DNA of 64,000 bases. Origin: Ketobacter sp. Its GTDB lineage: Bacteria; Pseudomonadota; Gammaproteobacteria; Pseudomonadales; Ketobacteraceae. Both the position numbers and the translations under genes were made by a program. The notes under the pieces are model-generated. The model was given only the letters and a program-made list of their open reading frames with translations, ran no database searches and was not told where the DNA came from. Shown here piece after piece: positions 1 to 64,000 of the stretch; position 1 is the first letter of the stretch; the number at the start of each line of letters is the position of its first letter. Location: assembly GCF_003671495.1 (NCBI RefSeq), contig NZ_RCHN01000004.1, positions 1 through 64,000 of the forward strand, in the 5' to 3' direction.

Positions 1-660
1 GTATCCAGTAGTTCGCGGTATTCATACGCTCCGTATTCTATACCTCTGTCCGAATGAAATATCAGTCCAGGGTGCCGCCCTCGATGCTTCACCGCTCTTC
101 TTAGCGCCTTCATCGTTAAACTCGCCGACTTTCTCTTGCCCAATGCCCAGCCGATGATCTTTCTACTAAACAAGTCCAAGACTACCGCCAGGTACCGCCA
201 TTCTTCATTTACTTTCAGGTACGTTATGTCACCCACCCAAATCTGGTTCGGTGCTGTTACTTCTTGCCCCCAGATTATATTGGGTATGCCTGTGTAGAAG
301 CGTTGGGTACCGGGCTTGCTCCTATAGATCCTGCTTTTCTTGGCCCTCAACCCATTTTCTCGCATCAGACGCGCTACACGCTTCTCTGATACAACCACCC
401 ATTGCTTCTTTAACTCATTATGGATCTTCGGGCTACCGTAAACCTGCTCGCTCTTATCAAACTCACGCACAATTCGTTTAAGCAGTAATTGATCTTCAAT
501 TTCTCGCAGGCATTTGCCGCGCTCAAGCCAGGAGTAATAGGACCTTGGGCTGACACCATACACCCGGCACATTACCGCTAATGAATAGTTCGACCGATTC
601 GCCTCTATGAATTCGTAGATTTCTTTTCTTGTTCTAAAGAGTACTGGATGGCTTTTTTTA
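1..660 (-). CDS. IS3-family transposase OrfB, partial (runs off the window)
   Basis: Reading the minus strand in the -1 frame relative to OrfA gives an uninterrupted integrase-type transposase. Visible landmarks are an N-terminal helical segment (IEANRSNYSLAVMCRVYGVS), then WVGDITYL carrying the first catalytic Asp of the DDE triad, and HSDRG carrying the second. The third acidic residue lies beyond base 1. The frame opens just after a stop near 667 and has no good start codon of its own. It is therefore expected to be made as an OrfAB fusion by -1 slippage on the A7 run at 653-659 (minus strand). Confidence 0.85.
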
Positions 661-934
661 AAAGGTCATGTTCCATCTGGAGCACCTTGTGCTCCTTCTC
701 CAGCTTCCTAAGACGCTTCAATTCCGCCTTCAATTTGGGATCGACATTAATGTCTTTCTTCTTGGTCATGAGTTCACCGCGCCGTGTTTCCATACACCAA
801 CGATAAAGCATAACCGGGTGTATGGCGAGCGCTTCAGCTACATCCTTAGCTTGAATTCCTGGTATTTTGGTGAGGGCAACTGCCGTAGCCTTGAACTCAT
901 CGTCGTATCGGTTGTATTGCTTTCTTCGTGCCAT
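605..934 (-). CDS. IS3-family transposase OrfA
   Basis: This 109-aa protein is the DNA-binding subunit of the transposase. Residues 10-55 form the helix-turn-helix typical of IS3/IS911 OrfA (DEFKATAVAL, then AEALAIHPVMLYRW). Residues 65-100 are a Lys/Glu/Leu-rich helix resembling the leucine zipper used for dimerisation with OrfAB. The 3' end contains the A-rich slippery site (653-659) that would shift ribosomes into OrfB. Length is normal for the family. Confidence 0.9.
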   Translation of the reverse strand: MARRKQYNRYDDEFKATAVALTKIPGIQAKDVAEALAIHPVMLYRWCMETRRGELMTKKKDINVDPKLKAELKRLRKLEKEHKVLQMEHDLLKKAIQYSLEQEKKSTNS

Positions 935-988
935 CTGACACCTCCACTTAGGTAGTTGGAGGTGTGCGCATTATCGGGTGAGGTCTCA

Positions 989-1318
989 ACTCAAAACACT
1001 ATATTTGTTATACATGTAGTGAACGGTATGGAACAAAAGATCTTTCAGTTGCCATTGATACAATTAACTTAGTGAGAAACAGATTTCTGAACGCTACATA
1101 GCTATTTTTAGCAGTGTTGTATTTGTAATTTATTTGATCTTAACTCTAAGAGAAAGCTAGGAACACAACTTACCTATGAGATTTTAGAAGCGACGCTACC
1201 TTCAAATAGTCTGTAGATAGAACTGAGCACTTGTTCAACATCAAACGGAATCACACAATTTACTTCTCCACAGAACTTAAGGTCTTATAAAGAACTTAAG
1301 TTCTGTATTTGAAATGGA
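989..1318. other. Gene-free stretch beside the IS element
   Basis: No open frame with a start and ribosome binding site is visible in these 330 A+T-rich bases. The only structure I see is the inverted repeat at 1271-1305, described separately. Confidence 0.6.
1271..1305. repeat. 11-bp perfect inverted repeat downstream of the DUF4407 gene
   Basis: CAGAACTTAAG (1271-1281) is repeated in inverse as CTTAAGTTCTG (1295-1305) with a 13-nt loop. It lies 14 bp past the stop codon of the minus-strand gene ending at 1319, where a terminator would be expected. No clear U-tract follows in the direction of transcription, so it could equally be a protein-binding site. Confidence 0.5.
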
Positions 1319-2572
1319 CTATTTTTCCACTTCCTCCGCCACGATCTCTTCAATTTCTAAATTTTCAATAGTATCCATATTAAATCCAGAAAAATTATAG
1401 AGTTCATGCTTGTCAACCTTTTCGAATGACTTATCAATCGCTTTCCGGGTTTTATATCTCAATTCAGCAGCTTGGATTCGAGTTTGAGAAAGTAGTCGCT
1501 CTAAATAAAGGGATGCTGACGAAAAGAAAAATTTTGTCAGCAGGGGCAGCAGTTCCAAGGTCATCATCACGATTTTAATTACCCAGGAAAAATAGACATA
1601 GCTGGAACCGTTTACCGGATCGCGCTTCAGCTCCTGTAACAGACGAAATCGTGCTGAAAGACCATTAGGAATGGTTGCTTCAAAATCACGATGCTGCGCA
1701 GCAAGCAACCGAGGATCGAATTCAATCATGGCTCTGTTTTCAGTTTCCAATTGTTCCGAAAGCGCTTCATATTTCTGTGTCAATCGGGTCAGTTCATTTT
1801 CCAGATGATCCTTGGCAAACTGTTGTTTTTCAATTTTTTCCACGACGGATTGATAGTTGTTGGCATATTCCAGATATTTCAGACTTTTCCCTGCAGGTCG
1901 ACCTTCCAAACCCAATTCCTCCACTTTCATTAAGCGTCCTAATTCGATTTTCTGATTCGCGAGGGAGTTTAGATCGACGTCAATCAAGGAGATCTGATCC
2001 TTTAATTGATTAATTTCCTCTTGAATGGTTTTAAGGGAATGTTCGTTTTTCTCCATATATGCTTTTTTTTCTTGTTTTTGATTTTCATAGTACTCAATCA
2101 AAGACACATTACGATGATCATTTTTCTGTTTTGCCAGCAGATCGATATCGGTGCCGAATACATAGAGTTCCGCACTGATGGCATACGCGGTGGCAAAGAC
2201 AAAGGCTAAGCTCAGGCGAATCAACAGCAGGCCCAGATCCTTAAATTGAAAGCGATCGGCCAGTACACCATGCTGGTTCCAGATGCTTGAAATCATTCTG
2301 ATTTCCATCATCACCACACTCAGTGAAATCACCCCGCTTAGCAACATGGCCGGCAACAGATCGAGAAAAATATGCAAGGTGGCACTCATCAAGGTAAAGA
2401 TAAAAATAAATTGCAGAATAAAGATGATCAGATTATGAAATACAGCATCTTTTTCCCGTTTCGGACACTCTTTCATAAGATCGTAATCGGTTAAGGTAGT
2501 CGTACAAACCAGGGCAAAGCACCAAGCTTTAATAGTGTGATAGAACTTTGAAAAAATATTCATGATCGTCAT
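1319..2572 (-). CDS. DUF4407-type coiled-coil inner-membrane protein
   Basis: This is a 417-aa protein. Hydrophobic segments lie at about residues 45-95 (two adjacent TMs) and 112-135, followed by a long coiled coil at about 160-275 (EEINQLKDQISLIDVDLNS and onward). A conserved patch FDPRLLAAQHRDFE comes next, then a C-terminal hydrophobic region (WVIKIVMMTLELLPLLTKF). The order TM, coiled coil, polar loop, ELLPLLTK-type TM matches my memory of the DUF4407 family, whose biochemical function is unknown. The gene faces away from the coupling-protein-like genes starting at 2868 and shares their upstream region. A decayed homologue lies at 21806-22198 at the other end of the island, so the gene is probably part of the system rather than a bystander. 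Confidence 0.7.
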   Translation of the reverse strand: MTIMNIFSKFYHTIKAWCFALVCTTTLTDYDLMKECPKREKDAVFHNLIIFILQFIFIFTLMSATLHIFLDLLPAMLLSGVISLSVVMMEIRMISSIWNQHGVLADRFQFKDLGLLLIRLSLAFVFATAYAISAELYVFGTDIDLLAKQKNDHRNVSLIEYYENQKQEKKAYMEKNEHSLKTIQEEINQLKDQISLIDVDLNSLANQKIELGRLMKVEELGLEGRPAGKSLKYLEYANNYQSVVEKIEKQQFAKDHLENELTRLTQKYEALSEQLETENRAMIEFDPRLLAAQHRDFEATIPNGLSARFRLLQELKRDPVNGSSYVYFSWVIKIVMMTLELLPLLTKFFFSSASLYLERLLSQTRIQAAELRYKTRKAIDKSFEKVDKHELYNFSGFNMDTIENLEIEEIVAEEVEK

Positions 2573-2867
2573 TCCCTAAGTGGCAGGTTTTTTTAAGCAT
2601 TCTGATAGTTCATAGGCCAACACTGTCAGGGATTTTCCAAAACCTCGCTGATTAATTCCGCTTCGTTGCTTTGAAAAAGCAACGCCTGAATCTGCAGCGG
2701 TATCCGTATTCAAAACACGCCGTAACCCCCAATGAGGACTGCACAGCATTTTTCTCAGTACTGGTTGGAAATCCAGAGTTCACAACGTCCTTTAGTTGAT
2801 GACGGTGACAGTCACCATGACGGCTGCCACTGTCGCCAAACCAAACCCGATAGAAAAGGAAACCGTT

Positions 2868-3134
2868 ATGAAATCCATTACCGATGCATTGATCATGACC
2901 CTATCCGGCTTCATTACTTTTTTGACGGTCGGAAAATTCTACGACTGGACAAAAGACTGGATCGCCGGCCTGGTAGCTGTTGACTACGGCGAATTCTGGA
3001 TTCCCGTGGTGCTGTTTCTCTGGTTTTTAGTGCTGTTGGTATTTCTGTTTACCTGCTGCGCTTATGCCTTGAATAAGCTCGAAATCATCATGAGCGGAAA
3101 ACTGATCAACCTGATTCGATTCGGCCGAGAGTAA
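2868..3134 (+). CDS. Small two-TM membrane protein preceding the VirD4-like ATPase
   Basis: This 88-aa protein has two hydrophobic segments, about residues 6-22 and 43-70 (FWIPVVLFLWFLVLL), and a basic C-terminal tail. I chose the ATG at 2868 because AAAAGGA sits at a good distance upstream; an in-frame ATG at 2796 lacks such a site. It ends 10 bp before the VirD4/TraG-like gene. VirD4-family coupling proteins normally begin with two membrane helices, and the next gene has none, so this may be a detached membrane-anchor module. That is inference; the sequence itself is not recognisable. Confidence 0.6.
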   Translation: MKSITDALIMTLSGFITFLTVGKFYDWTKDWIAGLVAVDYGEFWIPVVLFLWFLVLLVFLFTCCAYALNKLEIIMSGKLINLIRFGRE

Positions 3135-3144
3135 GGAGTCAACC

Positions 3145-4830
3145 ATGACTGAGGACAACGAAGCGCAATTCCTGCTGGATAATTTGCACGGCTCAGCCAA
3201 ATTCGAAACGCTCAAGGTCTGTCAGGCGGCGGGCCTTACTGAAGCACGAGGCCTTTATTACGGACTGTTTTCTCCGGACGGTCCGGACATCCGCCTGGCC
3301 GCACCAAAGTCCACGCTGCTGTGCGGCAACGAAGGCGCAGGTAAAAAACGCGATACGGTTTATGAACAGGTGGCAACCTGTGAGTTTCCGGTGTACGTCA
3401 ATGATCCCAGTGGTCGCATCGCTGCGGTAACGATTTGCAATCAGTCCAGTCTCGGTAAGTATGCTTATTGTTTTATGGACGAACCCGGCCGCTTAAATCG
3501 GGCGCCGTGGTTTTTGATTGCAGAATCCATCAATCCACTATCGGAACTGAAACCGGATACACCATTATTGGCGGCAAAAATCGACCGCATTGTGGAGTGT
3601 ATGGTTGAGGCTGATTCACCCTCACTGGCTGCGTTCTCACAGGAGCTGATTAAACTGGCAGGCCAGTGGTTCGGCACCATTATCCATGGGCATATTCTGG
3701 TTCGCAATCAAGCCACTTCTTTACCGGAGATCTATTCGCAATTGATGCTGGCATCACGAAATGGTCCGGCGTGGGATCGTATTCTGGAAACTCATTTCAG
3801 CAACAGTCCGTTACCCAGCTTTCGCCGTCTGGCCAGCGAGATGCGTTTTTATCGTTCGCGCCAACCGGAAAAATACCTGCGTATTCTCCATGTGCTGTTG
3901 ACGGTACTGGATTTTCTTGAACATCCGGAAACGGCACAAAAACTGGGAGGCAATGCCAGGCCCTTGAGTCAGATTCTTGCGACCAACTTCACCTTCTACA
4001 ATTTATCGCAACACCGGGTGCTGCAACGACTGTTTTTCATCGCGCTGTTAATGGCGAAACAGGAAAACCAGGCTACACGGCCGATGGCTTTCATCATCGA
4101 TCAACGGGCCCATCTCGGTAAATTGGAAATGGCAGACGGCAAGTACATCAAGAATCAAGCAGCCAGCAGCGCCATCATCGAATTATGGGATTCACTGGTA
4201 CAGCTGAAAAACGGCCTGGGTGAAACTGGCATGCAGCTGAAGTTGTCCCGTTCTCAGATTCAACAATTCTATGATGTGGATGCTTATACCGCCGGTTTTG
4301 TGTCAAAAAGTCTGGGGGTCACCACCGTCAAATATAAGAGCTCTCGCGCCAAGATGCAGGATGATCAATTCAATGCCTCCATCGCGCTGGCGCTGATCGA
4401 GGGTAAAGATCCACTCGGTGATATCGTTCGTATCAATGCACAAAAAGATACTTACGATTTCCAACCGCGTGCCTTGCGTAAACCGGAAGAAATTGAACAG
4501 ATGCCGTTAAATCGCCAGATTATCTTCACTAAGGGATTTCAATGCGCACCCATTTATGGAGCAAGGAAGAGTTATCTGAGCAAGGTCAAGCTGATCGGAA
4601 AATACCTGCCCGATCCCGGCCATCCGCCGTACAATCGAATTGAAGTGGTTATGGCAGACAACAAGCAACGCACACTGCCGGTGAGGATTACCACTGTGCC
4701 CGCGCCAATGCGTCAGTTTCCTCAATATGCCAGCGGTTATAAAGCTGAAGTGGTGCCGCCGCTAACACTACACAGGGTGGCAGAGAAAAGTCTGCGATCG
4801 TTGTTGCGAAAGTCCGGATTTCTTACCTAG
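3145..4830 (+). CDS. VirD4/TraG (DotL)-like coupling-protein ATPase, soluble, with altered Walker motifs
   Basis: This is a 561-aa protein. The N-terminus (LHGSAKFETLKVCQAAGL) matches the HGSARWA region that follows the TM anchor in VirD4/TraG proteins. A P-loop-like GNEGAGKK follows at about residues 61-68, then DEPGR...INPLSEL (family: dP...NPL), IIDQRAHLGKLEM (family: LLDEFPALGKLE), and a C-terminal RKPEEIEQMP...QIIFTKG segment, all in family order. Two catalytic positions differ: the Ser/Thr after the P-loop Lys is Lys, and the Walker B Glu is Gln. No TM segment is present. Start ATG has GGAG upstream. In type IV secretion this family receives substrates. The DotN-like gene 1.5 kb downstream supports a coupling-complex relationship. 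ATPase activity may be lost. Confidence 0.75.
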   Translation: MTEDNEAQFLLDNLHGSAKFETLKVCQAAGLTEARGLYYGLFSPDGPDIRLAAPKSTLLCGNEGAGKKRDTVYEQVATCEFPVYVNDPSGRIAAVTICNQSSLGKYAYCFMDEPGRLNRAPWFLIAESINPLSELKPDTPLLAAKIDRIVECMVEADSPSLAAFSQELIKLAGQWFGTIIHGHILVRNQATSLPEIYSQLMLASRNGPAWDRILETHFSNSPLPSFRRLASEMRFYRSRQPEKYLRILHVLLTVLDFLEHPETAQKLGGNARPLSQILATNFTFYNLSQHRVLQRLFFIALLMAKQENQATRPMAFIIDQRAHLGKLEMADGKYIKNQAASSAIIELWDSLVQLKNGLGETGMQLKLSRSQIQQFYDVDAYTAGFVSKSLGVTTVKYKSSRAKMQDDQFNASIALALIEGKDPLGDIVRINAQKDTYDFQPRALRKPEEIEQMPLNRQIIFTKGFQCAPIYGARKSYLSKVKLIGKYLPDPGHPPYNRIEVVMADNKQRTLPVRITTVPAPMRQFPQYASGYKAEVVPPLTLHRVAEKSLRSLLRKSGFLT

Positions 4831-5064
4831 CACACCCCCGCCAACAGCGGGTTGGCTCAAGCAGCCGCGCGGGGCCAAAAAATATAACCCAAAATATATA
4901 TTTTACCTTTTTAAAACAATAGGTTATGAAAAAAATGTAAATTCAGCAAGCGCTAATATATAGATGCCAAACCAATAATCTCCTTAGTCATGGGTGACAC
5001 GAAACACAACGTTCCCGAGGTGCTTCCAGGTCACTCCCCTTTACAGACTTAAGGAGAAACAACC

Positions 5065-5799
5065 ATGGCACTCTATTTGAGCAAGAATGAATATATGTTC
5101 CGCGATTGGGTAATGCAAACAGATGCACCCACCTTTAATTACTTGGAAAAACATTTTGTAACGCAAAAACGGGTCATCAGAGATAAAACCGGGAAAGTTA
5201 AAAAGGTGATTTACTTCAGCAATATTTTAAAGGTACTTGAAAAAGAATATGGCGTAATGTGCCCGGGTCTGACTCGATCAAAATACATCTCTCATGAAGT
5301 GAAGGACATTATCAATACGGCATTTGACAACATCCTGCAGGACAAACACCTTGAGCAGGAACCGCCAGTTCCAATCAACTTCGAAACTTATGCCCATATT
5401 TTATTGAACGATATTGCCGGATCACATCTTTTTAAAACCAATGATCACGCGCTGAGATACAAATTCGCGCAACAGCGCAAACAATTGAAGAGAGATGAAG
5501 CAACCGGCAGTTTGTTGGCTAAACCGGTAAAGCACATCCATTTGGATGACAGTGAAGCCATGGTTGTTGCTCAAGCTGAATCGGAAGTGTCGGTGACCAT
5601 GCAACCGGGACTTGAGGATGAAATCGCTGATTTAAGAAAGTTTCTCCAAACCAAGGAGCCCTGGCTGGTAAAAGTTTTGGACTTGTTACTTCAAAACCAT
5701 TCCGCAACCGATATCGCGTCGATGTTGAATAAATCAAAATCCAAGATTTATCTGGATATCGACAAGATTAAAACATTCATTCGGGAATACCATGCCTGA
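5065..5799 (+). CDS. Putative HTH DNA-binding protein
   Basis: This 244-aa protein has a strong ribosome binding site (AAGGAG). The last 50 residues (VLDLLLQNHSATDIASMLNK) have the pattern of a sigma-region-4/LuxR-like helix-turn-helix, with a final helix IYLDIDKIKTFIREY. The middle is helical and Lys-rich. The N-terminal 100 residues are not recognised. A 234-bp A+T-rich gap separates it from the VirD4-like gene, so it probably has its own promoter. A role as local transcription regulator is plausible, but no operator was identified. Confidence 0.55.
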   Translation: MALYLSKNEYMFRDWVMQTDAPTFNYLEKHFVTQKRVIRDKTGKVKKVIYFSNILKVLEKEYGVMCPGLTRSKYISHEVKDIINTAFDNILQDKHLEQEPPVPINFETYAHILLNDIAGSHLFKTNDHALRYKFAQQRKQLKRDEATGSLLAKPVKHIHLDDSEAMVVAQAESEVSVTMQPGLEDEIADLRKFLQTKEPWLVKVLDLLLQNHSATDIASMLNKSKSKIYLDIDKIKTFIREYHA

Positions 5800-5886
5800 T
5801 CAATTTCCACTAAACAGGGTGTATGCAAACATGAATATCTCCGGATTGAAAATCAAGACACTTAATTCCAACAGAAGGATAGGACT

Positions 5887-6327
5887 ATGAGCCTTGAGCC
5901 ACTGCGGTTTCCCATTTTAAACTCAATGCTCTCAGACCAACCGGGGGAGCTTTTTCAGTCAAAAGCTCCTTACCTTCAGAAATATGTTCCAAAACAGCGT
6001 GAAGACCCGCCTTACCCAACGCTTTGTCAACAGGAAAACCATTCACTCTTTTCAGGCAGCGCGCCACCACCAGCCGACCAGCCAATAGTTGAATTGACCC
6101 GGACAAATCGGGACCATGAATGGAATATTAAAATATTTTTAAGCAAATACCCCTCCGATATTCATTTTTTGGTTCAGGTAAAAAATATGCTATTGTATTC
6201 GCTGACGCAGCATCAATCCGGCTGGTCCACACTCCAATTCAGTAGTGATGAGGATTTGCTGCCCATGCGTTTATCCATAGAAAACTGCAAGCCCAAACGT
6301 CTTATTATCTTTCGGTTTGATGACTGA
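5887..6327 (+). CDS. Hypothetical protein between the HTH and DotN-like genes
   Basis: This 146-aa protein is soluble, with no TM or signal peptide. The N-terminal half is Pro-rich and probably disordered. The C-terminal half (from about residue 75) alternates hydrophobic and polar residues like a small alpha/beta domain and ends in RLIIFRFDD. AGGATAGGA precedes the ATG. The DotN-like gene begins within 30 bp of its stop, so co-translation is likely. By position it could be an adaptor of the coupling-like complex, as IcmS/IcmW are in Dot/Icm, but I see no sequence support for that. Confidence 0.6.
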   Translation: MSLEPLRFPILNSMLSDQPGELFQSKAPYLQKYVPKQREDPPYPTLCQQENHSLFSGSAPPPADQPIVELTRTNRDHEWNIKIFLSKYPSDIHFLVQVKNMLLYSLTQHQSGWSTLQFSSDEDLLPMRLSIENCKPKRLIIFRFDD

Positions 6328-6354
6328 TTTCACTGATAGGATTTGCGAACCATT

Positions 6355-7107
6355 ATGAGTATAGATCCTTTCGAACATACCAAAGCTCCCCATTTTCATT
6401 TTGATCAATGTGAGCCCATCGAACTTCAATTGTCACACCCTCCTCACAGGCAAAAACCCTGCTGGATCCATAGCAGAGCCATGGGCCTGCCAAAAGAGTT
6501 TATTGACAGGATGTTACTCAAGGAAATGTACACCTGCCATTTTTGCGGTTTCACCAGCCGCAAATATCAGGAAGTGGTAGTACGCAATGGCCAGGAATGG
6601 CATCTGGATAATGTGAAAGCGGCGTGTGTTTTCTGCGCTCAGGGTTTTACCATTGACTGGGTTGCCAATATGCGCTCCGGGGTTTTATTACACCTGCCCA
6701 AAATATCACAAAATGAACTCAATCATCTGCTGAAAGTGATTTATGTATTTCGCATATCTCAAGGTGATCACGCAAATAAAGCGAGAGATATCCTGGACCT
6801 CCTGATGAAGTCGCGAGAACAGGCCAAAAAGCTGCTGTCATCGGATGATCCTTATGAACTCGCAAAACGTCTGCGCATTCCCTTGTCTGAATATAGCAGC
6901 AAAAAGCTGAAGGAGACCTTGAGCGAGATCCGACTGCTGCCTCTTGACCGAAGAATCATTAAGGAAGCTGATCTTGAATTTAACCAGTTTCCTCAAATCC
7001 TGGCTTATTGGCGTTCTAAAGACGGTCCATTGCGCGGTGGGGTTAATCGCTTTAGCCATGAGCAATTGGATGTGTATATCGATCGTTTAAAAGATAAGAA
7101 GAAATAA
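6355..7107 (+). CDS. DotN/IcmJ-like zinc protein of type IVB coupling complexes
   Basis: This 250-aa protein contains a four-Cys site of the form CxxCGF...CxxCAQ (YTCHFCGF and ACVFCAQGF), with Asn-containing HLDN between, followed by LLHLPKISQNELN and later IRLLP. This order and wording match my memory of Legionella IcmJ/DotN, an HNH-like zinc protein that binds the DotL coupling ATPase. The C-terminal part is longer than IcmJ. The start is uncertain: TTG at 6343 is too close to AGGA, and ATG at 6355 is rather far. It converges on the ankyrin gene with a 10-bp gap. With the VirD4-like ATPase it forms a coupling-complex-like pair without any other type IV secretion gene in the window. Confidence 0.75.
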   Translation: MSIDPFEHTKAPHFHFDQCEPIELQLSHPPHRQKPCWIHSRAMGLPKEFIDRMLLKEMYTCHFCGFTSRKYQEVVVRNGQEWHLDNVKAACVFCAQGFTIDWVANMRSGVLLHLPKISQNELNHLLKVIYVFRISQGDHANKARDILDLLMKSREQAKKLLSSDDPYELAKRLRIPLSEYSSKKLKETLSEIRLLPLDRRIIKEADLEFNQFPQILAYWRSKDGPLRGGVNRFSHEQLDVYIDRLKDKKK

Positions 7108-7117
7108 ATACCAAAAT

Positions 7118-10100
7118 TTAAGCGATCGGCACATCAATTAAATGTTCCAGATCTCCTGCAACAGGCTCATCATTGAGCATATCCACCATACCATTGGCCC
7201 TAATCAAAAAGTGGCCCATGAAAACGGCGTTACTGTAAAGGATAGTGCACTCAATCAGGTAGTTGCCTTCTTCATCTTGTCCATTGAAGATAACTGGTCT
7301 AGCTGTGCCTTCGATTACACTTGCTGAAGTTGAGATGTCAGTTAGCTTGATATTCCTGTCTGCTTTGGATTCAAGCACATAGAACGGTCCTTCGTCTCCT
7401 CTCACAAAGAAGCAGAAAAATTTCAAGTACTCAATCACATTGCTTTCATTCAGACGAAGCGGTGCCTTGAGGTTGACTTCATGGATCGGTGGGGACGTAC
7501 CATTTAAGCGAAACAGATTACCGGTGGTTTTATCGACCAGATAAAAAATACATAAACGCTGATTTTGCCATGTCTGATCTTTTACTCTCACCAGAACGAT
7601 ATTCTGATAAAAGGGCAATGATCGGTACACCATCTGGGTTGTTCTTGGATCAACAGCATATTTGCCGTCAATGGGATTGATCTGTTTAAGCAGCTTCTCG
7701 TCATCAATATTCAGCCACGGCGGTAACACAGGATCAATTGGCCGCTGAAATTGAATGCCGTGGTAAAGGGTCTGCAAAATATCCTCAGCAGGGCTTTCCG
7801 GTTTTGGCTTATTAACCGGCGGGTGCTGTTTTTTCTCTTCATTCTGGTTGCTAGCGATCTTCGTAGCGACTTCCGGATTTTCCGCGGTGGTTTTCTTCTG
7901 CGTCTCCACCGGTTTTGCATTACCATCGTCGCTCGCCGGTTGTGGTTTTTGGTATAGGCTTTGCGCTTGCTGCTGACGCAGCAATAGTAGGTTTTCAGCA
8001 GCAATCATCCTGTTTTCTCTGCTAAATAAACCGGCTGCTCCGGCTTGTTTAAGCACCGAAACAATCTCATCGAATCCGTTTTCAGCAGCAAGAAAAATGG
8101 CGGGCAGATTGTCTGCGCCATGGAGATCCAATTGAGCACCATAACTGATTAACAATTTGCACACTTCTGCTGCCCCGGATCGAGCGGCAATCTGCAAAGG
8201 TGTAAGGCATTCATCCAACGTTGCCATATCAATAGACAAAGAGTTAGTTCTCAGTATGATGCCTACTATATTCGGCAAATTGTACAAGGCAGCAAAATGC
8301 AGCGCTGTCCAACCATCCCGGCTGCTCTGATTGATATCCGCACCCGCTTCAATCAGATGAGCACTCAAATCATCAAAGCGACGACGAATGGCATAGTGTA
8401 AAGGCGTAAGACCATTTTCATCCGCTGCGTTGATATCAGCTCCATGTTTGAGAATCAGGTTGATAACAGCAATTGACTGACTTTCAATTGCACTGTGGAA
8501 CGGTGTTTTACCAAAATCACAGCGTAAATGCATAGTCAAACTCTGATCAATTAAATACTCAATACATTCTATTGCGCCTCGTGCACAGGACAAATGCAGT
8601 AAGGATCGTCCCTCACGATCCGTTTCATTGATGCTGGCTCCGTAACTGAGCAACAAACTGAGCATGGCAACGTCGTTTTTGCTGATCGCCGCGCTGAGGG
8701 GACTCAACTCTTCATATTGAGGATATCGGTAAGGATAGGCGTTGGCCTTGAGTAAGGCTGCTGCGATGTTGCTGTTGCCGTTGTTGATGGCAACAATCAA
8801 CGGCGTTTCGTTATTCTTATTCAGCGCGTTAATATCGACGTTGCACTCCAATAAAATATCCATTAACTGCCTATTACCGCTTTTAGCCAGAACATGCAGC
8901 AGCTGATTTCCATCCTGGTTCCGCTCAGCAAGCGATACGTGCCGATCCGCACACAATAATTGAAAGATATCCACCAGACTCTTTTCTACCGCGAGCCAAA
9001 GCGGTAACTCATCAACGTTTTTCGAATAGTGATTCCGATTGATTTTTGGAAACTCCAACAGAGTCTTGACCGTTTCATGGTTCTGCGTATCCACAGCGAT
9101 CCATAAAGCCTGGTGGGAATCTTTGTCCTGCGATTCGAAATCCAGTAGACGACTTGTCGCCATGGTACGAATACTGGCGATACTGTTTTGTTTAACCGCA
9201 AGCAAAAATGGAGTCAGTTGTTCTTTACTCACGGCGTTGACATCGATGCCTTCCTGTTTCAGCAGAGTAGCCACGATATCCGGTTGATTCTGACGACACG
9301 CAATATGTAATGGAGCATCACCGTAACCGTTAGGAATATTGACATCGATTCCCGATTGCAGCAGAAACTCCACACATTCAGGATAGTTGCTTTCGCTACC
9401 GATGCCTTCCAATGCAAAGCCCTGACAGCATAAATGTAGTAAATTCCAACTCTGCTTTGACAGATAAGCAAGGTTTCCATTCAACGACAGCAGAAATTTT
9501 ACCACCGCGGTATTGCCACGCAGCGCTGCCAGGCTCAATGCATACCAGTTATCGACCTCTCCCTTAAAAGACTCCGTTAACGCTTGCTCAGTAATGGGAT
9601 AGCAGGCCATCAGCCGCTTTATAACATTGAGGTTCCCACCCTCAGCGGCAAACAGCAGTGCCGTACATTGATGTTTGGATCGGGTAAAAGGATCGGCACC
9701 TCGTCCGAGCAGATAATTCACCGCTGCATATTGCCCGTGATAAGCCGCCGTCATAAGCGGTGTAAACAGCTCATGACATTTGGCATTGGCTGATAAACCG
9801 AATTCCAGCAGGATTTCCAGAATTCGGGGATTACCGCCACGGGCTGCAAAACTGAGGATACCGGTGCCCTGTCCGTTGACATAATCGATATTCGCACCAT
9901 GCCTCAACAGTAAATCCACCACGGCGAAGCGAGCGCACTTAACCGCCACAACCAACGCAGGAACACCGTTAGAGGTCTCACAATTCACATCGATTCCTTG
10001 ATTCAGGAAAAACTCGATGGCCTCATATTGTCCATTGGCGATAGCCACATGGTAACAGTTGTAATCATCATCGTTGAATTCTTCGAATTGATCTGCACCA

Positions 10101-11407
10101 CGATACAAAAATTGAATACTGGCCAAACTACCATTGGCCGCAGCGCTTATCAGCGCGGTATTATTCCTGCTGTCACGCACATCATGAACTGCATTATCCA
10201 GGTCGAGCAGTAATTCCAAAATGGCTACACGGTTGTGGGCTGCCGCCAGGTGAAAAGCGGTTATTCCGTTGTCGTTATGGGCGTATAGTATGGTGGGTAA
10301 GGCGCTGACAACAGACTTCACCTCCTGGCTGCGGTTGGCGATGATGGCGTCAAAAAGCTGCGCGATCTGCTGTTTGAGCCTGGCACTGCCTGTTTTGGCG
10401 AAATCCAGGACATTGTCAGCGTTGACTTCGGTTCTAGCATCGGCGACGCTAATCGGGTTCCGGGTATTCCTGATCTCAGCATCGGTCAAAGTCGATGCAG
10501 CATCGAAATCGATCCTGCTGTCCAAACCTATGGACGGCTCCAGCGTAACACTCGTATCCTGAACGGCACTCTTAAAGGCATGATTAAAGCCATAACTACG
10601 CAGCATGGTGGCAGGAGAGGGTAGGGTTACCTTACCGATGCTCCACTGCAAATCCGGCAAATTCGACGCGAATCTGCGCGCTTTGTCTTCATCTCCCAGT
10701 ACCAATGACTCAATCACATGGGAACGGCCAAGTAATGTGGAAAAGGATGAGAGCGGTAACTCCAATAACGGCCGCACTTTGGTAAAACGCAACAAATCCT
10801 GGCGGTTCTTGGCATCGCTGGAACTGATTTTATTGGCTGCTTTGTGCATCTCTTCAGCCAGTAACTCAGCTGCCGTCATGGGATCGGCATAACCCAGAGC
10901 CACCCAGCCGATTCGATTCAAGTAATCCTTTTCAATCAGATTGACTTCTTTGGCGATGCGATTTCTGGCTTTATTAAAATATTGCAACGCCAGTTGCGCC
11001 ACCTGACGCGTGCGGGAACCCAATTCATAGGGGCAATGTTTGATTCCCCATTGATTCAAAGCCAACATCAAATGCCAGCGGACTTCCTTATCCATTCGGT
11101 AATAGCCGCACCCCAATTCACAAGTTAACAGGCCAAACAGTACATCGGCATCCAAAGCGGTATTGAATTTATCCGGCAGTTGCAAAAAATTAACTCTGAC
11201 CAGAGCAACGATGTCAGCATTGAATAATTCAAAAGGCGCCAGGTGAGCCGACAATAACAACGCAGCTTCACCATACTCACGGGAATATCGACGAATCAAA
11301 TCGGTGGCTTGCGATTGCTGCAGAGGTGAACCGTCCCAAACTTCAAGGCTATCAGGATTATCAGATACGGCTTCAGCGGTGGTTACGGTGTTGTCGGTAT
11401 TCATCAT
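7118..11407 (-). CDS. 1429-aa ankyrin-repeat protein with VMAP-like N-terminus and a C-terminal domain shared with the AAA+ ATPase
   Basis: Residues 1 to about 250 are helical. The stretch around residues 50-120 (AHLAPFELFN, then YYRMDKEVRWHLML) resembles the conserved region of proteins linked to MoxR-vWA conflict systems. About 22 ankyrin repeats follow (about 375-1115; for example LTPLHYAIRR, GWTALHFAA). Then comes a low-complexity Gln/Lys/Pro linker (about 1130-1215). The last 170 residues form a domain also found in the AAA+ protein at 15779-17542, sharing NGTSPPIH/DGTSPPIH, EYLKFFCFFV/DYLRFFCAFV and DEP. Its start codon overlaps the vWA stop (shared base 11407), so the two are translationally coupled. 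I infer a scaffold or sensor that contacts other components through the shared domain. Confidence 0.8.
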   Translation of the reverse strand: MMNTDNTVTTAEAVSDNPDSLEVWDGSPLQQSQATDLIRRYSREYGEAALLLSAHLAPFELFNADIVALVRVNFLQLPDKFNTALDADVLFGLLTCELGCGYYRMDKEVRWHLMLALNQWGIKHCPYELGSRTRQVAQLALQYFNKARNRIAKEVNLIEKDYLNRIGWVALGYADPMTAAELLAEEMHKAANKISSSDAKNRQDLLRFTKVRPLLELPLSSFSTLLGRSHVIESLVLGDEDKARRFASNLPDLQWSIGKVTLPSPATMLRSYGFNHAFKSAVQDTSVTLEPSIGLDSRIDFDAASTLTDAEIRNTRNPISVADARTEVNADNVLDFAKTGSARLKQQIAQLFDAIIANRSQEVKSVVSALPTILYAHNDNGITAFHLAAAHNRVAILELLLDLDNAVHDVRDSRNNTALISAAANGSLASIQFLYRGADQFEEFNDDDYNCYHVAIANGQYEAIEFFLNQGIDVNCETSNGVPALVVAVKCARFAVVDLLLRHGANIDYVNGQGTGILSFAARGGNPRILEILLEFGLSANAKCHELFTPLMTAAYHGQYAAVNYLLGRGADPFTRSKHQCTALLFAAEGGNLNVIKRLMACYPITEQALTESFKGEVDNWYALSLAALRGNTAVVKFLLSLNGNLAYLSKQSWNLLHLCCQGFALEGIGSESNYPECVEFLLQSGIDVNIPNGYGDAPLHIACRQNQPDIVATLLKQEGIDVNAVSKEQLTPFLLAVKQNSIASIRTMATSRLLDFESQDKDSHQALWIAVDTQNHETVKTLLEFPKINRNHYSKNVDELPLWLAVEKSLVDIFQLLCADRHVSLAERNQDGNQLLHVLAKSGNRQLMDILLECNVDINALNKNNETPLIVAINNGNSNIAAALLKANAYPYRYPQYEELSPLSAAISKNDVAMLSLLLSYGASINETDREGRSLLHLSCARGAIECIEYLIDQSLTMHLRCDFGKTPFHSAIESQSIAVINLILKHGADINAADENGLTPLHYAIRRRFDDLSAHLIEAGADINQSSRDGWTALHFAALYNLPNIVGIILRTNSLSIDMATLDECLTPLQIAARSGAAEVCKLLISYGAQLDLHGADNLPAIFLAAENGFDEIVSVLKQAGAAGLFSRENRMIAAENLLLLRQQQAQSLYQKPQPASDDGNAKPVETQKKTTAENPEVATKIASNQNEEKKQHPPVNKPKPESPAEDILQTLYHGIQFQRPIDPVLPPWLNIDDEKLLKQINPIDGKYAVDPRTTQMVYRSLPFYQNIVLVRVKDQTWQNQRLCIFYLVDKTTGNLFRLNGTSPPIHEVNLKAPLRLNESNVIEYLKFFCFFVRGDEGPFYVLESKADRNIKLTDISTSASVIEGTARPVIFNGQDEEGNYLIECTILYSNAVFMGHFLIRANGMVDMLNDEPVAGDLEHLIDVPIA

Positions 11408-12672
11408 TACGACCTTAGGTAGTCAACGGCTTGCAGCAGATCATTGGCGGAAAGCTCAAACATAGGCATTATAGGATGGGAATCAAAAACCGCTGTAAAT
11501 TCCGTAAGCCAACGATTTGCCGGCATGGGATTGATCCACAGCGTTCTGCGATTGGATTTCGTAGCTAGCTTTTCCAAAAAAAGGTCTAACCGTTTTATTC
11601 GCGTTGAATCGAATTCCCGGGAAGCGGCTCCACAATCGGAAAACACCACGATATAGGAGTGCTGGTTTGCTTGCAGGATTGAGTCACTGCTTTTAGACAT
11701 AAGCAATCTGGGATCCAGGTATAAATCCGTTCCAGGGATCTTATTAAAAAAGTATATCTGCACTGACTTTAGGCGGCTGAGTTTGGATAATGCCGTTTTG
11801 GCCAGAATTTCACTGACCTTTTTCCAGGGAGTCATATTGTTATTAACATCGATTAACAATAATAATTCTGCCGTATTGAATGCCCTGTCAAGCATCACCG
11901 GATTCACCAAAAAACCGGTTTCGCAAAGATGCGCAACGGTTTTGTTAATATCCACCAGGTCCCTTTCCGCTATTTTAGTGGGTTTGTAAAGTCGACGCCA
12001 TAACGCCAAAAGCCAAAGTTCCCCCAATTCCGGTTCCACAACCCAATGAAAAGGTCGGCTTGAATCAAGAGTAATTTCCCCAAGCACTGGCATCACGATA
12101 TCTGAACTTGTACTATCGGAATCTCCCCCCATGGAAGCGTCTTCTACCGTGTCAACACCCACTGTCTGCTCGCCACCGGAAACCTGCGACTGCCGACTTG
12201 GAGTATCACCTTTAGCATCGTCATTCACGCCTGAACCAAGCGGTGGTTCAGCAGCAGTCTCCTCGGTCTGGCTGTGTCGGGGAAAAACCACTGCCGGTTC
12301 CTCGAATTCCAAGGCGTCGGTTTCAGCCTCCAAGGTGTCGATGGACAGCTCGAACCATTGATAAATGTTCTGATTATCTGCAAGCGGAATTTCCTGGCAA
12401 ATCACGTTTTGAATCAAATCTTTTTCCTGCTGGCTGCGCGCCCACAATGTCTGACACAACCACACCAGCGCAGAGCGGATTTGTAACGAGATACCGTTAA
12501 AGTCGTCGTTATTGCTGTTACGGCGAGCTGCATCCAGTTTTTCACGCAACGTGATAAAGCGGCTACTGTAAATCCGCAGCGACTGCAAACCTTCCAAATA
12601 GTCTCGGATACCCAAGGGCAGCCCCCTGGCTTTCAATTGCAGAAATAATCCGTATAACAGTAAATGATTCAT
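11407..12672 (-). CDS. vWA-domain (CoxE-like) protein, partner of MoxR ATPase
   Basis: This is a 421-aa protein. Residues 1-110 have the helical N-terminus of CoxE/MoxR-partner proteins (LKARGLPLGIRDYLEGL). Residues 120-200 are acidic, Ser/Thr-rich and probably disordered. Residues 205-420 look like a von Willebrand A domain, with LLLIDVNNN at about 271-279 in the place of the MIDAS motif (canonical DxSxS) and VVFSDCG as the later metal-site strand. The two MIDAS serines are Asn, so metal-dependent ligand binding may be altered. It lies 44 bp downstream of the MoxR gene and overlaps the ankyrin gene by one base. By family knowledge, vWA proteins act as substrate adaptors for MoxR ATPases. Confidence 0.75.
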   Translation of the reverse strand: MNHLLLYGLFLQLKARGLPLGIRDYLEGLQSLRIYSSRFITLREKLDAARRNSNNDDFNGISLQIRSALVWLCQTLWARSQQEKDLIQNVICQEIPLADNQNIYQWFELSIDTLEAETDALEFEEPAVVFPRHSQTEETAAEPPLGSGVNDDAKGDTPSRQSQVSGGEQTVGVDTVEDASMGGDSDSTSSDIVMPVLGEITLDSSRPFHWVVEPELGELWLLALWRRLYKPTKIAERDLVDINKTVAHLCETGFLVNPVMLDRAFNTAELLLLIDVNNNMTPWKKVSEILAKTALSKLSRLKSVQIYFFNKIPGTDLYLDPRLLMSKSSDSILQANQHSYIVVFSDCGAASREFDSTRIKRLDLFLEKLATKSNRRTLWINPMPANRWLTEFTAVFDSHPIMPMFELSANDLLQAVDYLRS

Positions 12673-12716
12673 TTCGTCGCCAACATAGTTTGTGACATTT
12701 CAGTTATTTGGTGCAG

Positions 12717-13676
12717 CTATTTTGGCAACAGACTGGGTTGCAGCAATTTCAAATCTTCACCCAGCTTGAACAGCAGTCGCCAGTAGGGAGGGTTGCTATT
12801 GGTCAAGTCCTCCGCTTTGATATTTCTTAGATGCAGCACATGGACCCAATCAATAAGCTCTGCCGTCGCCGGTACTTTTGCCACATTGGAGTTGATGGCC
12901 TCCTTCCTGATTTCCAGAAAACTTTTTACCGCAGCCTCGATCAGCTCCTTGGAAATGGTTTCCAGAGTGATCACTTCTTTTTCTGTGGCCAGTTTGGCAA
13001 GGTTGGCGTTGACAATATCCACCAGCATTGACTCTTTGTTGGGGAAATTGAGTTCCAGGTAAAAACAACGGCGCAAAAAAGGTTTGGACAGAGGCTTGGA
13101 ACGGTTACTGGTAAAAATCACAATGGGCTTGAAGCCTTGCTCAGGCCCCTCTATCCAATGCCCCAGCTGAGTTTGATCCATTGCTTCCTGATGTGAGTTC
13201 TCTGGTATTTCAGTAATCTGAAATTTGAAATTTTCGATGACATAAAGCAGGTCATCGGCAAAATCGATGTCTGCCTTATCGATTTCATCGATCAACACCA
13301 CACTGGGTTCGCCTTGCTGAATAGCCTTTCCAAGAAACTCCAGTTCCACATAATTGTAGGCTTGTGCCGCTTTATTGATTTGAGCCTCATGCTTTGATTG
13401 ACTGTCCTGGAGTCTTCCCAACGCATTGTAGCGATAGAGTAAATCGTTGGCTCTGGAGGTGCTTTTAACAGGCACTATTTTCGGCCCGTCCTTGATTCCC
13501 AAATCCTCGGCAATGGCATGCGCCAACTGTGTTTTGCCGCAACCGGGCTCACCCTCCACCACTAACGGTTTACCCAGTTTAATGGCGAAATCCACTATCT
13601 CCCTGTCCATCGGATCGATGAGATAGGATTGACAACGATCGCCGGTGAAATCGGGATATTGGTTGGTTTTACGCAT
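12717..13676 (-). CDS. MoxR-family AAA+ ATPase
   Basis: This is a 319-aa protein. Walker A GEPGCGKT is at residues 42-49, Walker B VVLIDEIDKAD around residue 130, and sensor 1 VIFTSNRSK followed by an arginine-finger context LRRCFY at about 193-207. The length and layout are those of short MoxR ATPases, which remodel or insert cofactors into partners together with a vWA protein. That partner gene lies immediately downstream. All catalytic positions I can check are intact, unlike the STAND-like neighbour upstream. In conflict systems the MoxR-vWA pair is thought to act as an NTP-dependent switch. The particular target here is unknown. Confidence 0.85.
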   Translation of the reverse strand: MRKTNQYPDFTGDRCQSYLIDPMDREIVDFAIKLGKPLVVEGEPGCGKTQLAHAIAEDLGIKDGPKIVPVKSTSRANDLLYRYNALGRLQDSQSKHEAQINKAAQAYNYVELEFLGKAIQQGEPSVVLIDEIDKADIDFADDLLYVIENFKFQITEIPENSHQEAMDQTQLGHWIEGPEQGFKPIVIFTSNRSKPLSKPFLRRCFYLELNFPNKESMLVDIVNANLAKLATEKEVITLETISKELIEAAVKSFLEIRKEAINSNVAKVPATAELIDWVHVLHLRNIKAEDLTNSNPPYWRLLFKLGEDLKLLQPSLLPK

Positions 13677-13715
13677 AAGTTTGATCCATTTCGTTAATCC
13701 AGAATGATGCTTTCG

Positions 13716-15590
13716 TTACTGCCCTGATTGATCAGTTGCTATTTCTATGAATTTATCGAATTTCGGTTCTTTGGCTTTGTGGTCGGTGCAACATTGTTCA
13801 TCTATTTTGTTGACTTTCCACGATGCCAGTACATAAAAAGATGACTTCAATTGCCGCTTTGCGCCGTTTTCCAATTGTTTTTCCAGACTGGTATAAAGCG
13901 GCCGCCAGATCTTGTTGAGAAACTCTGTGTGGCTTACAACATTTTGAACATTGTCCAATACCAACATCAGCGGTCGGTTGACGGCGATGATTTCTGTCGA
14001 CAGTCGGTTGAGCTGCTTAACGTAGTCTGATTGTTCGTTGACGGTAATTTTCAGTTCCCGATACAGCAGATCCCAAATGCAATCGATTTTGCTCTCAGAA
14101 GCCATATTCAGGTAAAACGGCTTTTCCACTCCCCAAATGTCAGACTCTTTTAAAAACTTCATCGTTTGTGTTACCTGTTTCTGTACTTTGCCGTGAACCA
14201 AAATACAAAAACCCGGCAGGGGTTTGATCTTATTTTGCTTGGCAAAGGATGCGAGAATATCTTTGCCTAAGGAGGTGATGGATTCGTCTTTCGCCGACTC
14301 AGTAAAAACAGCATGAATGGTCATTTTTGGTTTGCCGCCACTCTGCTGGGAATGTCCCATCAAAGTTGGAGTTTCCACTCTGGCGACAATGGAATTTTCG
14401 ATATTTTGTTTGAGGTCATCCCGTGAATTAACGGCTCGATGATGGCCCCATTCACGGTGGGCGGTGCTGAAGATAAGATGTTCCAAATTGGCAAGTTCAC
14501 TTTCATCTTCCATGGCAAACCTCTCGATAGAGGTCACGTCGTTTGGAGCGGTTGAAAGTCTTTTTTTCAGATATTTTATCCGTTCAATTTCAACGCTCTG
14601 GTCCAGATCGCTATCAGGTTCCGGTTCAAAGATAAAAATGGGAATTGCATACTGCTCTGTGACTTCACAGGAAAATTTCAATTCATAGTGGCGCTTGGAA
14701 TTTTGCGGCTTTTCCTTGGTGGGTTTTATAAACTTCAACCGTTCTCCATAGCTTTTACCAATGATGACACAATAGATATCATAGTTTCCCTGCTGGATGG
14801 TATATTTGATTTCCTGATATATTTTTTCGTTGATTTGGTAGAGATCTTCTGCGGAAGCGGTGGTCGCTCTTTCCGCAATGTCTTCATTGGAAACTTCCAA
14901 TTCAACAGCTTCAGCTGCATCCGCTTTGGCAACGGATTCGTAGTCAATCGTAAAAAAACAGTGACTCAGTTTCCTTACAAGATGTTCCTTGATATCCTGT
15001 TCCAGGAATTTAACATCATCATGCACGCCCAATACCAGCACGTTCTGTGGCCGATCGGCTTGTTTGGGTTTATGGATTTTCCCGGGAAAAAAAGCGCGAA
15101 AAACATCATCGTCCTGTTGATCACCTTGAAAAAATCTATCCGTGATGTCTATCAAGGAATGTATCACTGCTTCTAAATTGGAACTCCAGTCATTTTTAAT
15201 CAGACTCACTGTAGCGGCGAGATTCATGATTGAAACAAAAATCTTCCATTTCAGCCCCTGGTAATTTTCCACATCCTTATCTGACAAATGACCACGCATA
15301 CTGTTAAACTGCTTCCAATACTTGTCATAGGTGGATCTGTTCAAACCCACTTTCCTTAAAGCTTTTTCCCTTTTATCTGCTTCTGTACCGGTAGTGGCTT
15401 GATCATATTTGAACTGCATCCGACATACGTATACAAGCATTGCCGCAGTAACGACGAGTATCTTATCGATAGAAAACTCTTTACCCCTGAGCTTTCTGCT
15501 TTTTGTAACGATTGAGTCGTATTGAGCTTTCACCTGGCCTTTTTTCCTCGATACAGTGTTCAATGGGAAATAACAAACAGCTTTGGTCAA
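13716..15590 (-). CDS. DUF4062-like plus degenerate STAND-like protein
   Basis: This is a 624-aa protein. Residues 1-160 are helical and unrecognised. Residues about 183-330 (NVLVLGVHDD, YDIYCVIIGKSYGER, then IPIFIFEPE) follow the Rossmann-like order of DUF4062/TIR-related domains. Residues about 425-624 look like a P-loop fold with the nucleotide site eroded: VHGKVQKQ stands where GxxxxGK[ST] is expected, and LMLVLDNVQN resembles Walker B. This fits the inactive STAND (iSTAND) domains known from NTPase-based conflict systems. The start codon is TTG without a clear ribosome binding site; an internal GTG at about residue 19 is an alternative. It is followed by the MoxR gene after 39 bp. Confidence 0.6.
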   Translation of the reverse strand: MTKAVCYFPLNTVSRKKGQVKAQYDSIVTKSRKLRGKEFSIDKILVVTAAMLVYVCRMQFKYDQATTGTEADKREKALRKVGLNRSTYDKYWKQFNSMRGHLSDKDVENYQGLKWKIFVSIMNLAATVSLIKNDWSSNLEAVIHSLIDITDRFFQGDQQDDDVFRAFFPGKIHKPKQADRPQNVLVLGVHDDVKFLEQDIKEHLVRKLSHCFFTIDYESVAKADAAEAVELEVSNEDIAERATTASAEDLYQINEKIYQEIKYTIQQGNYDIYCVIIGKSYGERLKFIKPTKEKPQNSKRHYELKFSCEVTEQYAIPIFIFEPEPDSDLDQSVEIERIKYLKKRLSTAPNDVTSIERFAMEDESELANLEHLIFSTAHREWGHHRAVNSRDDLKQNIENSIVARVETPTLMGHSQQSGGKPKMTIHAVFTESAKDESITSLGKDILASFAKQNKIKPLPGFCILVHGKVQKQVTQTMKFLKESDIWGVEKPFYLNMASESKIDCIWDLLYRELKITVNEQSDYVKQLNRLSTEIIAVNRPLMLVLDNVQNVVSHTEFLNKIWRPLYTSLEKQLENGAKRQLKSSFYVLASWKVNKIDEQCCTDHKAKEPKFDKFIEIATDQSGQ

Positions 15591-15778
15591 GGGGCAAGGA
15601 AAACGGACTCTTTCCTGTTCCCAAGATGCACTCGGTATCGACTATTTTTTGCAGTTGCATTAACAATCAGAAAGCAAGCGACATGGATACCTACTCACCG
15701 TAAAAAACTACCATATTTTATACAAGCGATTAAGTATCCAAGCATACTAATCATGGGTCTTCCCGTCTCCCCACAATG

Positions 15779-17542
15779 TCAATGCACCAACCTTGGATTC
15801 TGGTGTGATAAAGCAATATTAGTGTCAATTAACCTTACATCCAGGCGCAAAATTTCGATCTTGCCCAAAACAGTGGTACTGGCCTTCGCCAAGCGCTTAC
15901 TGCGAATGGTGGCGTTGACCATGGCTGCCTGCATATGCCGTTTCATGTCCCGGATATCGGTGCAGACACTGGCAATGATCGCAGTTACCTCATCTGGCAG
16001 ATCAGCCGCAAAATGTTCCACCACATCGATCTCCTCCAACAAATCCTGATAAATGGAATACACCATTTGTTTACGTTGCTTGGCATTGGGTTTCACAATA
16101 TTGAAACATTGAAAACGCGAAAGGATGGCATCAGGAATGTCCTCCAGACCGTTACTGGTGGCAATCCAGTTAATGAACTGACAATTGATATTGACGTTCA
16201 GGAATTCATCCACAAAGTTCCTGGCTGAGTTGGGTTCCAACAGTGTGTAAAGCGTATTCGTCACCGGATACTGCTCGCCGCCGGCAATTTTATCCATTTC
16301 CTCCAGCACGATGATCCCGTTGGCGCAGCGGTTTTCCATTTGGGTATCGGCGATCAACCCAGGCTGGCCCGATCGCCATACCCGACTGGAACCGGATAAC
16401 ACAAAGGCGGCACTGGTGGTGGCAACGTCGATGGTTCTGGAAGGCAGCGTCAATACCTTGGCCAATTCCTGGATATACCTTGATTTGCCCGTGCCTGGCG
16501 GTCCATTCAACAGCATACGTGGCAATTTGATTTCACCTTTTTTGAGCGTGGTTGAAAACAACAGCGCCTCCCGGATCACCGCGGTAACGGCGGCAAAGAT
16601 GGGAAATATTTCATCGAGTCTGTCGAACTCAGCCATATCGCCGCTATATCTTTTCAGCGGCAGATAACCCTGGGTTTTTTCCAACGCGCTGGTGTAGGTT
16701 TCAAAATAGCGGGTTTGGTCACCCTGGGTTTTTTCTTTTTCCCTGAGCAATTGGTCAAAGTTGAATACCTCAACCTGGGTCTCCTGCTCTGAGTTTGGTG
16801 GTTGTCGGTTGCGTCGGCGTTCGGTTCGTTCCGCTCGCTCCCTGATTTCTCGTGCCGGCGTCACAAATTTTTCCTGATATTGGCCATACTGCGTGTGCTG
16901 CTGACGCAACGGAAAAAATCGTTTTGGCTTTGGCAGCGTTTCAAATGCCGCCAACGGTTCATCGTCGTTCATGGTAATCATGCCGTTGGGTTCAACGGTA
17001 AAATTCACCTTAAACAACGATGCCTCATACAAAACACTGGTGTTGAATTGCCATCCGTTACGCAGATTTTCCTGTGAAATGCCCAGAGTCAGGGATTTCA
17101 CTGCCTGCTGCGCTTCGTCATTGTCGGCAATCAAGGGGCTGTCGTTACTGGAAACAATATGGAATGATCCCTCCTCGCCCTGAACAAAAGCACAAAAGAA
17201 ACGCAGATAATCTTCAGCGCTGTGATCGTTCAGCGCAAATCGGGTGGCCTGATTCAGATAGTGGATCGGCGGGCTGGTGCCGTCCAGATAGACCATCGGC
17301 GTACCGTCTTCCTGCATGACAAAGTAGGCAGGAAATTCGTTGTCCTGCTCCAGACCGGTTACCCGCAGCAGAATCAACTCTGGATAGAACGATAATGTAG
17401 TCCAGGATACCGAGACGGAATCAGCAGCCAATTCCATTTCTGCAAATCGATCTGCCAACATGGATTCTACCTGTTTAAACAGACCCATATCATCATTCAC
17501 CCAGCACTCTTCAGTAGTTAATAAGTCGATTGCGTGTTGCAT
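15779..17542 (-). CDS. Lon-like AAA+ ATPase with N-terminal shared domain, no protease domain
   Basis: This is a 587-aa protein (an in-frame ATG 9 bp upstream abuts GAGG; the ATG at 17542 has proper spacing). The residue numbers here count from that upstream ATG. Residues about 50-205 are the domain shared with the C-terminus of the ankyrin protein. A basic linker with many Arg (235-250) follows, then an AAA+ module with Walker A NGPPGTGKS (349-357), Walker B IIVLEEMDK (413-421) where Glu replaces the usual Asp, and sensor 1 WIATSN near 464. No Ser/Lys protease domain follows. It is the first gene of the minus-strand run and faces the ubiquitin-like module across a 180-bp divergent region. 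I infer an unfoldase or remodeller recruited by the shared domain. Confidence 0.75.
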   Translation of the reverse strand: MQHAIDLLTTEECWVNDDMGLFKQVESMLADRFAEMELAADSVSVSWTTLSFYPELILLRVTGLEQDNEFPAYFVMQEDGTPMVYLDGTSPPIHYLNQATRFALNDHSAEDYLRFFCAFVQGEEGSFHIVSSNDSPLIADNDEAQQAVKSLTLGISQENLRNGWQFNTSVLYEASLFKVNFTVEPNGMITMNDDEPLAAFETLPKPKRFFPLRQQHTQYGQYQEKFVTPAREIRERAERTERRRNRQPPNSEQETQVEVFNFDQLLREKEKTQGDQTRYFETYTSALEKTQGYLPLKRYSGDMAEFDRLDEIFPIFAAVTAVIREALLFSTTLKKGEIKLPRMLLNGPPGTGKSRYIQELAKVLTLPSRTIDVATTSAAFVLSGSSRVWRSGQPGLIADTQMENRCANGIIVLEEMDKIAGGEQYPVTNTLYTLLEPNSARNFVDEFLNVNINCQFINWIATSNGLEDIPDAILSRFQCFNIVKPNAKQRKQMVYSIYQDLLEEIDVVEHFAADLPDEVTAIIASVCTDIRDMKRHMQAAMVNATIRSKRLAKASTTVLGKIEILRLDVRLIDTNIALSHQNPRLVH

Positions 17543-17721
17543 ACCATCCATCCTCTTTTAGTTCATTTGCTATTTATATGGACGGTTCACACACACATTT
17601 TCCAATGCTGAATCGAATAATCAAAAATTTCAGATCAATTGGAAAAACACTATTTTCACTGTCCTTTACCTAACAACCAAGCAAACAACATCAATGCTCA
17701 ACAACAGAAAAGGTAGTGAAG
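17543..17721. promoter_or_regulatory. Divergent intergenic region between the AAA+/MoxR run and the ubiquitin-like run
   Basis: This A+T-rich gap separates two outward-facing gene runs and must hold promoters for both. I could not pick convincing -35/-10 pairs by eye. A shared region of this size suggests the two halves can be co-regulated. Confidence 0.5.
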
Positions 17722-18252
17722 ATGGACGACAATAATAATGACCCTACGAATGGCGTCGACGACTTCGAAGCAATGACACTGGATAACAGTTATGAGGATG
17801 AACAGTTCCACCAGGCCAACGAGGAGGCACAACAATATTTGGAAAGCATTGAGGCAACGCAGGCAAGGGTAGAGGCATTCAGCGGCTTTGTGGACGGCCT
17901 GGATGCCATGTCTGAAACCTATGAATCGGTTCAAGCCGATCCCTACGATTACGGTTTCGATCACCAGGATCACCACTATGACCACGCCGTTGACGGCATG
18001 TTTATGGGTGTTGCCGCAGGTATTCATATGTCACAGCAAATTGGCAGGGCCTGCCATGATTACTTTAGTTCACACTCTGAAGATTCAAGCTCCCTTGAAG
18101 AAACCGATTTGGATAACACCCAAACTGAGAGTTTCGAATTTGAAGAGGACCACCAGGACGACTTTGCTGACCAGGATGATTTTATCACTGAACAGGAAGA
18201 GCTTTGGGACGACTCTTTCGAAAGCGACATCGCTGACGATGACGAATTTTAA
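17722..18252 (+). CDS. Highly acidic hypothetical protein heading the ubiquitin-like module
   Basis: This 176-aa protein is very rich in Asp/Glu, above all in the last 70 residues. It has a central His/Asp/Tyr segment (YDYGFDHQDHHYDH) and one short hydrophobic stretch (GMFMGVAAGIHMS). I chose ATG 17722 because AAGG lies about 9 bp upstream; GTG 17716 is too close. It precedes the E2-like gene by 30 bp. I do not recognise a family. The charge profile would suit an adaptor, a DNA mimic or a conjugation target, but nothing here decides between them. Confidence 0.65.
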   Translation: MDDNNNDPTNGVDDFEAMTLDNSYEDEQFHQANEEAQQYLESIEATQARVEAFSGFVDGLDAMSETYESVQADPYDYGFDHQDHHYDHAVDGMFMGVAAGIHMSQQIGRACHDYFSSHSEDSSSLEETDLDNTQTESFEFEEDHQDDFADQDDFITEQEELWDDSFESDIADDDEF

Positions 18253-18282
18253 TGAATTCCCAAATTAACGGAGACGCTTATT

Positions 18283-18771
18283 ATGGTATTACAACGAAAA
18301 ATCAAACCCTCCCAACCCACTCGACGCGATCATATGCTGCTGCAACTGAACAGGGGGGTGCAGCAGTTACTCGACAGTTTTGAACCACCCAAAGACGGTA
18401 GTAAACGGATTTCCCGCTTAGTGGCCGGCAACCGCTTGCTGGCAGTACAACAATTTCCCCTGCCGGACCGATTCCTGCCTAAAGACAATGTTAATCTGGT
18501 TGTGGATCTGGATCCGGTGCCGGGAGCGCCGCCAAAAGGTTTTTTCATCATCGAAAAGGATAATCGCAGTACCATCGATGCCATTTCCGCAGCGTTGGGC
18601 GGACACTTGTTCAATGCTGAAACCGCGCCTTACGACACGCCCAAATTCAAAGGCGGCATCTGGATCTGTCATCACTATGCCGGCCATACCTGGAAGTTCA
18701 ACGCCAACAACCCGGCGGCCGGTGACAACATCGCTAAATTCCTCGAAACCTTTTATGCGCGAATCATGTAA
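18283..18771 (+). CDS. Prokaryotic E2-like protein candidate
   Basis: This 162-aa protein has a helical N-terminus, then a beta-rich core (VNLVVDLDPVPGAPPKGFFI), then IWICHHYAGHTWKFN and PAAGDNIAKFLETFY. The pattern strand-Pro-rich loop-strand, Cys-His-His, Trp, GDN, C-terminal helix resembles the bacterial E2 family E type, in which a His follows the catalytic Cys. Cys129 is the only cysteine in the protein, which makes it the obvious thioester candidate. The assignment rests as much on neighbours (a Gly-ending small protein and a JAB-E1 fusion) as on sequence. GGAG precedes the ATG. Confidence 0.6.
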   Translation: MVLQRKIKPSQPTRRDHMLLQLNRGVQQLLDSFEPPKDGSKRISRLVAGNRLLAVQQFPLPDRFLPKDNVNLVVDLDPVPGAPPKGFFIIEKDNRSTIDAISAALGGHLFNAETAPYDTPKFKGGIWICHHYAGHTWKFNANNPAAGDNIAKFLETFYARIM

Positions 18772-18847
18772 TAACCGGGAGGATGATCGCGATTAAAAAA
18801 ATATTCAAACCACATGGAATCGAGTGCAAAACAACGACCTTATGTTA

Positions 18848-18877
18848 TTAACACGGCAATTAAAATTGTCGGGTTAA
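18848..18877. repeat. Imperfect inverted repeat between E2-like and ubiquitin-like genes
   Basis: Arms 18848-18861 and 18864-18877 pair at 12 of 14 positions around a 2-nt loop, in the 139-bp gap before the 67-aa gene. No T-run follows, so it is not a standard terminator. It might set relative expression of the modifier gene. Confidence 0.4.
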
Positions 18878-18910
18878 TAGTACCAAACAATGAAAACCCA
18901 GAGGTGATTT

Positions 18911-19114
18911 ATGGCTAATCGTAAAAAAGCAACCATTGAAGGTGAAGTATTTGAAGTGGATGACAGCGTCAAAGTAGGAGAACTGATTCCCGCTGAAGTG
19001 TCATCGGTTATCGATCAAAAAACCGGTAAGGAATATCAACGCAGCGAGATCGCTCAAATGCCCGCGGCAGGCACCGATATGCGTCTCAATTTCGTGAAAC
19101 TGGAGAAAGGGTGA
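18911..19114 (+). CDS. 67-aa ubiquitin-like modifier candidate ending in glycine
   Basis: This small protein begins with a predicted beta hairpin (KATIEGEVFEVDDSVKVGEL), continues with a short polar middle, and ends with a strand and tail MRLNFVKLEKG. The size, beta-grasp-like strand pattern and exposed C-terminal Gly fit a single ubiquitin-like modifier. Its position between E2-like and JAB-E1 genes is where such modifiers sit. Because the Gly is already terminal, no proteolytic maturation would be needed. Sequence similarity to known modifiers is too weak to assert by eye. GAGGTGAT is a good ribosome binding site. Confidence 0.55.
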   Translation: MANRKKATIEGEVFEVDDSVKVGELIPAEVSSVIDQKTGKEYQRSEIAQMPAAGTDMRLNFVKLEKG

Positions 19115-19129
19115 AAACGGGAGCGGCAT

Positions 19130-20593
19130 ATGAAAACGATTTTAAAAATCCTCGAAAACACCTACCAGTCCGTAGTGAGTTATCACAATTCACACTCGGC
19201 GGAGCGGGTCAGTTTTCTGACCGGCTCCCTGGTTAAAGGCAAAGATCGACAAATGATTCTGGTCAGTGGAGAACCCATCTTCCTGGCGGAAGATTGCTAC
19301 GAAACTACTACGCGGAGTTATCTCCGCCTGTATCCCGACGTGGCAGCGCCGCTGATGCAACATTTTGTGGAAGGCTTTGATCCGGTGTTGATCAACATTC
19401 ATCATCACCCGTTTTCTGAAAGCGGCACCGGTTTCTCTGCGGTGGATGATGAAGACGATATTCGCATGGACAAAGTCTTACGCTCCATCCGCGATGAAAT
19501 GGGGCTGCCGTTTATCAATGTGTCCATGGTTTTGGATCAAAACAGTTTTGATGCGCGCATCACTGATACCAGTTCTACTCAGGTTTTCACATCCATCGAT
19601 CAGGTTCAATGTATCGGCAGCGACCGCTTTCATATTCGCTACCCCAACAGTGTTCAACCCCAGCAATTGTTAACGGATGAGATAAGCTGCAGGCAGAACT
19701 TCATCGATCCACCAATTCAACATTGGCTGAAGCATGCGCATATCGGTATTTGTGGAGCCGGCGGCACCGGCAGTATCACTGCCGAGGCACTGCTACGCTA
19801 TAACTGCGGTCACATTACCATTGTGGATGACGACGTGGTTGAAACCTCCAACCTGAATCGATTACAAGGTGTCGGCTATCAGGATGTGGGGCAACACAAA
19901 GTCAAAGCCTTGCGTCGCCATTTAAAACGGTTATCACCGAAAACCCACTTAACCACTGTTCATTCAGCGATTCATGAGCAAAAAGCATTTGATGCGTTAA
20001 TGCAGTGTGATGTGGTGTTCAGTACCGTGGATAACGCCTATGCCCGAGCGGCCCTGAACCAACTCTCGGTACAGGGCATGATTCCTTTATTCGATGTGGG
20101 TGTGGAAGTAGCCCTGGAACCCACCAATTTTCTGTATCGGGTGTTCAATGTTTTACCAGGGGCATCGGCCTGCATGATGTGCAGTCAGTTCGAGATGGTG
20201 GACATGAACCAGGTCAATCGGGCGTCTTTGAGTGCCGAGCTGGAAGCGGAATATCGCGCCCGAGGTTATATCACCGGAGTGGAGCAAGCAAAAGCAGCTT
20301 CGGTGTACGGCTTGAACCTGATGGCGGTGGGCGCAATGATGACAGATTTTCTGAATTATCTTTGCGGCTTTCGTGACATGACCGTGCTGCGATATTCCAA
20401 CTTTCAGGAGCGTCGATTGGAGACCACCGAACAACAGGATTATCCTGCCAACAAACCGGCAGCAGATTGCCCGGTTTGTTCCAGCTATCTGGGACGCGGT
20501 TATGATCTGCCCACACCCTATTTAAACAAGACTGAGCATCAGCAAAAAAGCGTCCAGCAACTGTTTTTGGAAAACAGCAATATCTTCTCTTGA
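19130..20593 (+). CDS. JAB/MPN-E1 (ThiF-like) fusion protein
   Basis: This is a 487-aa protein. The N-terminal domain (about 1-175) carries a JAMM metalloprotease motif: His91-x-His93-Pro94, then Ser103 and Asp106, i.e. HxHP(x8)SxxD, one residue longer than the canonical spacing. From residue 205 an E1/ThiF adenylation domain follows: GICGAGGTGS nucleotide loop (207-215), IVDDDVVETSNLNRL, FSTVDNAYAR. Two CxxC pairs (CMMC at about 348-351, CPVC at 447-450) suit the structural zinc of ThiF/MoeB-type enzymes. The fusion couples activation of a modifier with its removal. GGGAG precedes the ATG, 15 bp after the modifier candidate's stop. Confidence 0.85.
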   Translation: MKTILKILENTYQSVVSYHNSHSAERVSFLTGSLVKGKDRQMILVSGEPIFLAEDCYETTTRSYLRLYPDVAAPLMQHFVEGFDPVLINIHHHPFSESGTGFSAVDDEDDIRMDKVLRSIRDEMGLPFINVSMVLDQNSFDARITDTSSTQVFTSIDQVQCIGSDRFHIRYPNSVQPQQLLTDEISCRQNFIDPPIQHWLKHAHIGICGAGGTGSITAEALLRYNCGHITIVDDDVVETSNLNRLQGVGYQDVGQHKVKALRRHLKRLSPKTHLTTVHSAIHEQKAFDALMQCDVVFSTVDNAYARAALNQLSVQGMIPLFDVGVEVALEPTNFLYRVFNVLPGASACMMCSQFEMVDMNQVNRASLSAELEAEYRARGYITGVEQAKAASVYGLNLMAVGAMMTDFLNYLCGFRDMTVLRYSNFQERRLETTEQQDYPANKPAADCPVCSSYLGRGYDLPTPYLNKTEHQQKSVQQLFLENSNIFS

Positions 20594-20604
20594 GGAGTGT
20601 GTTT

Positions 20605-21807
20605 ATGACCGTTGATCGTGAAGAGTTTCTCGAGGAGTGGGCCACTACCGGTGAGTTTCGAGACTTCGATGTTTTTGAATTTACCGTAAGTCACGCCCGC
20701 CCGCTTTTATTCAGCGAAATCAACCTCAGCTGGCAAGGCGAGGGCGCACTTTATCCTGTCAATCTGTACAAGGATGGTGAACCCTTGTTAATGGATCAGC
20801 CCAGTACCGGCAGTTACAGGCTGGCAGTGGACAGCCCTGAGAGTTTTCAATTACAGGCTGAATTCGGTGACATCATCAAGGAGTGTCTGGTGACACCACG
20901 GGTGGAGCAACCGGTTATTCAAGGCTTTAACGTCAAACCAGAGGTCTTTGTCAACGAAGACATCGCCGTAAAATATAAGGTAAAACATGCCGAACGAGTG
21001 GAGATTTGCTGTCGCGGAATGGATTCGGATTATGAAAATACTATTATTCAGGACGGCACGGCAAAAAACACGCTGTATTTTAAGGTGCCTGGCCCGGGAG
21101 CGTATTCTATAAACCTGGTGGTTCTGGGTGAACACGCGATTATCAGTGAACAGGCAATCACAACGGCAACCATCTCTTTCGTGGCGAAGTACCATATGCC
21201 GGTTATCCAACAGTTTGTTGCTGACAAATCAAAAGCAGTGCTGGGAAAACCCATCTCCATTCGCTGGCAAACAGCCCATGCAACACAAATCTGGTTTGAA
21301 GATTCGAACGGCGAGCGAATTCCCGTGCCCGCAGCGGGAACGCTCTCAGTCAATTCAGCGGCAACCATCGGTCCAAGCCGACACCGCTTAGTGGCTGAAA
21401 ATATTATCGGTGAACAGACCGTTGCAACAGTTGCGGTCAAATGGATCCAGCCGCCACCCCGACTCAACCTCGCGGTTTCCGCAACGACTATCGGCAAGGG
21501 TGAGGTCATTCAACTTAGTTGGCGTGCTGAAAATGTGCGGGAGTATTGGTTGGAGTGTCACAATCAGCGTCATCAATTAAAACTCATGGTCAAGGAAAAC
21601 TCCGGTAGTTTGGAACATCGTCCGCTGTTTGACTGTGATTATTATTTGATAGCTGTCAATTTCGCCGGGGAAGTCATCAGACGTAAATTAACAGTAACAG
21701 TACAAGAATTACCACGAGGAATAGAATTCGATCGAGAACTAGAATCTTTATCAAAGGATATAACGGACAGGTATTCAAGATTATCGGAAAAACAGACTTT
21801 TACATAA
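20605..21807 (+). CDS. Multi-domain Ig-like protein of the ubiquitin-like module
   Basis: This 400-aa protein is almost entirely beta-rich. After an N-terminal segment of about 100 residues come three tandem Ig-like units. Each starts with a Pro-x-[IL]xxF/L strand and holds the pattern I-x-[LVI]-x-[WK], for example ISIRWQTAHATQIWFE, IQLSWRAENVREYWLE and IAVKYKVKHAERVEIC. There is no signal peptide or TM, so it should be cytoplasmic. ATG 20605 has GAGGAG 7 bp upstream. It is translated directly after the JAB-E1 gene (11-bp gap). I infer a binding or recognition subunit, possibly the target or specificity factor. The family was not recognised. Confidence 0.65.
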   Translation: MTVDREEFLEEWATTGEFRDFDVFEFTVSHARPLLFSEINLSWQGEGALYPVNLYKDGEPLLMDQPSTGSYRLAVDSPESFQLQAEFGDIIKECLVTPRVEQPVIQGFNVKPEVFVNEDIAVKYKVKHAERVEICCRGMDSDYENTIIQDGTAKNTLYFKVPGPGAYSINLVVLGEHAIISEQAITTATISFVAKYHMPVIQQFVADKSKAVLGKPISIRWQTAHATQIWFEDSNGERIPVPAAGTLSVNSAATIGPSRHRLVAENIIGEQTVATVAVKWIQPPPRLNLAVSATTIGKGEVIQLSWRAENVREYWLECHNQRHQLKLMVKENSGSLEHRPLFDCDYYLIAVNFAGEVIRRKLTVTVQELPRGIEFDRELESLSKDITDRYSRLSEKQTFT

Positions 21808-22198
21808 GATATTACAAGAGGATATCAAAAGCACAGATTTCCACTATCAACTAAATCATCAATAAATTCGTAAATCAGAAAATCGAGCTAGAGACGGTGG
21901 GTGAGAGCGGTCAGGAAGGATGTCATGCTGGAAAAAACCTGAAATGTATGGACTATGATATCATCGTGCAATCCATTATCGAAAAGCTAAAGAAAGAAGA
22001 ATCCGCTAAAGATAACTTGGCACGTGAATTGAAAAATGACGAGTAACACGACAGCTTTTCCAAAAAAACTGGAATCCAAAAAAGGCAATATTTGAATTCG
22101 ATCCACGTCTGCTCGCCGCGTAACATCCCTGCTTTAATTTGGACTCCATGTAGTATCTAAATATTGAAGAGGTCAAGGTCGAGGCAAGGGAAACATAA
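21806..22198 (+). pseudogene. Decayed second copy of the DUF4407-type gene
   Basis: In shifting frames and with stops, this stretch still spells most of the C-terminal half of the protein encoded at 1319-2572, in the same order: KILQEDIK (KTIQEEIN), NQKIEL (identical), AGKNLK (AGKSLK), VQSIIEKLKKEESAKDNL (YQSVVEKIEKQQFAKDHL), FDPRLLAA (identical), and LNIEEVKVEA (LEIEEIVAEE). The N-terminal TM half is missing. The copy sits directly behind the Ig-like gene, in opposite orientation to the intact copy. Confidence 0.8.
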
Positions 22199-22400
22199 AC
22201 AATGAATTAATGTCATTCAAAGCTTCGAGATGATTTTTGACAATACGATGTTTCCTGAAGTCCTAGATGGTGAATGAGTATTGTATTTGTTGATACAAAA
22301 TTATAGGATAAAATTGAATGAATAGTTACATGGTATGTTCTGAAAAATCAGATGAGCACACATCGTTTTTCAAACCAAAAGTCGAAAGGATGGTATCGGT

Positions 22401-23060
22401 ATGGATACTACCTGTTCAATTCATTTGCTAGTAACGGAACTTGAGGCGGCATCTGGATATAATTACACTTATCTTGTATGTCGAGGTGTTGATGGTGAAG
22501 ATAAAGTAATTTTGCTTGGCTTGAGTTTAAAACGAAGAAGCAGTGAAACACGCGCCCTGCGCGGGGTAATGGCCCCTCCATTGGAGGCCGCTTGTATAAC
22601 AAGTGTGGTTGATTTCGTTGCCGAATACTGTTTGTATAGGGGTGGGATTAAAGAATATCTGCGCAGAGTTGCTGCTGCCGTCAAAGCGCTTCAATTTATT
22701 AATTCTCAGAACTTGAGCCATCGTTCTTACTCTCGATTTTCTGATTCGCCCAATTCCATAGCAACGACGCTGGTAGTAGCTATGGGGTTGGAATATCCGG
22801 AAGCAGCAACGCACTTCTGGAGTCCCGGCTATGAAAGAGTAATTCTGCCAAGAAATTGGCAATCCTTTAATTTCTATGATTTAGAGATATGCGTACCCTC
22901 TTTCGCTTATCAGGTGGGTGTTCCGGAAAATACAGAAGAGTACCGAGTAGTTGATTCATCTTTTGATAAATTGAACCAGGAACTCAAAGATTTTCAATTT
23001 GATGGTTTAGCAACGAATACGCTCAAGTTGGTAACGGGGCTAGAGATTGATCTTCTGTAG
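22401..23060 (+). CDS. Hypothetical protein
   Basis: This 219-aa protein looks soluble and mixed alpha/beta, with no motif I recognise. It contains a segment IKEYLRRVAAAVKALQFIN predicted helical and a C-terminal helix-strand region. GAAAGGA lies about 10 bp upstream of the ATG. It stands alone between the DUF4407 remnant and gene debris, so it may be island cargo or the remains of another insertion. Codon use looks like the A+T-richer island. Confidence 0.55.
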   Translation: MDTTCSIHLLVTELEAASGYNYTYLVCRGVDGEDKVILLGLSLKRRSSETRALRGVMAPPLEAACITSVVDFVAEYCLYRGGIKEYLRRVAAAVKALQFINSQNLSHRSYSRFSDSPNSIATTLVVAMGLEYPEAATHFWSPGYERVILPRNWQSFNFYDLEICVPSFAYQVGVPENTEEYRVVDSSFDKLNQELKDFQFDGLATNTLKLVTGLEIDLL

Positions 23061-23085
23061 TTTTGTAGTCAAAACTGACCTGCCT

Positions 23086-23256
23086 ATGCCCACAATTTTC
23101 ACGCTGCATTCAGGCAATGCCTTGGATGCCTCTGTCGCTATTTATTATGAAGTGCCTTCAGCCGAGCTTCTGGGAGCGGAACCGGTTGACAATGAGGAAA
23201 TGGAGAACGTTGAGATTCTAACGCTTTCGGCGGCCCAACTGCTGGGTGAAAGTTGA
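23086..23256 (+). pseudogene. Short coding fragment, possibly the tail of a Nudix-like protein
   Basis: The 56-residue frame (ASVAIYYEVPSAELLG, then EEMENVEILTLSAAQLLGES) has the look of the last strands and helix of a Nudix hydrolase, but the Nudix box is absent upstream. There is no ribosome binding site. I list it as a likely gene remnant with low confidence. Confidence 0.25.
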
Positions 23257-23870
23257 CAGGTTGCTTTGGGACGGGTACTGGAAGCTGTGTCTGTTATTTT
23301 GCATGAATTACTTGATGCGATGCTTTGAGTGAAGTGGCTTGCCTGTAGCGGGGATTACCTGAGCTACAAAAAAATTCATGGGGTTTGGTCGAACAATTAG
23401 TAATTTTGAGAGGCGTCTTTTGATCGGAGATTTGCTAGTAAGGCAAAACGGCAGTTTGTTCATCTATGAACTATAGCTTGGCTGTCTTAGTAATATCCCA
23501 CCGTGTCGAAGTAGTTTACTTTCAGTTATCGTTGATTTGACAGAAGTCGCAATTGAGGTGACGGGAAGGGCTCAACAAGGAAGCGAAATCAAACAAAGCA
23601 TCCTTGATATTAGCAGATGGTGGCCATAATAGTTATTCAGCTTAGTTTTAGTGACTATTTTTTACACCAGAATAGTTCTCTTATCTTCCCAGCTGATGTA
23701 CGTAATGCAGCGAAAATATGCTGAAGAAATCCTCTCGGTCTCTGAGATACGGCGTTTTGATTAGCAATATATTTATCCAATGCCTGCTTATCGCTTGCTT
23801 GTACCCGTTTAATTACTGCTTCACAGAACGGCTTCTGGCAAACCTATGAGCGAAGTCGTTAACCACTCCA
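23257..23870. other. Gene-poor stretch with probable debris
   Basis: No gene with start and ribosome binding site is visible. On the minus strand between about 23656 and 23840 a frame of about 60 codons stays open (it includes QASDKQALDKYIANQN) but lacks a start codon. It may be another fragment. Confidence 0.4.
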
Positions 23871-24251
23871 ATGGACAGAAGTTGTTCGAAGACTTCGACG
23901 GAACCACTACTTCTCAAACAAACCAAACAATATAGCTCCCACAGTGTTGAGCGGATAAATAGTGTATGTATGCACGAAATGGCACATATTGTATTGGGAC
24001 ATCGAGTGCACGATGTGACGATTTCAGAAGCAGGTCATTTGGTTCCCGGGAATTTCAGCAAAGATCAGGAAGATTAAGCAGATTGGCTCGCTGGCGCGCT
24101 TTTGCTTCCTCGACCTGCACTATTAGATGTTAGACGCAGAGCATTGTCGGACGATCAGATAAAAGAAGAATACTTGGTAGGTTTTGAGATGATTAGGTGG
24201 CGATTTCGTGTGACTGGAGTTGACTACCAATTATCAAATAGACGGTACTAG
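23871..24251 (+). pseudogene. ImmA/IrrE-type metallopeptidase pseudogene
   Basis: The frame shows SHSVERINSVCMHEMAHIVLGH, split here as the lead-in VERINS and the zinc motif HEMAH (HExxH). It then reads ADWLAGALLLPRPAL and YLVGFEMIRWRFRVTGV, the hallmark order of ImmA/IrrE peptidases. A TAA at 24075-24077 interrupts the frame just before ADWLAG, exactly where the family usually has an acidic or Gln residue. The N-terminal part is missing or unrecognisable. Such proteins usually partner an HTH repressor in phages and mobile islands; none is present here. Confidence 0.75.
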
Positions 24252-24397
24252 TCTAAACTAAAATAAGACCAACCAGACCATCAGATTGCGTATATCGAAA
24301 ACCGTTATTTATTAACTATTTGATATTTCGGATTACTTTATATAAGTGTGATTATTTTTTGTAATAGATGTAGTGCATACTTTGTTTATGCAGCATG

Positions 24398-24413
24398 AAA
24401 GTATGATACTTTT
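24398..24413. repeat. Palindromic 16-bp repeat, copy 1
   Basis: AAAGTATGATACTTTT occurs here and again at 24464-24479. Its first 15 bases are a perfect palindrome around a central G. It could be an operator pair or a recombination site at the island edge. Confidence 0.5.
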
Positions 24414-24444
24414 GTTGAGATGCATAAATTGGCAATTAATAAAT

Positions 24445-26631
24445 TCAAAGAGTTACGATTACCAAAGTATGATACTTTTTTGTAAATCTACACCCGGGAT
24501 TCAGATACTCCTGATGCACTGTGCCCGCGCCCGGGTCGCTTAGCAAAGCATTGTACAGACTGTTCAGCTGATCCAGGTCGCCGTCCTGCTCCAGGACCTG
24601 CTCAATCGCCTGGTAATACCAGGCTTTAATATCGGCAACGGGGTTGTTGCTGTGCTCCAATGTTAAGCTGGAGAGCACAGCCGGAATGCGCACACGGGAT
24701 TGCTCTGCCGATTGCAAAGTCAGGCCTGCGGCCCGTGTGCCGTAACGATGGTAGTACACCCAAACCTCGCCGTTCTTGTCCTTATAGAGCTGATCCTTGT
24801 TTGCCGCCATCTTGTTGAGCGCATATTCCATTAATACCTTGCCCCGGTAAGGGGAATATTGGTGATGGTTATGAGGCAGTCTTTTTGCCAGGTAAAAGAC
24901 CCCAAGTTCGTACAAAGCCGGTGCGTATCCCGCTTTTGCCGCATGGGTCAGCCATTGAAAACCAACCTCTTGGCCAACTGGATCCGCCGCCGTACGGTTC
25001 ATTGCCAGGGCAGCGCGCAGTTGGGCTGGGGGGTAGCCCTGTTCCGCAGATTGTCGCAGTAGCGTCTGGAACCGCTTTGCATTGTCCACGTTGTAGTACA
25101 CCGGTTCGGTCAGTGTTAACGCGAGATGATACATGGCTTCGGCATCACCATTGACTGCCTCGGCTTCCAACTCCTTGCGCGTACCACCGTATTCCGCCGC
25201 ATGCTGCAAAGCCTGTCCCAGGCTTTGCGATAACCCGGCAATATCGTTTAAACGTTTGCCTTGTGCCCTGGCCGTGTCCGACGCACGTTGCAAATACTGA
25301 CTGGCTTTTTGTATGTCTACTTCCACGCCGTCATTGCCATTGGTATAAAGATAGGCGAGCGTATAAAAACCGTTGAAGTCGCCCAAGGTTCCAGCACGTT
25401 CCAGATAATAAAGATACTCTTCCTGTAACCCTGGATCTTCCTGCATGCCTTTTCTGAAGTGTTGATGAAGCATTTGACTTGCTTCCCGGTTTCCATTCTT
25501 GGCGGCGTTCTTTAACCACTCCAAGCCGCGCTTTTGGCCGTTTTCATTCTGCAGCAATCGACGGCCTATTAAATACTGTGCGCCGCCCTCATTGGCAAAG
25601 CCGGAGGCAGCTTGGCTGGTTATCATTTGAAAATGCGTGTTCCATAGGTTCTGCTGCTGATAGTGCTCTGGCAAGTAATCAGAGTAGAAGCGAAGATCAC
25701 CCGAGGATTCCCGGGTAATCTTTTGATATAAACCATTACTTTGATCACGCCAATGGTGCGAACGCTCTACGTCACGCTTACCCAGGATGCCGATCCCCAT
25801 GTATTCCTCGGCCAGGGCGCGCTGGGCCAGTATGGAACCATTGTGTGCTGCGTTGAGCAGCATGGCTTCCCCTTGTACCGGATCATCCTGATTCAGCAAC
25901 CAATAACCATAGTGATATTGCGCGTCCACTTGTCCCAGGTTGGCAAACTCGGCCATCCGCTGCATGTCTTGTATGGGAGCGTTGGGTTTTGGGTAGAAAA
26001 GCTTGTACCGAGCATCCAGATGACCCTGCGAAGCGGCCAGCTCCAGCCATTGTTGCCGGTGTTCCGCGTAATCGGTTTGGTAGAGAAAGAATGCGATATC
26101 TGCGTCGCCCCACCTGGCCGCCTGGTGACGGTACTCCAAGGCTTTTATCGAATTGGCGTTGGGTCCTTCGCGGTAGTGGTTGGAAAGGCACTGTGCTCCC
26201 CAGGACAGCCTAAAATCATAGGCCGCCTCACACACGTTGACCGGGGCAACGGCGTACAATGCTGTCGCCACGCTGCCATAGGCGATAAAGACGGCTTTTT
26301 CCCGTGCTTGCGAGCGGCCTAACCAATACCACAGCAAGCCAATTACGAGTGCGGTCAACAGGCCCAAGCCCACCAGAAAACCGGGCAAAATCTCGTTCTG
26401 AACGGCTTCCCAGCTGCGGGAGAATCCGGCGCCCAATACAGAAGCGAACAGGAGTACGCCGAGGGAAAAAACCATCGGCAGCATGCCTGCGGTAAAGACG
26501 ATCTTTGCGGGTTTTCTGAATGCGGGGATAAACGCTGCCGTAAAGCCACTGACAAACAGCAGCCAGATGAGAACGTGTAAACCACTGTCTATTTCAAATA
26601 TTCGGCCGAACAGCTCGTTGAAAGCCTGCAT
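24445..26631 (-). CDS. Sel1-repeat inner-membrane protein, 3' end probably replaced
   Basis: This is a 728-aa protein. ATG 26631 is chosen because TGGAGA sits 6 bp upstream; the frame extends 90 bp further without such a site. Three hydrophobic segments lie at about residues 17-40, 45-70 and 83-108, followed by many Sel1-like TPR motifs (for example AEQGYPPAQLRAALAM, AAKAGYAPALYELGVFY). Sel1 proteins usually mediate protein-protein contacts. The last 13 codons run through an A+T-rich palindromic repeat and read FTKKYHTLVIVTL, unlike the rest. I infer that the original 3' end was cut when the island was inserted. It faces away from the patatin autotransporter gene. Confidence 0.75.
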   Translation of the reverse strand: MQAFNELFGRIFEIDSGLHVLIWLLFVSGFTAAFIPAFRKPAKIVFTAGMLPMVFSLGVLLFASVLGAGFSRSWEAVQNEILPGFLVGLGLLTALVIGLLWYWLGRSQAREKAVFIAYGSVATALYAVAPVNVCEAAYDFRLSWGAQCLSNHYREGPNANSIKALEYRHQAARWGDADIAFFLYQTDYAEHRQQWLELAASQGHLDARYKLFYPKPNAPIQDMQRMAEFANLGQVDAQYHYGYWLLNQDDPVQGEAMLLNAAHNGSILAQRALAEEYMGIGILGKRDVERSHHWRDQSNGLYQKITRESSGDLRFYSDYLPEHYQQQNLWNTHFQMITSQAASGFANEGGAQYLIGRRLLQNENGQKRGLEWLKNAAKNGNREASQMLHQHFRKGMQEDPGLQEEYLYYLERAGTLGDFNGFYTLAYLYTNGNDGVEVDIQKASQYLQRASDTARAQGKRLNDIAGLSQSLGQALQHAAEYGGTRKELEAEAVNGDAEAMYHLALTLTEPVYYNVDNAKRFQTLLRQSAEQGYPPAQLRAALAMNRTAADPVGQEVGFQWLTHAAKAGYAPALYELGVFYLAKRLPHNHHQYSPYRGKVLMEYALNKMAANKDQLYKDKNGEVWVYYHRYGTRAAGLTLQSAEQSRVRIPAVLSSLTLEHSNNPVADIKAWYYQAIEQVLEQDGDLDQLNSLYNALLSDPGAGTVHQEYLNPGCRFTKKYHTLVIVTL
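24464..24479. repeat. Palindromic 16-bp repeat, copy 2, inside the Sel1 gene 3' end
   Basis: This is identical to 24398-24413 and 66 bp away. It lies within the last codons of the Sel1-repeat gene, at the point where the sequence changes from G+C-rich to A+T-rich. Confidence 0.5.
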
Positions 26632-26835
26632 GTTGTCTCCACACATTTGAGCCCATGCCCGGGTGCTCTTGAACAGTATAGCCGGCGAACCGCGCTCAGA
26701 GTCGATGGCTTGAGCCCGCAAAGCGGGGCCTTGGTCCGTGGCGATTCATCCTTGTTGTCCTTGATGATTGTGGCTATGGTGGACACCGGGGTATTGTAGC
26801 ACCGGGAATAACAACGCTGGCGGCTGGAACTGGAA

Positions 26836-29064
26836 ATGTGTGAACCATTTAAAACGTGGCTGTGGGGTCTGCTGGGGATGGTTCTGTTATGGCCGGTGGC
26901 GCTGTTTGCCAAGACCCTGACGATCCCGGAGGGGGCCACGGTGGGCCTGGTGCTGAGCGGTGGCGGTGCCCGCGGTCTGGCCCATGTGGGTGTGCTGCGG
27001 GTGCTGGAGGCCCAGGGTATCCAGGCCCAAATCGTCACCGGTACCAGCATGGGTTCCATCGTCGGTGCGCTCTATGCCAGTGGCCGCTCTGCCGATGAAA
27101 TCGACCATATAGCCCGTACCATGGATTGGCATCAGGCCCTGAGCGACGCTTCCCCCCGGCGTGATCAGCCCTATCCTTTCCGCCGGTTGGAATCCGGCAT
27201 GAGTACCGATTTCAGGATGTCGGTGACCAAAGACGGCATCGCCATTCCCAAAGGGGCGATTCAGGGGCAACATCTCGAACTCACCCTGGGTGAGCTGTTC
27301 TCCAAAGACAATGTACCGCTGCAGTTCTCTGACTTGCCCCGCAGTTTTGCCGCGGTGGCGGCGGATCTGGAAACCGGTGAAGCGGTGATCATGAACAGCG
27401 GTGACCTGGCGTCGGCGGTGCGGGCCAGTATGTCCATCCCCGGGGCCATTGAGCCGGTGGAGCGCGATGGCAAAATGCTGGTGGACGGTGGCATCGCCAA
27501 TAACATGCCCATTGATCTGGCCCGTAAAATGGGGGCGGATTTCATCATCGCGGTGGATGTCTCGTCGCCCCTGAAATCACGGGATGAGCTGAGTTCGATT
27601 TTCGGGGTGGCGGCCCAGATCACCGCGTTTCTGGTGCGGGTGAACACGGTGGAGCAACGGGCCAATCTGCAAGCCGGGGAAATTCTGATCCTGCCGGCGC
27701 TGGACGGCTTCGGTTCGGCGGATTTTGACCTGGCGGCGCCCATCATCGATTCGGGTCTGCAGGCGGCGCTGGATTATTTTGAACTGGACGTCACCGAGAT
27801 TCCCGGCCTGCAGACCCTTGATGACAGCATCGAGTCCGGGCGCCCGGTGATCGAGTTTATACGCATCGAAAACACCAGTGTGGTGGCCGATGCGGTCTTG
27901 GCGGCACAGATCCGGCAACCTCTGGGACAGCCGTTTGACCGCCAGCAGATGGATCGGGACCTGTCGCGTCTGTACGGCTTGGATTTTTTCAAGGTGGTGC
28001 GTTACACCCTGGTGGAGGAAGACGGCCAAACCGGTCTGGTGGTCTCTGGAGTGGGGCGTGAAACCGGCAACAGCTGGTTGAAACTGGGGTTGGAATTATC
28101 CGACGATTTTGAAGGCAATGGGGTGTTCGGGCTGGCGGCCAGCCTGCGCATAGCCGGTTTGAACCAATACGGCGGTACCGCGTTCGCGCGCGCGGAATTG
28201 GGGTCGTCACCGGAATTCGAGTTACGCTTTTTGCAGCCGATCACCGCGGATCTGGCGTATTTCATTGAGCCTTCCGTGGGATACAACGCCGACAGCCTGG
28301 ATATTTATATGGAGGATATCCAGGATCGGCCGGTGTCGGAATATCAGAAACAGGATATCTGGGCGACCTTGGCCGTGGGGCGCTCGATCTGGAGTGGTGC
28401 CGGTGAGGTTCGGGTCGGCGTGACCCAGGAACAGGGTGAACTGAGTTTCCGCGGTGGTTTGGATCTTGAGCAATATGGTTTGGAACTGGACGACTACAAG
28501 GATGGTTTTTACTTTGGCCAGATAGGATGGGATACCCTGGACGACCTGGGCTTTCCCACCTCAGGTTACCGCTGGGATGTGAAGAGTGAGCGCCACGAGC
28601 AAACGCTGAATGCGGCTGATAATTTCTCCCGCATGGAAGTGGAGGGCACGTTACCGATTACGCTGGGGCGGAATACCCTGCTGCTGGAAGCGGATGCGGA
28701 AGTCAGTGACAGTGATGAAGCGGAGTTTGTGGATATCCCCTTCATCGGCGGATTTCTGGAGCTGTCGGGCCTGCCGCCCCGTTCCCGCTTCGGTCGTCAC
28801 CGGGTGTTGGTGCGCAGTGTATTCTATCGACAGTTGAACAAGAACGGCCCGTTGCCGTTCGGGGTACCCCTGTATTTTGGCATGTCACTGGAACGCGGCA
28901 ATGTCTGGCTGCAACGGGATAACATCAGTTGGGACAATGCCATCGGTGCCGGCAGTGTGTTTCTGGGTGCCAGAACCCCCCTCGGGCCCGCCTACCTGAG
29001 TTATGGCCGCACCGACGAAGGGGATCATTCCTACGCTATTTTCCTTGGCCAACGCTTTCGCTGA
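26836..29064 (+). CDS. plpD: PlpD-like type Vd patatin autotransporter
   Basis: This is a 742-aa protein. A signal peptide covers residues 1-25 (LLGMVLLWPVALFA). The patatin domain (35-320) has the oxyanion loop GGGARG, nucleophile Ser71 in GTSMG and the catalytic Asp217 in DGG. A POTRA-like unit follows at about 330-410 (IEFIRIENTSVV), then a C-terminal beta barrel of about 330 residues ending in LGQRFR with a terminal aromatic context. Order and total length match the type Vd family represented by P. aeruginosa PlpD, a phospholipase A1 exported through its own barrel. All catalytic residues are present. It converges on the second patatin gene with a 19-bp gap. Confidence 0.85.
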   Translation: MCEPFKTWLWGLLGMVLLWPVALFAKTLTIPEGATVGLVLSGGGARGLAHVGVLRVLEAQGIQAQIVTGTSMGSIVGALYASGRSADEIDHIARTMDWHQALSDASPRRDQPYPFRRLESGMSTDFRMSVTKDGIAIPKGAIQGQHLELTLGELFSKDNVPLQFSDLPRSFAAVAADLETGEAVIMNSGDLASAVRASMSIPGAIEPVERDGKMLVDGGIANNMPIDLARKMGADFIIAVDVSSPLKSRDELSSIFGVAAQITAFLVRVNTVEQRANLQAGEILILPALDGFGSADFDLAAPIIDSGLQAALDYFELDVTEIPGLQTLDDSIESGRPVIEFIRIENTSVVADAVLAAQIRQPLGQPFDRQQMDRDLSRLYGLDFFKVVRYTLVEEDGQTGLVVSGVGRETGNSWLKLGLELSDDFEGNGVFGLAASLRIAGLNQYGGTAFARAELGSSPEFELRFLQPITADLAYFIEPSVGYNADSLDIYMEDIQDRPVSEYQKQDIWATLAVGRSIWSGAGEVRVGVTQEQGELSFRGGLDLEQYGLELDDYKDGFYFGQIGWDTLDDLGFPTSGYRWDVKSERHEQTLNAADNFSRMEVEGTLPITLGRNTLLLEADAEVSDSDEAEFVDIPFIGGFLELSGLPPRSRFGRHRVLVRSVFYRQLNKNGPLPFGVPLYFGMSLERGNVWLQRDNISWDNAIGAGSVFLGARTPLGPAYLSYGRTDEGDHSYAIFLGQRFR

Positions 29065-29083
29065 GCCGGCGGCCTCGCTGCGA

Positions 29084-30598
29084 TCAGTTGTAGATGTGGT
29101 GAATGCCTTTGGCCGGTTCGCTCAGGCCTTCCCGGTTGAGTTGCTCCAGAATCCGATCCAGGGTTTTGGAAATCAGGGCCGCATTTTTGATTTGTGCCAG
29201 CTTGGGCCAGGTGGAACGCATGCCGATGTCCACCAGGTTTTCAATTTCCCCTTCCTTGAATTCGAATACTGTCTGCCGCCATTTGAAATCCTGTTTGCGC
29301 AACAGGATGTTGATGTCCCCCAGGTAATTCTGTTCCAGCATGCGTACGGTGTAAGCAATCTGCGCGGCAATGCGACTGCCCATTTCACCGCGACGATCAA
29401 AGAAGCGCTCGGAATTGGCCAGGGTTTCATTCAGCACTTTGATGAAGGCTTCGGACAGGGTGTGACGGAAGCCCTTGGTGTGGCGGGTGGTGACGTCCTC
29501 AACAAAGGGCACCACCATCGGGTTGATCAGGCTGACGATAAAATGGTTCACACCATAAATCCGGCTCAGGCGTTTGGCCGGTAAATCCCCGGACACGGAC
29601 CCATCCACCCAGCGGCGGCGAGCCAGGTAAGGCCGCGGTTTGCCATCAAAGCCTTTGGCATACAGCCGCTCGGAAGGCATCAGGCCGGGAATGCTGGAGG
29701 AGGCGGAGACGGCGGAACGGATATAAACGTTGGGGGAGGTGATGGCATTCATCAGGCGGGAAGACTGGTGTTTTTCTGCCGGAGAAATGGAAATGTTGAT
29801 GTAGCGACCGGTGAGTTCGAAGGCTTCCTGAAAGGTAAGGTCCAGGGGCACGATTTCGTCCAGGGTCCGCTCCCGGGCGGCCTTGGCATCCTCATCGGAA
29901 ACACGGCCCATGAATACGTCCATGAGGCGGGTCTTCTTGGTTTCCTCGTAGTGCTTGTCGGTGAAAAACCCCTGCTTCAGCTCGGCATCGGTTTTGGTGC
30001 CCAGCAGGGCGGAGACGATGGAGCCGGCACTGGCGCCGGACACCACGTTAGGCAGCAGGTCGTGATCGATGAGTTCCTGCACCACGCCGTGATGGAAATA
30101 AATCAGGCCGGCACCGCCGCTGAGCAACAGGGCGCTGCGTCCGTAACAGTGGCTGGCACGGCGGAAAAAATCCACTTTTTCCGGGTAGGAAATAATGTCT
30201 TCCGGGCTGCGATGGATGAACTCCAGCGCCTGGGCAATGGTGGCCACGTAACTGTCGATCAGGTGCTTGGTACCGGCCTTGGCGCGGGAATACAGAATGG
30301 GTCGACCCATGCCGCCCATGTTACCGTGCACCCCTTCGTTCAGTGCGTAAAGCAATTCCTGGTGGGCGCCGGCGTTGAGCAGGTCTTTCAGTTTGTCGTG
30401 ACGGGAACGGATCGCTGCATAATCGTACAGGTTGGAACGCTCTGCATCCCGCCATTGTTCAGCACCGGACAGCATGTCGTGCTCCCGGGCCAGGGCATAC
30501 CAATCGTCGTAGTTGTGCACGGAGTCCATGCGTTTTTCTAACTGGCGTAAATTGGATTTGCTGGCAGACAGCACGGGGGGCAGGGAAAGCGATTGCAT
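29084..30598 (-). CDS. DUF3336 patatin-like phospholipase/lipase
   Basis: This is a 504-aa protein. Residues 20-115 match the DUF3336 helical region that precedes patatin in yeast and plant triacylglycerol lipases (NYDDWYALAREHDMLSG). The patatin domain has SGGAG as oxyanion region, nucleophile Ser190 in GASAG, and the catalytic Asp in WVDGS. There is no signal peptide or barrel, so this is an intracellular enzyme, presumably acting on triacylglycerol or membrane lipid. GAGG lies upstream of the ATG. It sits tail to tail with a secreted patatin of a different subfamily. Confidence 0.85.
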   Translation of the reverse strand: MQSLSLPPVLSASKSNLRQLEKRMDSVHNYDDWYALAREHDMLSGAEQWRDAERSNLYDYAAIRSRHDKLKDLLNAGAHQELLYALNEGVHGNMGGMGRPILYSRAKAGTKHLIDSYVATIAQALEFIHRSPEDIISYPEKVDFFRRASHCYGRSALLLSGGAGLIYFHHGVVQELIDHDLLPNVVSGASAGSIVSALLGTKTDAELKQGFFTDKHYEETKKTRLMDVFMGRVSDEDAKAARERTLDEIVPLDLTFQEAFELTGRYINISISPAEKHQSSRLMNAITSPNVYIRSAVSASSSIPGLMPSERLYAKGFDGKPRPYLARRRWVDGSVSGDLPAKRLSRIYGVNHFIVSLINPMVVPFVEDVTTRHTKGFRHTLSEAFIKVLNETLANSERFFDRRGEMGSRIAAQIAYTVRMLEQNYLGDINILLRKQDFKWRQTVFEFKEGEIENLVDIGMRSTWPKLAQIKNAALISKTLDRILEQLNREGLSEPAKGIHHIYN

Positions 30599-30967
30599 AG
30601 GGACAGCCTCAATGATTCACATACTGTTAGACCCCCAACCGCTTTGTTATTGTTATTATTTTGGAATCTGCGGCGCGGCGGACGGCTAATGCTTCTATTG
30701 GGCACTCAACACTGTTTAAAACTCTATACCCCAGTCTGGCGGTTTGCAACGTGTAAATGGAAAATGAGCAATCACACTACAGGTGTCATGTGTTTCCTAA
30801 AAAGAAAGAATGGCAGACATTTATAACAAAAAGTTATAAGAATTTCTTGAGAAATCATTGCAGGATTTAGAGTCAGTGTAAAGTCTCTTAATAAATTCTA
30901 GCTGCGTATTACTTAATTATTAGTATTTGAATATGTCGAGTTCTACTAATCCAAAGAGAAAAAGTAT
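30599..30967. promoter_or_regulatory. Divergent region between the patatin gene and the kinase operon, with operator-like repeat
   Basis: This gap of about 370 bp is A+T-rich towards the kinase. TTATAAC-5-GTTATAA at 30821-30839 is a perfect inverted repeat with 7-bp arms, a good candidate operator for the kinase operon. I could not assign -35/-10 boxes with confidence. Confidence 0.45.
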
Positions 30968-32764
30968 ATGGACGATGGGTCAGGCATAGCACCACCTCAT
31001 ATCGAAGGCTACGAAATACTGGAAGAACTTGGGCAGGGTGGAATGGCTGAGGTTTATCTCGCGGAACAAAAGGGATTTGGCAGGACAGTGGCCCTAAAAG
31101 TGGTTCGACTCTCAAAATACACTCAAGTAGATCAGAAGGAGCTTTGTTTGAGATTTGAGCGAGAAGCAAAAATAGTTGGAAAGTTCCATCATCCAAATAT
31201 TGTCACCGTATATGATGTGGGGACCATGGGAAACTTCCTGTATATGTCAATGGAGCTTCTGAAAGGAGGAGAATTGACGACTAAAATTAAAAGCGGGAGA
31301 GTAAGTGCACTAGAAGCCTGCAACATTGTAAGGAGTATGTGTGAGGCACTTAGCGCTGTGCATGCTAAGAAACTGATACACAGGGATATCAAACCACACA
31401 ATATACTTTTTCGAGACGACGCAACACCTGTCCTGACTGACTTTGGAATTGCTCGGAGCGTAATGAACAGCGGTGATGCGACTGGTCTTGAAGACATACC
31501 TGATTTAACGGAAGTATCGATGATTATCGGCTCGAAGAGGTACATGAGCCCTGAGCAATCCATAGCTGCACCACTGGACTACCGAAGTGACATCTTCAGC
31601 TTGGGAGTGGTGTTCCAAGAAATGTTAACAGGAGAAAGGCCCGTAAATTTTCATGACCCTGCTTCCGTAAGTAATCCATCAAACAACACAGTTGCCTGGC
31701 CGCAGGAAGCCCTTATATTCAAACCATTGGTTACTAAGATGGTTGAGATGAATAAGGAAAATAGATATCAATCAATAGATGATGTGATTGAAGCTATGGA
31801 TACCTTGGATAATAAATTTGTAAATGAGTCTGCTCCACTACGCATTTCTAGAATTTACCTTTTTATTCCTTTGCTATTCCTAATCTCAGTGGCAATATGG
31901 ATCCTCTCTCCATTTACGACTAATTATGAACTGACGGCTCTCGATCCAAATAATCGCCTAATTGATAAATCATCGTTATCCATTTATTTGGTCGAAGGCC
32001 TTGAGAAGATTCGTTCATTCAAATCACTACCTGTGGGAGAGCATAAGATAGCCCTAAAAGTTTCTGGATATCGAACAAAAGTTATAGCGATTGATTTTCC
32101 CTTGGAAAGAAATACGACCATAAATCTAACGCCAGTTTCCAGCCCCTCGGTCGAAGAATTTTACACTTTTCAGGATTTGCTCGAAAAAGGCCCAGCAAAT
32201 TCAGCATCAGCGAAAGAATTCACGGAACGTTATGGGGGTTCTGTGCTGTCAGATTTGGTCGATATTTGGTCAGGCGAGAATGCAGTACTGCTTAATGAAT
32301 TATCAGTAGCCGCAAAGTTGAATGATCCGTCGGCCCAACTAGCATTGAGTGAACTATATGATCGCGGATGGTATGTACCTAAGAACTCAGACCTTGCACA
32401 AAACTTGTCAAAAGCAGCTGCAGAACAAGGTTATGCGTTCGCCCAGTTTCAGTACGCTTTAATTCTCATGTCACAAATGAAATATACAAAGGATGAAGAG
32501 GAATTTATAAGACTACTGGAACAAGCAGCCGAGCAAGATTTTTTCCTCGCAGAATTACTACTAGGTATGATTTATGCTAACCGAGAGTACAGGTCCTATG
32601 ATCCAGAACAGGCTCATCGGTATTTGCGTAGAGCTGCAAATAAGGGGGATCGTGTTGCACTGTACGAGCTAGCTCAGATGATAGAGGAAGAAAATCCTGA
32701 AGAAGCAAAGATTTATCGAGAGCGTGCAATACGTCTTGGATTTAAAGTTAATCAAGATTTTTAG
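30968..32764 (+). CDS. Hanks-type Ser/Thr protein kinase with TM, PEGA-like and Sel1 regions
   Basis: This is a 598-aa protein. The kinase domain (14-270) is complete: GQGGMAEV glycine loop, Lys44, HRDIKPHN with Asp140, DFG at 158, and APLDYRSDIFSLG. A TM segment lies at about 290-310. Outside it are a PEGA-like beta unit (about 325-385; LPVGEHKIALKVSGY) and Sel1-type repeats (about 450-590). Bacterial kinases of this form sense envelope signals with the extracytoplasmic part and phosphorylate cytoplasmic targets. It is the first gene of an operon with TPR-barrel, FecR and CHAT proteins, and lies some 10 kb from the FHA gene of the T6SS. FHA proteins bind phosphothreonine, so a link is possible but unproven. 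Confidence 0.85.
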   Translation: MDDGSGIAPPHIEGYEILEELGQGGMAEVYLAEQKGFGRTVALKVVRLSKYTQVDQKELCLRFEREAKIVGKFHHPNIVTVYDVGTMGNFLYMSMELLKGGELTTKIKSGRVSALEACNIVRSMCEALSAVHAKKLIHRDIKPHNILFRDDATPVLTDFGIARSVMNSGDATGLEDIPDLTEVSMIIGSKRYMSPEQSIAAPLDYRSDIFSLGVVFQEMLTGERPVNFHDPASVSNPSNNTVAWPQEALIFKPLVTKMVEMNKENRYQSIDDVIEAMDTLDNKFVNESAPLRISRIYLFIPLLFLISVAIWILSPFTTNYELTALDPNNRLIDKSSLSIYLVEGLEKIRSFKSLPVGEHKIALKVSGYRTKVIAIDFPLERNTTINLTPVSSPSVEEFYTFQDLLEKGPANSASAKEFTERYGGSVLSDLVDIWSGENAVLLNELSVAAKLNDPSAQLALSELYDRGWYVPKNSDLAQNLSKAAAEQGYAFAQFQYALILMSQMKYTKDEEEFIRLLEQAAEQDFFLAELLLGMIYANREYRSYDPEQAHRYLRRAANKGDRVALYELAQMIEEENPEEAKIYRERAIRLGFKVNQDF

Positions 32765-32863
32765 TAAGTATTCTTAGTCGAATTCACCTAAGCAAGATCA
32801 GTATCGTGTTCATTTTCAATTGTGCGATCGACGGTGGTGGCACTACATTGGGGCAAATGAAGA

Positions 32864-34219
32864 ATGAACGGTCAAAAATACAAACGTGATATTTGGGAAT
32901 ATTTCGAAACGCTTGGATTGATGTTGGTCCTGGTGTTAATTGCTACGCAGGTTGTAGCACAACCAACAGTAAGAAAATCTGATCGATATCAGCGAAACTT
33001 CGAAGAGTTGATGAAAGATCCGGCAAACCCTGAGCGATCTTTTCAGTTTGCAAAGGTAGCCCTTGAAGAAGGGGATCTGAATGGGGCTATTTCTTCATTC
33101 GAACGAATACTCCAAATCAATCCTAGATTGGACAATATCAAACTCGAACTTGGCGTATTGTATCTACGGGTAGGCTCAACAGTTCTGGCTACTCAGTATC
33201 TAAAGGAGGCTATTGATTCTCCTGATATACCCAATGACGTGAGAAACAGAGCTAAGCGCCTTTACAACATCGCCTCTGATGCAAGTTCGCCCCACACGTT
33301 CTCCGTCAGAATTGGCTTGGGTGCACACCATGACAGTAACGCCAATGCGGCTCCCAGTTCGCGTGTCGTTTTGGTAGGTGGTCAAACAGGGCTCTTGGAC
33401 GAGAACGATACTGGACAATCTGATGTATCCGCATCGATACAAGCGTCTCTTCAGTATCTGTACTCATTTGGTAATCAAGAGGGCGATCACCTCGAAGTAA
33501 ATCTCATGGAGTACAGCAGACGCTATGACGACCTTGATGAAATAAACGTGGATGCATTGCGCTTTGATATCGGACCACGCTTTTACTTGGGGCCGTTGAT
33601 CTCTGCTAAAACTTCTTTCCGGCCTTACCTTGCGGGTTCCCTTACCTATCTGGACAGCGAGAAATACCAAACCAACGGTCAGCTTGGAGTAGACACATCA
33701 TACTTCTTCGATGAGTTCTTCAAAACGACTGTCAAATTAGTCTATGACGAGCAGAGCTTTTACAACAGCGATGATCGTCCATATTCGGATCAGCGCGATG
33801 GTAATGGTTTCTCTCTGGATGCGAATATTGACTACGACTTTACCCCAACATTTTCTGGCTTTTTGGGGATTGGTGCGTCCAGTCGGGATGCTGAGGTGAA
33901 ATACGAATCAAGATCTCTCCAGAACCTACTGGCGGGTGTTTCCTACAGCTTCAAACCTCCGTTTCAGCTCCCTTACCGATGGAGTACATCACTCACAGCG
34001 GTTCTAACCGAAGTGGATTACGACGCACCGGATCCAGCGGTTTCACAAGATGAAACCAGGGAAGATTCCAGGGATGACATCTATTGGCGAACCACCATGG
34101 TATTTACTCAACGCTACTATTCCACCATCGAAGTATTCAAGACCAAGAATGACTCCACCTTGCCAAATTACGAGTATGACAATCTGGGTATGAACCTGGT
34201 GTTTTGGATTGCCATGTAG
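32864..34219 (+). CDS. TPR plus outer-membrane beta-barrel protein (Slam-like)
   Basis: This is a 451-aa protein. A signal peptide covers about 1-32 (LVLVLIATQVVAQ), two or three TPR motifs lie at about 55-130 (ALEEGDLNGAISSFERIL), then about 310 residues of alternating beta strands with acidic loops follow, fitting a barrel of about 14 strands. TPR followed by such a barrel is the layout of surface lipoprotein assembly modulators and related DUF560 proteins, which move lipoproteins to the surface. Family membership is judged from layout only. It precedes the FecR-domain gene by 26 bp. Confidence 0.65.
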   Translation: MNGQKYKRDIWEYFETLGLMLVLVLIATQVVAQPTVRKSDRYQRNFEELMKDPANPERSFQFAKVALEEGDLNGAISSFERILQINPRLDNIKLELGVLYLRVGSTVLATQYLKEAIDSPDIPNDVRNRAKRLYNIASDASSPHTFSVRIGLGAHHDSNANAAPSSRVVLVGGQTGLLDENDTGQSDVSASIQASLQYLYSFGNQEGDHLEVNLMEYSRRYDDLDEINVDALRFDIGPRFYLGPLISAKTSFRPYLAGSLTYLDSEKYQTNGQLGVDTSYFFDEFFKTTVKLVYDEQSFYNSDDRPYSDQRDGNGFSLDANIDYDFTPTFSGFLGIGASSRDAEVKYESRSLQNLLAGVSYSFKPPFQLPYRWSTSLTAVLTEVDYDAPDPAVSQDETREDSRDDIYWRTTMVFTQRYYSTIEVFKTKNDSTLPNYEYDNLGMNLVFWIAM

Positions 34220-34245
34220 ACAGCTAAGATCAAGAGGAACTGGTT

Positions 34246-37200
34246 ATGACCAAACACACAATCTATTTTCGCACTCTGATATTCGGATTAATGTTTTATG
34301 CATCCACCTCGATCGCTGTGGTGGACAACAGAGCCAGTGTTTTGCTGTTTACGCCGGGTGGTGAAAAGCCTGTTACCCGCGTTAGCTATGCAGAACTGTT
34401 TAAATCACCCACCTTGCGGACCAAAGCCGATGAAATATTGGAAGTGATTCTGCCAACGGGAGCAGTTATCACTGTAGGCAAGAATTCTGAGATTCGATTG
34501 GAAGCCTATCAGGATGCGCTAGCGACGGGTGATCCGGTGAACATAACTCTGACTTCAGGCTCTTTGCGAGTGGTAAGTGGCTTCGCGCAACGTGATATAA
34601 AAATCAACTACAAGGGCAACAGCTTCTTACTCCAGTCTGGTGAAGCCATGCTTCAGGAGGAACCAGATTCCAGAATTACCGCCATGCTGGTCTACGGTCA
34701 AAGCTTGGCGATTACCAATGGGCAGGAAGTAACCCGAATTGTGAAACCGGGATTTTCTGTGTCGCTTGACGTCGTTGCAGGACAGGCATCTTCACCTAAA
34801 GTGGCAGATTCTGGGACAAATGGGACTTTGCTCGGTTCGCTTCATACGGGTTCCTTTGATCAAGAAGAAGACGAGATGGAAGATGGATGTGATGGTTGTT
34901 TGGAACAGGATAGTGGTGAGTCTGGGGGGAATTTAACGAGTCTGCTTGCCGATGCGAATGAGGCGACTGGTGTTGTAAATACTAACAATAATTCAATTTT
35001 GATTTCCTTAAACGGGCAGGGGTTTGGTCCTGGTGAAACTCTCAGTTCGTCTGAAACAACTTCAGGTAATAGCTTGTCCCAATCTTCATCGGACTTAATC
35101 ACAATTAGCCAAATAATGGAGCTGAAGAAACCAATTGGTGAGCTGAGCAATGACGTCGAAACTGGTATGGCTATCAATTTAGAGGATTTAGTTAGAGTTC
35201 GCTCACCTGGTCGAACTACTAATAGTTTATATACATTTCAAGAGAATGGTTCACATAATATAGAGAATGGGAAGCCAAAAAACCTGTCTTCAGCTTCCGA
35301 TTCTGAGGAAGCAATATATAGTGAAAACATCGTATATTCTATCGTGAAGGAAGAAAGCGGCCCATATTTCTACGTAATTCTAAGTGCTCGTGAAGTTGCT
35401 TATGATGATCATTTGATAGAGAAAATATTCTGGCCAAGTAGTTCAGTTGGGTTGGCAATGGATGGAGCGGCAATCATTCCCCTCAGCTTTTCTGAATTTC
35501 CGCTTACTGGAAATGTGTTTACCAAAAGCAATGAACATTACTCAAATTCTTATGAAGAATTCGGTGGCCCATACCTTCAGAATTCGAATGTTAGTTTTCT
35601 AATGTCTGGGTTTTCATTTCCCTATGAAAATCCTTCACCAGACGAACCAATATTCAATGAAAACAACCTAATGTATAGGTCGCCTGACAATTTTTTAATG
35701 TTTCAAGCTCAGGATGAGAGCTCTCCAGAGAATAAATATTATTTTGCTGCAGGTGACGTTGATTCAAGACTTGAAGAAAATTGGGGTCCAGAGTTCTCTA
35801 TCGATCAATTCACGATAACTAGTGGCTTGGTGCCATGTTTAAGTGGCAGTCAATGCGACCATAGCCCATCGGAAACTGTGCAAACAAATATTCGCTCATT
35901 TGGCAGAACAGATACTGCACTGGGAATGGAATTGATTGACTCAGGTCTTCTAGTGGTTAACTCAGAATCAGCTAATTATGGTGACAATTCCAGGGTATTC
36001 CACGTAGATTTTGGTTTGGAAGGTGAGAGTAGCAATCAGATATCTACCATTTCAACCACAGTGGGTAGCTTGACATATACCACTATTGATGGCTCTGTCG
36101 AAGCGATCCTTGACGCAGATACTGTCGGATCCTCCATGGAACAGGGTAATATCGTTGGCTTCTACAGTCCGTTAACCAGCACTGCAGCGGGGGGAGGGAA
36201 TCCACTATTCTTTAACGGTACTGAACAAACACATCTAGGGTATGCAGAATACCTTGCTTTAGAGAACTATGACCCGGATCAAGAACAAATTTATGGAGGT
36301 TATGAGACTGTCGTTGGTGATAGTTACAATCAAGATAGCATTGTGAATTACGCTTATTTCCGCCTTGCTACAGCCACAGAAACAACAACAGTTGAGTTAG
36401 GCCGATCAGATGGAAGTTTATCTGGTTGGGTTGGTGGCTTGAGCTTTGTAGAGACCAGTAATGGCGACATTAGCTTGGTGCAGATTGACTATAAAAGAAA
36501 CTCCAACAATCTCACGTCCCTACAATGGAACCGAGAAAGTAACACTGTAGAAGCAATCATTGAGTTGAATGATCGTGACACTATACCGCTTGGTGGTTTG
36601 GTCGATGCAACTGCAAGTAGCGCTTATATCGATGATGACCATTTTGCGGCAAGTTATTCGACCTCGCAAGGTTCAACTGAAAAGGGAACGAACCTATCAT
36701 TGGTGAGTGGAAACGCTGTTCGGGATGGCCTGCCTGAATTTGCAAGCGAGTTATTCACGGATATTGATGGGAAAGAATACGAACATATCAAATGGGGATT
36801 CTTCTTCGGCGATATTAACTATAACGGCTCGACTCGCGAGCACCTGCATTTGAATACCTGGGTAGCAGGAATCCGTAGTGAAACCGGTTTATCTGGTGAT
36901 GTCATCGTTGAAGGTCATGCCATTGGCAACGTATATAATAATGGAAGCACATACTTGGCAGTGGGCACTTATACGAATACGTGGAACTTCCAAAATCGCA
37001 GCGGAGAAGTTGATTTCCACTTTGATGGGTTGGACTACGAAGGTCAGGCTAAACTAAATAAGAGCAACAATATTGATTTTACTGGCTTGATAACATCAGA
37101 TGACCGTGTGGGAGAGATGGTTGGTAATTTCGTCGATTCCTCAACATCAGCATCTGTACCTGTAGGAGAAGTAGGTCGATTTTCTATCTCCGAGCGCCCG

Positions 37201-37254
37201 GATTCAAATGATGTTTACCGTGCATCCGGTACCTTTTCGGGAAAGACAAAGTAA
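34246..37254 (+). CDS. Large exported FecR-domain protein
   Basis: This is a 1002-aa protein. A signal peptide covers 1-25. A FecR-like beta domain lies at about 40-185 (EVILPTGAVITVGKNSEIRL, then TSGSLRVVSG and LLQSGEAMLQ). An acidic linker with two close Cys follows (about 205-225), then a very long beta-rich, Ser/Asn/Gly-rich region without Cys pairs. The C-terminal 130 residues (VIVEGHAIGNVYNNG to ASGTFSGKTK) resemble the beta-barrel end of transferrin-binding-type surface proteins, which would suit the Slam-like gene upstream. GAGGAA precedes the ATG. FecR domains normally sense or transmit signals across the envelope. Confidence 0.65.
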   Translation: MTKHTIYFRTLIFGLMFYASTSIAVVDNRASVLLFTPGGEKPVTRVSYAELFKSPTLRTKADEILEVILPTGAVITVGKNSEIRLEAYQDALATGDPVNITLTSGSLRVVSGFAQRDIKINYKGNSFLLQSGEAMLQEEPDSRITAMLVYGQSLAITNGQEVTRIVKPGFSVSLDVVAGQASSPKVADSGTNGTLLGSLHTGSFDQEEDEMEDGCDGCLEQDSGESGGNLTSLLADANEATGVVNTNNNSILISLNGQGFGPGETLSSSETTSGNSLSQSSSDLITISQIMELKKPIGELSNDVETGMAINLEDLVRVRSPGRTTNSLYTFQENGSHNIENGKPKNLSSASDSEEAIYSENIVYSIVKEESGPYFYVILSAREVAYDDHLIEKIFWPSSSVGLAMDGAAIIPLSFSEFPLTGNVFTKSNEHYSNSYEEFGGPYLQNSNVSFLMSGFSFPYENPSPDEPIFNENNLMYRSPDNFLMFQAQDESSPENKYYFAAGDVDSRLEENWGPEFSIDQFTITSGLVPCLSGSQCDHSPSETVQTNIRSFGRTDTALGMELIDSGLLVVNSESANYGDNSRVFHVDFGLEGESSNQISTISTTVGSLTYTTIDGSVEAILDADTVGSSMEQGNIVGFYSPLTSTAAGGGNPLFFNGTEQTHLGYAEYLALENYDPDQEQIYGGYETVVGDSYNQDSIVNYAYFRLATATETTTVELGRSDGSLSGWVGGLSFVETSNGDISLVQIDYKRNSNNLTSLQWNRESNTVEAIIELNDRDTIPLGGLVDATASSAYIDDDHFAASYSTSQGSTEKGTNLSLVSGNAVRDGLPEFASELFTDIDGKEYEHIKWGFFFGDINYNGSTREHLHLNTWVAGIRSETGLSGDVIVEGHAIGNVYNNGSTYLAVGTYTNTWNFQNRSGEVDFHFDGLDYEGQAKLNKSNNIDFTGLITSDDRVGEMVGNFVDSSTSASVPVGEVGRFSISERPDSNDVYRASGTFSGKTK

Positions 37255-37278
37255 GAATAACTTTGGTTGATTAGGACC

Positions 37279-40200
37279 ATGCTCATACCAGCGAAAATCC
37301 AGGCCTTTCGACCCACAGCTCATTTGATGATTGGCCTTATTTTCGGGCACTGGATATTGGCATGGTCTGCCTTAGCAGATTCGTTGCCCGGGCTCGAAGA
37401 GGCTAAAAAAGCTCGGGTATTTGCTCAGCAAGGCAAATATGATTTGGCAATTGAGCACAGTTCCTCAGCCTTGGCAAAGATGCGCAAGGCTGAATACCCT
37501 AATAATTCAGTAATTGCATATGTGCTTAATGATCTGTCTAAATTTCACTACCAGAGTCGAGAATTATCTGAGGCGCTCAAGTATTCAGCCCTGGCTTTAT
37601 TAGAACTGGATACCATAAGCAGTGGAGCGGCAGATGTAACTCAACAAAAAGCCTATATTCTCTCAGATCGGTCCGTAATTTTATTGGCGTCAGGGAAGCT
37701 AAAGGACGCTGAAAAGGCGGCAACTGATGCGCTCAGATACTTCAATAGTCAACAAGTTAATAAGCAACAGATTCTGGTACTAAACAGCACACTGGCCCAA
37801 ATCTATGCTGACAAAGGTGAATATGAAAAAGCGATAGAATATCTACAATCCTCTATAAAGGAGCAAGGTAAATCAGATTTGCGAGAGGCATATTCTCTAA
37901 CACTCAGGTTGGCAAGGCTTAATCTATACGCAGAAAAAACCAAAACAGCTGAAAGCCTGATAAATGATGCGAACATATTTGCTCAACGATTTAAGGGGTT
38001 AAGCCGATCGGAAATAGATGATTTGAGTTTCACAGAATCCCTCCTGCTAATTAATCAATCGAACTTACCCACCGCAGCAGATAAGCTCAAGAATCTCCTA
38101 GGCAGTACTGACTCAGGTACCGAATTTTATCCACAAATTCTTTATCAACTGGCGAAGGTTAATCTTCTCCAAGGAAAATTGATTGAAGCAGAATCGCTGT
38201 TAATTCAGTCACTGTCCGCCACTAGAAAGAGGGTAGGAACAGGGCACGTAAGTACTGCACTAATTCTGCACGCATTAGCCATTATAAAGAGCAATTTGGG
38301 GCAATATCAGGAGTCGTTCGAATATTATGAGCGGGTGATCGATATTTTTTCTGAGCCTGGCAAAGCGACGGAATCCAGGCTTGCTGCGACGCAACTGGAA
38401 TACAGCCTAGCATTAACCAAGAAGAATAGGGTGAGTGAAGCGGAGCAGATGGCCTCCAGTGCTCTCTCATATTTCAAGTCTCAACCTGATGTAGGTATTC
38501 AGCTTGGCTATGCCTATTCAGCAATGGGGTTTGTGCTGTTCGCCAGAAAGAAATATGAACCATCAGGGGAGAGTTTCAAAAATGCAATTGCTGAAATGGA
38601 AAAGGCAGCAGGAAGACATTCCATTGATTTGGCGCCTGGTTTAATCAAATTGTCTCAAATAGCAATTATCGAGAATGATTTTGAAAAGGCTAATGACTAC
38701 ATCAATCGCGCAATAACAATATTGAAACAGAATGAAGCAGAAACGCCATATGGTCTTATTCAGGCACTTTCCGTAAAAGCGGATGTTGAATATAAATCGG
38801 GCGATTATGTACGTGCCAGAGTAATTGCGGACGAATATTTGGCGCTTCTCCAAAAGCGCATTGAATTCTCGCAGTATTCGTTATATCGAAAAGCTCTGTT
38901 TGAGCAGGGTGAACTCAAGCATCATTTTTTCCAATACTTGCTCTTTGGAATTGACGAATGTTGTGCCAATAAAAGTAAAGTACAAGACAATAAGCTGTTT
39001 GTAGCTTTTCAATACCCCCAAATGACATCTACGGCAGCATCAGTTGCCAAGATGGCGGCTAGTTTTGCTTCTGGTGACGATATGCTGGCAAAGCTGCTAT
39101 TAAAGCGCGAAGAGCTATTCAATTTATCATTGCAATCAGAGTCACAGATCGTATCTAGCGCAGTAGGCCTTCATCCAACAGAAACCAGTTCCGCAATGTC
39201 AGTTGATTTACTCCGTAAAGTAGAATTTGAGATCCAGACTATCGACGAACAGATCCAGTCTGATTTTCCCGATTTTAAACAGTTGGTACGGCCCGATGCT
39301 GTAGAACTGGATTCTATACAGCCACTGCTAAAGGATGGCGAAGCATTATTTTCCCATGTTACGCACGGCAAAGGGACATATCTACTTTTTGTCACCAACA
39401 ACACGTTCAGTATAAAGCGCTCGACACTTACATCAAAACAGCTTGAAGCATTGGTGCGGAACATAAGACAGACGCTGGATTTAGGTAGAGTCAGTGGCAG
39501 TGTGCAAAGTCTGCCTGCATTTGATGTGGAATCCTCGCATTTTCTTTATCAGAAACTATTGGAGCCATTTGCTGAAGAGATAGTTCAAACTAAACATCTT
39601 ATTGTGGTTCCAGATGAGGCAATGCAAAACCTCCCATTCTCTGTATTGGTAATGAAACCGCCCGCTAAACCCATCGTTAATATCCGTGATCATAGGAATA
39701 TAGACTTCCTGGGTTTGAATCTGGCGACTTCCGTTTTGCCATCTATTGGTAGTTTAAAGTATCTACGATCAGTATCTAAATCATCTAAAGCCAGCCAACC
39801 TTTTATAGGCTTTGGTGATCCGTTATTGGGCGACGTTAAGAAAGTCGAAAAGAGTACAACCGAACTCACACGTGACTTATCCAGTTCAAAACGCTCAAAA
39901 GCTATCAGATCACTATTTACGCGGTTACCAGAAACCAAATCAGAGCTGATATCTCTGGCCAAAAGTTCTGGAGCAAGTGAAAGCAATGTCTATCTTTCCA
40001 CAGACGCTACCGAAACCAAGCTTAAGCAGATGGACCTTGATCAATATAGAGTCCTTGCTTTCGCAACCCATGGATTATTAGCTGGAGAGCTTCCCGGTCT
40101 GGTGGAACCGTCTCTTGTGATGACCCCCCCGGTTGAAGCTACAGATCTAGATGACGGTCTGCTCACTGCAAGTGAAATTGCTAGGCTAAAGTTGGATGCA

Positions 40201-40512
40201 GATTGGGTGATTTTATCTGCGTGTAATACCGCTAGTTCTTCAGGAAATCCGGGCGCAGAAGGGCTATCTGGTTTAGCGAAGGCGTTTTTTCATGCGGGGT
40301 CCAGGTCAATGATGGTGAGTCACTGGGCAATTGATTCGGAAGCTTCCGTTTATTTATCCACACACACACTAAGGACAGATGACAGAAAGAAAGGTGGGTA
40401 CTCGAAAGCGGAATCACTTCGCAAATCTATGTTGAAACTTTTTTATGAAGAAGACCATTTTTCGCATCCGGCTTTTTGGGCGCCGTTTGTGATTGTGGGC
40501 GATGGCATTTAA
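37279..40512 (+). CDS. Exported TPR-CHAT cysteine protease
   Basis: This protein has 1077 aa from ATG 37279 (TTG at 37267 is an alternative). A signal peptide covers about 1-35 (IGLIFGHWILAWSALA). More than ten TPRs fill about 40-600. The CHAT caspase-like domain covers about 690-1077, with the dyad His in FATHG (about 931) and Cys in SACNT (about 982), and the conserved VPDEAMQNLPFSVL upstream. The dyad is intact, so protease activity is likely. CHAT proteases act in bacterial immunity and signalling, for example as Craspase. An apparently periplasmic one downstream of a kinase and FecR protein suggests a stress-gated cleavage pathway in the envelope. It ends the operon. Confidence 0.85.
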   Translation: MLIPAKIQAFRPTAHLMIGLIFGHWILAWSALADSLPGLEEAKKARVFAQQGKYDLAIEHSSSALAKMRKAEYPNNSVIAYVLNDLSKFHYQSRELSEALKYSALALLELDTISSGAADVTQQKAYILSDRSVILLASGKLKDAEKAATDALRYFNSQQVNKQQILVLNSTLAQIYADKGEYEKAIEYLQSSIKEQGKSDLREAYSLTLRLARLNLYAEKTKTAESLINDANIFAQRFKGLSRSEIDDLSFTESLLLINQSNLPTAADKLKNLLGSTDSGTEFYPQILYQLAKVNLLQGKLIEAESLLIQSLSATRKRVGTGHVSTALILHALAIIKSNLGQYQESFEYYERVIDIFSEPGKATESRLAATQLEYSLALTKKNRVSEAEQMASSALSYFKSQPDVGIQLGYAYSAMGFVLFARKKYEPSGESFKNAIAEMEKAAGRHSIDLAPGLIKLSQIAIIENDFEKANDYINRAITILKQNEAETPYGLIQALSVKADVEYKSGDYVRARVIADEYLALLQKRIEFSQYSLYRKALFEQGELKHHFFQYLLFGIDECCANKSKVQDNKLFVAFQYPQMTSTAASVAKMAASFASGDDMLAKLLLKREELFNLSLQSESQIVSSAVGLHPTETSSAMSVDLLRKVEFEIQTIDEQIQSDFPDFKQLVRPDAVELDSIQPLLKDGEALFSHVTHGKGTYLLFVTNNTFSIKRSTLTSKQLEALVRNIRQTLDLGRVSGSVQSLPAFDVESSHFLYQKLLEPFAEEIVQTKHLIVVPDEAMQNLPFSVLVMKPPAKPIVNIRDHRNIDFLGLNLATSVLPSIGSLKYLRSVSKSSKASQPFIGFGDPLLGDVKKVEKSTTELTRDLSSSKRSKAIRSLFTRLPETKSELISLAKSSGASESNVYLSTDATETKLKQMDLDQYRVLAFATHGLLAGELPGLVEPSLVMTPPVEATDLDDGLLTASEIARLKLDADWVILSACNTASSSGNPGAEGLSGLAKAFFHAGSRSMMVSHWAIDSEASVYLSTHTLRTDDRKKGGYSKAESLRKSMLKLFYEEDHFSHPAFWAPFVIVGDGI

Positions 40513-40580
40513 AAATAGTTACCAAGCAATTTGTCGATTAATGATAACGAAGTCCATTCATTTAGGACGAGGTGTATACT

Positions 40581-41207
40581 ATGAAAAGCTTGTCAACCGA
40601 CTATAAGGCCCTTATTTCAACAGTAGGGCAGCCAGCGTTTAAAATGGCACTTGGATATGTTCAAAGTATCATTGAAGATTTAATTGATAAAACAAATTAT
40701 GACCATGCTAGTAAAGCAGCATTTAAGGAACTTCTTAGGTTGGCAATAGAAGTAGTTCAACTTTCTTTCAATCAGAGCATGTCGTTGAATGAGCAGGCGG
40801 AGTACCTTGCGAAACTGATCGCTCATAAAGTTGGTTTAGCCGGATCTTTAATGTCGATAAAACAACTGGAATGCATCAGTGCTGTTGTTTTGCTTGTTTT
40901 CGAGGGGATTGAATCCGGTAAAGATGTTGCGAAAGTGGGTGCGGTAGCTGCAGTCCCTGTTATTGGAACAACTGCTGCCAGTGTGATTGTTATAAATGCA
41001 GTTTATAAATTTTCTGTCTCAGCTATAGACACGTATGGTAAATGTGCCCCGCTGGTATCTTACGAAGAGAAGATCAATATAATAATACGAAAGGGAAATG
41101 TAACAAAATCGGATCTATCTGATATAAAAAGTGCCCTTAGAAATGACATTTCTGTGATTTCTCTTGATATATCTCAGCCCAGTTCACAGATCTATTTAAA
41201 TGCCTAA
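40581..41207 (+). CDS. Hypothetical protein with a hydrophobic centre
   Basis: This 208-aa protein is largely helical with one hydrophobic segment at about 118-140 (GAVAAVPVIGTTAASVIVI). ATG 40581 has GAGG 8 bp upstream, and the frame also has a GTG 9 bp earlier. It follows the CHAT gene by 68 bp and may belong to its operon. The hydrophobic glycine/alanine-rich centre is reminiscent of pore-forming or membrane-inserting proteins, but no family is recognised. Confidence 0.55.
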   Translation: MKSLSTDYKALISTVGQPAFKMALGYVQSIIEDLIDKTNYDHASKAAFKELLRLAIEVVQLSFNQSMSLNEQAEYLAKLIAHKVGLAGSLMSIKQLECISAVVLLVFEGIESGKDVAKVGAVAAVPVIGTTAASVIVINAVYKFSVSAIDTYGKCAPLVSYEEKINIIIRKGNVTKSDLSDIKSALRNDISVISLDISQPSSQIYLNA

Positions 41208-41348
41208 ATAGGCTGCAGAGATTTTGCCATATTGGCAGTAGTTCTTCCTCGTCATTATTGTGTGTACATAGAAATCCATATGGCGACTAAGAACGAACAA
41301 TCTAAGAGCTAGTGTAGTACCAAAATGCAATAAGTGTTTATTGGGAAA

Positions 41349-41942
41349 TCAACTGTTTCCTGATGCATAGGTGAGTTTTACTACTTTCCAATCCATGCTA
41401 TCAATTTTAGTGATTTCTTTCGCAGTCGGAGTCCCATTTACATCCAAGACTACTTGCTTTAACTCTGGAACCAGATTTGGCCATGGCAAATGTCGTTGTT
41501 GAATACTGGTTGCGCTAAAACTACCATCTTTGTTTGCTATCTTCGCGGTTGAGTTGGCCATTGTCGATTGACCGACCAGACCAATTCTATATTTTACACC
41601 AGAATTTATTTTCCACGCAGATACTCTTTCATAGTCGTTTCCCCAGAACCATGCATTTAGTTGTGACTCCAAGTATTCCCATGTCCATTTTTTCTTGTAT
41701 TTTGTGTAGGTTGCATCATTGTAGATTTTTCCTTCAGGGCAGATCAATGGCACAAAAAAGCAGTTTCCCCACAGTTGACTACCTTCATTCCATTTTGCTG
41801 CTGCATCGTGTGACATTACTTCTCTGCCTGGATTGGTTGAGTAACATCTAAAAATGATTTCAGTTCCTACAGAAACATAAGTTTGTGGTTTACGTGCGAA
41901 GCCTTCAGCTTCCCATCTTGGTAGTGGGGGCAGCGTGCTCAT
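41349..41942 (-). CDS. Hypothetical protein
   Basis: This 197-aa protein is beta-rich with many aromatic residues (WTWEYLESQLNAWFWG), and has no signal peptide or TM. A ribosome binding site (GGAGG) precedes the ATG. I do not recognise the family. It ends about 57 bp upstream of the OmpA-type gene on the same strand... that gene lies at lower expression order, being downstream of neither; the two are separate minus-strand genes with this one downstream of the OmpA-type gene's coordinates only by position. Function unknown. Confidence 0.45.
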   Translation of the reverse strand: MSTLPPLPRWEAEGFARKPQTYVSVGTEIIFRCYSTNPGREVMSHDAAAKWNEGSQLWGNCFFVPLICPEGKIYNDATYTKYKKKWTWEYLESQLNAWFWGNDYERVSAWKINSGVKYRIGLVGQSTMANSTAKIANKDGSFSATSIQQRHLPWPNLVPELKQVVLDVNGTPTAKEITKIDSMDWKVVKLTYASGNS

Positions 41943-41998
41943 TTCATTTTATCCTCCATATTTGCTTGGATTGATATTTCTACCATCAACCAAAATAA

Positions 41999-42922
41999 CT
42001 ACTTAATCACAACCTCAAGCCTTCTGTTCAACCAATGCATAAGTTCAGTATCTCCGCTGTAAAGCAACTCATCCTCGCCGGCTCCTTTAATCTGCATCTT
42101 ATTTGCTAGTTCCGGATTGATCCGTTCCAATTCACGATATACTTGCTGTGCTCTGCGTTTTGATAGATTCAGATTGTATTCACCTTCGCCCCTGCTATCG
42201 GTGTGGCCTACAAGAATGAATTTTTTGTTTCTGAATTTGGGATCAGCCAGCGTGTTTGCCAGTGTGAGCAAAGCTGCTTGGGAATCTGGATCAATCTTTG
42301 CGCTATCAAACTCAAAATGTATGCTGATATCCACAGAGGACTCTGGCAAGTCAATTGTTTTGGGGGATGCGGCTGCTTCGGCGGGCCTGATTGTTAGTAG
42401 CTTTATATTAGAGCTGAATGTGGATAATCCACTGCTCCTTAATATAAAGTCTTTGCTTGTGGCACTGTCTCTCAACTCCTTATCCAGTGTTGCTGTTTTT
42501 TCGTTAAGAATGTAGGGAGGGTTTGGGTGAAGCTTCAATGCTTTTTTCAAGATCGATAGAGCCTCTATCTTATAGCCCTTCTCCAGTAGAACATCCGCAT
42601 AGTGTTCAAGAGCGACAGATTGGTCTTCGTTCCTTGTTGCTATTGACTGTGCTTTATCAAATGCATCCAGAGCTTTGTCGTAGTTATCCTGGCCTTCTTC
42701 GTCAGGTAGCCCTCTACCTTGGTGTGAATAAATTAATCCAAGATTGCTATAGGAGTAATAATCCTGGCATTTCTCTGCTAATGCAGAGTAGTTATCTATT
42801 TCATCAATTCGAACTTTGTCATTGTTCTTAATTAGATCAGTTGGGCAATCATTGGTGCTTGCATTGCCGGTTGTAGCGATACTTAAGCCCACTAAAAAAA
42901 GAAGATACTTAGATTTTTGCAT
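41999..42922 (-). CDS. TPR-containing OmpA-type outer-membrane/periplasmic protein
   Basis: This protein has 307 aa from ATG 42922 (AGGA 9 bp upstream; an ATG 6 bp earlier also fits). A signal peptide is at 1-22 (LLFLVGLSIATTGNA). TPR-like helices lie at about 45-140. The C-terminal 110 residues are an OmpA peptidoglycan-binding domain: ISIHFEFDSAKIDPDSQ, VGHTDSRGEGEYNLNLSKRR with the Asp and Arg that contact diaminopimelate. There is no lipobox or barrel, so it is probably a periplasmic peptidoglycan-bound scaffold. It is upstream of and co-directional with the gene at 41349-41942. A T6SS anchoring role is possible because TagL-like proteins share this domain, but it is not in the T6SS operon. 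Confidence 0.75.
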   Translation of the reverse strand: MQKSKYLLFLVGLSIATTGNASTNDCPTDLIKNNDKVRIDEIDNYSALAEKCQDYYSYSNLGLIYSHQGRGLPDEEGQDNYDKALDAFDKAQSIATRNEDQSVALEHYADVLLEKGYKIEALSILKKALKLHPNPPYILNEKTATLDKELRDSATSKDFILRSSGLSTFSSNIKLLTIRPAEAAASPKTIDLPESSVDISIHFEFDSAKIDPDSQAALLTLANTLADPKFRNKKFILVGHTDSRGEGEYNLNLSKRRAQQVYRELERINPELANKMQIKGAGEDELLYSGDTELMHWLNRRLEVVIK

Positions 42923-43437
42923 GCGCATGAATCCTTTCCGGGTCAAACATATCATGTATGGGTTAATACGATTTTCTGTAAGCACTTTGAGCGCCACAAG
43001 CTTCAAAGGCATTAAATACTTTTGCTGACTTTGCTAACGGCCCTGCGGATAACCCAGGTTACACGCCATTTTGGTTAAAGTTTATTCATTACAGGTCGCG
43101 CTAGATTTCACACGCGGGTCGCTAATATGTAAAAGCAATTGACGGGCCAGGTTGCCAGAGAGTTCTGCTTGGTGATCCTGAAATAGCTAATAAGTGCATA
43201 GATTGTCACTCCATACAGTATTTCATGGGGTTATTATTCATACAGGTTTGGTTCACGTTCATAGCGGCCTCGATCAATCCTTCTTTTCTATGGTACTGGT
43301 GGTTAAAGAAACACTTAGACCGGTAAACATGGTAAAAAAATACCAATTCCGTTATGTTGGCACACATTGTGGACCTCTCGACCCTGCTCTCCGCTGAGCC
43401 TGCTATATACTGAATAAATGGTTGTAATAACTGCAGA
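42923..43437. promoter_or_regulatory. Divergent region between the OmpA-type gene and the T6SS cluster
   Basis: These 515 bp lie between outward-facing genes and must contain the promoter of the T6SS operon. A plus-strand frame at 43194-43397 has no ribosome binding site or recognisable product. I could not pinpoint a sigma-54 (GG-N10-GC) or sigma-70 site with confidence. Confidence 0.4.
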
Positions 43438-45243
43438 ATGCCTATGACGACTTTGCGATTGACTGTTACCAGCGCCCCTGCGGGCAGTCCCCTGGCGGGA
43501 CAGCACTTGGATATCGGTGTGACCGGTGCCTCACTTGGGCGGGGCGCCACCAATCAGTGTGTGCTGCCGGACAACGAGCGCATCGTATCCTCCAAGCACG
43601 CCAGCATTGCCCATGAGCTGGGTGCCTTTGTGCTCACCGATCACAGCACCAATGGCACCTTTGTGAACGACAACCCCACGCCCCTGGGGCCCAGCAACAC
43701 GGTGTCGTTGAAGGACGGCGACAGCATTGCCATGGGTAAGTACTTGTTTACCGTGAAGCACGTGCAGGCATCGGCCCCGGTGTCACCTGCGGCCCCCAGT
43801 GGTGACAGCTTTCTGGATGATCTCGGGGTAACACCACCACCGACACCAGCGTCATCTGCCAAGCCGCCTTCCTCTTCATCCTCCTCTTCACCCTCTACGC
43901 CGCAGGCTTCCAAGCCGTCAGCCGCTGGGTCGTCAGGGCTGGATGACCTGGACCGCTGGCTGGAACCCCAGGCCGCCGCCGCTCCGTCCACACCCAACTG
44001 GGGTGCCTCCAACGTGGTGCAGGCGGACTCCAATTTTGATGAAGAGAACGATCCGTTGGCGGCCATCGACCAGGCCCGTCGTGCCGAAGAGCCCTTTGGT
44101 GGCTCGTTTCTGGATGACGTGCCGGCTGCCGACGAAGATGATCCTGACTGGTGGAAGGGGAGCCAGAAGGACAATGTGGACCCGATGAACCAGGCTTTCA
44201 ACGCCCCCAAGCCGGCCGTTGCCCCGGACTTCAGCGCGGAGCCTACGCCGGTACCGGAACCTGTGGCGGCACCGACGCCGGCGCTCCCGGTAGCGGACGA
44301 GCCGGCGGTGGCGGATGCGGATGATCTGGATGCATTATTGGGCCTGGACAGTGCCCCTGCGGATGACATGCCAGCTCCGGCTGACGTACCCACTTCTGAC
44401 ATGCCACTTCCAGATACCCTATCGGTGGGTCTGCCCCCGCTTGACGAGGCGTCTCTCGATATACCGGCCTCTGAAGTGCCAATGCCGATTACACCGGAAT
44501 TGACGGAGCCACCTCCGGCGAGATTTGAGCCGGAGTCCACCCCGGCGCCGGTGGAGCCCGCGCTGCAATCCGAGCCTGCTTCTTACCCGGAATCCCCCAA
44601 GTCAGCCGCACCCAAGCCTGCACCGCAGATGACACAGGCTGCAGCCGGCGCGGGTGCTGATTTAGCCGCACAACTGGCGCAACTGCTGGAGCTGGGGAAT
44701 CTGGACCAGAACCAACTGGACGCGCTGACCCCGGAAGTGGTGGAAGTCCTCAAGGTCACCATCAATCATTTATTGGAACTGTTGCGGGCCCGCAGCAGTA
44801 TCAAGAATGAGCTGCGCCTGGATCGCACCATGATCCAGCCGGTGGAGAACAACCCCCTGAAATTCGCCCTCACCGAGCGGGATGCCCTGCGCTATCTGTT
44901 TGGCGAACATTCCGGGGCTTATATGTCCGGCAGCAAGGCCGTCGCGGAAGCATTCAATGATGTGGCCAATCACCAGATGGCCCTGCTGGCGGGTATGCGC
45001 AGCGCTTACGAGAAAATGCTGGCTAAATTTTCACCAGAGGCGCTGGAGACCCGATTTGGGGAAGGCGCCTCAAAAGGCCTGTTGGGCAGTAAAAAAGCCC
45101 GCCTGTGGGATGCCTATGCGGAATACTTTGATAAACTTCAACAAGATCCGGAAACCAGCTTCAATCGCCTGTTTGGCGAGGAGTTTGCAAGTGCGTACGA
45201 AACGCAAGTGGATGACATCAAATCCAGTAAGCGGGAGCGCTGA
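43438..45243 (+). CDS. tagH: T6SS FHA-domain protein TagH
   Basis: This is a 601-aa protein. The FHA domain lies at about 5-105, with the phosphopeptide-binding signature SLGRG...SSKHASI and STNGTFVN. A long Pro/Ala/Ser/Asp-rich disordered linker follows (about 115-400) with repeated acidic motifs. The C-terminal TagH domain lies at about 425-600 (LRLDRTMIQPVENNPLKFAL, GLLGSKKARLWDAYAEYF). In T6SS such proteins are phosphothreonine-controlled assembly activators. No PpkA kinase or PppA phosphatase lies inside this cluster in the window. It is the first gene of the T6SS operon. Confidence 0.92.
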   Translation: MPMTTLRLTVTSAPAGSPLAGQHLDIGVTGASLGRGATNQCVLPDNERIVSSKHASIAHELGAFVLTDHSTNGTFVNDNPTPLGPSNTVSLKDGDSIAMGKYLFTVKHVQASAPVSPAAPSGDSFLDDLGVTPPPTPASSAKPPSSSSSSSPSTPQASKPSAAGSSGLDDLDRWLEPQAAAAPSTPNWGASNVVQADSNFDEENDPLAAIDQARRAEEPFGGSFLDDVPAADEDDPDWWKGSQKDNVDPMNQAFNAPKPAVAPDFSAEPTPVPEPVAAPTPALPVADEPAVADADDLDALLGLDSAPADDMPAPADVPTSDMPLPDTLSVGLPPLDEASLDIPASEVPMPITPELTEPPPARFEPESTPAPVEPALQSEPASYPESPKSAAPKPAPQMTQAAAGAGADLAAQLAQLLELGNLDQNQLDALTPEVVEVLKVTINHLLELLRARSSIKNELRLDRTMIQPVENNPLKFALTERDALRYLFGEHSGAYMSGSKAVAEAFNDVANHQMALLAGMRSAYEKMLAKFSPEALETRFGEGASKGLLGSKKARLWDAYAEYFDKLQQDPETSFNRLFGEEFASAYETQVDDIKSSKRER

Positions 45244-45297
45244 GGACTTGTTGACGCTTGCCACCATTCACCTTAACCAATCATTAAGACTGCTAAC

Positions 45298-45780
45298 ATG
45301 ACGATGCCGCTTCGCCACTTTGTGCAAATCACCCTGTCCATTCTTCTGGTTGTATCCCTCTCCGCCTGCGGCACCACCCGCAAGGTGCTGAACCTGGAAA
45401 CCACCGCGCAGTTCAAGCTGGTGGCCAGTAAGGATGTGAACCCCAACAATAATGGTCACGCAGCGCCCCTGGTGGTGCAGGTGATCACCCTGCGCGATGC
45501 GCGTCAGTTCAAGCAGGAGGATTTTCTCAATCTGTTTGAAGATCCCCAGGGCCGTCTGGGCAATGACCTCATCGAAATCACCCGCCTGAAAGAGCTGGCG
45601 CCTGGTGAATCCCGGGAGGAAACCTTCAACCTGTCCCCGGAAGTGAAGTTCATCGGCATCCTGGGGGAGTACATTCAGTATGAAGACGCCCAGGCCAAGG
45701 CGGTGATCGCCATCGAACCCCACGCCACCAACAAAGCCCGAATCAGTCTGGAAAAACTAAAAGTGAATATTGAAGACTGA
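45298..45780 (+). CDS. tssJ: T6SS outer-membrane lipoprotein TssJ
   Basis: This is a 160-aa protein. A lipoprotein signal ends in VSLSAC, so Cys near residue 22 would be acylated. The rest is the beta-sandwich of TssJ/VasD, with the loop VITLRDARQFKQEDFLNL and EIPLAPGE-like region LKELAPGESREE. It anchors TssM to the outer membrane. The length is normal for the family. Confidence 0.9.
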   Translation: MTMPLRHFVQITLSILLVVSLSACGTTRKVLNLETTAQFKLVASKDVNPNNNGHAAPLVVQVITLRDARQFKQEDFLNLFEDPQGRLGNDLIEITRLKELAPGESREETFNLSPEVKFIGILGEYIQYEDAQAKAVIAIEPHATNKARISLEKLKVNIED

Positions 45781-45904
45781 TAGCCATGCTTATTACGCCA
45801 CCGTGTGGAATGAGCTTCGGTAATATGGGATGCAGGCGCCATTGCGTTTTGCAGCCTCTGGCGAGCGCGTCTCGCTGCGCTGAGATTTTAATTGGGAGCC
45901 CACA

Positions 45905-47239
45905 ATGACAATCAGTAATAAAGTGGTCTGGTCTGAAGGGCTGTTCCTGCGCCCGCAGCATTTCCAGCAACAGGACCGCTATTTTGAACGTTACATCGAT
46001 GGCCGCTGTGAAGCCATCGGGGGCTACCTGTGGGGCTTGCTGGACATCGCCCTGGACACCGAACTGTTAAAGCTGGGCAAAGTGGGCGTAAGCCACGCCC
46101 GCGGTGTATTTCCTGATGGCAGCCCGTTCAGTTTTCCCGATAACGATGAACTGCCACCGGTGCTGAATGTACCGGAAAACACCAACAATGAAATGGTCTA
46201 TCTGTGTTTGCCCCTGCGGCGGCCCGGTGCCATGGAAATTGCCCAGGAACATGCTCAGAACACGCTGGCCCGCCACAACAGTTCGGAAATTGAAGTGCGC
46301 AACAATGTGGGGGAACAGGGTGAGCCCACTGACATTGAGGTGGGGCAGTTGAATGCCATGTTGAAACTGGGATCTGAGGATCTCAGCGGCTACGCCAAAA
46401 TCGGCATTGCCCGCATTCAGGAATACATTGCCGACAAGGCTGTGGTGCTGGACACCAGTTACATTCCGCCCATGGTGGATTGCCTGAAATCCCAGGTGAT
46501 CAGCAGCCACCTTACCGAAGTGCACGGTTTGATTCACCACCGGGCGGAGGCCTTGAGCGGGCGCCTGGCGGACAGCGGCCGGGCCGGTTCAGCTGAAATC
46601 GCGGATTACCTGCTACTGCAGGCTCTGAACCGCATGGAACCCCTGATCGCCCACATCAGCAGCATCAATCAGCTGCATCCCCTGGCCTGCTACACTGAGC
46701 TGTTGCAGATGGCGGGGGAGCTGGCCACCTTCACCACCCGCAGCAAACGGCCACCGGAGTTCCCCCGTTACCAGCATGAAGAACTCCAATTGATCTTTGA
46801 TGCGGTGCTCACCAGTTTGCGCCAGTGCCTGAGTACGGTACTGGAACAGACCGCAGTATCCCTGGAGCTGACCGAGCGCAAATACGGTATTCACGTGGCG
46901 CCGATTGCGGATCATTCCATCATCGGCAAGGCCACCATTGTGTTGGCGGTGAAGGCGGACGTGCCCGGCAATCAGTTGCGCACCGGTTTTCCGGCCCAGG
47001 TAAAAATTGCGCCGGTGGAACGCATTCGCGAGTTCATCAGTGCCCAGTTGCCCGGGATCGGATTGCAGGCACTGCCGGTGGCGCCCCGCCAGATTCCCTA
47101 CCATGCCGGCTTCACCTATTTTGAATTGGATCGTTCCAGTGAGCTGTGGAAGATGATGCAGAGCTCCGGCGGGTTTGCCATTCATCTGGGCGGTAATTTC
47201 CCCGGCCTTACCATGGAACTGTGGACCATTCGGGATTAA
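45905..47239 (+). CDS. tssK: T6SS baseplate protein TssK
   Basis: This is a 444-aa protein. The N-terminal KVVWSEGLFLRPQHFQQQDR is the family signature, followed by LLDIALDTELLKLGK and the C-terminal receptor-like part (YFELDRSSELWKMMQSSGGF). TssK links the baseplate wedge (TssEFG) to the TssJLM membrane complex. GGGAG lies upstream of the ATG. The 125-bp gap from tssJ holds no obvious terminator. Confidence 0.95.
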   Translation: MTISNKVVWSEGLFLRPQHFQQQDRYFERYIDGRCEAIGGYLWGLLDIALDTELLKLGKVGVSHARGVFPDGSPFSFPDNDELPPVLNVPENTNNEMVYLCLPLRRPGAMEIAQEHAQNTLARHNSSEIEVRNNVGEQGEPTDIEVGQLNAMLKLGSEDLSGYAKIGIARIQEYIADKAVVLDTSYIPPMVDCLKSQVISSHLTEVHGLIHHRAEALSGRLADSGRAGSAEIADYLLLQALNRMEPLIAHISSINQLHPLACYTELLQMAGELATFTTRSKRPPEFPRYQHEELQLIFDAVLTSLRQCLSTVLEQTAVSLELTERKYGIHVAPIADHSIIGKATIVLAVKADVPGNQLRTGFPAQVKIAPVERIREFISAQLPGIGLQALPVAPRQIPYHAGFTYFELDRSSELWKMMQSSGGFAIHLGGNFPGLTMELWTIRD

Positions 47240-47254
47240 TAGCGGGATACAGAG

Positions 47255-48145
47255 ATGAGCAACGACGACGATAAAACCATCTTCACCCCCGGCCAGCGCC
47301 AGCCGTCCCAGGACAGCATGGAAAGCACCGTGTTTATTCCCAAACCCGGTGCCCAGCGCAGCGCCCCGGTGCCGGCAGCGTCTCCTTCTCAGGCGGCACC
47401 GGCGCCGGCCATGGTGGCGGCGGAACTGATGCAGGTGGAGCGGGGCTTGAACCCGGTGATCAGCGCTGCCTCAACCTTGTTGGCGGTGGCGAATAAATTG
47501 CGCAATACGGCCCAGCACAGTGATGTGGCGGGCTTGCATCGCAACCTGGTGGATGAGATCAAACTGTTCGACAGCAAGATGAAAAGCCAGAATACGCGCC
47601 CGGAAATCGCGTTGGCGGCCCGTTACCAGATTTGCGCTGCGCTGGATGAGGCGGTGATGAACACCCCTTGGGGTGCCCAGGCCGGATGGGCGCAGCGCTC
47701 TCTGCTCAGTCTGTTCCACAAGGAAGCGTCCGGTGGTGAAAAGTTTTTTGCCATCCTGGCCAAGATGATGGAAGCCCCCAGTACCAACCTGGACATCATC
47801 GAATTGGATTATTTGTTGTTAAGCCTGGGCTTTGAAGGCAAGTTCCGCATCGATCCCCGCGGCCGGGATCAGTTGGAAACCTTGCGGGATAATCTTTATA
47901 ACACCATCGAGAAACTGCGTGGCGAGTTTGCACCGGACTTGTCCGCCCACGCGGCCACCACCGTGCGCTCCAAGCGCAGCCTGATGGAGTTCATTCCCCT
48001 GTGGGTGGTGACGGCCGTGGTGTTGGCATTCATCTTGATTGTGTACAGTGGTTTCCGGATCTGGATTTTCCAGGCCACGGAACCCACGGCAACGCAGTTG
48101 GAAACGTTGAGTACGGAAATTTTTAAGCCGAATAGAACCCCATAG
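47255..48145 (+). CDS. tssL: T6SS inner-membrane protein TssL (DotU/IcmH family)
   Basis: This is a 296-aa protein. The N-terminal 65 residues are a Pro/Ala-rich cytoplasmic tail. The DotU domain lies at about 75-235 (YQICAALDEAVMNTPWG and LLSLFHKEASGGEKFF are its hallmarks). A single C-terminal TM lies at about 250-272. There is no C-terminal peptidoglycan-binding extension, so anchoring to the wall would need a separate protein. Forms the membrane complex with TssM and TssJ. Confidence 0.93.
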   Translation: MSNDDDKTIFTPGQRQPSQDSMESTVFIPKPGAQRSAPVPAASPSQAAPAPAMVAAELMQVERGLNPVISAASTLLAVANKLRNTAQHSDVAGLHRNLVDEIKLFDSKMKSQNTRPEIALAARYQICAALDEAVMNTPWGAQAGWAQRSLLSLFHKEASGGEKFFAILAKMMEAPSTNLDIIELDYLLLSLGFEGKFRIDPRGRDQLETLRDNLYNTIEKLRGEFAPDLSAHAATTVRSKRSLMEFIPLWVVTAVVLAFILIVYSGFRIWIFQATEPTATQLETLSTEIFKPNRTP

Positions 48146-48165
48146 CGTCGGATCAGAGTGGGGAG

Positions 48166-48273
48166 CCCGTGGGAAGGTGCAGTGTTGCAGGACGTCGGTG
48201 GCCATGGACGGCCGCCGCCGAGCGCACAGGGATGTGCTTGTAGCGTGCCTGCAGCACTGCACCTTCCCGCGGG
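48166..48273. repeat. Long imperfect inverted repeat between tssL and tssM
   Basis: Arms 48166-48191 and 48248-48273 are complementary at 24 of 26 positions. The 56-bp spacer contains a smaller hairpin (GCACA-4-TGTGC). It could fold into a strong RNA structure in the tssL-tssM message or be a mobile palindromic extragenic element. Confidence 0.7.
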
Positions 48274-48303
48274 CGGAACTGGTCCTTGTCAACGGAATCG
48301 TTC

Positions 48304-51300
48304 ATGAAACGCATAATAAGCATACTGACCAATAAAATATTCCTGGGATTATTGGGTGTCATCGCCCTCTCGCTGGTGATCTGGTTCGGCGCCGACTTTG
48401 TGAAATTCGGCGAGGACAACGCGACACTGTCCACCACCGTGCGCCTGATTCTGATGCTCGGTGTCTTGCTGATCTGGCTGCTGGCCCAATTACTGGCCAT
48501 GTGGTTGTCCCACCGCAAAAACAACAGCATGCTCAAGGAAATCGAAGCGGATCAGGTGGACCAGGATGCGCTGCGGGCCGGCGAGGAAGTCTCTGCCCTC
48601 AATCAGCGTTTCAGCGAGGGCATGGCCATTCTGAAGCGGGCCAAGTTTGATACCGGTAAAGGCAAGGTCGCACTCTATCAATTGCCCTGGTACATCATCA
48701 TCGGGCCGCCGGGTTCCGGTAAAACCACCGCACTGGTGAACTCCGGCCTGGAATTCCCCCTGGCAGAGACCCACGGCAAGAATGCGTTGGGTGGCATTGG
48801 TGGCACCCGCAACTGCGATTGGTGGTTCACCAACGAAGCGGTGATGATCGATACCGCTGGCCGTTACACCACCCAGGACAGCCACAAAACCGTCGACAGT
48901 TCCGCCTGGCAGGGTTTTCTTGCCCTGCTGAAAAAACACCGGCCGCGGCGCCCCATCAACGGCGCCCTGATCGCCATCAGCGTGCAGGACCTGTTAACCC
49001 AGCAACCGGCCCAGCGCAGTTACAACGCCAAGCTGATCCGGGAACGCATCGATGAGCTGCAGAAAAGTTTCGGCGTGAAATTCCCCATCTACGTCATGCT
49101 CACCAAATGCGATCTGGTGGCCGGCTTTACCGAATTTTTTGCCAACCTGACCCAGCCGGAACGGCAACAGATCTGGGGCACCACGTTCAATATCGATTCC
49201 AATCAACAATTGAATAACCTGCCCAGTGAACTGGATTTGTTGATCGGGCGCCTCAATGATCGCGTGCTGTGGCGAGTGCACAACGAACGCGACCCGGCCA
49301 AGCGGGCGTTGATCCAGGCGTTTCCGCAGCAGATGGAAAACCTGAAGCCGCTGCTGGTGGAATTCATGAGCGAAGCCTTTGCCGCCAACCGTTACAGTGA
49401 GCAGCCGTTGCTGCGCGGCGTCTATTTCTGCAGTGGCACCCAGGAAGGCACGCCCATCGACCGCATGATGTCGGCGGTGTCGTCCAACTTCGGCTTGAGC
49501 CGGGATGCGTTACGCAACCAGGCCGGCAGCGGCAAAAGTTTCTTCATTAATCGCCTGTTCAAGGATGTGGTGTTCCCGGAAGAAGAGTTGGTGGGCAGCA
49601 ACAAAAAACTGGAAAACAGTTTGCTGTGGTTGCGGCGCGGCTATTTTGCCGCCCTGGCGTTGGTGTTTGTGGCCTTGATCGGGGTCTGGTCGGTGACCTT
49701 AAGCCGCAACAACGACTACATGAACCAGGTCAATCAATACATTGCGCAATACCAGGCGGAACAAAGCCGGCTGGGGCAATTTGATCAGGACCCGGTGAAC
49801 ACCCTGCCGATTCTGCAACCCCTGTACGAAGCCTCCCGGGTTTATAACCAGGAGGACCATCCCTGGCTCAGCAGTGTGGGCCTGTATGACAACTCGGTGG
49901 ATGAAGCGGCGGATGCCCTGTACCTGAATGCGTTGCGCAAGGATTTCCTGCCCCGCTTCCAGTTCTTTCTGGAACAGCGCCTGCAAAGTATGAACGCCAC
50001 CAACCCGGATCTGATTGATACTTTCCGCGCCTATCTGATGCTGGTGGATCAGGAACATTTTGATGCCAAGGTGTTGCGCAACTGGGCCAGTGATCAATGG
50101 CAGCAGCGTTTGCCGGGGGAAGCGGCCAAGCAGGCCGAACTGAACGAGCATTTGAAGGTATTACTGAAACAGGGCTTCGGCACAGTGGCACTGAACGACT
50201 CCGTGGTGGAGGGCACCCGCTTCAAGCTCAAGCAGATCCCGGCGGCGCAACGGCTCTACAGTCAGATGAAATCCGGTAACCTGGGACGGGAAAGCTTGGA
50301 TCTGTATTCCCAGATCGGTGGCAACTCCGCTGCGATATTCGGCTACGCCCAGCCCAGTGGACAACTGCAGATGCCGGCCTTGTACAGCAAACCCGGTTTC
50401 AAATCCCTGGACTTCAGCGTCAAATCCCCTTTGCTGCGGCAATTGGAGCGGGACCGCTGGATCTTTGGCAGCCAGGACGTGGATGACTTCACCGAAGCGG
50501 ACATGGAAAAACTGGGCGAGGAACTGAAGTCCCTGTACCTCAACGACTACACCAGTCAGTGGAGTGCCTTGCTGGGTGAATTGCATGTGGCGCGCTTTAC
50601 CGATCTCACCACTGCCACCGCGACGTTGAAGCAGATGGCAGACCCGGCGTTTTCTCCGGTGGTGGCCATACTGCGGGTTACCAAAGAAAACACGGCACTG
50701 ACTCCGGGTTGGCCCCAGCCCGCCTTGTTGCCGGGCACCTCCGCCGCAGCCGCCGGTGCCGCGGAAGCCATCATCGGCAAGGTGGTGAAGCCCACCGCAG
50801 TGGATGTGGCGTTCCGGGATATCAACCAGTTGACCACCCAGACCGAACAGCAGCCGGCCCCCATCAACGACGTGCTGGGGGGCATCAAGGAACTGCACAG
50901 CTATCTCAATAATATGGCGGTGTCGCCGGATCCCAATGAAGCAGCGTTTCAGGCGGCCAAGGCCCGCTACACCACCAACAGCGCCGATGCCATTCGCAAG
51001 CTGCGGATTCTGGCCACCAATACCCCCAAGCCGGTCAGTACCTGGCTCAACGAACTGGCGGATCACAGCTGGGGCGTGATTCTGCAGGGCACCAAAGCCC
51101 ACCTGGACCGCGCCTGGAACCAGCAGGTGTACAGTGTTTATGAGCGCACCCTGGGCAGCCGCTATCCCCTGCGTAAAGTCAGCGCCGAGGCGACGGTGGA
51201 CGATTTCAGTCAGTTCCTGGCCCCCGGCGGCGTGGAAGCCACCTTCGTGCAGGAAAACGTGAAGCCCTTCCTGGATCGTAATTGGCTGCCCAAGGCCCTG

Positions 51301-51777
51301 GAGGGTCAGTCGGTGGCTTTCAGCGAAGCCAGCCTGGGTCAACTGCGCGGCGCGGATACCCTGCGCCAGGCGCTCTATCGGGCCGGCGATACACCGGGCT
51401 ACGATTTCAGCCTCAAGCCCATGGGGCTCGATACCGCGGTGGGCAAATTCGAACTGCAGTTGGGCGATCAGCGCTTTGCCTACACCCACGGCCCCAAACT
51501 CAACAAGAACGCCAGTTGGCGCAGTGGTCGGGACACCAATATCCGCATCCTGTTTGAGGATCTGAACCAGACCCTGCACCGGGAAACCTACACCGGTGCC
51601 TGGGCCTGGTATCGACTGCTGGACGATGCCGCCATTCGTAAAGTGGGGAATACCACCTATCAGGCCACGTTCAACAAGAACGGGCGCAACGCCAAATACC
51701 AACTGACCGCCGCCAGCCGGATCAGCGGTCTGAACCTGTCACTGTTGCGCAACTATCGCTGCCCGCAGGGTCTGTAA
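48304..51777 (+). CDS. tssM: T6SS inner-membrane protein TssM (IcmF/VasK)
   Basis: This protein has 1157 aa from ATG 48304; the TTG 18 bp upstream is less likely. Two TMs lie in the first 75 residues. The cytoplasmic domain carries Walker A GPPGSGKTTAL and NCDWWFTNEAVMIDTAGRY, and a third TM follows at about 450-470. The long periplasmic part ends in a beta-rich domain that meets TssJ. The Walker A motif is intact. The gene begins about 30 bp after a large inverted repeat, so its translation may depend on that structure. Confidence 0.95.
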   Translation: MKRIISILTNKIFLGLLGVIALSLVIWFGADFVKFGEDNATLSTTVRLILMLGVLLIWLLAQLLAMWLSHRKNNSMLKEIEADQVDQDALRAGEEVSALNQRFSEGMAILKRAKFDTGKGKVALYQLPWYIIIGPPGSGKTTALVNSGLEFPLAETHGKNALGGIGGTRNCDWWFTNEAVMIDTAGRYTTQDSHKTVDSSAWQGFLALLKKHRPRRPINGALIAISVQDLLTQQPAQRSYNAKLIRERIDELQKSFGVKFPIYVMLTKCDLVAGFTEFFANLTQPERQQIWGTTFNIDSNQQLNNLPSELDLLIGRLNDRVLWRVHNERDPAKRALIQAFPQQMENLKPLLVEFMSEAFAANRYSEQPLLRGVYFCSGTQEGTPIDRMMSAVSSNFGLSRDALRNQAGSGKSFFINRLFKDVVFPEEELVGSNKKLENSLLWLRRGYFAALALVFVALIGVWSVTLSRNNDYMNQVNQYIAQYQAEQSRLGQFDQDPVNTLPILQPLYEASRVYNQEDHPWLSSVGLYDNSVDEAADALYLNALRKDFLPRFQFFLEQRLQSMNATNPDLIDTFRAYLMLVDQEHFDAKVLRNWASDQWQQRLPGEAAKQAELNEHLKVLLKQGFGTVALNDSVVEGTRFKLKQIPAAQRLYSQMKSGNLGRESLDLYSQIGGNSAAIFGYAQPSGQLQMPALYSKPGFKSLDFSVKSPLLRQLERDRWIFGSQDVDDFTEADMEKLGEELKSLYLNDYTSQWSALLGELHVARFTDLTTATATLKQMADPAFSPVVAILRVTKENTALTPGWPQPALLPGTSAAAAGAAEAIIGKVVKPTAVDVAFRDINQLTTQTEQQPAPINDVLGGIKELHSYLNNMAVSPDPNEAAFQAAKARYTTNSADAIRKLRILATNTPKPVSTWLNELADHSWGVILQGTKAHLDRAWNQQVYSVYERTLGSRYPLRKVSAEATVDDFSQFLAPGGVEATFVQENVKPFLDRNWLPKALEGQSVAFSEASLGQLRGADTLRQALYRAGDTPGYDFSLKPMGLDTAVGKFELQLGDQRFAYTHGPKLNKNASWRSGRDTNIRILFEDLNQTLHRETYTGAWAWYRLLDDAAIRKVGNTTYQATFNKNGRNAKYQLTAASRISGLNLSLLRNYRCPQGL

Positions 51778-51788
51778 GGGAGAACGCC

Positions 51789-52514
51789 ATGGCGACGGAC
51801 ATGGGATTTTTCGGCAAATTACCGGGCTACGGGGATTTTATCGAGCGTTACCTGCCCCGCAGTTTTGTGGAGGTGTGGGATCAGTGGCTGCAGCGGGCCA
51901 TGGCCGGCAGCCGCCAGATGCTGGGGGATCACTGGCTGGACAGCTACCTTACCTCACCGGTGTGGCGCTTTGCCCTGTCCTCCGGCTGTGTGGATGGCCA
52001 TGGCTGGATCGGCGTGATGCTGCCCAGTGTGGATCGGGTGGGGCGCTATTTCCCCCTCACCATCGCCATGCCGGTCAGCAGCGGGGTGAACATGAGCCAT
52101 GCCCTGTACCACAACGCAGAATGGTTTCAGCGCCTGCAGGAGATCGGACTGGCCTGTTTGCAGGAATCCCCCACCGTGGAAGCGGTGGTGGATGTACTGG
52201 ATCAACTGCCGGACCCGGTGTTCCGGCCCTGGAAGGTGAAGCCGGCCCAAAGCCGCAGCCTGGGAACCAATGTGACACTGCTGCAGGCCGGTGACGTGAA
52301 ACCGGAGCAAAGTGACGTGTCACTGACACAAAGCCTGACCCAGAGTGAGGCTTTACTGCGCCAGCACTACGCCAGCTACAGCCTATGGTTCAGCGTCGGC
52401 AATGAGCAGGCAGCGGACAGCATGCTCACCAGTGAATTTCTGCCGGACCCGGTGGGCTATGTGTCCATGCTGACCGGACAATGGCCGGAATATGGGTGGA
52501 ATCGGGTGGAATAA
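51789..52514 (+). CDS. tagF: T6SS accessory protein TagF
   Basis: This is a 241-aa protein. FFGKLPGYGDFIERYLPRSF at the N-terminus, SPVWRFALSSG and GVMLPSVDRVGRYFPL are the TagF hallmarks. TagF represses T6SS assembly after translation in several bacteria, often through Fha. Its presence together with tagH fits a threonine-phosphorylation-type control circuit. GGGAGA precedes the ATG, 11 bp after tssM. No fusion to a PppA phosphatase is seen. Confidence 0.92.
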   Translation: MATDMGFFGKLPGYGDFIERYLPRSFVEVWDQWLQRAMAGSRQMLGDHWLDSYLTSPVWRFALSSGCVDGHGWIGVMLPSVDRVGRYFPLTIAMPVSSGVNMSHALYHNAEWFQRLQEIGLACLQESPTVEAVVDVLDQLPDPVFRPWKVKPAQSRSLGTNVTLLQAGDVKPEQSDVSLTQSLTQSEALLRQHYASYSLWFSVGNEQAADSMLTSEFLPDPVGYVSMLTGQWPEYGWNRVE

Positions 52515-52628
52515 CAGCAAAATAGGCGCGTACATCCCCAGATACAGGGATTTTGGCTAGAATGGATAGGACAGAAACGGGTCGGTACGCGAACAACAAC
52601 CTACAATACAGCGTTAGAAGGACCAGTA

Positions 52629-53855
52629 ATGGCTTCCCCACACATCATCGACATCGACGAACTGCTGCAACCCCTATCCGAGGACACGCCCCAGGGCGTC
52701 GATATTCGTGAGGATGCGTCTGCCAACCCCCTCTATTATCAGGTAAAGGATGCCCGCAACACGGCACGGGCCGCAGAACGGGCCAGCTTGTTCGATCCCG
52801 ATGAAGCGGCCAATGTGTTGAACGCCTGGCGCCCGATTCTGGATCTGGCGCCCACCATCCTCAAAGAACACAGTAAAGACCTGGAAGTGGCCTGCTGGCT
52901 GACCGAAGCCCTGATTCGCTTTCACGATTTCCCCGGCCTGCGGGACGGCTTTGCCCTGAGCAAACGGCTGGTGGAACAATACTGGGACGGCCTGTACCCG
53001 GAGCCCGATGAAGACGGCATCGAAACCAAGGTGGCGCCCCTGGCGGGCCTCAATGGAGACAGCGGCGAAGGCACCCTGCTGGCCCCCATCCGCAATGCCC
53101 TGATCACCACCGAAAGCTCCACCGGCGCGTTCAGCTACTGGCAGTACCAGCAGGCCCGGGATGCGGCCAAAATCGCCGACGCCGACAAGCGCAAGGAAAA
53201 AGAGGATACCCTGGGTTTTACCCTGGCTTCCATCGAAACCGCGGTGGCCGAAGCCGCACCGGATTTCTATGTAAACCTGGTGGAGGATCTGGAGCAGGGC
53301 ATCGCCGATTTCAAAGCCATGAACGATACCCTGCGGCAGCATTGCAAACACGAAGCGCCCCCGTTTTCCCTGATTCTGGAAACCCTGGAAGAGATCCTGC
53401 GGGCGGTACGATTCCTGGCCAAAGACAAGCTGGCGGCGGCAGCGCCGGAGGAGCAGAGCGTGACAGAACAGGCAGCGGACGCCGGCACTGCGCTGGCCCC
53501 AACCGCGGGGGCGGCCAGTGCCGGCGCCGCCGGGCCCATTGCCAACCGGGAGGACGCCCTGCGCCGGTTGGAGGAAGTGGCCCAGTTTTTCCGGCGTACC
53601 GAGCCCCATACCCCCCTGGTCACCGGCATTGAGCGCCTGGTGCGCTGGGGCCGTATGCCCATGAACGAATTGATTCTGGAGTTGGTGCCGGACGCCACGG
53701 CCCGTGCCTTCTACCAGCATCTGACCGGTGCTAAGCTGAATGAAAGCGACGATGGTGGGGATGTGGCGGCTTACAATGCCACCGCCAGCACCGTGACCGA
53801 AACCCAATCGGGCTCAGCGGCAGGCAGCGATGATGATGGCAGTGTGGGCTGGTAA
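52629..53855 (+). CDS. tssA: T6SS baseplate/sheath assembly protein TssA
   Basis: This is a 408-aa protein. The N-terminal ImpA domain (about 8-60: LLQPLSEDTPQGVDIREDAS, then DPDEAANVLNAWRPI) is followed by helical middle parts, an Ala/Gly-rich linker at about 270-300 and a C-terminal VasJ-like tail (FFRRTEPHTPLVTGIERLVR). TssA starts baseplate assembly and follows the growing sheath end. AGAAGGA precedes the ATG. A 114-bp gap separates it from tagF. Confidence 0.92.
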   Translation: MASPHIIDIDELLQPLSEDTPQGVDIREDASANPLYYQVKDARNTARAAERASLFDPDEAANVLNAWRPILDLAPTILKEHSKDLEVACWLTEALIRFHDFPGLRDGFALSKRLVEQYWDGLYPEPDEDGIETKVAPLAGLNGDSGEGTLLAPIRNALITTESSTGAFSYWQYQQARDAAKIADADKRKEKEDTLGFTLASIETAVAEAAPDFYVNLVEDLEQGIADFKAMNDTLRQHCKHEAPPFSLILETLEEILRAVRFLAKDKLAAAAPEEQSVTEQAADAGTALAPTAGAASAGAAGPIANREDALRRLEEVAQFFRRTEPHTPLVTGIERLVRWGRMPMNELILELVPDATARAFYQHLTGAKLNESDDGGDVAAYNATASTVTETQSGSAAGSDDDGSVGW

Positions 53856-53986
53856 GCTCCGTCGCAGAAAAACGTGAAATAGTAACAACATAGGGAAATG
53901 CTATAGAAACTGGAACGGAACATGCCTATTACCCTGGCGAGTACACTTACAAGTAAAACCAACGAATTCTAACGGAGGAATCCCCC

Positions 53987-54505
53987 ATGGCAGATAGCAT
54001 CCACGATAAACTCAAGCGCGTTCGCAAGCCGCGCGTTCACATTACCTATGACGTCGAAACCGGCGGCGCGGAACAAGTCAAGGAGCTGCCCTTCGTGATG
54101 GGCGTGATGGGTGACTACTCCGGTGACAACACGGAAAACAAAAAATCCCTGAAAGAACGCAAGTTCGTCAACATCGACCGGGATAATTTCAACCAGGTGA
54201 TGGGCAACATCAACCCCACCGTTTCCATGAAAGTGGAAAACACCCTGGCCGGTGATGATTCTGAAATGGCCGTGGACCTGTCCTTCAAAAGCATGGACGA
54301 CTTTGACCCTACTGCCATCGTCAATCAGGTTGAACCGCTGAAACAATTACTGGAAGCCCGCAACAAGCTGCGTGATCTGATGAGCAAAGCAGATCGCTCT
54401 GAAGCGTTGGAAGGCATCCTCGAAGACATTCTGCAAAACACCGACAAAGTGGCCTCCATTTCTCAGGAATTGGGCCTGGATAAAAAAGAAGGGGGAGATG
54501 AATAA
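53987..54505 (+). CDS. tssB: T6SS sheath small subunit TssB
   Basis: This is a 172-aa protein. [20 protein letters not shown] at the N-terminus and [13 protein letters not shown] are family signatures. It forms the contractile sheath with TssC. An excellent site (ACGGAGG) precedes the ATG. The stop TAA and the tssC start ATG overlap (TAATG), so the two subunits are translationally coupled for equal dosage. Confidence 0.96.
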
Positions 54506-55995
54506 TGGCCGAACAAGAAACTCAAACCGAAGGCGGAGCAGAGGCCGCGGAAGGCTCGGTCAGCCTGTTGGAAATGGCCATTGGTGCCACCAAACAAACC
54601 GAGCGCGATGAAGCCCAGGATCTGCTGGCCAACCTGACCAAGCAAGTGCTGGACGGAACCGTAACCTGGGACCGCAACCTGACCAAGACCATCACCAACG
54701 CCATTGCCGCCATTGATGCCGCCATGTCCAAGCAACTGGCCGCCATCATGCATCACGAAAAACTGCAAAAGGTGGAAGGTTCCTGGCGGGGTCTACATCA
54801 CCTGGTGATGAACAGCGAAACCGGCACCGGCATGAAAATCCGCATGCTGAACATCGGCAAGCGCGAACTGTTCAAGGATCTGGATAAGGCAGTGGAATTT
54901 GACCAGAGCCAGATTTTCAAAAAAATCTACGAAGCGGAATTCGGCACCGCCGGTGGTGAGCCCTACGGCGCCCTGATCGGTGATTACGAGTTTACCAATC
55001 ACCCCGAAGACATCGACCTGCTGTCCAACATGTCCAACGTGGCGGCCGCCGGTTTCTGTCCGTTCATCAGCGCCGCCGGTGCCCAGATGTTCGGCTTCGA
55101 CGATTTCACCGAGCTGTCCACGCCCCGTGACCTGTCCGGTATTTTCGCCTCCCAGGAATACATCAAATGGCGCAGCTTCCGCGACAGCGAAGACGCCCGT
55201 TTTGTGAACCTGGTGATGCCCCGTGTCCTGTCCCGTCTGCCCTATGGTGCCAATACCAAGCCGGTGGAAGAATTCAACTATGAAGAGTTTGAAGGGGATG
55301 AGTCCGGCATGCACAAGGCGGTGGATCACAGCGATTACACCTGGATGAACGCCGCCTATGTCATGGGTACCACCCTCACCAAAGCATTTGCGGAAACCGG
55401 CTGGTGTACCGCCATCCGCGGTGCCGAAGGCGGTGGTAAAGTGGAAGGCCTGCCTTCTCACCTGTTCAAGAGCGATGACGGCGACGTGGACCAGAAGTGC
55501 CCCACGGAAATCGGCATCACTGATCGCCGTGAAGCCGAACTGTCCAACCAGGGCTTCCTGCCACTGTGTCACTACAAGAACACCGACTACTCCGTGTTCT
55601 TCGGTGCCCAGACTGCACAGAAGCCAAAAGTCTATGACGATCCGGATGCCACCGCCAACGCGGCCATCTCGGCGCGCCTGCCTTACATGATGGCCACCGG
55701 TCGTATCGCCCATTACCTGAAAGTCATGGCCCGCGACAAGATCGGCTCCTTCATGGAAGCCAAAGACTGTGAGCAGTGGTTGAATCGTTGGATCGCCCAG
55801 TATACCAACAGCAACCCCGATGCCAGTGCGGAGATGAAAGCCAAGTTCCCGTTGGCGGAAGCCCGCATTGAGGTGAAAGAAACCCCTGGAGCCCCGGGTT
55901 CCTACAATGCCGTTGCCTATCTGCGCCCCTGGTTGCAGATGGAAGAACTGACCACCTCCCTCCGTATGGTGGCCAGTATTCCGAAAGCGGGCTGA
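54505..55995 (+). CDS. tssC: T6SS sheath large subunit TssC
   Basis: This is a 496-aa protein. It contains the family motifs [50 protein letters not shown] and a C-terminal [16 protein letters not shown] strand. Length is standard. It is coupled to tssB by a one-base overlap. A hairpin with a T-rich tail follows within 20 bp of the stop, before the second TssC-type gene. Confidence 0.96.
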
Positions 55996-56011
55996 TTTCC
56001 GCTGCATCGGG

Positions 56012-56045
56012 TCGGCGTGGTTGATTGCAGCCACGCCGATTGTTT
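56012..56045 (+). terminator. Hairpin with T-rich tail between tssC and the second tssC-type gene
   Basis: TCGGCGTGG (56012-56020) pairs perfectly with CCACGCCGA (56031-56039) around a 10-nt loop, followed by TTGTTTT. This has the form of an intrinsic terminator or attenuator inside the T6SS operon, just after the sheath pair, which is needed in highest amount. Confidence 0.65.
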
Positions 56046-56075
56046 TCCCGCCCCAATCACTTTGAATCCAGACTC

Positions 56076-57551
56076 ATGGCCAATATCGATCTAGCAGAAC
56101 TGCTCCACGCGACTCAGTCCGCCTCCGGCGACGCGGGCAATCCGTTGCAGGCGTTTTTGCAGGCCGACTCCGACGCAGAGGGATTCAAAACCTGGGTGCG
56201 GAATTTCAGTGCCAATACGGCCGGCTGGTCGGTGCAACCGTTTCTGGCCCAGCAGGTGGCGCTGATTGATGAGATGATTGAGGAGCAGGTCAATGCCATC
56301 CTCCATCACCCGAAATTCCAGCAGCTGGAGTCAGCCTGGCGCAGTCTGAAAAAACTCTGCGATGAAAGCTACCCCTATCCGGAAATCAAGCTCAAGCTGT
56401 TGAACATCAGTTGGGCGGAAGTGTGCAGGGACATTACCCGGGCTCAGGATTTTGATCAGAGCCAGTTGTTCCAGCGCATCTACAATGACGAATTCGGAAC
56501 CCCCGGCGGTGAGCCCTACGGCCTGCTGATCGGGGACTACTACGTGAGCCATCGCCCTTACAAGGGCCACAAATACAACGACCTGGAAGTGTTACAGGGG
56601 GTGGCGCAGATTGCCGCCGCATCCTTTGCGCCGTTCATCTGTGGAGCGGCGCCGCAATTGTTCGGCCTGGATGACTACCAGACCCTGGGCAGCCACCTGA
56701 ATTTTCAGGCCATCTTCCAGCAACAGGAATACATCAAATGGCGCGCATTCCGTCAGCAGGAGGACGCCCGCTTTGTGTCGATCACCCTGCCGCGCATCAT
56801 CCTGCGCAAGCCCCATCAAAGCGTGGCCGGTGAACTGCCCTTTAAGGAGCGCTGTGAGCGGCCACAACATTATTTGTGGGGTAATGCGGCGTTTGCCTTC
56901 GCCAGTGTCATTATTCGAGAATACGGTGAGATCGGTTGGTTCGCCCAGATTCGCGGGGTGCCCCGTGGTCAACTGGCCGGTGGCGTGGTCACCGGGTACG
57001 ACGCGCTGCCGATTCCCGACGGCACCGGCGCCTACCACATTCTGACCGATGTGGTGATCACTGATGCCATCGAGCGGGAATTCAGTGAATTGGGACTGAT
57101 GGCGCTGTGCCAGTGCTATGGTGTGCCGCTGGCAGCGTTTCACAGTAACCCCTCGGTGCACATGCCGAAAAAATTCGACAGCAAAAGTGCCACCGCCAAC
57201 GCCCGCATCAGCGCCATGCTGCAACAGGTGCTGTGTGCTTCGCGCTTTGCCCACTATCTGAAGGTGATGATCCGCGACAAGGTAGGGTCTTACACCACCG
57301 AAAAAGAAATCGAAGACATGCTCACCAAATGGTTGAACCGCTACACCACCGGGCGGGACGATTTAAGTTGGGAGATGCGGGCCAAATACCCGTTGCGGGA
57401 TGTGCGCCTGCAGGTGAAGGAGATGCCCGGTATGCCGGGGCAGTTCACCTGTGTGATCTTCCTCAAGCCGCACTACATTGCCGAGAATCTGGTATCGGAA
57501 CTCAAGCTCACCACTGAGCTGTCCCAGGCCGGTATCGGGTCCAGGGGTTAG
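56076..57551 (+). CDS. Second TssC-type sheath protein (TssC paralogue)
   Basis: This is a 491-aa protein. ATG 56076 gives MANIDLAELL; upstream in-frame TTGs lie inside the terminator. It is clearly homologous to the preceding TssC (FDQSQLFQRIYNDEFGTPGG, EPYGLLIGDYY, FICGAAPQLFGLDDYQTL, VRLQVKEMPGMPGQF) but well diverged, and has an N-terminal region of its own. Duplicate TssC genes occur in several proteobacterial T6SS clusters; whether this one polymerises or acts in the baseplate or sheath end is unknown. No second tssB is present. Confidence 0.88.
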   Translation: MANIDLAELLHATQSASGDAGNPLQAFLQADSDAEGFKTWVRNFSANTAGWSVQPFLAQQVALIDEMIEEQVNAILHHPKFQQLESAWRSLKKLCDESYPYPEIKLKLLNISWAEVCRDITRAQDFDQSQLFQRIYNDEFGTPGGEPYGLLIGDYYVSHRPYKGHKYNDLEVLQGVAQIAAASFAPFICGAAPQLFGLDDYQTLGSHLNFQAIFQQQEYIKWRAFRQQEDARFVSITLPRIILRKPHQSVAGELPFKERCERPQHYLWGNAAFAFASVIIREYGEIGWFAQIRGVPRGQLAGGVVTGYDALPIPDGTGAYHILTDVVITDAIEREFSELGLMALCQCYGVPLAAFHSNPSVHMPKKFDSKSATANARISAMLQQVLCASRFAHYLKVMIRDKVGSYTTEKEIEDMLTKWLNRYTTGRDDLSWEMRAKYPLRDVRLQVKEMPGMPGQFTCVIFLKPHYIAENLVSELKLTTELSQAGIGSRG

Positions 57552-57561
57552 GGGGAGCGTT

Positions 57562-58047
57562 ATGATTGATCAGGAACAGAAACTGGTGGTGCCCTTGCTG
57601 GACCGATTGCTGGATGACAATCCCCAGGAAAACACCGAAAGCGAACGGGCCCACCACCTGCTGATTCACCAATTGAAGGAAAGTGTGCGGCGGGATCTGG
57701 AAGAACTGTTCAACACCCGTCAGTGTTGCATTCCCCCGCCGGAGTCGCTGCAGCATATCCAGGCGGCACTGCATAACTACGGGCTGCCGGATGCCGCCAC
57801 CCTGAACCTGAGTTCACAGAAAGCGCGGCTGGAATTCTGCCGCACAGTGGAGCGGACCATTGCCAATTACGAACCCCGTATTCGCAGTGCCAAGGTGCAG
57901 ACCCAGTCTTCTGTGGACCCCGAAGATCCCAGCATTCGCTTTCGGGTGGAAGCGACCTTGCATGCCCTCAGTGCGGAGGAAGTCATCGTATTCGATTCAG
58001 CATTAAATCCGGTGACCCGTTCGGTCACTGTGGCGGAGACCAAATAA
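57562..58047 (+). CDS. tssE: T6SS baseplate wedge protein TssE (gp25-like)
   Basis: This protein has 161 aa from ATG 57562, with GGGGGAG upstream. The layout is that of gp25/TssE: a helix VVPLLDRLLDDNP, SVRRDLEELFNTR, YGLPD and a C-terminal beta hairpin RFRVEATLHALSAEE. TssE starts sheath polymerisation on the baseplate. Its stop directly abuts the tssF start. Confidence 0.92.
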   Translation: MIDQEQKLVVPLLDRLLDDNPQENTESERAHHLLIHQLKESVRRDLEELFNTRQCCIPPPESLQHIQAALHNYGLPDAATLNLSSQKARLEFCRTVERTIANYEPRIRSAKVQTQSSVDPEDPSIRFRVEATLHALSAEEVIVFDSALNPVTRSVTVAETK

Positions 58048-59871
58048 ATGAGTGATGAGTTGCTCAAACATTACGAAAAGGAGTTGGCCTTTGTGCAAAA
58101 GGCCATGTCGGAGTTTGCCCAACGCCATCCCAAAATCGGCAACCGCCTGCGCATTTCCGATGATCGCCCGGAAGATCCGTTTGTGGAACGCCTGCTGGAC
58201 GGTGTGGCACTGTTGAATGCCCGCATCCAGGATAAGCTGAACGATGATTTCCCTGAGATGACCGATGGCGTGATGGGGGTGATGTATCCCCATTACCAAC
58301 GCCCCATACCGTCCATGACCATCGTGCAGTTCCAGGCGGCGGAAGCCCTGGATGAATGTACCCGGGTGGCGCCGAAAACCGAATTGGACACCAACCGCTT
58401 TGGCGGCGAAACCTGTCGCTTCAGCACCTGTTACCCGGTGGACATTCAACCGTTCAAAGTGGAATCGGCCCAGTTGCTGGCGCGTCCGTTTATTGCGCCG
58501 GGAGCCGATCAGGTGGGCGGGGCGGATGGGGTGCTGAAAATTGCCTTGAAAACCCTGTCGTCGGCCCTGAACTTTGCCGAGCTGAAACCCGGTCGGGTGC
58601 GTTTTTATCTGCGGGGTCAACCCAAGCACATCTATCCGTTATACGAACATCTGCTCAATGGCGCCGTGAAAGTGGTGCTGGCCAAAGGCGAAGGAGACAC
58701 CAAGCCGGTGTTCTGCGATGCCAGCATCATCCAGCCGGTGGGCTTTGACATTGCAGAAGGGCTGTTGCCGTATCCCGCCAGTGCGTTTGAAGGCTACCGG
58801 CTGCTGACGGAATATTTTGTGTTCCCACAAAAATTCCTGTTCGTGGACATTGATCTGAGCAAACTGCCCCCTGCCGTCAGCAATGAGCTGAACCTGTATA
58901 TTTACCTGAAAGAATCCGACGGCGAATTGGAACACTACATCAACGCCAGTGTGTTTGTGCTGGGCTGCACACCGGCGGTAAATCTGTTCTCCTACGTGGC
59001 GGACCCGATTGCCCTGGATCACGCCGAAACGGAATACCGGGTGGTGCCGGACGGGCGCCGCACCGGTGCCCTGGAAATCTATTCCATCGATCAGGTGAAC
59101 GCCTCCAACAGCACCGGCAACAAATTTGAGTACACGCCGTTCTACGGCATCCGTCATCGTCACACGGAGCGCAATCACGGCACCTATTGGTACGAACGCA
59201 GGCTGTCGGTGATTGAAGGCGAGAACCACAATGAAGAGGCGTCGGAGATCAACATCAGCCTGGTGGACCTGAACTTCGATCCCAACCAGCCCAGTGACGA
59301 AACCCTGGATCTGCGGCTCACCTGCTTTAACCGCAACCTGCCGGCGCGCTTGCCTGCGGGCACCAATCAACCCAAGCTCAACATGGTGGAAGGGGATGCA
59401 CCGGTGGCATCCATCCATTGCGTTACGCCCCCGACGCAGACCCTGCGGCCACCGCTGCGCAATCGGGCCTACTGGCGCCTGATGTCGCACCTGAATCTGA
59501 ATCACCTGTCCCTCACCGGTGATGATGATGGCGATGCCTTGAAAGAAATCCTGCGCCTGTACGATTTCCGCGATGCAGACAGTACCCGCAAGATGATCGA
59601 ATCCATCCGCCGCCTGCAGGTCAAACCCATCATGGCCCCGATCAAAGTGGGCAAGGGCACGGCCATGTGCCGTGGTACGCAGGTGGAAATGGAATTTGAT
59701 CCCCGGCTGGTGGCCGGCGGTTCACCTTACCTGTTTGCCAGTGTGCTGGAACGGTTTCTGGCGTTGTACTGCAGCCTGAATTCGTTTACCCGACTGATCG
59801 CCCGAATCACCAATTCTGAAGGAGAAATGAAGCGATGGCCTCCGCGCGCCGGCGAAAAAGCCTTGCTGTAA
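58048..59871 (+). CDS. tssF: T6SS baseplate wedge protein TssF
   Basis: This is a 607-aa protein. The N-terminal LLKHYEKELAFVQKAMSEFA and DPFVERLLDGVALLNARIQD, then MYPHYQRPIPSM, are family hallmarks; the C-terminal FDPRLVAGGSPYLFASVLER and FLALYCSLNSFTRL are also typical. It forms the wedge with TssG and TssE. It overlaps tssG by 37 bp, which implies coupled translation. Confidence 0.95.
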   Translation: MSDELLKHYEKELAFVQKAMSEFAQRHPKIGNRLRISDDRPEDPFVERLLDGVALLNARIQDKLNDDFPEMTDGVMGVMYPHYQRPIPSMTIVQFQAAEALDECTRVAPKTELDTNRFGGETCRFSTCYPVDIQPFKVESAQLLARPFIAPGADQVGGADGVLKIALKTLSSALNFAELKPGRVRFYLRGQPKHIYPLYEHLLNGAVKVVLAKGEGDTKPVFCDASIIQPVGFDIAEGLLPYPASAFEGYRLLTEYFVFPQKFLFVDIDLSKLPPAVSNELNLYIYLKESDGELEHYINASVFVLGCTPAVNLFSYVADPIALDHAETEYRVVPDGRRTGALEIYSIDQVNASNSTGNKFEYTPFYGIRHRHTERNHGTYWYERRLSVIEGENHNEEASEINISLVDLNFDPNQPSDETLDLRLTCFNRNLPARLPAGTNQPKLNMVEGDAPVASIHCVTPPTQTLRPPLRNRAYWRLMSHLNLNHLSLTGDDDGDALKEILRLYDFRDADSTRKMIESIRRLQVKPIMAPIKVGKGTAMCRGTQVEMEFDPRLVAGGSPYLFASVLERFLALYCSLNSFTRLIARITNSEGEMKRWPPRAGEKALL

Positions 59872-60974
59872 CCCGGCAACTTGAGGAAGAACCCTACCGC
59901 TTCGAATTTTTCCAGGCGGTACGGTTGCTGGAGATGGCGGCCCGCATCAACGCAGGCAAAGGCCAGAAATTCGCACGGGTGCCGGTTGCCAAGGGGGCTC
60001 CGCCCAATCGGGAGAGTGTGCGTTTCCGCGCCCAGGCCAGCCTGGCGTTTCGTGGTGCCGATGTGGATCGGGTGGAGATCACCCAAACCCTGGAGCTGGA
60101 CGACGAAGAGGCCCCGCAAAAGCAATGGCAGATGCTGGTGAACAGCTTTGGCCTGTTCGGCAGCAATGGCGTGTTGCCGTATCACATCAGTGAACTGGTC
60201 ATCAAACGCTTGCGGCAAAAAGACCGCTCCCTGGCCAACTTTCTGGACGTGCTGAATCACCGCAGCACCTCGTTGTACTACCAGGCCTGGCACAAATACC
60301 GGTTGCCGGTGGTGTATGAACGGGCCCATCGGGAAGGCCGCAACCGCAACGATATTTTCAGCCACATGCTGGCCTCTTTTGTGGGGCTGGGCACCGAAAA
60401 ACTGCAGGAACGGCTGCCGATTCCCGATGATGCCCTGTTGGGGTTTGCCGGTCTGTTGGGCAAAGGGGTGCCCTCGGCCCCCACCATGGCCCGCATCCTC
60501 CAGCACTATTTTGAACTGCCGGTGGAAGTGGAACAGTTCGTCGGTAAGTGGCAGCCGTTACCGGAGGACATGCAGAGCCGGCTGCCGGGTTTGGGTGTGC
60601 CCCTGGGGCAAAACAACTACCTGGGCGAGAACGTGATCCTGGGCCGGCAATGTTGGGATATTCAAAGCAAATTCCGCATTCGCATCGAGCAACTCAGTTA
60701 CGGCCAGTTTGTAGGCATTGCCCCGGGCAGTGCCAGGATGAAAGCCATGAAAGCGCTGGTACGCTTTATGGCCGGCACCGAATTCGATTTTGATATCGAA
60801 ATCAGTATCCGACAAAAAGATTTACCCCGTGTCGGATTGGGACAGGTGGCACAGATCGACGGTCGCGCCATCGAAGGGGGCGAACTGATGCTGGGCTGGA
60901 ACAGCGGCCTGGGTATGCAAAGTCAACAGCAACAAGACCAGAACCGGCTGATCCGAATTCGGGTGAGCGAATAA
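59835..60974 (+). CDS. tssG: T6SS baseplate wedge protein TssG
   Basis: This is a 379-aa protein. The signatures are LEEEPYRFEFFQAVRLLEMA near the N-terminus, SLAFRGADVDRVE, FGLFGSNGVLPYHISELVIK, FLDVLNHRSTSLYYQAWHKY, and LGWNSGLGM near the end. It completes the TssEFG wedge. It starts inside the end of tssF with GGAGAAATGAAGCG upstream of the ATG. Confidence 0.94.
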   Translation: MASARRRKSLAVTRQLEEEPYRFEFFQAVRLLEMAARINAGKGQKFARVPVAKGAPPNRESVRFRAQASLAFRGADVDRVEITQTLELDDEEAPQKQWQMLVNSFGLFGSNGVLPYHISELVIKRLRQKDRSLANFLDVLNHRSTSLYYQAWHKYRLPVVYERAHREGRNRNDIFSHMLASFVGLGTEKLQERLPIPDDALLGFAGLLGKGVPSAPTMARILQHYFELPVEVEQFVGKWQPLPEDMQSRLPGLGVPLGQNNYLGENVILGRQCWDIQSKFRIRIEQLSYGQFVGIAPGSARMKAMKALVRFMAGTEFDFDIEISIRQKDLPRVGLGQVAQIDGRAIEGGELMLGWNSGLGMQSQQQQDQNRLIRIRVSE

Positions 60975-61019
60975 TCGATTAACCATTCATAACCATATAT
61001 AAATACAGGGAAGCTCAAC

Positions 61020-63689
61020 ATGATTAACGTGAACCTTAAATCCCTGGTGGACAAAATGTCCCCCGTTATGCGCGACAGCCTGGAAGGTGCCGCCGGACTC
61101 TGCATCGGTCGCAGCCACTACAATGTGGAAGTGGAGCACTGGTTGCTGAAACTGTTGGAAACGGTGGACAGTGACTTCAATACCCTGTTGGAAAAACACG
61201 GCCTGGACATCAGTCACCTGAACAAGCAGCTCACCAACACGGTGGAAAAATTCAAAGCCGGCAGTTCCCGCCCGGCGGCGTTGTCCCCCGCCATTGTGGA
61301 AGCCAGCAAGAATGCCTGGATGATCAGCTCCGTGGATTTCGGCCATGGCATGATCACCAGTGGCCACCTGCTGGCGGCATTGATGCTGGACGATCAGTCA
61401 CGCCGCGCGTTGCTGGATTCTGCACCGGAATTCAAAAACATGGCGCCGGAATCCCTGCGGGAAACGGCCAAAGCCATCATCGGCACCACTGGGGAATCGT
61501 CCAGTGGCGCGCCCTCCGGTGCCGCTACCGAAGGGGTGGGCGGCGATGCACCGGTGCGCCCCACGAAAACCCCGGCGTTGGACAAATACACCATCAACCT
61601 CACAGAAAAAGCCCGTCAGGGTGGCATCGATCCGGTACTGGGGCGGGATGATGAGATCCGCCAGTGTATTGATATTCTGACCCGCCGCCGCCAGAACAAC
61701 CCGATCCTCACCGGGGAAGCCGGTGTGGGCAAAACCGCCGTGGTGGAGGGCTTTGCCCTGCGCATCGCCAATGACGATGTGCCGGAGCCGCTGAAAGGCG
61801 TGGACGTACACACCCTGGATCTGGGTTTGTTGCAGGCCGGCGCCAGCGTCAAAGGGGAATTTGAAAACCGCCTCAAGTCCGTCATCGAGGAAGTGAAGTC
61901 CAGCCCCAAGCCCATCATCATGTTCATCGACGAGGCCCACACCCTGATCGGTGCCGGCGGTAAAGAAGGCCAGGGCGATGCCGCCAACCTGTTGAAACCG
62001 GCACTGGCGCGCGGTGAATTGCGCACGGTGGCCGCCACCACCTGGGCGGAATACAAAAAATACTTTGAGCGCGACCCGGCCCTGACCCGCCGTTTTCAGG
62101 TGGTGAAAGTGGAAGAGCCGGATGAAGAGAAAGCCATCAACATGATGCGCGGCATCTCCAAAATGCTGCAGGACCATCACAAAGTGCGGATTCTGGATGA
62201 AGCCATCGAAGCGTCGGTAAAATTGTCCGGCCGTTACATTCCCGGGCGCCAACTGCCGGATAAATCCGTCAGCCTGCTGGATACTGCCTGCGCCCGGGTG
62301 GCATTGAGCCAGACTGCCACCCCCTCGGCCATTGAAGATTGCCGGCGCAAGATCCGTCAGGATGCGTCCAACATCGCCAATCTGGAAAAAGAAAACTCCG
62401 CCACCGGTGTACACGATGACCGCATCGCCGGCCTGCGTGCCAGTAAAGAGCAGTCCGAGCAGGATCTGGTGCGGCTGGAAGCGCAATGGGAAAATGAAAA
62501 GGAATTGATCCAACAGATCCGCGAAGTGCGGGATCAGATCGAAGACGACTTTTTGCGTACCCAGGGGGGTGAGGAACGCACCCTGGACGACGGACAGCTG
62601 GCGGACCTGAAAGCCAAACTCAAGGCACTCTCCGAACAACTGGCGGAGGTGCAGGGCACTGAACCGTTGATGCAGGCATCGGTGGATGAGCAAGCCGTGG
62701 CGGAAGTGGTGGCCAACTGGACCGGCATACCCGTAGGCAAAATGGTCAGCGACGAAATCAATGCCGTGCTGAGCCTGAAGGATCGCCTGGAAGAGCGCGT
62801 CATCGGCCAGCCCCACGCCCTGGAGGCAGTGGCAAAAGCGGTGCGCACCTCCCGCGCCGGTTTGACCGACCCCCGCAAGCCGGTGGGCGTGTTCCTGTTT
62901 GTGGGCACCAGCGGTGTGGGTAAAACCGAAACCGCGTTGTCGCTGGCGGACGTCATGTACGGTGGCGAGCAGAACCTGACGGTGATCAACATGTCGGAGT
63001 TCAAAGAGGAACACAAGGTGTCCATGTTGCTGGGTTCACCGCCGGGCTACGTGGGATATGGAGAAGGCGGTGTACTCACTGAAGCGGCGCGACGCAAACC
63101 CTATTCCATCATTCTGTTGGATGAAATGGAAAAGGCCCATCCCGGTGTGCAGGATATTTTCTACAACCTGTTTGATAAAGGCACCATCAAGGACGGCGAA
63201 GGCCGTGATATTGATTTCAAGAACACCATCATCATCATGACCTCCAACGCCGGTGAGGACGCCATTCGGGCTATCTTCAATCAAATGGAAGAACGCCCTG
63301 ATCCGGATGTGGTGCTGGATAACATCCGCCCCCATCTGCTCAAACACTTCAAGCCGGCGTTCCTGGGCCGTACCACGTTGATTGCGTACAACCCATTGGA
63401 TGACGAGGATCTGATGAAGATCGCCGCTATCAACATGCGTCGCATCGAGAAGCGGGTGAAAGGCCATTACGGTGCCGAGTTCGGTTACGATGAAGATGTG
63501 TTGTTGCACATCGTGGCCCGTTGCCAGGAATCGGAAACCGGAGCCCGTAACATCGAGAACATCCTGAACAAAACCATGTTGCCGGAATTGGCCAGTGAAT
63601 GTCTGCATCACATGGCGAGCGATGAACCGGTGGCGAAAATCCACGTGGGTGTTACGGAAGAGGGTGATTTCACCTATCAGGTGAGTTGA
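61020..63689 (+). CDS. clpV: T6SS sheath-recycling AAA+ ATPase TssH (ClpV)
   Basis: This is a 889-aa protein. The Clp N domain covers 1-160. The first AAA+ module has Walker A GEAGVGKT at 232-239 and IMFIDEAHTL. A coiled-coil M domain lies at about 430-540. The second AAA+ module has GTSGVGKT near 628 and IILLDEMEKAH. The length and N-domain are those of ClpV rather than ClpB. It disassembles contracted sheaths. All catalytic motifs are intact. GGGAAG precedes the ATG. Confidence 0.95.
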   Translation: MINVNLKSLVDKMSPVMRDSLEGAAGLCIGRSHYNVEVEHWLLKLLETVDSDFNTLLEKHGLDISHLNKQLTNTVEKFKAGSSRPAALSPAIVEASKNAWMISSVDFGHGMITSGHLLAALMLDDQSRRALLDSAPEFKNMAPESLRETAKAIIGTTGESSSGAPSGAATEGVGGDAPVRPTKTPALDKYTINLTEKARQGGIDPVLGRDDEIRQCIDILTRRRQNNPILTGEAGVGKTAVVEGFALRIANDDVPEPLKGVDVHTLDLGLLQAGASVKGEFENRLKSVIEEVKSSPKPIIMFIDEAHTLIGAGGKEGQGDAANLLKPALARGELRTVAATTWAEYKKYFERDPALTRRFQVVKVEEPDEEKAINMMRGISKMLQDHHKVRILDEAIEASVKLSGRYIPGRQLPDKSVSLLDTACARVALSQTATPSAIEDCRRKIRQDASNIANLEKENSATGVHDDRIAGLRASKEQSEQDLVRLEAQWENEKELIQQIREVRDQIEDDFLRTQGGEERTLDDGQLADLKAKLKALSEQLAEVQGTEPLMQASVDEQAVAEVVANWTGIPVGKMVSDEINAVLSLKDRLEERVIGQPHALEAVAKAVRTSRAGLTDPRKPVGVFLFVGTSGVGKTETALSLADVMYGGEQNLTVINMSEFKEEHKVSMLLGSPPGYVGYGEGGVLTEAARRKPYSIILLDEMEKAHPGVQDIFYNLFDKGTIKDGEGRDIDFKNTIIIMTSNAGEDAIRAIFNQMEERPDPDVVLDNIRPHLLKHFKPAFLGRTTLIAYNPLDDEDLMKIAAINMRRIEKRVKGHYGAEFGYDEDVLLHIVARCQESETGARNIENILNKTMLPELASECLHHMASDEPVAKIHVGVTEEGDFTYQVS

Positions 63690-63707
63690 GTCTGCACGTT
63701 GAAATCC

Positions 63708-63821
63708 GTGCGATCCGGGGGGCTTCTGCGCCCCAGACACGCCGTAAACCCATCCCTGGGGGCTTCACAGCGGCATCCATGCCGCTGAGAGTCTGGAGCG
63801 CAGAAGCCCCCCGGATCGCAC
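63708..63821. repeat. Long inverted repeat with nested hairpin after tssH
   Basis: Arms 63708-63738 and 63791-63821 are complementary at 30 of 31 positions. Inside the spacer, CAGCGGCAT (63768-63776) and ATGCCGCTG (63779-63787) form a second perfect stem. No T-tract follows. It looks like a palindromic extragenic element or a strong 3' RNA structure that separates tssH from the next gene. Confidence 0.75.
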
Positions 63822-63899
63822 TCATATCTGCAGCCATTCGACTACCCAGCGTGCTGAAAACGTAACACGCTAACAGGCAAACAAAAAAAGGAGCCAACC

Positions 63900-64000
63900 A
63901 TGAGCAGGGCCACCATGAACACCGGGGGAATTCCCATCGCCACCGCGTCGGATCAAGACCAACCCACCCTGGTGCGCAACAAGCCCTGTCATATTCTGGT
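63900..64000 (+). CDS. Start of a further gene, truncated by the window edge
   Basis: ATG 63900 has AAAGGAG 7 bp upstream and opens a frame of 33 codons beginning MSRATMNTGGIPIATA. The visible part is too short to identify. Its place behind tssH suggests a T6SS cargo or tip gene, but that is only position. Confidence 0.6.
   Translation, partial: MSRATMNTGGIPIATASDQDQPTLVRNKPCHIL

What the first reader, a model, noticed from the sequence alone, without database searches (positions are those of the whole stretch)
7121..17404. An uncharacterised domain of about 160 aa shared by the ankyrin protein (C-term) and the AAA+ ATPase (N-term)
DNA 7121-7627 and 16925-17404 encode colinear segments with GTSPPIH, [ED]YL[KR]FFC.FV.G[DE]EG.F, a gap, then a TxLYxxxxFxxxF...NGM...DEP block. 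The two proteins are otherwise unrelated. Sharing of a private domain by two components of one locus suggests it docks both on a common partner, or lets them exchange.
Basis: seen in the sequence. Interest (0 to 1): 0.8.

Follow-up and report, generated by a model that had tools for sequence, protein, structure and literature searches.

The report
Shared docking domain in defence-like operon
Two otherwise unrelated proteins of one bacterial, immunity-like operon do carry copies of the same uncatalogued domain, which turns out to be widespread and to sit next to sensor or motor ATPases elsewhere, so it is probably a plug that brings parts of such machines together.

Summary
ANK residues 1231-1418 and AAA+ residues 17-202 align over 196 aa (31% identity, BLASTP E 4e-22), and the match survives masking of GTSPPIH. 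A profile built without the AAA copy finds it at E 3e-42. The domain (DOM) is not private: 65 distinct copies were collected. It is in 11 of 398 genomes of the phylum and 25 of 385 of the Micavibrio class. It has no Pfam, NCBIfam, PADLOC or PHROG model. AlphaFold gives a confident alpha+beta fold (pLDDT 88, pTM 0.86) without a confident structural relative, and no invariant catalytic-type residue was seen. Elsewhere DOM is fused to nSTAND1(-ankyrin) proteins, paired with TraG-like ATPases, or close to a NACHT-WD40 protein. In the window the DOM genes open and close a five-gene operon whose middle is iSTAND-like/MoxR/vWA. Effector-associated domains (EADs) are arranged like this in cyanobacterial MoxR-vWA systems. 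Best reading: an EAD-like coupling domain. It is not filed as an EAD, because no core component carries it. DOM:DOM contact versus a shared partner is unresolved.

The parts
7154..7717 (-). DOM copy 1, C-terminal domain of the ankyrin protein (aa 1231-1418)
   Evidence: AlphaFold pLDDT 88, pTM 0.86
16946..17503 (-). DOM copy 2, N-terminal domain of the AAA+ ATPase (aa 17-202)
7118..11407 (-). Ankyrin-repeat protein, 1429 aa; last gene of the operon; start overlaps the vWA stop by 1 nt; low-complexity linker (about aa 1160-1230, by eye) before DOM
   Evidence: ORF and Pfam Ank_2 E 4e-102; sequence
11407..12672 (-). vWA protein, CoxE-like
   Evidence: PF05762 E 6e-4, below cut-off; BLASTP E 3e-30 to the vWA of a Nostoc EAD1/MoxR/vWA system
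12717..13676 (-). MoxR-type AAA+ ATPase
   Evidence: PF07728 E 4e-13; 39-40% identity to MoxR of Nostoc and Crinalium EAD1 systems, E 6e-51 and 8e-56
13716..15590 (-). Probable inactive-STAND (iSTAND-like) third component
   Evidence: PF19995 iSTAND E 0.02, below cut-off; no similarity to the cyanobacterial third components by BLASTP or hhalign; hhhhDN strand but no GK[ST] P-loop by eye
15779..17551 (-). DOM + charged linker + Lon-type AAA+ module (aa about 345-549), no protease domain found; first gene of the operon
   Evidence: (TIGR00763 lon AAA region E 1e-16)

Best explanation
DOM is a mobile, probably non-enzymatic protein-interaction domain of NTPase-centred biological conflict (immunity-like) complexes. 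In this operon it couples an ankyrin-repeat protein (recognition or effector arm) and a Lon-type AAA+ remodeller to the same iSTAND-like/MoxR/vWA machine. Shown: the homology, terminal placement next to linker-like segments, operon-like gene order, absence of known catalytic families, recurrence beside STAND/NACHT/TraG-type NTPases, and a confident alpha+beta fold. Inferred: that DOM mediates binding, that the bound partner is the other DOM or a shared core component, and that the system acts against invaders.
For: Two and only two copies in the genome, both in one operon-like gene run whose first and last genes carry them. The same layout is seen with EAD1 on Nostoc and Crinalium plasmids: EAD1 genes flank or contain the third component beside MoxR and a CoxE-like vWA, and the window's MoxR and vWA match theirs at E about 1e-56 and 1e-30. 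DOM is fused to nSTAND1-Ank in S. meliloti and G364, to nSTAND1 beside a SIR2-TIR protein in G364, and lies in a gene overlapping nSTAND1-Ank in G578. G578 has one nSTAND1 gene and one DOM, and they are adjacent; G364 has six nSTAND1 genes and both of its DOMs are fused to nSTAND1. DOM genes touch or overlap TraG-like ATPase genes in S. meliloti, G564 and G516; G564 has one TraG-family gene in all. A tandem-DOM protein lies 1.3 kb from a NACHT-WD40 gene. Conserved positions are aromatic, hydrophobic, Gly or Asn. EADs were proposed as coupling adaptors on the same kind of evidence (PMC7159879).
Against: None of the three core proteins carries DOM, unlike the EAD rule. Most DOM genomes show a single copy (9 of 11, 15 of 25, at E <= 1e-5), so DOM:DOM coupling between two proteins cannot be the general rule. 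The two window copies are not each other's nearest relatives by identity, although the tree does not exclude a pair (p-AU 0.24). The tandem-DOM model gives no packing (pTM 0.50). Some Micavibrio genomes carry two or three chromosomal standalone copies beside ordinary genes, which suggests an older role unrelated to defence. Association counts were made after choosing the families.
Confidence: 0.5

Rival explanations
1. DOM does not pair with DOM; it is a regulatory subunit that binds a P-loop NTPase directly. Two copies are present here because two different clients must reach the same NTPase (MoxR or the iSTAND-like protein).
For: DOM is found fused to, or encoded by a gene touching, an NTPase: fused to nSTAND1-Ank in L014 and L033, separate in L035; TraG-like + DOM gene pairs in three lineages. 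Most DOM genomes have one detected copy.
Against: Several architectures have no NTPase in sight (pentapeptide-repeat proteins L008, L041, L043; standalone Micavibrio genes). In the window the iSTAND-like and MoxR genes lack DOM although fusion is common elsewhere.
Confidence: 0.27
2. DOM is a small-ligand or peptide sensing module read out by different output proteins, and its doubling here is two sensors rather than a coupling device.
For: Extreme variety of partner proteins; conserved GTSPPIH-like loop and YLRFFC helix; standalone forms in Micavibrio.
Against: No matching ligand-binding fold: best Foldseek PDB hit is latexin at E 0.011 with TM 0.2, best VIA Z 5.8. No invariant polar pocket residue was seen.
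Confidence: 0.13
3. DOM is a type IV secretion docking tag: the ankyrin protein is a translocated effector and DOM addresses it to a coupling ATPase.
For: An IcmJ/DotN homolog (6343-7107, E 2e-16 to 5x1h) and a coupling-protein-like ATPase (3145-4830, PF02534 E 5e-10) lie directly beyond the ankyrin gene. DOM genes touch TraG-like genes in three lineages, and one Micavibrio DOM lies about 8.5 kb from an IcmJ-like gene.
Against: The DOM-paired TraG-like proteins show no N-terminal transmembrane segment by eye and no other secretion gene is annotated near the S. meliloti pair. DOM is also on AAA+, STAND and membrane proteins that are not plausible cargo.
Confidence: 0.07

Closest known systems
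Effector-associated domains (EADs) of MoxR-vWA ternary systems (Kaur et al. 2020, PMC7159879; PMC8195603)
   Same: Non-catalytic terminal domain present twice in one operon, on otherwise unrelated proteins, with MoxR + vWA + a third component in the middle; copies also elsewhere on STAND proteins; DOM genes sit at the outer positions where EAD1 genes sit in Nostoc.
   Different: No match to any Pfam EAD model; larger (about 165-190 aa); no copy on iSTAND-like, MoxR or vWA; copies in the operon are not closest relatives by identity; often single copy per genome.
iSTAND-type MoxR-vWA ternary conflict system
   Same: MoxR and CoxE-like vWA clearly related to those of cyanobacterial ternary systems; third component with a weak iSTAND match.
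   Different: iSTAND match below the curated cut-off; extra AAA+ and ankyrin proteins joined by DOM; divergently placed ubiquitin-like conjugation genes next door.
nSTAND1-ankyrin (NLR-like) proteins
   Same: In S. meliloti plasmids and G364 the ankyrin block is followed by DOM, as in the window protein.
   Different: The window ankyrin protein has no NTPase; the NTPases are separate genes.
Latexin/cystatin-like alpha+beta folds
   Same: Predicted order of helix and antiparallel sheet, twice.
   Different: Below the level that shows a shared fold (Foldseek E 0.011, VIA Z <= 5.8); the two halves do not align by profile.

Membership tests
Effector-associated domain (EAD) | One copy fused to a core component (VMAP, iSTAND, Ubl, GAP1) | tested here: not met
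   hmmsearch hits only ANK and AAA among ten locus proteins; iSTAND-like, MoxR and vWA have none
Effector-associated domain (EAD) | Further copy fused to an effector or signalling protein, often in an adjacent gene of the operon | tested here: met
   First and last genes of the same-strand gene run carry DOM; effector or signalling role of the partners is inferred
Effector-associated domain (EAD) | Small, no enzymatic features | tested here: inconclusive
   No catalytic family match and no invariant catalytic-type residue, but 165-190 aa is large; activity untested
Effector-associated domain (EAD) | Copies in neighbouring genes most closely related to each other | tested here: inconclusive
   ANK copy 53% identical to a Micavibrio copy versus 31% to the AAA copy; tree agrees but p-AU for the pair 0.24
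Effector-associated domain (EAD) | Sequence match to a known EAD family | tested here: not met
   No EAD Pfam hit in any of 14 members at E <= 1
iSTAND MoxR-vWA ternary system | MoxR + vWA pair, vWA of CoxE type | tested here: met
iSTAND MoxR-vWA ternary system | Third component is an inactive STAND module | tested here: inconclusive
   PF19995 E 0.02, 15.7 bits against cut-off 24; no hhalign match to Nostoc/Crinalium third components
Type IV secretion substrate | Translocation through the secretion system | not testable with these tools
   Only gene neighbourhood available

The most novel reading that the evidence does not exclude
DOM is a new class of coupling domain, ranging from standalone chromosomal genes in Micavibrio-type bacteria to fusions and gene pairs with NLR-like STAND-ankyrin proteins, TraG-like ATPases, a Lon-type AAA+ protein and pentapeptide-repeat proteins; in the window it assembles a ternary-type immune machine standing beside a Bub-like ubiquitin-type conjugation operon.
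Probability: 0.25. Interest if true: 0.75.

Novelty: new variant of a known kind. Interest (0 to 1): 0.5.

Why it matters
A domain absent from the family libraries searched, with a confident predicted fold, now marks a set of candidate NTPase-driven conflict systems and gives one concrete, testable hypothesis: which proteins a shared plug brings together. It could be used to find further components of STAND-ankyrin and MoxR-vWA systems, whose assembly rules are mostly predicted rather than tested.

Tried and rejected
Chance similarity around one motif: rejected by masking. 'Private to this locus': rejected. A known domain under another name: no hit in Pfam, NCBIfam, PADLOC or PHROGs; PDB sequence search gave only a doubtful E 0.002 hit to a designed protein with no stretch passing on its own. 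Known fold: no Foldseek match at E <= 0.001 in PDB or in viral models, VIA best Z 5.8. Internal duplication suggested by the secondary-structure order: not supported by half-versus-half hhalign. Viral origin: none in viral contigs or phage records. DOM:DOM packing from the natural tandem protein: model too poor. N-terminal domain of the iSTAND-like protein shared with the S. meliloti STAND protein: not supported. Two complementary DOM subfamilies (ANK-like and AAA-like) found one of each per locus: hinted at by the tree for the window and S. meliloti, but deep branches are weak and two other multi-copy loci do not follow it. Search for the same operon in 369 genomes of the class with the iSTAND-like protein: only the window's own genome.

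Full report
Observation. It is real: 31% identity over 196 aa, E 4e-22, far above 1000 shuffles also with the GTSPPIH motif masked. A profile built without the AAA copy still finds it at E 3e-42 and finds no locus protein other than these two. True extents are 7154-7717 and 16946-17503. The rest of the two proteins shows no similarity.

Who else has it. The domain (here DOM) matched no model of Pfam, NCBIfam, PADLOC or PHROGs. A scan of species genomes gave nine loci, plasmid records five more, and whole-genome searches found it in 11 of 398 genomes of the phylum and 25 of 385 genomes of the class that holds Micavibrio; 65 distinct copies were extracted. It was not found in viral contigs or phage records. 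Five Micavibrio-type genomes have two or three standalone copies of about 200 aa, some beside ordinary chromosomal genes. The ankyrin copy is 53% identical to one of these and pairs with it in the tree (support 95/95). Its nearest known relatives are therefore Micavibrio-type genes, not the AAA+ copy, although a tree with the two window copies together is not rejected (p-AU 0.24).

Partners. In S. meliloti plasmids DOM is the C-terminus of an nSTAND1-ankyrin protein, and 1.4 kb upstream of that gene, beyond a patatin gene, a second DOM gene sits beside a TraG-like ATPase gene. G364 has one nSTAND1-ankyrin-DOM protein and one nSTAND1-DOM protein, the latter next to a SIR2-TIR protein. G578 has a DOM gene overlapping an nSTAND1-ankyrin gene by about 20 nt; a frameshift in a former fusion is also possible. 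G564 and G516 have DOM genes overlapping TraG-like ATPase genes. A Bacteroidota locus has two DOMs in one protein, 1.3 kb from a NACHT-WD40 gene. Other copies are in pentapeptide-repeat proteins, downstream of an Hsp70-like gene (L040, L086), or alone. Whole-genome counts argue against coincidence: G578 has a single nSTAND1 gene and a single DOM; G364 has six nSTAND1 genes and both DOMs are in two of them; G564 has a single TraG-family gene. These families were chosen after seeing the loci, so no formal probability is claimed.

The window operon. Five same-strand genes with gaps of 188, 39 and 44 nt and one 1-nt overlap: DOM-AAA+, iSTAND-like, MoxR, vWA, ankyrin-DOM. MoxR and vWA match those of Nostoc and Crinalium plasmid systems (E about 1e-56 and 1e-30). 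In Nostoc the gene order is EAD1-trypsin / EAD1 third component / MoxR / vWA / pentapeptide-TIR-EAD1-CHAT. DOM thus occupies the outer positions that EAD1 occupies there. The iSTAND assignment of the window's third component is weak (PF19995 E 0.02) and is left as probable.

Structure. AlphaFold of the ankyrin copy: pLDDT 87.9, pTM 0.86; order helix, strands, helices, strands. No confident structural relative in PDB or viral models. The natural tandem protein was too poorly modelled to show packing. The most conserved positions over 65 copies are mostly aromatic, hydrophobic, Gly and Asn, as expected of a structural or binding module; this is inference.

Mechanism. Most likely a coupling domain working like an EAD. 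EADs are defined by a copy on a core component (PMC7159879), which was tested and not met, so DOM is not filed as an EAD. Whether coupling is DOM:DOM or through a shared partner is open; the frequent single-copy genomes weigh against obligatory DOM:DOM pairing. The biological role as defence is inferred from neighbours only.

Noticed in passing
window 17716-21807, +: Divergent gene run with a JAB/E1-type fusion (19130-20593) whose best solved match is Citrobacter BubCD (E 1.3e-21) and a small E2-like candidate without database match (18283-18771).
   Followed up: partly
window 3145-7107, +: IcmJ/DotN homolog (6343-7107; E 2e-16 to 5x1h) and a coupling-protein-like ATPase (3145-4830) right beside the ankyrin gene; the IcmJ-like protein is 44% identical to one in a Micavibrio locus.
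   Followed up: partly
L034 13133-14518, -: SIR2-TIR protein next to an nSTAND1-DOM protein.
   Followed up: no
L014 11858-20552: S. meliloti plasmid island: TraG-like ATPase without an obvious membrane segment, DOM gene, patatin and nSTAND1-ankyrin-DOM.
   Followed up: partly
L040 7038-10323, +: Hsp70-like 842-aa protein directly upstream of a standalone DOM gene; a homolog also sits upstream of DOM in L086.
   Followed up: no
window 37267-40512, +: TPR-CHAT protein (PF12770 E 4.5e-47), followed at 43-64 kb by ORFs that read like a type VI secretion cluster (by eye).
   Followed up: no

Follow-up and report, generated by a model that had tools for sequence, protein, structure and literature searches.

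Two divergent operons and their surroundings

The window, that is the whole stretch of 64,000 nucleotides analysed from Ketobacter sp. (contig NZ_RCHN01000004.1, positions 1 to 64,000), carries a plus-strand operon of five co-directional genes encoding, in order, an acidic protein, an E2-like protein, a ubiquitin-like (Ubl) modifier candidate, a JAB-E1 fusion protein and an Ig-repeat protein, with a second operon running away from it on the minus strand (see below). The sole larger gap within the plus-strand operon is one of 139 bp between the E2-like and Ubl genes, while the acidic gene is probably the first gene of the operon. An ORF check returned the same order and coordinates for the E2-like, 67-aa and JAB-E1 genes as had been given in a first-pass annotation of this DNA. 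The reference point for the cassette is the Bub (bacterial ubiquitination-like) operon, BubA/BubB/BubCD, represented by the Citrobacter structures 9ea4, 9ea5 and 9eae. The features of the intergenic region and of the plus-strand operon are as follows:

17552..17715, no strand: A+T-rich intergenic region of 164 bp (33.5% GC) separating the two divergent operons
17716..18252, plus strand: very acidic 178-aa protein (53 D/E, 3 K/R), the gene ending 30 bp 5′ of the E2 gene
18283..18771, plus strand: E2/UBC-like protein of 162 aa, a putative remote relative of Prok-E2_E/BubB
18667..18669, plus strand: Cys129 codon (TGT) in the E2-like gene, its C-H-H coinciding with the serine of the relatives' S-x-H or lying one residue away
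18911..19114, plus strand: ubiquitin-like (beta-grasp) modifier candidate of 67 aa, with a C-terminal Gly67 (...KLEKG) and an AF2 model
19130..20593, plus strand: JAB-E1 fusion (BubCD-like) of 487 aa, from the Pfam ThiF match, the BubCD match and conserved catalytic columns
19130..19640, plus strand: JAB/JAMM protease part, residues about 1-170, with E25, H91, H93, S103 and D106, from alignment with BubCD
19700..20479, plus strand: E1/ThiF adenylating part, residues 191-450, with GxGGTGS at 209-215, D233, N241, R244, K257, D301 and the CxxC pairs 348/351 and 447/450
20605..21807, plus strand: tandem Ig-like beta-repeat protein, three repeats being read from the sequence

The Ig-repeat gene lies in a 405-aa ORF which at its longest begins with TTG at 20590, the likely start being the ATG at 20605, 11 bp past the JAB-E1 stop and preceded by a purine-rich stretch. 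No signal peptide was seen in the Ig-repeat protein, a Pfam search gave no family above the cut-off and neither 56 relative genomes nor plasmids yielded a homologue. It is possible that this protein is a substrate or adaptor of the tagging described below.

Elsewhere in the window an ImmA/IrrE-like metallopeptidase frame (HEMAHIVLGH) at 23850-24251 is broken by an in-frame TAA at 24075-24077; several Bub relatives have a HTH and ImmA/IrrE pair just upstream. A Type VI secretion cluster (FHA, VasE, IcmF, VipB, TssF) occupies 43438-63689 with a GC content of 58%, against 46-48% in the two operons.

The JAB-E1, E2-like and ubiquitin-like proteins

By sequence comparison the JAB-E1 protein is a divergent full-length relative of BubCD, an identity that lies far beyond chance. 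Residues 191-448 match ThiF in Pfam (E = 2.8e-36), ThiF/MoeB models match the E1 part and the best PDB match is Citrobacter BubCD (E = 1.3e-21, residues 87-423), a crystallised and solved JAB-E1 fusion. On alignment with 96 relatives for which an E2 could also be identified, the JAMM residues and the adenylation residues listed above, including the GxGGTGS loop, are all kept, nearly all of these columns being conserved in 93-96 of the 96, while the two CxxC pairs occur in 55-70 of them. A search of the same alignment by column conservation for an E1 thioester cysteine found none that was invariant or suitable, with the only column above 90% Cys (93/96) belonging to the xCxD motif of the ThiF fold and being occupied by Thr299 in the window protein. 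The first-pass annotation of a ubiquitin-like cassette with a JAB-E1 fusion is supported. The fusion is no distinguishing novelty: N-terminal JAB-E1 fusions, the hallmark of Bub, have been known since 2006 as operon type 6e (Iyer, Burroughs and Aravind, 2006; PMC1779556).

The window protein sits in the JAB-E1 tree on a very long branch (2.35) within a 23-row group that includes the FSWH-type loci (SH-aLRT 96%), its exact place on so long a branch being unsure; a branch of this length could also reflect relaxed constraint or a decaying function. No close relative of JAB-E1 was found, the best having about 32% identity among the matches listed from contigs of 84,980 species, and close relatives were likewise absent from searches of relative, class, phylum and order genomes, plasmids, phages and viral contigs.

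On the evidence of sequence and modelling the E2-like protein appears to be a remote relative of Prok-E2_E/BubB, an assignment weaker than that of JAB-E1. It has no Pfam match, the Prok-E2_E model (PF14462) included, but a profile of the E2 domains of 99 relatives places it first among the window's 234 ORFs (hhalign P = 0.0013), and it is also the best window ORF by HMMER (E = 0.14). Its landmarks fall on conserved columns, namely F58-P-L-P61, the PxAxP formed by P80, A82 and P84, W127, and the H-x(n)-W of H130 or H131 and W137. The AF2 model, guided by 16 relatives, has a pLDDT of 68.5, and its nearest structure is Citrobacter BubB (Z 10.7, 117 residues) followed by the Tsg101 UEV (Z 7.1), the structure matches being E2/UEV folds throughout; as relatives were supplied for the modelling, the fold is partly imposed. 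Neither the E2-like protein nor the Ubl has a significant single-sequence homologue, searches of plasmids with both found nothing, and with the E2-like protein nothing was found in the other 368 class-sample genomes or in viral contigs.

Judged by sequence, the unusual part of the cassette is the cysteine of the E2-like protein, where its relatives have the serine of an S-x-H pattern; the first-pass annotation had singled out neither this nor the Ig-repeat gene and the divergent AAA/MoxR/vWA/ankyrin operon. C129 is the only cysteine of the protein and lies in an I-C-H-H motif, falling on the Ser column of the relatives or one residue off it depending on the alignment. In two of three alignments all 99 relatives have Ser at this column, and S-x-H is present in 96 of the 99 (WSRH in 74, FSWH in 16), with Citrobacter BubB also keeping the Ser.

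The 67-aa protein has no family match, and the suggestion in the first-pass annotation that it is beta-grasp-like gains support from structure prediction. Single-sequence AlphaFold2 gave a mean pLDDT of 81.9 and a pTM of 0.62, the five models ranging from 52 to 82, with a predicted element order of beta-beta-alpha-beta-beta-alpha-beta; since no alignment was supplied to AlphaFold2 this fold was not imposed. Nearly all structural neighbours of the model are beta-grasp proteins, including ThiS (1f0z, Z 6.1, 60 residues aligned), Mth1743 and domains of the TGS and ubiquitin-like kinds; the bacterial Ubl of 8tyx, in complex with a deubiquitinase, gave Z 5.3. Weak Foldseek E-values (best 0.04) and Z scores below 8 mean that the result backs a fold rather than a family, and a beta-grasp fold is supported for the protein at the level of a model. 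Multi_ubiq (PF14452) gave no match to the protein at E 10, while relatives do match it (8e-29 for the Ubl of locus L036), and comparison by hhalign with the profile of the relatives' Ubls gave a weak match (P = 0.005, spanning 21 columns). At 67 aa the protein is smaller than the shortest Ubl among the relatives, which has 78 residues.

It had been argued from the terminal glycine that the JAB activity would serve deconjugation rather than maturation. The argument is reasonable, but a modifier ending in Gly is not special among the relatives: 18 of 60 standalone Ubls do so, most of the others having a tail of one or two extra residues (32/60), with 40 further Ubls fused to E2.

The E2 gene is upstream of JAB-E1 in 97 of the 98 related loci with an identifiable adjoining E2, as it is in the window. 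The arrangement is Ubl-E2-JAB-E1, or a Ubl-E2 fusion followed by JAB-E1, in 94 loci, with two more having two Ubls, while the window order of E2-Ubl-JAB-E1 is found in none of the 98 relatives having all three domains. No match to the DUF6527 metal-binding gene was found in the window; this gene is not universal in the family, being present in 89 of the 120 loci where a JAB-E1 or E1 was matched, some of which are plain ThiF/MoeB loci. Searching the related loci by phmmer with the Ubl, Ig-repeat, acidic and divergent-operon proteins gave no clear match, leaving an association of those proteins with Bub elsewhere unsupported.

Two further diverged JAB-E1 loci of the same class (L127 and L128) have E2-like proteins that lack W-S-R-H, that of L127 having a Cys ahead of an L-S-R-P stretch. 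A Bub subgroup (L027, L028, L080, L103 and L151) combines an FSWH-type E2 with a Ubl usually ending near TFG and with a downstream gene of 500-560 aa, annotated as a phosphotransferase in L024; in L130 and L151 this gene is followed by a DUF6527-like gene.

The divergent minus-strand operon

The minus-strand operon carries the following genes:

15779..17551, minus strand: AAA+ ATPase of 590 aa (Pfam AAA, 2e-10)
13716..15590, minus strand: protein of 624 aa, matched weakly by iSTAND at 481-577 (PF19995, E = 0.02)
12717..13676, minus strand: MoxR-like AAA_5 ATPase of 319 aa with the P-loop GEPGCGKT (Pfam AAA_5, 4e-13)
11407..12672, minus strand: CoxE-like vWA protein of 421 aa, adjoining MoxR (VWA_CoxE, 6e-4, below cut-off)
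7118..11407, minus strand: ankyrin-repeat protein of 1429 aa, its C-terminal domain matching the AAA protein

The N-terminal domain of the AAA protein (residues 17-202) matches residues 1231-1418 of the ankyrin protein (blastp E = 2e-22), from which it is very likely that these two gene products belong together. The shared domain, of about 190 residues with a GTSPPIH motif, matched no Pfam family. It also occurs in plasmids of Sinorhizobium, Tistrella and Thiodictyon and in two related genomes, where it is carried either by large repeat proteins or by small proteins of unknown kind and no Ubl cassette adjoins. The MoxR-like assignment is clear, that of the adjoining vWA protein being weak, and the GEPGCGKT P-loop differs from the FtsH-type GXXXTAKS form. 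The iSTAND match in the 624-aa protein was the sole one genome-wide (E = 0.011, below cut-off). The domain common to the AAA and ankyrin proteins suggests one chaperone-type conflict locus. As the search turned up no other genome carrying the two operons, so that their linkage rests on one genome, and MoxR/vWA neighbours are absent from all related loci, coupling of this locus to the Ubl cassette is offered as a hypothesis.

The Sinorhizobium meliloti plasmid pEm1132b (L158) encodes an ankyrin protein like that of the window (E 1e-68), its gene lying beside genes for patatin, a coupling protein of the T4SS and caspase/SUMF1. Patatins are encoded in the window too (26836-30598), as is a T4SS-DNA_transf protein (3145-4830).

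Proposed working, alternatives and known systems

The analysis shows the gene content and order, the homology of JAB-E1 and the intact JAB and E1 catalytic residues, along with a predicted beta-grasp fold and a remote E2 likeness that has Cys on or beside the Ser column. The reading that we favour, with a probability of roughly 0.8, is that the cassette is a reversible ubiquitin-like conjugation system and belongs to the type 6e/Bub lineage as an outlier that has diverged fast. We infer that conjugation takes place with a thioester at Cys129, and likewise infer its targets and a function in conflict or stress defence, along the following lines. The E1 part would adenylate Gly67 of the 67-aa beta-grasp protein, with the acyl group then passing to the E2-like protein at Cys129, a residue that would replace the invariant Ser of the relatives and be assisted by a neighbouring His. 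From the E2 the tag would go to a target, the nearest candidates being the Ig-repeat protein or the AAA/ankyrin complex, and the JAB part, which shares a chain with the E1, would take the tag off, the modifier needing no trimming. The more specific proposal that a Bub-lineage E2 both uses a Cys thioester and modifies the divergent MoxR-vWA/AAA/ankyrin conflict machine, making a natural Ser/Cys switch coupled to a chaperone-controlled effector, is tentative and on balance unlikely.

The clear relationship of JAB-E1 to BubCD, together with those alignments that place I128 rather than C129 on the Ser column, would also suit a canonical Bub system like that of Citrobacter, in which Cys129 has no special part and the role of the Bub serine falls to a residue beside it. 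We hold such a system to be distinctly improbable here, as the gene order, the missing DUF6527 and Multi_ubiq and the lost S-x-H all differ from it and the single cysteine lies in C-H-H ahead of an invariant Trp. The superposition of the Ubl model on ThiS and the ThiF/MoeB matches of the E1 part would suit a sulfur-carrier pathway (ThiS/MoaD-like), with the Ubl bringing sulfur to a small molecule and the JAB acting on a carrier fusion; against this, an E2-like gene adjoins, the JAB is fused at the N-terminus in the manner of type 6e/Bub, BubCD is the best PDB match and there is no sulfurtransferase or cofactor gene nearby, such that we give this pathway very little weight.

A further possibility extends the conjugation reading rather than competing with it, namely that both operons form one conflict system in which the MoxR-vWA chaperone pair, the iSTAND-like protein and the AAA remodeller control an ankyrin effector, while the Ubl cassette attaches the tag to this effector and takes it off again. 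The promoter region of 164 bp shared by the operons, the domain common to the AAA and ankyrin proteins and the presence there of the only iSTAND match of the genome argue for it, as do the precedents of MoxR-vWA-FtsH systems with Ubl-conjugation genes and of iSTAND ternary systems (Kaur et al., 2020; PMC7159879). The two operons occur together in no other genome found, the related loci lack MoxR/vWA, the iSTAND and vWA matches are under curated cut-offs and the MoxR P-loop is not of the FtsH type, and weighing these points we put a single system at a little short of an even chance.

The conjugation cassette resembles Bub operons in having a JAB at the N-terminus of the E1, adjoining genes for a small Ubl and a protein of predicted E2 fold, and conserved JAMM/adenylation residues. 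It is unlike them in the C-H-H of its E2 in place of W-S-R-H, in a Ubl of 67 aa that does not match Multi_ubiq, in the order E2-Ubl-JAB-E1, in lacking DUF6527, in having an Ig-repeat gene next and in the very long branch of its JAB-E1. While JAB-E1 is related to BubCD, the operon as a whole fails several Bub features and is best not classed as a canonical Bub operon. Bub itself is reported to use a non-thioester route. The Bil (bacterial ISG15-like) system, in which E1 and JAB are separate genes, shares with the window the full set of Ubl, E2, E1 and JAB activities (in the window predicted from the genes) and differs in that the window E1 and JAB are fused in a single 487-aa ORF, a distinction that had already been drawn in the first-pass annotation and that stands. 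PRTRC/type 6d was considered for its Cys...His E2 and rejected: it has separate JAB and ThiF genes whereas the window has the fusion, and TIGR03737 (PRTRC_B E2) was unmatched genome-wide.

With type 6e the window shares the JAB-E1 fusion, the Ubl, of which solo variants have been recorded, and a putative E2/RWD-like protein (PMC1779556). The type 6e E2s were reported to be without cysteine and 'inactive' (Iyer et al., 2006; PMC1779556), whereas the window E2 has a Cys and the metal-binding protein is missing. As in the MoxR-vWA ternary conflict systems, one class of which has iSTAND and another FtsH with Ubl-conjugation genes (Kaur et al., 2020; PMC7159879), a MoxR-like and a putative vWA gene are found beside genes for an AAA protein and a putative iSTAND-like protein. 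The FtsH subtype has no fusion of JAB with E1 but one of Ubl with E2, and there is a RING E3 and FtsH tandem (PMC7159879), while the Ubl genes of the window are divergent and of Bub type. Taken together the two operons resemble a new combination of the MoxR-vWA ternary classes. Bub-type E2s have been described as without the catalytic Cys known from eukaryotic E2s, and a cysteine at or next to the serine position offers a direct test of a serine/cysteine switch in E2 chemistry. Hints at where the tag might act come from the small size of the modifier, at 67 aa, and from the chaperone-type operon next to it.
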